In this document: positions 1 through 23,643 of the stretch, in pieces
How the letters are laid out: each line of letters starts with the position of its first letter
Numbering within the stretch: the first letter of the stretch is position 1
Virus record (IMG/VR): IMGVR_UViG_3300044732_000309
Location: 1 to 23,643 of that record
Direction: 5' to 3' (one strand)
From: a virus
DNA: 23,643 bases
Made by a program: the position numbers and the translations under genes
Notes under the pieces: generated by a model
Seen by the model: only the letters and a program-made list of their open reading frames with translations
Database searches by the model: none
Told to the model about the DNA's origin: nothing

Positions 1-525
1 GTTACCACATGTTCAAATGGTGTAATTGACGGCAAAGATTTACCGTTCTTCGACCTACAGAATGCGTTCATTCGTTTGCGTTCGCAGTCTATCGGTAGTA
101 TGACAGACTTTATTCTGATTTGCGGCGAATGCGGACATAAGACAGAAACGACATTGGACCTAGACACGCTTACCGTAGAGCATCAAGACAATCATACGAA
201 TAAGATTATGTTGTCTGATAATGTCGGTGTGTTTATGAAATATCCTAAAGCAGAAATTCTGGTAGACGATGAGACACCTGCTTTCGATCTGGTGGTATCA
301 TGCGTAGATAAAATTTTTGACCAAGATGAAATATACAGCGCAGAAGATGAGGGTAAAGAAGAAGTAGAAAAGTTTGTTAACAGTCTTTCGACCCAGCAGT
401 TTGAAAAGATTGTGGAATTTTTTCAGACTTCACCTAGACTCGAAAAGACAATTGATTATGCATGTGCAAAATGTGGCACAGAAAATACAGTTTTGATCGA
501 CGGTGTAGAAAATTTTTTCGAATAA
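1..525 (+). CDS. 26: T4 gp26-like baseplate hub protein (5' end cut by window)
   Basis: The frame is open from base 1 to the stop at 523-525, so this is the C-terminal 174 residues of a longer gene; TTG at 76 is not a likely start. Two zinc-ribbon-like pairs are visible, CGECG near the middle and CAKCG near the end, and the last residues are acidic and aromatic. The segment with LRSQSIG, HTNKI and VFMKYP resembles, from memory, the T4-like baseplate family that includes gp26, a hub protein of about 210 aa. That length would put the missing part at roughly 35 residues. The next gene resembles gp51, which fits a baseplate-hub block. Confidence is moderate because the assignment rests on recalled motifs and gene order. 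Confidence 0.6.
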   Translation, partial: VTTCSNGVIDGKDLPFFDLQNAFIRLRSQSIGSMTDFILICGECGHKTETTLDLDTLTVEHQDNHTNKIMLSDNVGVFMKYPKAEILVDDETPAFDLVVSCVDKIFDQDEIYSAEDEGKEEVEKFVNSLSTQQFEKIVEFFQTSPRLEKTIDYACAKCGTENTVLIDGVENFFE

Positions 526-545
526 CCCTTTCTCATGATAATTTG

Positions 546-701
546 ATGAATCATTATAAGACAAACTTTATCTTAATGCAAGAACACAAATACAGTTTGT
601 CCGAGCTTGAAAATATGATGCCATGGGAAAGGGAAGTTTACATCGGTTTGTTGATGACACATTTAAAGAAAAAAGCAGAGAGAAATCAACAGGATTATTA
701 A
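546..701 (+). CDS. 51: T4 gp51-like baseplate hub assembly protein, 51 aa
   Basis: A 51-aa protein starting at ATG 546 fits better than the longer reading from 462, which would overlap the preceding gene by 64 bases in another frame. A further in-frame ATG at 576 is possible. The core with KYSLSELE followed by MPWEREVYIGLL and a basic helical tail is what I recall from small gp51-like proteins of T4-type marine phages, where gp51 helps assemble the baseplate hub and is not itself a virion part. The gene lies 20 bases after the gp26-like gene and 3 bases before the next one, so all three are probably co-transcribed. No strong ribosome binding site is visible. Confidence 0.5.
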   Translation: MNHYKTNFILMQEHKYSLSELENMMPWEREVYIGLLMTHLKKKAERNQQDY

Positions 702-704
702 GAA

Positions 705-3029
705 ATGGCCAGTAACTTACAAGGACTATCAGATAGATTGCAGACTGCCCCAAATAACGGGCCAGATCCTGTTGTCGAACGTCTGGACGAAATGACCCAA
801 CTTGGGCGTGATATCAAGAAGTTACTAAGTTCAACTGGCGCGGGTAAAGGAAAAGAACCGCAGTTAAACAAGATTAAAGATTCAACAAGTCCGCTATCAA
901 TCACGCGAGTAGACGGCGAGAGCGCAGGTAAGATACTTTCGGCAGCAACAGACAATCTAAGTAAAGACTTAGAAAAGTTTAGCGAAGCCGAACACAAAAT
1001 GATGACAGACTTAGTTACCGAAATTGGTAAACTAACTGAAAAGAATCTAGAAGGATTCAATAAGGGTATCAAAGAGGTTGTTGACCTAGCAAAGAAGGGT
1101 CAAGCATTAGCAGAAAAATCTGGCAATGTTGACGGTGCCAAAAGATTTGGAGATACTGCTAAGGCGGCCAAGGACGAACATTTCCGTGTCAATAAAATGG
1201 ATCTTCGTGGTGATAAAGATACTTTTGCTAATAGATTTAGTCGCGCTCTAGGAAATAAAGAACCTATAGATACAAAGAAGACCGGAGTAAGAGCATTTGG
1301 TACCGCGCTTCGTCAAGGCGCAAAAGGCGCAATGAAAGAATTCGCTAAGGGTGTATTAAAAGGTAAAGAAGGTAGTTTCCGAGACCAAATATTTACATCT
1401 GATAAAGCTAAAAGAAGTGCCGAACGAGAGAAGCAGGGTTGGGCACCAGAAGCAGAAAAAATGGTCGACCTGACAGAAGATCAGAAAAAGATGTTGGCGC
1501 AAAAAGGTATTGCACCCGCTTCCGAAAAAGATATTTCATATCGTAAAGCTGGTAAGCCAGTATCGTTGAAAGATATCAATGCTGAGATAGAAAAAGATTA
1601 CGATGATAGAAACAACAAGACCGCTATTGTTCCTGACAAACCAGCGGCGGCTGAAATAGCTTCACCAGTAACAGATACTGGTAGCGATATGCAAGAAGTT
1701 TCCGCTGGACTAGCAGACAGTCCTGTAGTTGATGCGATTGAAGAGCAGACGGAAGTTATAAAGGGCATATCTGATACATCGAAACAGACATTAGAACTTA
1801 TCGATGCTATCAATAAGAGTATGCAAAAAATTGCAGACTCCATAGATAATATCGGAGGAGAATCCGGTGGCGGAGATAGCGGTGGATTGCCAAGCATCGA
1901 TATCGATTTACCGAGTAGAAAACGCGGCGGCAGTTTAGATGCTCCTGATAATCGCAAACAAAGTAAATCGGATAGAGCTAGAAGTCAGCCAAGAGACGCT
2001 AAGGGTAGATTTGTAAAAAGAACACCAGACCTTCCTGCTGGCAGAAAACCGGGTAAAGGAAGAGGCATATTAGGTGCATTAGCGGCTGGCGCGGGTGCTA
2101 TTGGTCTAGGAGCAATGGTTGCAAGTGATGACACGGAAAGTTCGTCTGCGAATATATCCACAAATGCTGCGATGACCGCTACTGACCTAGTAGACGCAGG
2201 TGGTTCAGGTGCTAAAAATGAAGCTAAAGCGGCCGAGAAGGGTGCAGCTAAAGCGGGTGAAAAGGCTGCTACTAAAGCGGGTGAAAAGGCTGCTACTAAA
2301 GCGGGTCAAAAGGGTGCAGTTAAAGCCGGAGAAAAAGTTGCGTCTAAGGGTGTAGCTAAAGTTGGCGCAAAAGCAGTTGGTAAATCACTATTAAAGAAAA
2401 TACCAGGAGTTGGTCTTGTTGCTGGTGGGGTATTTGCTGCACAGAGAGCAATGGCTGGTGACTGGACAGGTGCAGGTCTAGAATTGGCATCGGGTGCAGC
2501 GGGAACTATTCCTGGCGTGGGAACAGCCGCTTCTGTTGGATTAGATGCTGCACTGGCTGCTAGAGATATGGGAGCCTTAGGTGGCACACCAGAAACACGT
2601 GCCGCAGAAGCCGCGCAAGCACCAAAAGCGACATCGCAGTCTAAACCAGCTGCCGTTCAAGGTAAGCCAGGTGGCGGCATATTCAGCCGCGCTGCAGGAT
2701 TTGTAAAGAAGAATCCATTGATGGCCGCAGCCGGTTTAGGTGGTGTGGGTCTAGCCGCAGTAGGTGCATCTAAAGCATGGGATTGGATGTCGGGTGGCGA
2801 TGAGAAGAAAGTGGAGTCTGGTCAAAATCCTGATAGTGGCATCTTAGAGCAAGGAACAGAAAAAGCCAAAGACCAGATGAAAGTAAATGTTCCGCCCCCT
2901 ACTATTATTAATCAGGGTGGAGGAGGTGGTGCCAAACCAGAAAGCACCACTGTACCAAATACCAAATCTTATGTTAGAGACGATGAAAGTAGTTGGATGA
3001 GATTTGCTCTAAAACGAGCAATGGCATAA
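705..3029 (+). CDS. Large Ala/Gly/Lys-rich phage structural protein, tape-measure or hub-like (gp29 candidate)
   Basis: This 774-residue protein has several polar helical segments likely to form coiled coils, for example around residues 340-380. A Gly/Pro-rich, basic middle follows (about 390-450). Next come hydrophobic small-residue stretches near 452-470 and 568-620 of the PGVG/AAG type seen in tail tape-measure and other virion-internal proteins. Residues about 509-548 are an eight-residue KAGEKAAT-like repeat encoded by a 24-bp tandem repeat. The C-terminus is short and charged. T4 encodes the tape measure gp29 close to gp51 and the hub genes, so gp29 is the best positional guess, but I recognise no diagnostic motif. 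The gene ends just before a bidirectional terminator and is the last of this rightward block. Confidence 0.5.
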   Translation: MASNLQGLSDRLQTAPNNGPDPVVERLDEMTQLGRDIKKLLSSTGAGKGKEPQLNKIKDSTSPLSITRVDGESAGKILSAATDNLSKDLEKFSEAEHKMMTDLVTEIGKLTEKNLEGFNKGIKEVVDLAKKGQALAEKSGNVDGAKRFGDTAKAAKDEHFRVNKMDLRGDKDTFANRFSRALGNKEPIDTKKTGVRAFGTALRQGAKGAMKEFAKGVLKGKEGSFRDQIFTSDKAKRSAEREKQGWAPEAEKMVDLTEDQKKMLAQKGIAPASEKDISYRKAGKPVSLKDINAEIEKDYDDRNNKTAIVPDKPAAAEIASPVTDTGSDMQEVSAGLADSPVVDAIEEQTEVIKGISDTSKQTLELIDAINKSMQKIADSIDNIGGESGGGDSGGLPSIDIDLPSRKRGGSLDAPDNRKQSKSDRARSQPRDAKGRFVKRTPDLPAGRKPGKGRGILGALAAGAGAIGLGAMVASDDTESSSANISTNAAMTATDLVDAGGSGAKNEAKAAEKGAAKAGEKAATKAGEKAATKAGQKGAVKAGEKVASKGVAKVGAKAVGKSLLKKIPGVGLVAGGVFAAQRAMAGDWTGAGLELASGAAGTIPGVGTAASVGLDAALAARDMGALGGTPETRAAEAAQAPKATSQSKPAAVQGKPGGGIFSRAAGFVKKNPLMAAAGLGGVGLAAVGASKAWDWMSGGDEKKVESGQNPDSGILEQGTEKAKDQMKVNVPPPTIINQGGGGGAKPESTTVPNTKSYVRDDESSWMRFALKRAMA
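2229..2348 (+). repeat. Tandem 24-bp repeat, five units, in frame
   Basis: Five consecutive 24-base units begin at 2229, 2253, 2277, 2301 and 2325. Units two and three are identical base for base; the others are degenerate. Each unit encodes eight residues of the type AGEKAATK. Because the period is a multiple of three, gain or loss of units would keep the frame, so repeat number could vary between relatives. Confidence 0.85.
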
Positions 3030-3030
3030 A

Positions 3031-3055
3031 AAAGGGGCGCTCTAAGCGCCCCTTT
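3031..3055. terminator. Bidirectional rho-independent terminator
   Basis: An 11-bp perfect stem (3031-3041 with 3045-3055) closes on a three-base loop. Its GC-rich core is flanked by an A-run on the left and a T-run on the right, so it can act on both strands. It lies between the convergent structural gene (stop 3029) and gp32 (stop 3061), ending both units. Confidence 0.9.
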
Positions 3056-3060
3056 CTCTT

Positions 3061-3978
3061 TTAGTCATCCGCAAGACTTGCGAAGTAACTCATATTATCA
3101 TCGGCAGTATCGTCACTCCAAGGCGGAGTATCTTCGGTTGCCTTAGCAGCCGTCTTCATCTTGGTTTCAACGAAAAGTTCATCTTCTGCATCAAGCGGAT
3201 TTACCTTCTCAGCGGTAGGCACACGGGTACCTGCACCGAGAACAGTATTCAGCTTGGCCTTGAGTTCATCATAAGACTTGAAGTTCGAAGGGTCGAGGAA
3301 AGCAGCAAGTGAATGCGTTTCTTTCCAGATTGCTTCTAGCTTATCTTCATTTTCATCAAGAGGTGTATTACCATCAAATTCTGACTTATCGTAGTTACGA
3401 TAGCCTTCTACCTGACGAATACGGAGCTTGAAGTTAGCACCTTCCCAAAGATCGAACGGATTAACCGGCTTCTCATCTTCAAAGGTAGGCTGCATTACGT
3501 CCTTGATCTTGTCAAAAATCTTCTTACCATACTTATAGAGGAAGACCTTACCTTCGTTCTCAGGGTTCGAAGGGTCACGAACAACAAGAACGTTAGAGAT
3601 ATAGGACAAGCGGCGCTTCTGTTTACGAGCGATTTCCTTGTTGGCTTCGATACCCGAATTCCAGAGTTCTGAATTGAGTTCACCAAGAGGGTCTGGCTTG
3701 TTAATAGTAGTCAACGAGTTTTCGATGTACCACTTTCCGGTCGGGCCTTGGAAGCCATGATCATACACACGAACCCAAGGAAGTTCTTCACCTGGAGGTG
3801 CAGGAAGAAAACGAAGAACAGCCTGGCCATTGCCAGCCTTATCTACAGAAGGCTTCCAGAAGCGGTCATCATCGCCGCGCTTTTCGTTTGTGGGATTTGC
3901 AATCTTTTCGACTTCCTTCATGAGCGAGTCGAAGTTGCCACGGTTCTTACGGAGTTCCGATAGAGAATTAAAAGACAT
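3061..3978 (-). CDS. 32: gp32-like single-stranded DNA-binding protein
   Basis: This protein of 305 aa (T4 gp32 has 301) follows the T4 plan. A basic N-terminal segment with RKNRGN (residues 10-15) would mediate cooperative self-binding. The OB core follows, with KAGNGQAVLRFLP (47-59), HGF and GKWYIE (74-86), NVLVVRD and NPENEGKVF (129-146), and WEGANF. The tail is acidic and recruits partners in T4. It coats ssDNA during replication and recombination. The protein has no cysteine at all: His74 aligns with a T4 zinc ligand, but the three T4 zinc cysteines are absent, replaced by a loop containing NSLTTINKPDPLGE. A ribosome binding site lies at 3986-3991, behind a repeat-rich leader. Confidence 0.95.
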   Translation of the reverse strand: MSFNSLSELRKNRGNFDSLMKEVEKIANPTNEKRGDDDRFWKPSVDKAGNGQAVLRFLPAPPGEELPWVRVYDHGFQGPTGKWYIENSLTTINKPDPLGELNSELWNSGIEANKEIARKQKRRLSYISNVLVVRDPSNPENEGKVFLYKYGKKIFDKIKDVMQPTFEDEKPVNPFDLWEGANFKLRIRQVEGYRNYDKSEFDGNTPLDENEDKLEAIWKETHSLAAFLDPSNFKSYDELKAKLNTVLGAGTRVPTAEKVNPLDAEDELFVETKMKTAAKATEDTPPWSDDTADDNMSYFASLADD

Positions 3979-3985
3979 ATTTGTA

Positions 3986-3991
3986 TTCCTT
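3986..3991 (-). promoter_or_regulatory. Ribosome binding site of gp32
   Basis: AAGGAA on the minus strand, seven bases before the ATG at 3978. It supports the chosen start and sits immediately after the AACGCAA repeat array. Confidence 0.8.
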
Positions 3992-3994
3992 ATT

Positions 3995-4033
3995 TTGCGT
4001 TGTATTGCGTTGTATTGCGTTAATATTTGCGTT
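3995..4033 (-). repeat. AACGCAA repeat array in the gp32 leader; candidate autogenous operator
   Basis: AACGCAA occurs four times on the minus strand, at 4027-4033, 4015-4021, 4005-4011 and 3995-4001, spaced 12, 10 and 10 bases. The leader RNA is A-rich and predicted to be unstructured. In T4, gp32 represses its own translation by binding cooperatively to an unstructured leader next to a pseudoknot. A similar role here is inference; I do not see a clear pseudoknot. Confidence 0.45.
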
Positions 4034-4187
4034 GTGTATCATAATCATCGTAGTCATCGAAATCTTCTTCTTGACTACCAGAGTATTTATACAGGTTTTT
4101 ACGGTGTTTATTAGATTTATCAACACCTTTACGAACTTCTTTGACACGAGGTTCGTAATCGAAGTCTCTACGCTTAGAATGACTCAT
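4020..4187 (-). CDS. Small 55-aa protein of unknown function between gp59 and gp32
   Basis: The ATG at 4187 lies directly after the gp59 stop (4188-4190), and the frame ends with TAA at 4020-4022, giving 55 residues. The N-terminal half is strongly basic (starting MSHSKRRDFDYEPR) and the C-terminal half acidic, with EEDFDDYDDYD near residues 40-50. There is no cysteine and no obvious domain. I do not recognise it. The charge split and the gp59-gp32 position suggest a nucleic-acid or replisome accessory role, but that is only inference. Tight packing after gp59 and the lack of any other explanation for these 168 bases support it as a real gene. Its 3' end contains the first of the four AACGCAA leader repeats. 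Confidence 0.7.
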   Translation of the reverse strand: MSHSKRRDFDYEPRVKEVRKGVDKSNKHRKNLYKYSGSQEEDFDDYDDYDTQRKY

Positions 4188-4778
4188 TTAACAGACCACT
4201 TGGCCTTTCTCCTTGATCCATAGTTGAGAGAATTTGTCTTTATCAAACTTAACAAAGACACGGTACTTTGTTATCAAACGAGACACATCTTTCCATATAA
4301 AATCGTTTGCTAACGTAGTATTGTTACTATACACGAAATTAAATAATTTGTCAAGAATAACTAGAGTTTCAAGACTAATTTTTTTACCAAGGTATAGTTT
4401 TAATGCTAGGGGATGTTGACCGTCACTAATCAATGGGTCAACGTTTGCTTTTTCAGCCTCTAACATAAGTGTAGAGATATCTTGCGTGAACAGATATGTC
4501 AACTTCTCTTTTCTAGCCTTCCAGTCCCGATATACATTATCACTTTCAGCATCAAATAGACCATTATGTCCATTGACAAAGTTGGCTACGAAATAGTCCA
4601 CCATTTCAGTAAAACTAAATCGTTTGGCTAACTTACGAAACAATAGAACATCCTTACGCTTAAGGAATGTTTCACGTTTACATCTAACGCCAGATTTTGT
4701 TTTTGTGATGTCGTAATCATCGGAAGTAAAATGAAGTTTGAGTGACATGTAGACACGATAAACTTCGAAAGAGTCCAT
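4188..4778 (-). CDS. 59: gp59-like loader of the replicative helicase
   Basis: This 196-aa protein (T4 gp59 has 217) shows the same pattern as T4 gp59. The N-terminus has VYRVYMSLKLHF followed by DYDITK. Next come KRETFLKRKDVLLFRKLAKRF, a DWKARKEKLTYLFTQDI segment, and a late stretch with SLETLVILDKLFNF. The family binds fork DNA and gp32 and places the gp41 helicase on gp32-coated ssDNA, mainly for recombination-dependent replication. It starts at ATG 4778 through a TAATG overlap with the gp33 stop, so translation is coupled. The order 33-59-32 matches T4 exactly, which strengthens the call. A good internal promoter lies within the gene at 4326-4354. Confidence 0.85.
   Translation of the reverse strand: MDSFEVYRVYMSLKLHFTSDDYDITKTKSGVRCKRETFLKRKDVLLFRKLAKRFSFTEMVDYFVANFVNGHNGLFDAESDNVYRDWKARKEKLTYLFTQDISTLMLEAEKANVDPLISDGQHPLALKLYLGKKISLETLVILDKLFNFVYSNNTTLANDFIWKDVSRLITKYRVFVKFDKDKFSQLWIKEKGQVVC
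4326..4354 (-). promoter_or_regulatory. Candidate sigma70-type promoter inside gp59, reading to gp32
   Basis: Minus strand: perfect TTGACA (4354-4349), a 17-base spacer, then TATAGT (4331-4326). It would supply extra transcript for the 55-aa gene and gp32, the protein needed in greatest amount. It lies in coding sequence, so chance occurrence is possible. Confidence 0.45.
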
Positions 4779-5053
4779 TAGAAGGGGAGCTTTCCATCCT
4801 TGCGCTTCAACATATTTAGTTCTTCCGCTTCCGCGCGGATCTTTTCCTTGAGTGAAGTAGTCAACAGAACCGATACTGATTCCATTTCAATCTCATTCTT
4901 CACGCAATAATCAACTAACAAGTCCATACACTGTAGACCTGTCGATGAGGCTTGCTTCTCAATAAATTGAGAAAACTCTGTAGAAGTTTTAAACTTCTTC
5001 GTAATCAGAAATTCGTTGCTGATTTCATCTACCACTTGAAAATCCTCGACCAT
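4778..5053 (-). CDS. 33: gp33-like late-transcription co-activator
   Basis: ATG at 5053 gives 91 aa and reduces the overlap with the methyltransferase gene to 29 bases; a GTG at 5068 would add five residues. Length is close to T4 gp33 (112 aa). The C-terminal part (LKEKIRAEAEELNMLK then a short hydrophobic end, LPF) resembles the end of T4 gp33, where a final hydrophobic and acidic motif contacts the sliding clamp. Known role: gp33 binds the RNA polymerase beta flap and links the polymerase and gp55 to the clamp at late promoters. The position directly upstream of gp59 is the same as in T4. Similarity is weak in the first half, so the call depends partly on gene order. Confidence 0.7.
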   Translation of the reverse strand: MVEDFQVVDEISNEFLITKKFKTSTEFSQFIEKQASSTGLQCMDLLVDYCVKNEIEMESVSVLLTTSLKEKIRAEAEELNMLKRKDGKLPF

Positions 5054-5570
5054 AAAATTGTGTTCCACTCATTTCATTTTTATCAAAAAGATACCAGCAA
5101 GCATTATCCTTGCCAGTAAACTTACTATCTTCAATCCACTTCACTCTGCCAATGGCCACAATTTTACTACAATACTGTAGATAGGGTATCGCTTGTTTTG
5201 TATGCATCCAGTCGGCGTCAAAGAGAAGCCAAGTTGGGCGAATACTAGCAAACCTATCAATCAATGGATGTAGTATCCATCTAGACCATGGCGGATTAGT
5301 TATAATATACTCTGTATTAGCGGGAATGTCAACAGTTAATGCATCATATTTTTCAATAGAAGGGTCTTTAGGTTCAAGATCGGAAACCAAAGTAGCTACT
5401 GCATTACTATCAGTTAGTGTATCGATATGCCTACAGAGTCTACCGTCGCCAGCGCAAGGCTCAGCGAAGGTAAACTCCGATGGAAGAAAGGGTAAGAGAG
5501 GCTTTACTGCATCCAACGGAGTCGGATAGAAATCATTCTTACGATGTTCAAAGTTGCTTCTCTTACCCAT
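5025..5570 (-). CDS. DNA adenine-N6-type methyltransferase, orphan
   Basis: A 181-aa SAM-dependent methyltransferase. FYPTP (14-18) precedes the SAM-binding motif I FAEPCAGDGRL (35-45). The catalytic motif IV is NPPW (92-95), which matches the (D/N)PP(Y/F/W) signature of amino-methyltransferases acting on adenine N6 or cytosine N4. FYPTP and the small size are common in phage adenine methyltransferases. No restriction endonuclease is next to it, so it more likely protects phage DNA from host restriction than forms a restriction-modification pair. It follows the cell-wall hydrolase by three bases, with AGGA before the start, and its end overlaps gp33. The target sequence cannot be read from the protein. 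Confidence 0.8.
   Translation of the reverse strand: MGKRSNFEHRKNDFYPTPLDAVKPLLPFLPSEFTFAEPCAGDGRLCRHIDTLTDSNAVATLVSDLEPKDPSIEKYDALTVDIPANTEYIITNPPWSRWILHPLIDRFASIRPTWLLFDADWMHTKQAIPYLQYCSKIVAIGRVKWIEDSKFTGKDNACWYLFDKNEMSGTQFYGRGFSSGR
5304..5332 (-). promoter_or_regulatory. Candidate sigma70-type promoter inside the methyltransferase gene
   Basis: Minus strand: TTGACA (5332-5327), 17-base spacer, TATATT (5309-5304). It would serve gp33, gp59 and gp32. It is intragenic and unsupported except by the match and spacing. Confidence 0.35.
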
Positions 5571-5573
5571 TCT

Positions 5574-6179
5574 TTATCCTGCATAAAATATATGATCACC
5601 AATTTTAGCTACTCTACGTAAGTTCCAACGGGGATTTACGTAGTCTGCATGGTAGAATAGAACATTTTTTCCTAATACGCCATGATTGGCTCCGGCGAAC
5701 AATACCTTCTCAGCCACTCTTTTGGCTTCTGCATATTGTTGCGCACTGCGGACACTCTTCTTTCCTTCGCACACCCACGAGAACTGACAAACACGTTTTG
5801 TTCTCTGGTATACAACGGAGCATACAGATTTAGGAAACTTGGGGCTATTTACCCGATTGATAGTGACGGCAGCAACGGCCAATTTGCCGTGAGTAGACTG
5901 GTTACCAGCCTCATAATAGATGTTGTCTGCTAGACACTTCAATTCTCTATTATTTGCCAGACGGATATTTTGCGTCTGGATTCTTTGTTGTGTTACTTTT
6001 CGTTGTTGTTCTTGGGCATCTTCTTTGATGTCCTGAATTACTTCTCCGACGCCGAGGGAATATTCCCTTGCTTCTCTTTCGATGGCAGTTTCAGCATATG
6101 AATTAATTCCATATAAACCATAACTTAATAGTGTAATAATCGAAAGAAACTTGAAGAACTTCTTGTTTAAGGAAGTCAT
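5574..6179 (-). CDS. SleB-type cell wall hydrolase (Hydrolase_2), secreted or membrane-anchored
   Basis: A 201-aa protein. Residues 8-29 form a hydrophobic segment after a basic start, with a plausible signal peptidase site after INSYA; it could instead act as a signal-arrest anchor. The middle (40-76) is a Gln-rich coiled coil. The C-terminal half is a SleB-like domain: CLADNIYYEAGNQ (82-94, with the likely catalytic Glu90), AVAAVTINRV, CQFSWVCEGK, FYHADYVNPRW and GDHIFYA at the end. SleB enzymes cleave the glycan strand of peptidoglycan, so this is probably the lysin or a wall-degrading accessory. It heads the operon that runs to gp32. The ATG is preceded by GGAAATAAG. No holin is visible in the window. 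Confidence 0.85.
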   Translation of the reverse strand: MTSLNKKFFKFLSIITLLSYGLYGINSYAETAIEREAREYSLGVGEVIQDIKEDAQEQQRKVTQQRIQTQNIRLANNRELKCLADNIYYEAGNQSTHGKLAVAAVTINRVNSPKFPKSVCSVVYQRTKRVCQFSWVCEGKKSVRSAQQYAEAKRVAEKVLFAGANHGVLGKNVLFYHADYVNPRWNLRRVAKIGDHIFYAG

Positions 6180-6250
6180 CTTATTTCCATTTAGTTGTTA
6201 AACTTGAGAGGGTATTAGCCAGTGACTCCCCACACTGATTGCCCGAAGAC

Positions 6251-6298
6251 AAAAAAAGACCCGCTGTGTTTGGCTTATTCAGTTACACACGTCGGGTC
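6251..6298 (-). terminator. Rho-independent terminator of the tmRNA gene
   Basis: GACCCG (6298-6293) pairs with CGGGTC (6263-6258), with extra pairing of GTGT and ACAC inside the loop, followed by seven T on the minus strand (6257-6251). It lies directly after the tmRNA coding piece and before the hydrolase gene. Confidence 0.85.
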
Positions 6299-6409
6299 AT
6301 ATAACTATTTAGCATTTCTAAGTTCTACTTCCACGCATTTCATCGTATAAGAAGAACAGGTGATAGTTTTATTCTGTTTCGAGGGAAAACTATCAAAAAC
6401 CCAATGAGA

Positions 6410-6454
6410 TTATGCGGCTAGCGCATATCCTGCAAAGGCAACGTTATCGTTTGC
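6410..6454 (-). other. tmRNA proteolysis tag reading frame
   Basis: Fourteen resume codons from GCA at 6454 to the TAA at 6412-6410 encode ANDNVAFAGYALAA. The ANDN start and the ALAA end are typical of tmRNA tags, and the ALAA end is the ClpXP-type degron. The stop is followed by a 10-bp hairpin (6395-6386 with 6370-6361), the expected helix downstream of the tag. Confidence 0.92.
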
Positions 6455-6532
6455 ATTTACTTTTAGTGGCACTTTGCCAAGCAATCAGTCTCGGACTTCC
6501 TATTACACGAAAATCGATCCTAGTTCACCCCC

Positions 6533-6599
6533 ATCATAGATACACCATCATCCCTCACTTTAGTAGGCACCCCTTTCGGGTCGGACCTTGATGTATCTA
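6533..6599 (-). ncRNA. Intervening segment of pre-tmRNA, removed on maturation
   Basis: This spacer joins the CCA end to the 5' G of the coding piece. Minus-strand bases 6601-6589 pair over 13 bp (one G-U) with 6547-6535, so the acceptor stem would continue into a long hairpin. The top of the hairpin contains CCC-GAAA-GGG, a GNRA tetraloop. This holds the two future ends together for processing, as described for permuted tmRNAs. Confidence 0.8.
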
Positions 6600-6660
6600 T
6601 GGTGGAGGTGGCGGGAGTTGCACCCGCGTCTTTCCGCCTTTATTGTTGCCTGTCAACAAC
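6600..6660 (-). ncRNA. tmRNA acceptor piece (3' domain)
   Basis: From its 5' side it holds a perfect 6-bp hairpin (UUGUUG 6659-6654 with CAACAA 6648-6643), the P2 strand GCGGAAA, the T-arm (GCGGG 6627-6623 pairing with CCCGC 6615-6611) and the acceptor strand with CCA. The T-loop reads UGCAACU; position 55 is G where U (pseudouridine) is nearly universal. Confidence 0.9.
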
Positions 6661-6670
6661 TGATAATCTA

Positions 6671-6699
6671 TATATAAGACCTTAAGTCTTATTTGTCAA
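6671..6699 (-). promoter_or_regulatory. Sigma70-type promoter of the tmRNA gene
   Basis: Minus strand: TTGACA (6699-6694), 17-base spacer, TATATA (6676-6671). Predicted start near 6664, a few bases before the first acceptor-piece hairpin. The -35 box lies inside the end of the exonuclease gene. Confidence 0.75.
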
Positions 6700-7357
6700 T
6701 ACCTTTTTCAAACAAATCACGGGCTTCAAGCAATTTTTTTGCCCAATTGTCTCGTTTTTCTACGAACACCTGAGGCTCATCACCATCTACGGCAATCAAG
6801 ATAACGAGAAAGGGAACAGGAATACCAGTTCGTTCTTCATACATGATTGCATATGCAGCGGTCTGCATAAAGTAGGAACTGATATGTTCCTTCTTCTTGG
6901 GCCGATTAGAAGTCTTAAAGTCGATTACGGCACGAATACCGTTGTATTCTCCGATACAGTCAACACGACCAGCCATACGCAAGAAGTCGCTGTATAGCGC
7001 CAGTTCTTGGCAGTGAATGTTATCGATAGGGTCAAGAATTGATTTAAACTTATTGAACATTTCCTTGTCTAACAAGGACGCTTTCACGCTATCGAAATCG
7101 ACTTCTTCATTCTTTAGATATGATTCGGTAAGTGTGTGGATTTTAGTTCCACGAGTAGTAGCTTGCTTAGAAATGCGATTGGCTTCTTCTTCGCCAACGC
7201 GCTCACGCCACTTGTTGATGCCATCTTTATTCAGAACACCGAGAACAGTGGTAGCAGAGGGATATCCAACACCTAAGGCATTGACGTAAACTCTGCTACC
7301 ATCTTCTCTTGTTTCATCTTGGGCGAAATCGGTATAATCATAGATCGTTTTAAACAT
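6689..7357 (-). CDS. PD-(D/E)XK exonuclease, MGME1/RecB-like
   Basis: A 222-aa nuclease of the RecB-like PD-(D/E)XK type common in T4-related phages. Expected motifs occur in order: RGTKIH (70-74, His of the RecB-family N-terminal motif), QEL (117-119), GRVD (130-133, metal-binding Asp), VIDFKT (144-149, catalytic D-x-K) and QTAAYA (165-170, the Q-x-x-x-Y motif). Mitochondrial relatives digest ssDNA flaps, so a role in recombination or DNA degradation is likely. The start MFKTIYDY lies six bases beyond the -10 box of a near-consensus promoter, with no ribosome binding site, so the message looks leaderless. The gene's 3' end carries the -35 box of the tmRNA promoter. Confidence 0.85.
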   Translation of the reverse strand: MFKTIYDYTDFAQDETREDGSRVYVNALGVGYPSATTVLGVLNKDGINKWRERVGEEEANRISKQATTRGTKIHTLTESYLKNEEVDFDSVKASLLDKEMFNKFKSILDPIDNIHCQELALYSDFLRMAGRVDCIGEYNGIRAVIDFKTSNRPKKKEHISSYFMQTAAYAIMYEERTGIPVPFLVILIAVDGDEPQVFVEKRDNWAKKLLEARDLFEKGIDK

Positions 7358-7362
7358 ATACT

Positions 7363-7391
7363 CTTATAACATGATTCGCTTAGTTTGTCAA
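7363..7391 (-). promoter_or_regulatory. Sigma70-type promoter of the exonuclease gene
   Basis: Minus strand: TTGACA (7391-7386), 17-base spacer, TATAAG (7368-7363). The A of the ATG at 7357 is the sixth base after the -10 box, so transcription probably begins at the start codon. It occupies the 39-base gap after PhoH. Confidence 0.75.
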
Positions 7392-7396
7392 GTCTT

Positions 7397-8152
7397 TTAT
7401 GCGTATCTCTCCTCATATTCTAGTCTGGCCAGAATATATTCCTTAACTAATTTCGACCTTACTATATCATGAACAGAAAACTCTATAGTTTTGAACGAAG
7501 GCATTAGTTCGGCGATAGCGATGAACTTTTGAAGTCCCGACATATCGTTCTTTTTATATAGATCGGTTTGGCGGAAATCTCCGCAAAAGATGATCTTTGA
7601 GTTTCTGCCAATTCGGGTCATGATTGAGTTAAGTTCCATATCCGTCATGTTCTGACACTCATCAACAATGACGATGGAATTATCTAGAGTGATACCACGA
7701 ACAAATGAGGTGATCATAAAGTTCACCGACTTCTGTTCTTGCAATCGCTGAAATGGCTGGATATGATTAAACAAATCCTCGCAGATTTCTACATAAGGTA
7801 ACTGATAAACTTCTGTCTTTTCTTTCTCATCTCCAGGTAAGTGACCGATTTCTCGTGATGGAACAGCAGAGCGGACAATCACTACTCGCTCAAATACTGT
7901 CTCTGGATTTAGTGCTTCCTCTAGTGCTTTATAAAGTGCGATGTAGGTTTTCCCTGTACCTGCTACACCGTGTAGTAGAGTTGCTGTGGACTGTTGATCG
8001 TATAATTCAAAAAATTGTCTCTGATTGAAGTTCTTTGGTTGAATGTGTTTGAGGTCTTCGTATTTTACCTTGCATAATTTACTCTTCTCTAAGGTTACTG
8101 GAGCATCGTTATTTGAGACAACTTGTAATGGGTTTTGTTTTTTTCTTGCCAT
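7397..8152 (-). CDS. phoH: PhoH-family P-loop ATPase
   Basis: A 251-aa PhoH-like protein. The Walker A motif is GVAGTGKT (62-69), preceded by a Gln-rich motif (NFNQRQFF, 41-48). RSAVPSREIGHLPG (94-107) is typical of PhoH. The Walker B motif is VIVDECQNM (161-169) and the sensor motif is FCGDFRQTDL (189-198). PhoH proteins are ATPases with suspected RNA or DNA helicase activity, widespread in marine phages; the exact role is not settled. AAAGGA precedes the ATG by five bases. A terminator stands 30 bases upstream, so the gene needs its own promoter or readthrough; I see no convincing promoter in the short gap. Confidence 0.93.
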   Translation of the reverse strand: MARKKQNPLQVVSNNDAPVTLEKSKLCKVKYEDLKHIQPKNFNQRQFFELYDQQSTATLLHGVAGTGKTYIALYKALEEALNPETVFERVVIVRSAVPSREIGHLPGDEKEKTEVYQLPYVEICEDLFNHIQPFQRLQEQKSVNFMITSFVRGITLDNSIVIVDECQNMTDMELNSIMTRIGRNSKIIFCGDFRQTDLYKKNDMSGLQKFIAIAELMPSFKTIEFSVHDIVRSKLVKEYILARLEYEERYA

Positions 8153-8181
8153 GACAGTCCTTTAGGGGTTTGAGTTGATAC

Positions 8182-8214
8182 AAAAAAGGCGACTCTGCAA
8201 GCGCAGAGTCGCCT
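8182..8214 (-). terminator. Strong rho-independent terminator ending the radical SAM operon
   Basis: A perfect 12-bp stem (8214-8203 with 8198-8187) with a four-base loop is followed on the minus strand by a T-run (8187-8182). It separates the long leftward operon from PhoH. The remaining gap 8215-8278 also holds a 7-bp inverted repeat with ATAACTG arms, just after the stop of the upstream gene. Confidence 0.92.
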
Positions 8215-8278
8215 AGTGCCGAGGGAGGCACTGTGAATTCGGGAGGTGAAATCGGTATAACTGTCTTCATGCAGTTAT

Positions 8279-8827
8279 TTATTGTGTCGCGTCTTTCCAC
8301 CAGCAAGGAATTTCACGATTTTTCCATTTTGCCATAGTTTTTTTTGCACCTACATAATAGTTACGATATGACTGTAGAGAGTCACCATGTACCTTGTATT
8401 CGTCTGGCATAGCAGGAGTTGGCTGTGTCAGATGACTGACTGGAATATTCTGAGGCGGCTTGCGGAGAAAATACACTAGTCGTTCGGTAGCATGGATTTT
8501 ACCATAGCGATGAGTGTATTCTGCAAGCAAGGATTGGAATAGACATACAAGCCAGTTATAATTATTGTTAGACTGGCGAACCCAGACAGCACTCGGATGA
8601 TTGATATGCGTAGCTTTGTAGAGGACTGTTTCAAGAGTATTGTCTTCCATTCGCCAGCGTTTGATTGACCTGCCATTGGCAGTCTTATCCACATATTCTA
8701 CGCCGTCGATTACGCGATGGGCGGTAGATAGCAGTTGTGCATACTCTATAATCATCTTGACGACATGCTTGTCGTTATGATATTCGGCACACTTGGAAAC
8801 GTCACGGTCCAAATAAAAGATATTCAT
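8279..8827 (-). CDS. Conserved phage protein of unknown function, 182 aa
   Basis: The N-terminus MNIFYLDRDVSKCAEYHNDKHVVKMIIEYAQLLSTAH is a pattern I recall from a conserved protein of T4-like and other environmental phages, always of about this size. It has a His/Asp-rich start (H17, D19, H21 in YHNDKH), a central HINHPSAVWVRQSNNNYNWL and a C-terminal Tyr-rich helix before KWKNREIPCWW. The clustered His, Asp and Cys suggest a metal site, and the conserved Trp/Asn segment suggests an enzyme, but no function is known to me. It is the last gene of the long operon. A good candidate promoter for it lies within the preceding gene (8892-8919). Confidence 0.75.
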   Translation of the reverse strand: MNIFYLDRDVSKCAEYHNDKHVVKMIIEYAQLLSTAHRVIDGVEYVDKTANGRSIKRWRMEDNTLETVLYKATHINHPSAVWVRQSNNNYNWLVCLFQSLLAEYTHRYGKIHATERLVYFLRKPPQNIPVSHLTQPTPAMPDEYKVHGDSLQSYRNYYVGAKKTMAKWKNREIPCWWKDATQ

Positions 8828-8833
8828 AATATA

Positions 8834-9103
8834 TTAACTTTCTTCAATAGATTCACGTATGCAGCGTATGTGATTCTTAGCTACAGTTGATATTATATCA
8901 GATTGGCTGGCAATGTCAAGACATTCTATAACTTCAATTGGGTCCATTGCTAATAAGTCGTCTATCATGTTTCTATTTGGAGTAACCCCAAAAGCATTAA
9001 CGCAAAATAACACAATCTCTATATCAGCATCCGTATACAACGGTATGCGATAACTTCTAGCTTCCTTGCGAAATTTGTTCGGGAACTTTAGAATATTGCT
9101 CAT
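8834..9103 (-). CDS. Unknown small protein, 89 aa
   Basis: I do not recognise this protein. It has a basic start (MSNILKFPNKFRKEARSYR), a hydrophobic middle (IEIVLFCVNAFGV) and an acidic helical region with DDLLAMDPIEVIECLDIASQ. It probably folds as a small helical domain. It lies 11 bases after the carbamoyltransferase stop and 6 bases before the 182-aa gene, so it belongs to the operon. There is no clear ribosome binding site; an AT-rich stretch (AATAAATATTT) precedes the ATG. Confidence 0.6.
   Translation of the reverse strand: MSNILKFPNKFRKEARSYRIPLYTDADIEIVLFCVNAFGVTPNRNMIDDLLAMDPIEVIECLDIASQSDIISTVAKNHIRCIRESIEES
8892..8919 (-). promoter_or_regulatory. Candidate promoter inside the 89-aa gene
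   Basis: Minus strand: TTGACA (8919-8914), 16-base spacer, consensus TATAAT (8897-8892). It would drive the 182-aa gene separately from the long operon. Both boxes are perfect, although the site is intragenic. Confidence 0.55.
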
Positions 9104-9114
9104 GTAAATATTTA

Positions 9115-10548
9115 TTACGAAAAGACTTTCACGCCATATTTGGCCTCAAAATCGTCTGCATCTTTGAAGTTATTCACCATGGGCATACCCTTGATATTGA
9201 GACTCGTATTCAATAGCATTGGACATCCAGTTTCTTCATACCATCTGCTAATAAGTTCATATAGTCCAGAATGTTGCTCTTTTGTCACAGTCTGGACACG
9301 AGATGTCCCATCAGCATGAACAATAGCAGGAAACCGATCAGGATATTTACATCTTGAAGTATATTGCATATAAGGGGAGTCTTCCCATGACATTTCAAAG
9401 TAGTCTCTCGCATGTTCTGCCAGAATGACTGGAGCGAACGGACGAAACTTCTGTCGTTGCTTGATTTCATTTACTCTGTCCTTTATATCATGACCTCGTG
9501 GGTCTGCTAGAAGACTGCGATTGCCTAATGCTCTTGGCCCAAATTCTGCTTGCCCATTTGCTACACCCACTATACCCGTCTTACGCAATTCTGTCAAGAG
9601 TTTTTCTACAGGAAACTCTCCTCCCATATCTGCGCCTAGATATGGGCCCTTCCAGTTAAACTTCTGTCTGTTGTTAGCTGCAATAGCACCTAAAGAACTA
9701 CCCGAATCTCCAGGATTAGGCATAATCCAGACATTATCAAAATACTTTCGTGCAATATGATTTGCACTACAGTTTAACGCACATCCACCCATAAGAACAA
9801 GATTGTCTTGGAAGGTGTCTTTCATCTTTGCGCGTATCAGTAGTTTTTCAAATTCTTCTTCATATACTTTTTGCGTTGCTGCGGCAACACTATAGTGGTC
9901 CAAATCAAAGTCATCATTACGCCACCAACGACATCCGCGATGAAGGTTTTCAGATTCCCAAAGATTTCTAACTTCGTCGTAATATTTTTCGGGTTCGCCA
10001 TATGCTACCATTCCCATTAAGATATATTCATCTTCATTTGCTTTAAGACCAACTCGGTCTGTCATGGCAGAGTAGAACAGTCCCAAAGACTTGGGATAGT
10101 CCATCGACCATTTCTTTTTCAGGTTCTCACCGGAACATTTCCAGATAGACGCGGTATCAAATTCACCGATAGCGTCAATAACGAGAGCGGTCGCATTCTC
10201 ATAAGGCGAAGTGTAAAAGCCAGCTGCGGCATGGGATTCATGATGATATGCAAATTCAACAGGAATATCTTTTAGACCGAATGCCGCAAGATACTGTCTA
10301 ACACTAAATCGAACGAGGCCCTGACCAGATAGCAATCGTCTCATCGCTCTAAGTTTTGGTTTTTCGTACCAGTGTATCTTTTCTGGCTTACCAAATTTTA
10401 ATGCCGCGTGAATTAAATCAGCATTTAAGTCCTTATCATTCTTGATGCCAGAATATCTTTCCGCATGAGAGGCGAACAAAATTTCATTACCAGAAACAAC
10501 AGTCAAAGACGCATCATGTGCTGCGGCAGATATACCCCATTCAATCAT
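9115..10548 (-). CDS. NodU/CmcH-type carbamoyltransferase
   Basis: A 477-aa member of the NodU/CmcH/TobZ family. The N-terminal actin-like ATPase fold shows ISAAAHDASL (6-15), the metal-binding HHESHA (102-107) and ALVIDAIGE (121-129). The region GGCALNCSAN and PGDSGSSLGA follows. The C-terminal domain contains FGPRALGNRSLLADPR and LNTSLNIKGMPM. The family uses carbamoyl phosphate and ATP, via carbamoyl-AMP, to transfer a carbamoyl group to a hydroxyl of a sugar or natural product. The protein is shorter than NodU (about 560-600 aa), as phage versions often are, and the substrate is unknown. The ATG overlaps the stop of a 34-aa gene (ATGATTGA), so translation is coupled. The SGNH-like protein and radical SAM enzymes upstream suggest a shared pathway. 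Confidence 0.93.
   Translation of the reverse strand: MIEWGISAAAHDASLTVVSGNEILFASHAERYSGIKNDKDLNADLIHAALKFGKPEKIHWYEKPKLRAMRRLLSGQGLVRFSVRQYLAAFGLKDIPVEFAYHHESHAAAGFYTSPYENATALVIDAIGEFDTASIWKCSGENLKKKWSMDYPKSLGLFYSAMTDRVGLKANEDEYILMGMVAYGEPEKYYDEVRNLWESENLHRGCRWWRNDDFDLDHYSVAAATQKVYEEEFEKLLIRAKMKDTFQDNLVLMGGCALNCSANHIARKYFDNVWIMPNPGDSGSSLGAIAANNRQKFNWKGPYLGADMGGEFPVEKLLTELRKTGIVGVANGQAEFGPRALGNRSLLADPRGHDIKDRVNEIKQRQKFRPFAPVILAEHARDYFEMSWEDSPYMQYTSRCKYPDRFPAIVHADGTSRVQTVTKEQHSGLYELISRWYEETGCPMLLNTSLNIKGMPMVNNFKDADDFEAKYGVKVFS
9569..9597 (-). promoter_or_regulatory. Candidate promoter inside the carbamoyltransferase gene
   Basis: Minus strand: TTGACA (9597-9592), 17-base spacer, TATAGT (9574-9569). 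It could transcribe the 89-aa and 182-aa genes. Intragenic, low support. Confidence 0.35.
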
Positions 10549-10645
10549 AAATGAACGGATCCAGTTTACGCAATTCTTTAATTCGTTTTAGATACTTTCT
10601 TTTAGCAAAATATGATTTAATCTTGTTTATTAGTAATTTTAGCAT
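10541..10645 (-). CDS. 34-aa basic protein between the SGNH and carbamoyltransferase genes
   Basis: ATG at 10645 lies inside the end of the SGNH gene (29-base overlap) behind a strong ribosome binding site, and the TGA at 10543-10541 overlaps the carbamoyltransferase start. The protein begins with a hydrophobic and basic segment (MLKLLINKIKSYFAK), continues as a Lys/Arg/Leu amphipathic helix and ends in LRKLDPFIYD. Many carbamoyltransferase loci in bacteria and phages, as I recall, carry a tiny protein here with a similar KRDPFIY-like end, some annotated as DUF5989; I cannot verify this. It may be a membrane-associated partner of the carbamoyltransferase. The perfect double overlap and strong binding site make it very likely real. 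Confidence 0.8.
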   Translation of the reverse strand: MLKLLINKIKSYFAKRKYLKRIKELRKLDPFIYD

Positions 10646-11447
10646 AAAGTTCCTCCGCAAAGTATTCGTGGGCTATTTCAGTAGGATGTTTGAAGCCACA
10701 AACACCATGTATTTTCGGGTTATATCTTGAAACCAGAGTTACATCTTGATCGATACAATATTCTAGACTATTTTCTAACATTTTAGTAAACATTGGCAGA
10801 TATTTCCAATCACGTTGAATATCCATAAACATCTCATATTTTGGCTCTACCATTCCTGTTAATAATAGTCCTTTATTGACGACCGGTTGCAAAATAAAAT
10901 CAAATGAATTGGTTAGGCAAAAATTTTTAAAATTTTCCAAAGAAAAATAGTATGATTGCATTATCTTATAATCGTTGTAATGAAGATCCTCTGGTGCATA
11001 ATTTTGATCGCTCATAACTTTAGTTATGGGTATACCATGCTCAGTAAACAACATATATCTATGCGGGGTAGTAAGTCCAAAAAAAATTAAATCTGTGGAA
11101 GGATTTATTTCACCGGAATGAAATGCATGAATTAGTTTTAAGAATGAATGTTCCATAGATAAGCCCGGTTCGGCATAATTGACATGTTCAAGTTCGAGTT
11201 TATTTGCTAATTTAGCGCCATAAGACTTTTTAGATGACATATCATTATACTGGGCATTATCAATATTTGCAACATTTTTTATATAGGTATCAAATTTACC
11301 AACCGACTTCTTTTCAAGAAGATGTTGTTCTTTTAGTTTATTGCATTCATCAAAAGATATTCCAAGAAAATCGTGATCCATGAGTTCATGACCAGAAGTA
11401 AAGGAACAGCCAAAAAATATCATTCGTTTTTTATTGCTAACGTCCAT
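10617..11447 (-). CDS. SGNH-hydrolase-like protein
   Basis: A 276-aa protein with the SGNH/GDSL layout. Block I is FFGCSFTSG (11-19) with the likely nucleophile Ser15. A Gly-Ser segment with EPGLSMEHSF follows, then LIFFGLTTPHR. The final block is CGFKHPTEIAHEYFAEEL, with the catalytic-type His254 before Pro. SGNH enzymes are esterases or acyl/acetyl transferases on sugars and lipids. The block III Asn is not certain here. No signal peptide is seen, so it acts in the cytoplasm. It is preceded by AGGAAA and sits two bases after the last radical SAM gene. Adjacent carbamoyltransferase and 34-aa genes suggest a shared substrate, possibly a glycan. The acceptor is unknown. Confidence 0.75.
   Translation of the reverse strand: MDVSNKKRMIFFGCSFTSGHELMDHDFLGISFDECNKLKEQHLLEKKSVGKFDTYIKNVANIDNAQYNDMSSKKSYGAKLANKLELEHVNYAEPGLSMEHSFLKLIHAFHSGEINPSTDLIFFGLTTPHRYMLFTEHGIPITKVMSDQNYAPEDLHYNDYKIMQSYYFSLENFKNFCLTNSFDFILQPVVNKGLLLTGMVEPKYEMFMDIQRDWKYLPMFTKMLENSLEYCIDQDVTLVSRYNPKIHGVCGFKHPTEIAHEYFAEELYAKITNKQD
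10651..10656 (-). promoter_or_regulatory. Ribosome binding site of the 34-aa gene
   Basis: GGAGGA on the minus strand, five bases before ATG 10645, embedded in the coding sequence of the SGNH gene. It decides that the 34-aa frame is translated. Confidence 0.8.
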
Positions 11448-11449
11448 AA

Positions 11450-12595
11450 TTATTTCCTGTGATCAATAGAAATAGGTCTAGGATTCTCAATTTGCTTATC
11501 CTCTAGAAATGATGCTAAACTATTACGCAAATCTATACATTGTTTCTTCATTTTACTACCATCTAGTAACATAGGAATTTGTTGGTCATATAAAGCTATT
11601 ACATCCTCCAACTCTTTCTTAGGCATGTTGTGACAAGCCATTTGTTCAGGATAATATAGATAATTAAAATTTAACGGTTCTTTATGTGTAAATGTTACAT
11701 ACTGATTAATTATTTGATAGAGTGTAATCGCATCTCGAACATTAAATTTACTAACTGTCATGACAATGGAGCAATTAGAAGTGTTAGTATCAAATTCTTT
11801 TGCTATAATTTCTTCCTGACAATATTTTAAATTGTCAAGAACTTGATTCCACTTCGCACCAACTCTCAATTGTTCAAACTTTTCACCGTAAGAATCGATA
11901 CTGAATGACAGCCATATTCCTCTAAACTTTTTCCAGATTTCAATTTCTTCACGAGACGGCCGTTGCGTACCATTGGTATTATATAACAATTGTGTATTTT
12001 CTGGATTTGGGATTTGATCTAACCACTCAAAATGCGTTTTATTCATAAGCGGTTCACCGCCGGCAATATCAATCCTGAAGTATCCGTTTTTTCCGGGATT
12101 TAATTTTTTGTATTGTTCAAGATTATACGACCAAGCAATTTCTTCGTTGAGACGGTCATATGTTTCTCGGTCCAATTCACCCTTGCGTAACAATTCCGTC
12201 GAGATTGCAGTTGAACAAGCTGGAGTGCATATAGTGCACCGAAGATTACACAATCTTCCAGTTTTTAATTGCAGATATTCCAGAGAAACTTCTTCTGGAT
12301 TAGTTTTCATCAATCCGCCGTCAATAACCCACAAATCTTGTTGACGTTTACTCGATCTACCTTCTTCTTCTGCGAATTTACATTGATTGCAGCCGCTGGG
12401 CCAGATTCCCTCTGAGAGTTGATCTCGGTACTCCTGGAATTCTTCTTGCAAAACTCTCTCGGCATGTTCTATATTAACGAGTTTGCTTTTTTTGTCCTCT
12501 TTATGAATAAAAAGACAGCATGGAGTTACATAGCCATCAGTATCAACATGCACTGATTTCCACATAGACGGACAATAAATTTTGGTTTCGCTCAT
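11450..12595 (-). CDS. Twitch-domain radical SAM protein, copy 6 (CC-type)
   Basis: ATG 12595 overlaps the preceding stop by four bases (ATGA), so it is preferred over the GTG at 12610. The result is 381 aa. N-terminal auxiliary-cluster cysteines: C8, the pair C26-C27, C69 and C72. The radical SAM motif CNLRCTIC (116-123) binds the [4Fe-4S] cluster that cleaves SAM. AGGEPLM (178-184) binds SAM, followed by YNTNGT (205-210) and SIDS (232-235). The C-terminus lacks a seven-Cys SPASM domain, so the extra cluster is supplied N-terminally. It is the most diverged and last copy before the SGNH gene. Family members oxidise peptides, sugars or other small substrates; which applies here is unknown. 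Confidence 0.88.
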   Translation of the reverse strand: MSETKIYCPSMWKSVHVDTDGYVTPCCLFIHKEDKKSKLVNIEHAERVLQEEFQEYRDQLSEGIWPSGCNQCKFAEEEGRSSKRQQDLWVIDGGLMKTNPEEVSLEYLQLKTGRLCNLRCTICTPACSTAISTELLRKGELDRETYDRLNEEIAWSYNLEQYKKLNPGKNGYFRIDIAGGEPLMNKTHFEWLDQIPNPENTQLLYNTNGTQRPSREEIEIWKKFRGIWLSFSIDSYGEKFEQLRVGAKWNQVLDNLKYCQEEIIAKEFDTNTSNCSIVMTVSKFNVRDAITLYQIINQYVTFTHKEPLNFNYLYYPEQMACHNMPKKELEDVIALYDQQIPMLLDGSKMKKQCIDLRNSLASFLEDKQIENPRPISIDHRK

Positions 12596-13860
12596 ATGGA
12601 CAAATACCACTCATATGCTTCAGGATTAATTATTTGTAGTAACTCAGGATATGTTTTACCACCCTTGTTGAACTTATCTCTATATTCATTAGTTTTCTTG
12701 ATTTCCTTCAACAATTCCATATCTTCAAAAAATTCTTTATACATTTCTTTTTCTTGAATATAGGATTTAATAATATCAATACTTTTATCTGCGCCAATCA
12801 TATTGCTGTTTTCAAATCTACTAATAGCATGATTTACCACTTTATCAAAAATATGCTGTGGAAAAAGTCTAATATCTAAAAATCCTTGCGCAGAATGTGG
12901 ATATTGTTCATGATGACAAATATATTTGTGATTATAGATTTTTACATTATATTGTTCAAAAAAATCAAACCAGCGGTCGATGTCCATTAATACCGGAGAC
13001 GAGAGAACAGAAGCAATACCAAATTGTTGATTCTTATTCAGCTTCTCATAATACTCGTCCCAATTGGTTGATACAGAATCCCATCTACCACCATCACGAC
13101 AATACTCAAAGGTTTCATGTGTGCCGTCGATGCTTGCCTGAATAGATGGTTGATAGAATTCCAACATATCTGGAATATTTTTACCATTCCAAGATAACTT
13201 AGTAAGATTTGTATTATAATGGACACCTAATCCTCGAATGTAATCAGAATACTCCGGGTCCGAGGATAGTTGTTCCATCAATTCGACAACCATCCAATGG
13301 ACTTTTGACATCATAGGCTCGCCGCCCGCCCAGTAAATATTCCTACATTCTTTATTTTTGATAGAATCCAAAATTTCTTTCGCGGTATTTTCTTCAAACT
13401 CTCGGTCGACTTTAAATTGTATAGTTTTATTCCACATCTTTTCATAAAGTGACATGTGGGTAGAACTATAAACATATCCACAACTCACGCACTGTAAATT
13501 GCAATAAATTGTTCTATGGTCAAAATAGGTCGGGTTTACACTCATCTCTCCAGTATCAGGATTATACCCCTCGAACAAATCTTTTTCATCGTAATGTCGG
13601 CAACTTTCTTCGCGCAAAGATGGAACATCAATACTCTCAAAATAATAACATCTATTGCAATGGTCTACTTTTTCACCAGATACCATTTTCTTGCGAGTTT
13701 CACGCATAAAATCAGAATTCCAAAACTGGTCTACAGTTGTTTTTTGTAACCCATCAATGTCGTCGGAAATACAACACAATTTTCTTTCATACTGCGAACC
13801 TATATAGGAATGCACAAAAGGATAGGGACAAATTGTATTATTATTAGAATCTATAGTCAT
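12592..13860 (-). CDS. Twitch-domain radical SAM protein, copy 5 (CC-type)
   Basis: A 422-aa protein. The N-terminal cluster ligands are C11, C29-C30, C68 and C71. A longer insert with SLREESCRHYDEKD follows, then the radical SAM core CNLQCVSC (120-127). WAGGEPMM (177-184) is the SAM-binding GGE motif, and HYNTNLTKL and ASIDGTHE are the later strand motifs. The C-terminal 90 residues are helical, with conserved-looking LHP/HKYICHHEQYPH segments and several His. The start ATG overlaps the previous gene by 17 bases, and no shorter start is available before the first Cys. It resembles copies 4 and 6 in its N-terminal CC pair but is only distantly similar in sequence, so the three are old paralogs. 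Confidence 0.88.
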   Translation of the reverse strand: MTIDSNNNTICPYPFVHSYIGSQYERKLCCISDDIDGLQKTTVDQFWNSDFMRETRKKMVSGEKVDHCNRCYYFESIDVPSLREESCRHYDEKDLFEGYNPDTGEMSVNPTYFDHRTIYCNLQCVSCGYVYSSTHMSLYEKMWNKTIQFKVDREFEENTAKEILDSIKNKECRNIYWAGGEPMMSKVHWMVVELMEQLSSDPEYSDYIRGLGVHYNTNLTKLSWNGKNIPDMLEFYQPSIQASIDGTHETFEYCRDGGRWDSVSTNWDEYYEKLNKNQQFGIASVLSSPVLMDIDRWFDFFEQYNVKIYNHKYICHHEQYPHSAQGFLDIRLFPQHIFDKVVNHAISRFENSNMIGADKSIDIIKSYIQEKEMYKEFFEDMELLKEIKKTNEYRDKFNKGGKTYPELLQIINPEAYEWYLSI

Positions 13861-15022
13861 AATCGAATATATCTTTCCATGGGCCCATTTTTCGGCTCAA
13901 CTGCACTACGTCGAGGTATTTATTACCATTATTCCATTGCTCAGATGAATCTGGAGAAAATCTAAGATATGATTTCATTGTTTCAGTCAAAATATAATCT
14001 CTGTATTGAGATTCCTCATAAACCGTAGATAAGTCCTGCTTAAATTGTTTAGACGCACAATTTAACGACAAGTAATCGGGGAATACTATAAAATTCTGAT
14101 TGATTGTAGTATGCGGTTTAAGTTTGGTCAATGGCACTGCCCAATCATAAAATTCAGGTAAAAAGGGTGCATTTAACCACTGAATACTACAAGTAATATT
14201 CATGCCATGAATATATGGATTCTCTAACAATTTGCGAATATTTTCATTTGCGACATCCCACTTTGACGGATATCGAATAAAAGAATTCTTATCTCCTGTG
14301 GCGTCTACACTGCATCCCAACGTGACCACTTTAAAATGTTTCCAATATTCGCTAAAAGAATCGCTATAGGTTGTGCAATTTGTATTATAGCTAATGTGAA
14401 TATTTTTAGCAACATCCCACTCAATTAATTTCTCCAACATTTTCCACTGCATTGGCATAATGAAAGGTTCGCCGCCATTGATATAAAGATATTTCAAAGT
14501 ATCTTTATGTTCTTTCAATTGATCGATGATGTCTTCGTTAAACCACTGGAAATTATCAAAATCTGTATTATTCTTTGTCACGAACGGAAGACTGTCTGCC
14601 CACTCGTTATAATCTGTTACCAAAGCCGAGCTGGAATCTGGATAACACATTAGACATTTCAGATTACATAGATTACTCAATCGCAAATCGATAAATTCTA
14701 ATCCAGGCGTTTCGCGTTTTGGCCAACGAGTATTTTCTGTGGTTCTTCGAGATTTTCCACCATACTGTTCTATTTTATAGCAGCCCTCACAAGCAGATGG
14801 AAATTCCCCATTTAACATCTGTTCGCGGATCTTGTTAACAGACGGAGCATCAAAAATTTCATTTATCGTATGGGTTCGTAGATTTAATAGCTTACCATTT
14901 TCATCTTTGGCAAAACCGCTATCTGGTCCTCCCATTTTAGACACACAACATATGGAAACGTTTCCGTTTGGATGTAGATTCATATGATTAAATGGTAGCG
15001 CACAATAGCCATCATTTCTCAT
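13844..15022 (-). CDS. Twitch-domain radical SAM protein, copy 4 (CC-type)
   Basis: ATG 15022, overlapping the preceding stop as ATGA, gives 392 aa; a longer start at 15037 would create a 19-base overlap. The N-terminus (CALPFNHMNLHPNGNVSICC) supplies C7 and C25-C26, with C78 and C81 in ACEGCYKIE. This is close to the usual description of twitch-type radical SAM proteins, in which an Asn-Gly-x-Val-x-x-Cys-Cys strand precedes the cluster. The core is CNLKCLMC (119-126), then NGGEPFIM (182-189), SYNTNCT and SVDATGD. It is the clearest example of the CC subfamily, so it may be the best representative for database comparison. Confidence 0.9.
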   Translation of the reverse strand: MRNDGYCALPFNHMNLHPNGNVSICCVSKMGGPDSGFAKDENGKLLNLRTHTINEIFDAPSVNKIREQMLNGEFPSACEGCYKIEQYGGKSRRTTENTRWPKRETPGLEFIDLRLSNLCNLKCLMCYPDSSSALVTDYNEWADSLPFVTKNNTDFDNFQWFNEDIIDQLKEHKDTLKYLYINGGEPFIMPMQWKMLEKLIEWDVAKNIHISYNTNCTTYSDSFSEYWKHFKVVTLGCSVDATGDKNSFIRYPSKWDVANENIRKLLENPYIHGMNITCSIQWLNAPFLPEFYDWAVPLTKLKPHTTINQNFIVFPDYLSLNCASKQFKQDLSTVYEESQYRDYILTETMKSYLRFSPDSSEQWNNGNKYLDVVQLSRKMGPWKDIFDYDYRF

Positions 15023-16347
15023 AATGTGTTGTACCATTCTAGCAGTTCTCCTGGAAATACATCTAGTGTTTTATTTCTGCGATGACTGTATTGGGAATAA
15101 AAACTCTTAAAATCTTTACGATTCAATTCCAAGTCATCGTCATATGCGTGAGGAGTTTCGATTACACTTACATAAGATATTAACCGTTCTACGTCACTCT
15201 TTTCATTGCCTATTAATTCGTTTTTATTTTTTTCATACCACACAAGCAACTTCTCATGTGCCGCAGTTCTAATGTTATCAGGAAGAACAGTCAAACTCTG
15301 AAATGCAGGGAATCTAAGAAAATTTATGCTCATCGAAATTCTGTTATTGTATTTGCGCTTCCATTGTTGCACCTGATCCATAAATTCGGTAATATTGAAC
15401 AGACACAAGGCATTAATAGTCATCATCACAACGATACGTTTAACATTAGATTCTTCCAAAATACGTTCTACGTTGTTACACCATGCGTCATAATCTAACC
15501 CATCTCTAATATATTCCGCTTGGGCGCCTGTTGTTTCCATACTTGTAAAGAGACACAGCTTTTCGATATCAAATGACTTTTTGATGAGCCTATCAATAAT
15601 CGATTTCTTGGCGCCCAAATTTGTATTGATGCCAAGTTCGAAAGTATATTTGTTTTCGGCAAACATATCAATCAGCTTCCAAACATCGGTATTCATTAAT
15701 GGTTCTCCGCCTGTTATGCGGAGAACGCGAAGTTTTTGACTAAGTTCTGGCCACCATTCCCAGAATGCCGAGATATACGGATTAGAAGTTTTTTCGTGCG
15801 TATTGTTATATGAACCATCATGTTTAAAGGCACCACCACCTCTAGTTTCCAGTTCATAATATCCGTGCGTCTTGATATCACGTTCCCACGTGGTACTGAA
15901 ATTTGCATTACAGTAACTACATGCAAAATTGCAGGTACGGTCGAACATTACTTCCAGGGTAGGTGGAATAATTCTAGTATCTGCCGGAAGTTCGAACCAT
16001 TCCTGCATCTCATCATTTGTAAACTGTAGAGACTTAAAGACGCGGTCGGAAATAAAAGTATCGCCCATACTTTCAATCTTCCAACAATAATCACATTCGG
16101 AGGGTTTAATACCGTCCTGCATCAACTTGCGCATTTTAAATTTATGATCTGTATTGTGCAACTTAGAAGGATCGATTGCAATCTGTTCAGCATCAATCTT
16201 ATGGACAGGAGGCAGGTGACAACTACTGGTTTCTCCACTATTTAACCAAAGGGTACTATTTCCCCATTTGGCACCACAGAAAGATTTTGATTTAGAATCC
16301 AAAACGGCGTTTCTAAAATTTAACATGGGGTCATCCATAGTAATCAT
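15019..16347 (-). CDS. Twitch-domain radical SAM protein, copy 3 (SCH-type)
   Basis: A 442-aa protein, or 439 if ATG 16338 is used; both overlap the previous gene (17 or 8 bases). This subfamily has FCGAKW (23-28), SGETSSCHLPPVHK (37-50) with a single Cys43 followed by His, and ECDYCWKIE (84-92), giving cluster ligands C24, C43, C85 and C88. The core is CNFACSYC (139-146), then LRITGGEPLM (209-218), INTNLG, and TSMETTGAQAEYIRDGL. PYISAFWEWWPEL just before the GGEP strand is a subfamily hallmark shared with copies 1 and 2. These three are plainly products of duplication within one lineage. Confidence 0.9.
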   Translation of the reverse strand: MITMDDPMLNFRNAVLDSKSKSFCGAKWGNSTLWLNSGETSSCHLPPVHKIDAEQIAIDPSKLHNTDHKFKMRKLMQDGIKPSECDYCWKIESMGDTFISDRVFKSLQFTNDEMQEWFELPADTRIIPPTLEVMFDRTCNFACSYCNANFSTTWERDIKTHGYYELETRGGGAFKHDGSYNNTHEKTSNPYISAFWEWWPELSQKLRVLRITGGEPLMNTDVWKLIDMFAENKYTFELGINTNLGAKKSIIDRLIKKSFDIEKLCLFTSMETTGAQAEYIRDGLDYDAWCNNVERILEESNVKRIVVMMTINALCLFNITEFMDQVQQWKRKYNNRISMSINFLRFPAFQSLTVLPDNIRTAAHEKLLVWYEKNKNELIGNEKSDVERLISYVSVIETPHAYDDDLELNRKDFKSFYSQYSHRRNKTLDVFPGELLEWYNTL

Positions 16348-17755
16348 CGTCCATTAAATATGCAAGTTCTGGAAACGTCTCAACAAATGAGGTTTTTCTA
16401 CGTTTGTCCAGACTTCGAGTATAGTTTCTAAAGTCTTTATATAAAGATTGTGGTTCTTTGGTTGATCTCATATAGTCAACCAATCTTCTTACCTGATCCA
16501 CTTCTTCTAAATAAAATGTTTCTTCGGTAGATTTCAGTTGTGTTAGTTTATGCTGCTCGACGTATTCTATCCATAAGTCTCCAAACTTCTGTTTATCTTC
16601 ATCTGATAATAACGTCAAACATAACATTCTAGGCCAACGAAGATATGAAAGATGGGTTCTTACTCTAAATTCATGTAATTTACTGAAATATCGTAATCTC
16701 ATTTCTCTAATATATTTCAGGTATTCAAGAAGAGTCGGTGCACTAGTCAGATTTATAGTAGTCATGTAATGTAGTCTAGTGGTGTCGGGCGTATTGTCTA
16801 ACACATATTCACAGTTTTTCTTAAACTCATCAAATTGCATACCAAATCTAGAATACTCAGCCTGTTTACCTGTGCTTTCAAGAGAAGTATATACATCAAA
16901 TAATTTAATATTACCAGAGATTCTATTAATATATTCTACTAGTTTCTCAACTAATTTATCAGGAACATTGAGATTGGTATTGATCGCAAGTGTTAAATTA
17001 GGATTTGGATTTTCGGCAATATAGTCAAGGACTCGCCAAGTGTGTTTACTGAGTAGGGGTTCACCACCAGTTATTCTAAACGTATGTAGATTGGGATAGA
17101 GGTCAGGCCACCACTTCCAAAAAGCATCAATATATGGATTTTGTTCTTTACGATGAATTGGAAGTTTTCCAACTTCCTTCAACCATCCAAGATCATGTAA
17201 TTTGAAATCTTCCAGTTCGATTGGACCGTGAGTTTCGATTTCTTCTTGCCATCTTGAAGAACTTTCTGGGCTACAGTATACGCATTTAAAATTACAGGTA
17301 GATTCAAAGGCAACTTCTAAATATGACGGGTCGATATTTGCTCCATCACCAGATTTTACAATTTCATCGATATGCGGGAGAGCCCATGAATATGTGGACT
17401 TGTATATCCTATCACTCATCCAATCTTTATTCAGGTTCTCAATTTTCCAGCAATAATCACATTCTTTAGTTTGTATACCATTGAGCATATCAATACGGGC
17501 TGCTTTTTTTACTGCCGTGTTGTGAATACCCCGTGGATTATCTTTAATATCATCTAAAGTAATTTTATGTCGTGAGGGATGGTGGCAACTATGCGTTTCT
17601 CCGCTATACAGAAGAATAGTCGATTGCTTCCACTTGGCCGCACAAAACGTTGGACTAACAGAATTGATGTCTTCGCGTTTCTCTTTAAGGAAATTCCAAT
17701 AAGAATCAACAGAATGAACATCCAAGTTATGCTCAGTGTGGATATCGTCATTCAT
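16331..17755 (-). CDS. Twitch-domain radical SAM protein, copy 2 (SCH-type)
   Basis: The longest copy at 474 aa, with about 30 extra N-terminal residues before FCAAKW (C38). SGETHSCHHP (51-60, Cys57 and two His) and ECDYCWKIE (C99, C102) complete the N-terminal cluster. The core is CNFKCVYC (154-161); FRITGGEPLL (226-235) and INTNLN follow, and TSLESTGKQAEYSRFGM matches copies 1 and 3. The C-terminal 100 residues are strongly charged and helical. The ATG overlaps the stop of copy 1 as ATGA, indicating coupled translation. Copies 1 to 3 have kept every cluster ligand, so none looks like a decaying duplicate. Confidence 0.9.
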   Translation of the reverse strand: MNDDIHTEHNLDVHSVDSYWNFLKEKREDINSVSPTFCAAKWKQSTILLYSGETHSCHHPSRHKITLDDIKDNPRGIHNTAVKKAARIDMLNGIQTKECDYCWKIENLNKDWMSDRIYKSTYSWALPHIDEIVKSGDGANIDPSYLEVAFESTCNFKCVYCSPESSSRWQEEIETHGPIELEDFKLHDLGWLKEVGKLPIHRKEQNPYIDAFWKWWPDLYPNLHTFRITGGEPLLSKHTWRVLDYIAENPNPNLTLAINTNLNVPDKLVEKLVEYINRISGNIKLFDVYTSLESTGKQAEYSRFGMQFDEFKKNCEYVLDNTPDTTRLHYMTTINLTSAPTLLEYLKYIREMRLRYFSKLHEFRVRTHLSYLRWPRMLCLTLLSDEDKQKFGDLWIEYVEQHKLTQLKSTEETFYLEEVDQVRRLVDYMRSTKEPQSLYKDFRNYTRSLDKRRKTSFVETFPELAYLMDDDYYG

Positions 17756-19068
17756 AATGTTTTACACCATTCTAAAAATTCTGAAAATTCAGGAAATGTT
17801 TCTATTAAACTACTGTTACTTCTACGGTCATATTCCGGAAAAAACTTCGCAAAATCTTTTCTACCATTCAACCGGTATTCGTCGGTGATATTATGCGTAT
17901 CGTTATAGAAATATTCTCTGACACGTTCCATTTTGCCGATTTCAATATCACTGAAACCGTTTTGCTTCATGTATTGAACATCATTATCTATATATGTTCC
18001 AAACTCCGGGGGTAAAATATTCATTGTCCAATGAGGCGGTTCTTTAAGGTGAGGAATATCGATAAGAATTCTCTCGCCCCATTTTTCACGCAATTCAACT
18101 ATTAATTGAAGAAAGTCTTTGAAATAAGGAACAGTCAACACATTATACGTTGTCATGAAACTTAGATATGCGGTAGGGACTGTTTCTAAGACTGTGTTTA
18201 CATTTTCTAAGAACAATTCGTAGTTTAAGCCGCGGCGCATATATTCTGCTTGCTTACCCGTGCATTCAAGGCTTGTAAACAACCGAAGATTTTTGATATG
18301 CTTCTTTTCAATCAAATCATTAACGCGAAGGCAGAAGTCAGTGACTTTTCGATTCGTTACACCCAGGTTGGTATTAATCTGTAGAAACAACTCCGGATTA
18401 CCATCTTCTTTTAACATGTCTAATAACTTGAATGTGTTAGTAGTCATTAGCGGCTCGCCGCCTGTGATGCGAAAAATCTTTAAGTCATTCTTCAAATCTG
18501 GCCACCATTTCCAAAATGCTTCAACATAAGGATTATATTCTTTTTCAGAATAAATCTTATTGTGCAATCCATATTGGTCATAATTCAGATCATAATTGCC
18601 ATGTTGTTTAATCTCATCTTCCCACAGAGAAGAAAATGTAGGACAGCAATATCCGCATTTGAAATTACAAGCATTACTGAAACTAATTTCCATGTTATAG
18701 GGATTTACGTTTTGATCCCAAGGAACATTCTTTAGTGTTTCGATTTCATCGTCTAAAACAAACAAATTGTTTATGGTATCGGTGTTCTTATAAACACGGT
18801 CACTTGTTTTATCTAGATCTTCAATACTCCAGCAGTATGAACATTCGGTCGGTCTTCCGCCCTCCAGCATTGTCTTACGCTGTTGTTTTTCATGTGAAGT
18901 GTTGTGCAGCGCGGCAGGATCCTTGGAAATCTCCTCCAGTGCAATATGCATCGGCGGTGGATGATGACAACTATGCTTATGACCTGAATGGAGATAAAGC
19001 GCAAGCCATCTCCACTTTTGCGGGCAAAAGCCATGTCCGACAGAATCTAATTTTTCTTTTACGCTCAA
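17752..19068 (-). CDS. Twitch-domain radical SAM protein, copy 1 (SCH-type)
   Basis: The first radical SAM gene of the operon, 438 aa. It begins with TTG at 19068, which overlaps the stop of the 134-aa gene (TTGA); no in-frame ATG lies near enough to keep the first cysteine. Cluster ligands: C15 in GFCPQKW, C34 in SGHKHSCHHPPPMH, and C76 and C79 in ECSYCWSIE. The core is CNFKCGYCC (134-142), with an extra Cys142 directly after the motif, unlike the other copies. FRITGGEPLM (199-208), INTNLG and TSLECTGKQAEYMRRGL follow. The weak TTG start may lower its dose relative to the other copies unless coupling compensates. Confidence 0.9.
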   Translation of the reverse strand: MSVKEKLDSVGHGFCPQKWRWLALYLHSGHKHSCHHPPPMHIALEEISKDPAALHNTSHEKQQRKTMLEGGRPTECSYCWSIEDLDKTSDRVYKNTDTINNLFVLDDEIETLKNVPWDQNVNPYNMEISFSNACNFKCGYCCPTFSSLWEDEIKQHGNYDLNYDQYGLHNKIYSEKEYNPYVEAFWKWWPDLKNDLKIFRITGGEPLMTTNTFKLLDMLKEDGNPELFLQINTNLGVTNRKVTDFCLRVNDLIEKKHIKNLRLFTSLECTGKQAEYMRRGLNYELFLENVNTVLETVPTAYLSFMTTYNVLTVPYFKDFLQLIVELREKWGERILIDIPHLKEPPHWTMNILPPEFGTYIDNDVQYMKQNGFSDIEIGKMERVREYFYNDTHNITDEYRLNGRKDFAKFFPEYDRRSNSSLIETFPEFSEFLEWCKTL

Positions 19069-19469
19069 CCTCTACGCATCCTCGAGATTTCTTCCATCTG
19101 ATCTTGATTGATAACTGGCACTGCATTAGATTTATGCATCGTGGCAATACCCTTAATTAGTGTGCCTGTATATTCATTGGGCTTCTTAGCAAACGTGACG
19201 CCGATTCCATCTCCGCTCTCATACTTAGGTGCTTCGCGGCGATATGGTGCAGCATCCATTGGACCTCTCACACAACTCTTTAGTTTGAAGCCGGACTTAC
19301 CTTGGCGATATGCAACATATTCGTCAAACGTCTTGGTCTTTGCACCAATGCGTTTCATCTGCTTATTATAATCTACCCAGTCCTGTGAATATTTTGTAAC
19401 AGGGACTTTAGATTTGCGCTTACGGTTATTGTTAGTGGTATAAGCTGGGCCCAACAGATGCATCGACAT
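19065..19469 (-). CDS. Conserved phage protein, first gene of the radical SAM operon, 134 aa
   Basis: The N-terminus MSMHLLGPAYTTNNNRKRKSK followed by WVDYNKQMKRIGAKTKTFDEYVAYRQGK is a pattern I recall from small conserved proteins of many tailed phages; no function is established to my knowledge. The protein is basic, with one Cys in FKLKSCVRGP (residue 87) and a Gly/Lys-rich C-terminal half (YESGDGIGVTFAKKPNEYTGTLIKGIATMHKS). The ATG at 19469 has AAGGAG at 19476-19481. A promoter lies just upstream, so it is the leader gene of the 11-kb operon. Because this family also occurs in phages without radical SAM genes, a direct link to the pathway is unproven. Confidence 0.75.
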   Translation of the reverse strand: MSMHLLGPAYTTNNNRKRKSKVPVTKYSQDWVDYNKQMKRIGAKTKTFDEYVAYRQGKSGFKLKSCVRGPMDAAPYRREAPKYESGDGIGVTFAKKPNEYTGTLIKGIATMHKSNAVPVINQDQMEEISRMRRG

Positions 19470-19490
19470 AATAATCTCCTTAAGAGTTAC

Positions 19491-19519
19491 ACATTACAAC
19501 ATATAGCCAAGTTTGTCAA
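19491..19519 (-). promoter_or_regulatory. Promoter of the long leftward operon
   Basis: Minus strand: TTGACA (19519-19514), 17-base spacer, TAATGT (19496-19491), followed by AAGGAG (19481-19476) seven bases before the ATG at 19469. It is placed back to back with the rightward promoter. Confidence 0.65.
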
Positions 19520-19533
19520 TAGAAAAATAAGGG

Positions 19534-19562
19534 TTGACATTTGGTCGTTAATAGCTTATAAC
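19534..19562 (+). promoter_or_regulatory. Near-consensus sigma70-type promoter of the small rightward genes
   Basis: TTGACA (19534-19539), 17-base spacer, TATAAC (19557-19562). An inverted repeat with ATAACT and AGTTAT arms spans the -10 box and the predicted transcription start and could bind a regulator. The two divergent -35 boxes are only 14 bases apart. The 118-base gap 19470-19587 is fully used by these two promoters and ribosome binding sites. Confidence 0.8.
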
Positions 19563-19587
19563 TAGAATATAAGTTATGGAGATTAAT

Positions 19588-19779
19588 ATGATTCTCGCTA
19601 TTGACGAATGCGAAGAACGCCTACTTGAACAGCTGGGTGTGCCTTGGAATGGTTGGCAATATGAACGTGCCGAATTTGATGAAATGAATTCAGAACTTGA
19701 AGCAAATGGCATTCCTGTCTATGCTACGTTTACCGAATATCTTGAAGCCCGTGTTGAATATAAAAGGAAGATTGCATAA
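19588..19779 (+). CDS. Unknown small acidic protein, 63 aa
   Basis: ATG 19588 is chosen because GGAG at 19578-19581 sits six bases before it; the in-frame ATG at 19576 overlaps that binding site. The protein begins MILAIDECEERLLEQLGVPW and is acidic and helical, with two Trp in PWNGWQYE and a final basic KRKIA. I do not recognise it. Proteins of this size right after a strong promoter are often early phage proteins that act on host functions, but that is inference. Its stop overlaps the next start as TAATG. Confidence 0.7.
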   Translation: MILAIDECEERLLEQLGVPWNGWQYERAEFDEMNSELEANGIPVYATFTEYLEARVEYKRKIA

Positions 19780-19994
19780 TGGTTAGCATTACTACAGAAG
19801 TCGAAGTTTACATGGATGATTTTGAGGATGAGGATCTTATCGAAGAACTCACAGAGCGAGGTTACTACGTTAGCAAGTCAAGTGGCGATATTCCTGTTGC
19901 TCAGAGTCTTTATGATGCATGGGTCTACAAGACCGGCAATTTCGAGGACCTATTTCGGCAATTTTGCCAACATACAGTCGGGAGAAGTTTTTAA
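19779..19994 (+). CDS. Unknown small acidic protein, 71 aa
   Basis: It starts in a TAATG overlap with the preceding gene. The first half, TEVEVYMDDFEDEDLIEELTERGYYV, resembles a short beta strand followed by an acidic helix. I recall this kind of segment from small phage and bacterial proteins of unknown function. The second half contains SLYDAWVYKTGNFEDLFRQFCQHTVG with conserved-looking aromatic residues. No catalytic motif is seen. Its TAA overlaps the ATG of the next gene, so the three genes form a coupled operon. Confidence 0.7.
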   Translation: MVSITTEVEVYMDDFEDEDLIEELTERGYYVSKSSGDIPVAQSLYDAWVYKTGNFEDLFRQFCQHTVGRSF

Positions 19995-20134
19995 TGTTTA
20001 ACGACGAAGAACTAGAAGAACATTTCCTTCAAATGGAGAAGGAACTATACGAACTAGAAATTACTTCGAAGTCGCCCGATAAATTCCGTCCCAATCTTTG
20101 GGTTGCGAAGCCTGAAACTCTTCGATCCGACTAA
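19994..20134 (+). CDS. Unknown small acidic protein, 46 aa, overlapping the cyclase gene end
   Basis: It starts at ATG 19994 in the TAATG overlap with the 71-aa gene and encodes MFNDEELEEHFLQMEKELYELE followed by a Lys/Pro-rich end. The first half is a likely acidic amphipathic helix. The last 74 bases lie antisense to the end of the adenylate cyclase gene. Start/stop coupling is the main support; the convergent overlap makes it less certain than its neighbours. No function can be suggested. Confidence 0.55.
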   Translation: MFNDEELEEHFLQMEKELYELEITSKSPDKFRPNLWVAKPETLRSD

Positions 20135-22142
20135 TCATCATATCATAATAATCGGCTAATTGTCCGTCCCAGTATTCGCGTAAATCGGTCGCGTATACTC
20201 GGGCGGATTTCCAGTTTCCAGCCCGGTAATGCGATAAGAACTTGTTGTGTTGATCTTCCATGACATCGATGATATCTTGACCTCGATGGTCTTTTTCTAG
20301 AACTGTAAAGATAGATACGGGTTCTGTTTTACCCTTAACGGCAATCAGGTCAAGTTCTACTACTTGGTATACATCCCTAACCAGTTCGGCCGTTTGTGGT
20401 CCGACGATGAGTTTGACTCCATAAGGCTTGGTTTGACCTTCGAGACGAGCAGCCAGATTAACCCCATCGCCCAAGCAAGTATAATCAAAACGCTGGTCGC
20501 TGCCCATATTGCCAACAACCACAGTGGCAGTGTTAATACCAAGACCCATACCGAAAGCGGGAATGCCTTCTGCTTTAACTTCTTCATTGAAAGTCTCCAA
20601 ATCTTTTAGCATCTGAAAGGCTGTTTGAACCGCATCCAAAGCATGTTTATTGTTATCAAGCGGCGCATTCCAGAATGCCATCTGTGCATCACCAATATAC
20701 TTATCCAGTGTACCGTTATTTTCAAGAATAGCTCTTGTCATGACCGTCATGTAACGATTCATGATTGAAGTCAGACCTTGGACATCTGCGCCATAATGTT
20801 CTGAGATAGTAGTAAATCCTCGAACGTCGGTGAACATAATTGAAAGTTCGCGAGATTCTCCACCAAGTTTCAATAGTTCCGGTTGTCTTTGTAATCTAGC
20901 AACCAAGTCTGGACTCAAATAGGTACCAAACTGTTTCTTAATCTGTTGTTTTTGAAGGAATTCGCTAATAAACTTTACCGTGTAGATATGCATATAGATG
21001 ATTGCGATTGCAAAGATATTAAATGTCACATCAAACAGAATACCCTTGTTTGCGAACAGATATACTGGTAGATAAAAATATCCAGCTAGTAATATGCCGA
21101 TATAAATTATAGAGAAACGAAATCTTGAGAGAATAATCAATGCCAGAGCAAGACCAAGAAAAGCCGCAAGATCCGCAATTACTGACCAGTTCGGAATCGA
21201 AACAGAATCCCCATTTATCAGAGTTTCAAGAATACTCGCCTGAAGGACGTGGGGATGTTGCGCACCTGATGGAGTCGCTACAGGATTCGAAATACCAGCA
21301 GCAGTTACGCCAACAATCGCGATTTTACCACTCAGGACAGGTAAAGGATCCTCTCCAATTTCGTATGACGGAAATTGGTAGTTAGGATTAATGAACGTTC
21401 TTCCATATTCATCTGTTTTAATAGTTTCAAAAGAAGGAATTCGTAATGCTTCAACCCCAGTCTGATTTATCTTGGCTTGATACGAAGAGTCTCCTGCAGC
21501 TACACGCAGCATCTCTAGAGCAAATGCGGGATAGTATTCGCCTTCTGATTGGGATAGAAGAGGAACTCGCCTTACAACCCCATCAGGCTCGGGTAGGGTT
21601 GACGTTATCCCAACACCGGCTGCGGATTCTTGAAGACCTGAGACATTACTTAGAACGCATGGGTATTGAGGAAGAAATTCAGTTGCTTCTCCATCGCCGA
21701 TTACGGCAACGCCTGTCTTCCGAATTGTCTTACTTGCCCGTGAACAAGAGTCACTTACCGTCTGACTCAGAACGACTGGATGTAATCTGAGGGTATCTTC
21801 AAGAACTCCGTCAGTCCCCATCCTATCAGGCTCAGGCATAAGTATAGTGCTACCAACAAGAGCAGCCCCTCTGCCATAAATATCGCTAATAATTTTAGCG
21901 TGGACTTCGCGAGGGAAAGGCCACTGTCCATATTTTTCAATTGCTTTCTCCCCAATATTAACAGTTACAATTTGTTCGGATTGCGTCGGTGAACCGAGCA
22001 TCAAATAATCATAAAACTTCAATCTTGTGGATTCAACCAAGTATGGGTTTGCGAGTTTTACTGTTAACAATACCGCAAAAGTAATCAGTGCCAACCAAGG
22101 CGAGAGTAGAACTTTTTTAGTTTTTTGTATAAGAGTATCCAT
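20061..22142 (-). CDS. CHASE2-domain class III adenylate cyclase, membrane-bound
   Basis: A 693-aa receptor cyclase. A first membrane segment (about 14-32) is followed by a CHASE2-type extracytoplasmic sensor (about 40-315) with the typical FYDYLMLG, INPN, KIAIVG and PHVLQASILETLI. Three membrane segments follow (about 320-338, 343-363, 368-388). A class III cyclase domain (about 430-615) has all key residues: metal Asp439 (FTDVRGFT) and Asp485 (KYIGDAQMAFW), purine-selecting Lys481 and Thr555 (DYTCLGDGVN), and transition-state Asn562 and Arg566. Lys with Thr indicates ATP, class IIIb. A 75-residue helical tail follows. It should make cAMP in the host in response to an unknown signal. It overlaps the curlin-like gene by 26 bases, so the two are co-expressed. 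A receptor cyclase is very unusual cargo for a lytic-type phage. Confidence 0.93.
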   Translation of the reverse strand: MDTLIQKTKKVLLSPWLALITFAVLLTVKLANPYLVESTRLKFYDYLMLGSPTQSEQIVTVNIGEKAIEKYGQWPFPREVHAKIISDIYGRGAALVGSTILMPEPDRMGTDGVLEDTLRLHPVVLSQTVSDSCSRASKTIRKTGVAVIGDGEATEFLPQYPCVLSNVSGLQESAAGVGITSTLPEPDGVVRRVPLLSQSEGEYYPAFALEMLRVAAGDSSYQAKINQTGVEALRIPSFETIKTDEYGRTFINPNYQFPSYEIGEDPLPVLSGKIAIVGVTAAGISNPVATPSGAQHPHVLQASILETLINGDSVSIPNWSVIADLAAFLGLALALIILSRFRFSIIYIGILLAGYFYLPVYLFANKGILFDVTFNIFAIAIIYMHIYTVKFISEFLQKQQIKKQFGTYLSPDLVARLQRQPELLKLGGESRELSIMFTDVRGFTTISEHYGADVQGLTSIMNRYMTVMTRAILENNGTLDKYIGDAQMAFWNAPLDNNKHALDAVQTAFQMLKDLETFNEEVKAEGIPAFGMGLGINTATVVVGNMGSDQRFDYTCLGDGVNLAARLEGQTKPYGVKLIVGPQTAELVRDVYQVVELDLIAVKGKTEPVSIFTVLEKDHRGQDIIDVMEDQHNKFLSHYRAGNWKSARVYATDLREYWDGQLADYYDMMISRIEEFQASQPKDWDGIYRATSK

Positions 22143-23571
22143 TACATGGTCCAGTCGTGCATGTTATTTCCATTTTCGCAGAGTCGGCAGCGGTCAAGTT
22201 ATTTTGTGTGACAGTTACACCAATTCCAGGACTATTTAGCAAAAGTTGAAATTGCTTTGCAGATGCTCCCAATTGAGTAACCAATGCAGTAACTCCACCA
22301 AATGGTGCGCTGATATCTAGAAAATGGTTAGCAGTTCCCTGTTGTAAGGTACTGATATTATTAGAGTTTCCTAAAGCATTGATAAACAACGATTTTCCGC
22401 CAGCGTCTTTTTGTTGCGCTGATATTTGATTACCAAGACCATTGGTGATTATCTCGGCGTATTTGCTGCCTTGTTGTTGTGTTAAGGACACTACGTTGTT
22501 ATTGCCAGTAACGGAAACTTCTGCTAAGTTCTTACCAATTGGTGTTGTCGCTGTTCCCTGATTGATAGTGATACTATTACTGTTACCATTAATCGTCATT
22601 GCTTGTGCGCCATTCACACCACGGATTTGGTTTTGTTTAGAGAACTGTTCGATGTAAACAGAGTTGCTAGAACCAGTTACATTGATATAGATAGAGTTTT
22701 GCGTAATTGCATTCGTTTGATTAATCTTCAATGATTGGTTCGCGCTAATAGAAGCGAGAGGATATGTTGGTTCAGGCGGGGCAGGCGCAGGAGGTGGTGG
22801 CGCAGAAGAACCAGCATTCGGTTGAACTGGAGTAAATGCTGTGCCATTCAGCGAGGTGCTGCCTTGCAACTGGTCGATAAACAAAATTGGCGATAATGAA
22901 GTATCGCCGAGATTGAATGATGCAAATCCTAGATTATAGTTACCATCAGCAGGAACAGTAAACACAGCGACTTGCCAACCGGTTGCTCCATATGAGTTAG
23001 TTGAATAATTGCCTGTTCCTGGATTAGTAAACCCCAGTAGCGCATAGTTCTGTGTAAGACCATTGACAGTGGGTGTTCCTGGGCCACCAGTAAGAGTAAT
23101 AATTGAACCATCATTAAATGGCACGTAATCGGTCGAGAGATATTGCCACGCAAAACTATAGGTGACACCTGCCTGCAATGCTACGGTTCTTTTAACCCAA
23201 GATGCATTGGTAGGTGTCGAGTTTCCGCCGAGAGAAGTAAGATAAGACCTGATACTAGAAATGTCGGAGCCTTGTAAACCAAGCGATGTCATGGCAGGGT
23301 CGAAGTTGACTGACCCTGCCCCCGCTTGAACAGCAAGCATATATGAACCATATGGTGTAACTGTCCAACACTTACCACCACCCGGACAATAGTTAGTCAT
23401 TCCAGTTGTAACCTGAGAACCTGAACCGTTTGGACTCCAACTGTTTCTTAGAGTTGTCGAACCATTACTGACCGTCCATTCGGCATAGTTTCCGTTCTCA
23501 AATCCAAGGTTTGTTTGTGCGAATGCTGGGATTGTGAAGAATAGTAAAAATAGAGCAATTAGTTTTTTCAT
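22117..23571 (-). CDS. Secreted protein with C-terminal curlin-like repeats
   Basis: A 484-aa protein with a clear signal peptide (MKKLIALFLLFFTIPAFA, cleavage before Gln19). Residues 20-250 look like a beta-sandwich, adhesin-type domain (FENGNYAEWTVSNGS, two Cys at 62 and 68). A proline-rich linker lies at about 255-271. Residues 275-470 contain repeats with Asn and Gln ladders, such as GSSNSVYIEQ, GNSNSITINQG, GNNNVVSLTQQQG and GNSNNISTLQQG, like the CsgA/CsgB repeats that stack into curli amyloid. Two Cys close to the C-terminus (CTTGPC) could form a disulphide. It may be exported by host secretion and coat or aggregate cells, or be a virion decoration. The start overlaps the preceding stop as ATGA, with AGGTG before it. 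Confidence 0.8.
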   Translation of the reverse strand: MKKLIALFLLFFTIPAFAQTNLGFENGNYAEWTVSNGSTTLRNSWSPNGSGSQVTTGMTNYCPGGGKCWTVTPYGSYMLAVQAGAGSVNFDPAMTSLGLQGSDISSIRSYLTSLGGNSTPTNASWVKRTVALQAGVTYSFAWQYLSTDYVPFNDGSIITLTGGPGTPTVNGLTQNYALLGFTNPGTGNYSTNSYGATGWQVAVFTVPADGNYNLGFASFNLGDTSLSPILFIDQLQGSTSLNGTAFTPVQPNAGSSAPPPPAPAPPEPTYPLASISANQSLKINQTNAITQNSIYINVTGSSNSVYIEQFSKQNQIRGVNGAQAMTINGNSNSITINQGTATTPIGKNLAEVSVTGNNNVVSLTQQQGSKYAEIITNGLGNQISAQQKDAGGKSLFINALGNSNNISTLQQGTANHFLDISAPFGGVTALVTQLGASAKQFQLLLNSPGIGVTVTQNNLTAADSAKMEITCTTGPCNGYSYTKN

Positions 23572-23643
23572 CTTGCACCTGTTTCTTGCATCACAGTTAT
23601 ATTACCTTGTGGTCTACCAGTTCCCGATGTTGTCCACTTATCG
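23568..23643 (-). CDS. C-terminal end of an upstream gene (cut by window)
   Basis: One frame is open from the window edge to a TGA at 23568-23570 that overlaps the ATG of the curlin-like gene (ATGA). It encodes 24 residues including DKWTTSGTGRPQGN and ending METGAR-like (VMQETGAR). The coupling and the protein-like composition indicate a real gene end. Too little is visible for a function. Confidence 0.6.
   Translation of the reverse strand, partial: DKWTTSGTGRPQGNITVMQETGAR

Follow-up and report, generated by a model that had tools for sequence, protein, structure and literature searches.

A viral array of six distinct N-terminal-twitch radical SAM genes that may tailor a sugar or glycan

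What could a virus do with six adjacent radical SAM genes? The question is raised by a stretch of 23,643 nucleotides from the IMG/VR virus record IMGVR_UViG_3300044732_000309 (hereafter the window), a viral record that also carries the T4-like genes T4_baseplate, gp32, Gp59, and PhoH. A first-pass annotation had described six twitch-type enzymes covering about 7.6 kb, a third of the window, with an overlap or near overlap at every junction, and had read them as six required steps of an undescribed pathway. The layout agrees with this description. The array (Table 1) takes 7,619 of the 23,643 bases (32%) and consists of six intact minus-strand open reading frames, transcribed from RSA6, the first radical SAM gene of the operon, to RSA1, the last, and then through the SGNH-like gene and the carbamoyltransferase. 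On the longest open reading frame starts, the junctions from RSA6 to RSA1 overlap by 4, 17, 19, 17, and 19 bases, while gaps of 2 and 68 bases separate RSA1 from the SGNH-like gene and the latter from the carbamoyltransferase. Promoter and terminator scans gave background-level signals only.

Table 1. Genes of the array and its immediate neighbours, with the basis of each assignment
Feature	Position in window	Strand	Basis
134-aa gene, function not assigned, overlaps RSA6 start	19065-19469	minus	phrog_27048, 1.6e-18
RSA6, N-terminal-twitch radical SAM protein, 438 aa	17752-19068	minus	NF033640, 300.5 bits, and alignment
RSA5, N-terminal-twitch radical SAM protein, AFWxWWP type, 474 aa	16331-17755	minus	NF033640, 315.1 bits
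RSA4, N-terminal-twitch radical SAM protein, 442 aa	15019-16347	minus	NF033640, 275.2 bits
RSA3, N-terminal-twitch radical SAM protein, 397 aa	13844-15037	minus	NF033640, 314.5 bits
RSA2, N-terminal-twitch radical SAM protein, 422 aa	12592-13860	minus	NF033640, 236.9 bits
RSA1, N-terminal-twitch radical SAM protein, 386 aa	11450-12610	minus	NF033640, 218.8 bits
SGNH-like hydrolase or acyltransferase, 276 aa	10617-11447	minus	Invariant motif residues and profile match
O-carbamoyltransferase, short array-linked clade, 477 aa	9115-10548	minus	PF16861 and PF02543, GdmN match, tree

The family assignment was evaluated with the NCBIfam model NF033640 (N_Twi_rSAM), which has a curated whole-protein cut-off of 170 bits. 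All six proteins passed it (218.8-315.1 bits); weak matches occurred in 14/14 control genomes and none exceeded the cut-off (0/14), so the matches are not a chance effect. The N-terminal Cys set (C12, C31, C83, and C86 in RSA3), the CxxxCxxC motif (C124, C128, and C131 in RSA3), and the GGEP motif, all of which the earlier annotation had assigned to the six proteins, are invariant in their alignment and in an RSA5-centred alignment of 73 sequences: no cluster ligand is missing in 6/6 and 73/73 aligned proteins. In the Pfam scan, PF04055 exceeded its cut-off in five proteins, with RSA4 below it (25.1 vs 29.5 bits), and PF13186 (SPASM) matched just two proteins, RSA1 and RSA3, in their N-terminal parts. 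The SPASM domain follows a seven-Cys rule; as only four N-terminal Cys are invariant, the window proteins contain no more than half a SPASM set, and a C-terminal SPASM domain with two auxiliary clusters was not found in them. As in the NF033640 family, whose name denotes an architecture and no reaction and whose scan output mentions neither arrays nor partners, the twitch domain precedes the radical SAM core. BtrN, anSME, SkfB, SuiB, and PqqE share this core, but in BtrN (from chain positions in the profile match) and in the other four the auxiliary-cluster domain follows it. The N-terminal residues 9-81 of the window profile align, weakly, with residues 166-237 of BtrN (4m7s, E 0.0025).

We then evaluated whether the six genes are redundant copies. 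The viral scans covered the best 80 of at least 599 matched stretches per query (581 and 586 confirmed), and merging overlapping stretches, nearly all from radical SAM queries, gave 136 groups, which are not independent lineages; in nine of them, some being array-free parts of relatives' contigs, the first HMM found no radical SAM protein longer than 250 aa. Twitch calls on the arrays relied on a Cys-spacing pattern. Among the matches listed, copies per fetched stretch ranged from 1 to 12, and 86 of the 136 groups held at least four radical SAM genes (maximum 12). In the tree, with clade cut nodes picked by eye, the window's proteins fell into six separate clades, mostly with a single copy per locus. 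Among the matches listed, these included 168 sequences from 152 loci for RSA5 (low support, 0.48; 0.477), 63 from 61 for RSA3, 60 from 60 for RSA2, 18 from 17 for RSA1 (moderate support, 0.70), and only 8 from 8 for RSA6. RSA5 is thus the most widespread window member across the fetched loci listed, a frequency inflated by its own use as a search query. At least one low dN/dS estimate was obtained for each gene (range 0.016-0.132); values printed as 0.000 were saturated and excluded, and several finite estimates have dS >2. The six genes are therefore under purifying selection and, being members of separate, near-single-copy clades with low dN/dS, are not redundant.

The gene set is also modular. 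RSA6 is absent from the sister clade (L013, L108, and L030 lack an ortholog), whose phages carry five radical SAM genes plus a different 194-aa gene (MT194 family, only a weak YunG-like match in Pfam) where RSA6 would be. Furthermore, RSA2 and SGNH alleles are swapped between arrays otherwise 96-98% identical: in locus L008, RSA2 is 55% identical to that of the window while RSA3-6 are 96-98% identical. Two relatives (G004 and G008) show fewer radical SAM genes solely because their contigs end inside the array. The earlier reading of six intact paralogs as six steps holds for their non-redundancy but finds no support for the requirement of exactly six, given five in sister phages and 1 to 12 elsewhere.

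The window carbamoyltransferase has both the Carbam_trans_N (PF16861, 2.7e-53, 180.5 bits) and Carbam_trans_C (PF02543, 5.4e-37, 128.4 bits) domains, as in NodU/TobZ-type enzymes. Its closest solved sequence homologues are GdmN (1.4e-50), the novobiocin carbamoyltransferase, and TobZ, which act on hydroxyls of glycosides or ansamycins; these natural-product enzymes have 576-702 residues, compared with 477 in the window protein. Array-linked carbamoyltransferases have 469-523 aa and form their own clade, except for L061 and L067 (554-555 aa); as these long-type proteins lie in array loci, a clean short/long split by array linkage was rejected. Of the 28 loci lying on contigs of at least 130 kb, we surveyed 24 (L071, L085, L088, and L132 were left out), with NF033640 counts from 1 (G014 and G031) to 21. 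Exactly one carbamoyltransferase was present in 20 of the 24 contigs, lying within 5.8 kb of radical SAM genes in 16 and at 81-86 kb in four, all four of the long type. The SGNH-like protein had no match in the Pfam scan alone; it carries the block I Gly-x-Ser (G13xS15) and C-terminal-side catalytic His (His254) of the SGNH superfamily, invariant in 28/28 aligned relatives, and its profile matches the GDSL lipase 4rw0 (2.1e-4).

The array belongs to a widespread viral operon, common in uncultured large phages. The same gene order, with an identical RSA3, occurs in a 131-kb viral relative (G001, 130,898 bases), where the array lies at 12.8-20.4 kb, apart from most virion genes. An order seen repeatedly starts with virion structural genes, followed by a small gene, two GAIL genes, and SYDEP; RSA5, RSA4, further radical SAM genes, and often FAM7 come next, and SGNH and carbamoyltransferase last. 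Among the matches listed, RSA4 follows RSA5, directly or after one gene, in 72 of the 74 groups with both and never the reverse; SYDEP is present in 86/136 groups and, in 60 of the 75 having both, precedes RSA5 by at most three genes. As had been anticipated, the carbamoyltransferase and SGNH genes are linked to the arrays, each accompanying 27 of the 38 listed arrays flanked on both sides, although the proposal that an array without either gene would count against the original claim has its cases: six of the 38 have neither. The 134-aa gene upstream of RSA6 occurs in only 6/136 groups among the matches listed and so is not a general partner.

SYDEP and GAIL had no Pfam match and no credible PDB sequence match; PDB sequence searches with FAM7, one structural neighbour, and one giant open reading frame likewise returned nothing credible. 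The AF2 model of SYDEP (pLDDT 91) has a GT-A-like fold, matching B4GALNT1 (Z 10.8, rmsd 3.0 over 142 residues) and the PBCV-1 capsid glycosyltransferase (Z 9.5); from fold alone, SYDEP is a putative glycosyltransferase, and GAIL, judged by eye, appears glycosyltransferase-like. In G001 the search found no SYDEP, and 40 kb separate its GAIL-like gene from the array. Other neighbours include UDP-glucose/GDP-mannose dehydrogenase, an epimerase also matching GDP-mannose dehydratase, and GT2 and GT7 enzymes. The structural genes beside arrays are weakly annotated: among ten putative tail genes scanned against PHROG, eight had no match and two had weak virion structural matches.

Arrays are nearly absent from named phages: in 50,697 records, RSA3 matched 17, RSA5 2, and RSA6 2, with zero matches for SYDEP and GAIL. 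Smaller versions occur in Vibrio phages K566 and KVP40, the former with two GT8 genes and a GT4 match below cut-off lying among its four N-twitch radical SAM genes, and related clusters occur in SAR11 phage Mosig and Sinorhizobium phage Phosso. The Mosig cluster comprises a MoaA-annotated radical SAM gene, SGNH, carbamoyltransferase, DegT/ArnB aminotransferase, an epimerase, and a GT8 match just under cut-off, with a VrlC gene nearby. The same family forms arrays on the chromosomes of predatory bacteria, and the Bdellovibrio phylum is enriched for it (30/114 genomes vs 3/249 in the contrast phylum). Among 60 bacterial-genome loci, SGNH was found at 12, SYDEP at 9, and carbamoyltransferase at 6. 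Several of these loci look like phage contigs binned with bacteria.

Arrays often lie beside virion and probable sugar-transfer genes, and may therefore decorate a sugar structure. We put at about an even chance the reading of the array as a line of tailoring enzymes whose product is an unusual sugar or glycan on the surface of the virion or infected cell. RSA1-RSA6 would be six non-interchangeable enzymes, each with a predicted auxiliary Fe-S cluster in its N-terminal twitch domain. From their families, each would generate a 5'-deoxyadenosyl radical and oxidise, dehydrate, epimerise, or rearrange a single site on a sugar-type substrate; acylation or deacylation would fall to the SGNH enzyme, and the carbamoyltransferase would cap a hydroxyl with carbamoyl. 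The product would probably end up on receptor-binding parts of the virion or on the infected-cell surface, and the RSA2 and SGNH allele swaps are expected of surface-structure variation. The sequences show which genes are present, that their ligands are intact, their order in the operon, their separate orthologous lineages under purifying selection, and, in relatives, linkage to virion structural and glycosyltransferase-type genes. The SYDEP/GAIL linkage, the sugar-nucleotide neighbours, the K566 and Mosig clusters, the carbamoyltransferase relatives, and the DesII and BlsE folds (see below) argue for a glycan. Against it stand the top fold match of RSA5, the fold-based and by-eye calls on SYDEP and GAIL together with the missing SYDEP in G001, the bacterial loci usually without SGNH, SYDEP, or carbamoyltransferase, and the weak annotation of the adjoining structural genes. 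A QueC-type protein, which adjoins some arrays and the KVP40 genes, also counts against a glycan, since it better fits nucleobase or cofactor chemistry.

Peptides are the substrates of many twitch or SPASM enzymes, and the RSA5 model (AF2, pLDDT 94) has as its top fold match the peptide maturase SkfB (Z 13.6), practically tied with DesII and BlsE (both Z 13.3), whose substrates are sugars; Foldseek placed the peptide enzyme SuiB first, anSME and PqqE were also matched, and the best PDB sequence matches of the radical SAM profile were MoaA (1.8e-5) and BlsE (2e-4), with viperin in the list. Given the tie, SuiB in first place, and MoaA as best match by sequence, fold does not settle the substrate class of RSA5; as a sugar-versus-peptide discriminator the searches were discarded, enzymes of both kinds being matched. 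With virion structural genes adjoining arrays in many relatives, a virion protein could be the substrate, or a ribosomal peptide, with one cross-link, epimerisation, or oxidation per enzyme. We consider polypeptide modification rather unlikely: the overlapping window genes leave no room for a precursor gene, the only abutting small gene is the rare 134-aa one, recognised accessory genes are mostly of sugar type, Pfam and NCBIfam scans found no RRE domain in ten operon-region proteins, and such scans of the operon genes found no RiPP precursor family. Alternatively, the infected cell might make a diffusible product (a small molecule, cofactor, or nucleotide), for instance a redox cofactor or a nucleotide of the antiviral type. 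This would be coherent with the MoaA, BlsE, and viperin matches, the chromosomal arrays of predatory bacteria, the QueC-type neighbours, and the guesses of virome papers about viral radical SAM genes, which name heme (ahbD, PMC9301287) and PQQ (PMC7678222). Yet no cofactor-pathway gene besides the QueC-type one was recognised among the scanned neighbours, and the placement beside virion genes would be left unexplained, which makes this a quite improbable explanation.

DNA-base hypermodification with a final carbamoylation has a phage-borne precedent in the 5-hydroxymethylcytosine carbamoyltransferase of Yang et al. 2021, which belongs to the same Pfam families as the window enzyme and carbamoylates 5hmC (PMC8670742). 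The QueC-type neighbours and a TET-associated glycosyltransferase (TAGT) family protein in G001 (PF20691, 1.4e-43) would also fit; that family is present in 1/24 records, G001 itself. However, the published enzyme is a 63-kDa protein paired with a thymidylate-synthase homologue (PMC8670742), whereas array-linked enzymes have their own clade and are shorter, the two exceptions above aside, and PF00303 was not found in 9/16 records with an adjacent carbamoyltransferase, G001 among the nine. Tet_JBP (PF12851) exceeded the cut-off in 0/24 records, with a weak 17.2-bit match in G018, and was not found in G001, a possibly incomplete contig; because virus records are linear and possibly incomplete, absences of PF00303 and Tet_JBP are weak evidence. 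As the searches of the 131-kb G001 yielded neither ThyA nor TET, DNA modification is disfavoured and, the carbamoyltransferase tree also speaking against it, was rejected as the main reading; we regard it as very unlikely. Least credible is a gene-family expansion of redundant or decaying copies with no ordered pathway: the copy number of 1 to 12 per listed stretch would suit it, but the near-single-copy clades, the fixed RSA5-RSA4 order (72 to 0), the low dN/dS where estimable, and the invariant ligands make it highly improbable.

In open-licence PMC papers we found no tested function for multi-radical-SAM phage arrays, only mentions and guesses; to this extent the pathway is undescribed, as had been claimed, but T4-like marine viruses with several such genes had already been printed (PMC5332604 and PMC7029224). 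The 183-kb T4-like environmental genome TARA_ERS488813_N000010 has 12 radical SAM genes and is probably the same phenomenon; the passage on them mentions them as Fe-S genes, without discussing subfamily, order, or pathway (PMC5332604). Pelagimyophages, which carry CsgF/CsgG as G001 does, have a variable host-recognition island in which radical SAM cassettes accompany tail-fibre and glycosyltransferase genes, whereas the G001 array lies away from most virion genes; operon order, clades, carbamoyltransferase, and function of the radical SAM genes are not given in the passages on them (PMC7029224).

Large phages apparently give up to a dozen adjacent genes to radical chemistry that is sensitive to oxygen, and these genes have a partly fixed order and evolve under purifying selection. 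A bolder and rather unlikely reading is that large phages and predatory Bdellovibrionota, which both dock on bacterial prey, have in common a portable set of N-terminal-twitch radical SAM enzymes, up to a dozen or more in number, whose product is a surface glycan or adhesin modification tailored by radical chemistry and so far undescribed by chemists; one clade would be one fixed step, and RSA2 and SGNH swaps would change the decoration, hence recognition or exclusion. The named phages K566, KVP40, Mosig, and Phosso make the question of function testable. If glycan tailoring is true, phages would possess a large family of radical enzymes acting on sugars, which would bear on host recognition or re-coating in sea and fresh water and would be a source of new biocatalysts.

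The radical SAM (rSAM) array of the window, transcribed from RSA6 to RSA1, is real, intact and old, and it belongs to a common viral operon. The first-pass annotation had described six intact twitch enzymes. Indeed, all six RSA proteins exceeded the cut-off (170 bits) of NF033640, the NCBIfam twitch-radical SAM model, and the N-terminal four-Cys set, CxxxCxxC and GGEP were invariant in their alignment. The pairwise identity of RSA3 to the other RSA proteins was just 21-26%. The window, a virus record of 23,643 bases, also encodes T4-like genes (a T4_baseplate protein, gp32, Gp59 and PhoH). The same array was found in the virus contig G001 (IMGVR_UViG_3300042544_000912, 130,898 bases), with a 100% identical RSA3, and six genes were also present in two further records (G002 and G003). 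Three records (G005, G006 and G007) have five rSAM genes, with a 194-aa gene in the RSA6 position, and two contigs (G004 and G008) stop inside the array.

Coordinates of the features discussed
Feature	Record	Position	Strand
Nine consecutive genes: 134-aa gene, RSA6 to RSA1, SGNH-like gene, carbamoyltransferase	window	9115-19469	minus
181-aa protein with NPPW motif	window	5025-5570	minus
Permuted (two-piece) tmRNA	window	6319-6692	minus
Curli-type cluster	window	20061-23571	minus
Curli-type cluster	G001	5113-11777	
TET-associated glycosyltransferase (TAGT) family protein	G001 (L014)	2583-3536	
FAM7 gene	L100	13635-14690	

Other genes of the window and of G001 were also annotated. The phage-encoded tmRNA matches two Rfam models, tmRNA_permuted (103.4 bits) and the alphaproteobacterial alpha_tmRNA (75.9 bits), and ARAGORN gave the tag ANDNVAFAGYALAA. 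The 181-aa protein, Rossmann-like at its N-terminus by eye and without Pfam match, is possibly a DNA methyltransferase. The curli-type cluster of G001 has CsgF, CsgG and FecR genes. They are followed by two genes that the window shares, one for a 484-aa protein whose start looks signal-like by eye and one for a CHASE2 cyclase (adenylate or guanylate). Pelagimyophages carry CsgF/CsgG according to passages of PMC7029224, which do not mention a CHASE2 cyclase beside them.

The earlier view that the six genes are not redundant copies was borne out by a FastTree phylogeny covering viral and bacterial loci (645 radical SAM sequences), in which, with clade cuts chosen by eye, RSA1 to RSA6 fell into six separate clades. 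Comparison of the window with four relatives gave finite dN/dS estimates of 0.016-0.132 for the rSAM genes, 0.054-0.060 for the carbamoyltransferase and 0.148-0.238 for the SGNH gene.

Copy number of the six clades (support given for the lowest and highest values)
Clade	Sequences	Loci	Multi-copy loci	Support
RSA1	18	17	1	
RSA2	60	60	0	0.92
RSA3	63	61	2	
RSA4	95	85	10	
RSA5	168	152	15	0.48
RSA6	8	8	0	

Two profile scans of IMG/VR returned at least 599 stretches each (581 and 586 confirmed), and the best 80 of each, together with earlier loci, were merged by overlap into 136 groups. Among these groups, drawn from the best 80 of at least 599, 86 had at least four radical SAM genes and 54 had five or more in which the twitch Cys pattern is complete, the largest array holding 12 in 21 kb. 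A recurring layout was evident: virion structural genes, a ~110-aa gene, two genes of the putative glycosyltransferase family GAIL, a ~115-aa gene, one of a second such family, SYDEP, then RSA5, RSA4, further rSAMs, the FAM7 family, SGNH and carbamoyltransferase. Within the fetched stretches of the 86 groups, we found SYDEP in 60, SGNH in 52, GAIL in 47, carbamoyltransferase in 32 and structural genes in 31. The carbamoyltransferase closed the rSAM run in 31 groups and had another position in three, and RSA4 followed RSA5, directly or with one gene between, in 72 of the 74 groups holding both, the reverse order being seen in none of them. In all eight long records checked upstream, picked for having this layout, structural genes preceded the array, and ahead of them stood a giant ORF (2,977-4,450 aa inside the stretch). 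For one structural gene and one giant ORF, the named-phage relatives among the matches listed carried the annotation hypothetical or virion structural, or, in one record, baseplate wedge and tail pin. NF033640 exceeded its cut-off in 24 of 24 long records, with 1 to 21 matches each.

FAM7 proteins (~350 aa), present in 33 of the 136 groups from the best 80 of at least 599 stretches, have invariant W, K, N, H and E residues and matched nothing in Pfam and nothing credible among PDB sequences. Their genes usually adjoin the rSAM genes; in one cluster, 27 of 30 members lie within 300 bases of them. An A-type Fe-S carrier (PF01521) occurred in 12 of 24 rSAM-bearing long virus records and was not found in G001; its presence is in keeping with a higher need for Fe-S clusters in some of the phages.

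The partner genes point to sugar chemistry. The AF2 model of SYDEP (pLDDT 91) has a GT-A-like fold in its first ~150 residues and matches B4GALNT1 (Z 10.8), cellulose synthase (Z 9.7 over 210 residues) and the PBCV-1 capsid glycosyltransferase (Z 9.5). Array neighbours match UDP-glucose/GDP-mannose dehydrogenase, GT2, GT7 and an epimerase, the last with a match to GDP-mannose dehydratase as well; rarer ones are QueC-type (9 groups) and APS-kinase-type (6 groups) proteins, again among groups from the best 80 of at least 599. As for named phages, Vibrio phage K566 has four N-terminal-twitch rSAMs (137-192 bits with the profile made here), among which lie two GT8 genes and a gene with a weak GT4 match, and KVP40 has two adjoining a QueC-like gene. 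SAR11 phage Mosig, whose host is Pelagibacter HTCC1062, carries a twitch-less rSAM, SGNH, carbamoyltransferase, a DegT/ArnB aminotransferase, an MT194-type gene (a 194-aa family), an epimerase and a GT8 match slightly under cut-off. In AG-345-D19, a single-cell marine virus fragment, SGNH and a carbamoyltransferase 48% identical to that of the window precede an rSAM that is truncated by the record end and aligns with residues 12-220 of RSA3. In Sinorhizobium phage Phosso, which has the laboratory host S. meliloti, three annotated rSAMs lie no more than 10 kb from structural genes and a fourth is farther away; the one matched by our profile lacks the twitch.

The first-pass annotation had called the pathway undescribed. 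This holds for function, our searches of the open-licence PMC literature having found no tested one for N-terminal-twitch arrays, but not for the genes, as viral radical SAM cassettes are already in print. The relevant passages place such cassettes in a pelagimyophage island of tail-fibre and glycosyltransferase genes (PMC7029224), count 12 radical SAM genes for one T4-like genome from the ocean (PMC5332604), report their prevalence in Tasman Sea viromes (PMC7150976), describe three Baltic contigs with PF13186 and PF04055, tentatively ahbD (PMC9301287), and tie viral radical SAM genes of Baikal to PQQ (PMC7678222).

Other roles are less probable for the array: in falling order, modification of a peptide, synthesis of a diffusible product and modification of DNA. 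Passages of PMC8670742 describe a phage enzyme that carbamoylates 5hmC and pair it with a thymidylate-synthase homologue. No such homologue was found in 9 of the 16 records whose carbamoyltransferase lies next to the array, G001 included, and Tet_JBP exceeded its cut-off in 0 of 24 records. The TAGT protein of G001 (PF20691, 1.4e-43) would fit DNA modification; the family was not found in the 23 other rSAM-bearing virus records, nor was a TET enzyme detected in G001 itself. In a tree of carbamoyltransferases from the viral and bacterial records, the array-adjacent ones, mostly 469-523 aa, formed one clade; another, of 554-615 aa, held four members located 81-86 kb from rSAM genes, those of array loci L061 and L067, and three bacterial ones.

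When bacterial genomes were scanned with an RSA5-type alignment, 60 loci were recovered. The titles of 40 are of Bdellovibrio, Bacteriovorax or Oligoflexia type, and some of these lie on contigs 0.8-3.3 Mb in length. Seven differently titled loci (L235, L236, L240, L245, L199, L202 and L239) are arranged like the viral ones and probably represent phage contigs placed in bacterial bins. Most of the 60 lack SGNH (48), SYDEP (51) and carbamoyltransferase (54), which argues against a universal sugar role. Over-cut-off NF033640 matches occurred in 30 of 114 genomes drawn from the phylum of G032 (a Bdellovibrionaceae assembly) vs 3 of 249 from that of G035 (a Beijerinckia assembly), or 29/113 vs 2/248 without the two centre genomes (Fisher p 4e-14). 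G033 had 20 matches at E 1e-30 or better, one under cut-off. N-terminal-twitch rSAMs are enriched in this predatory phylum (Bdellovibrionota genomes G032-G034 and G036; loci L212, L214 and L222), and some of its arrays carry phage clades in order, L222 reading 4-2-3-A-B then 5-4.

Returning to the viral cassette, locus L008 is 96-98% identical to the window in RSA3 to RSA6, 81% in RSA1, 55% in RSA2 and 51% in SGNH. L108 carries the same RSA2 as L008 (100% identity), but the two loci share just 81% identity in RSA3 and 79% in RSA4. These uneven identities suggest that cassette parts recombine independently, as would be expected of surface-polysaccharide loci. Our best reading of the array, held with about even confidence, is that it is a glycan-tailoring line.
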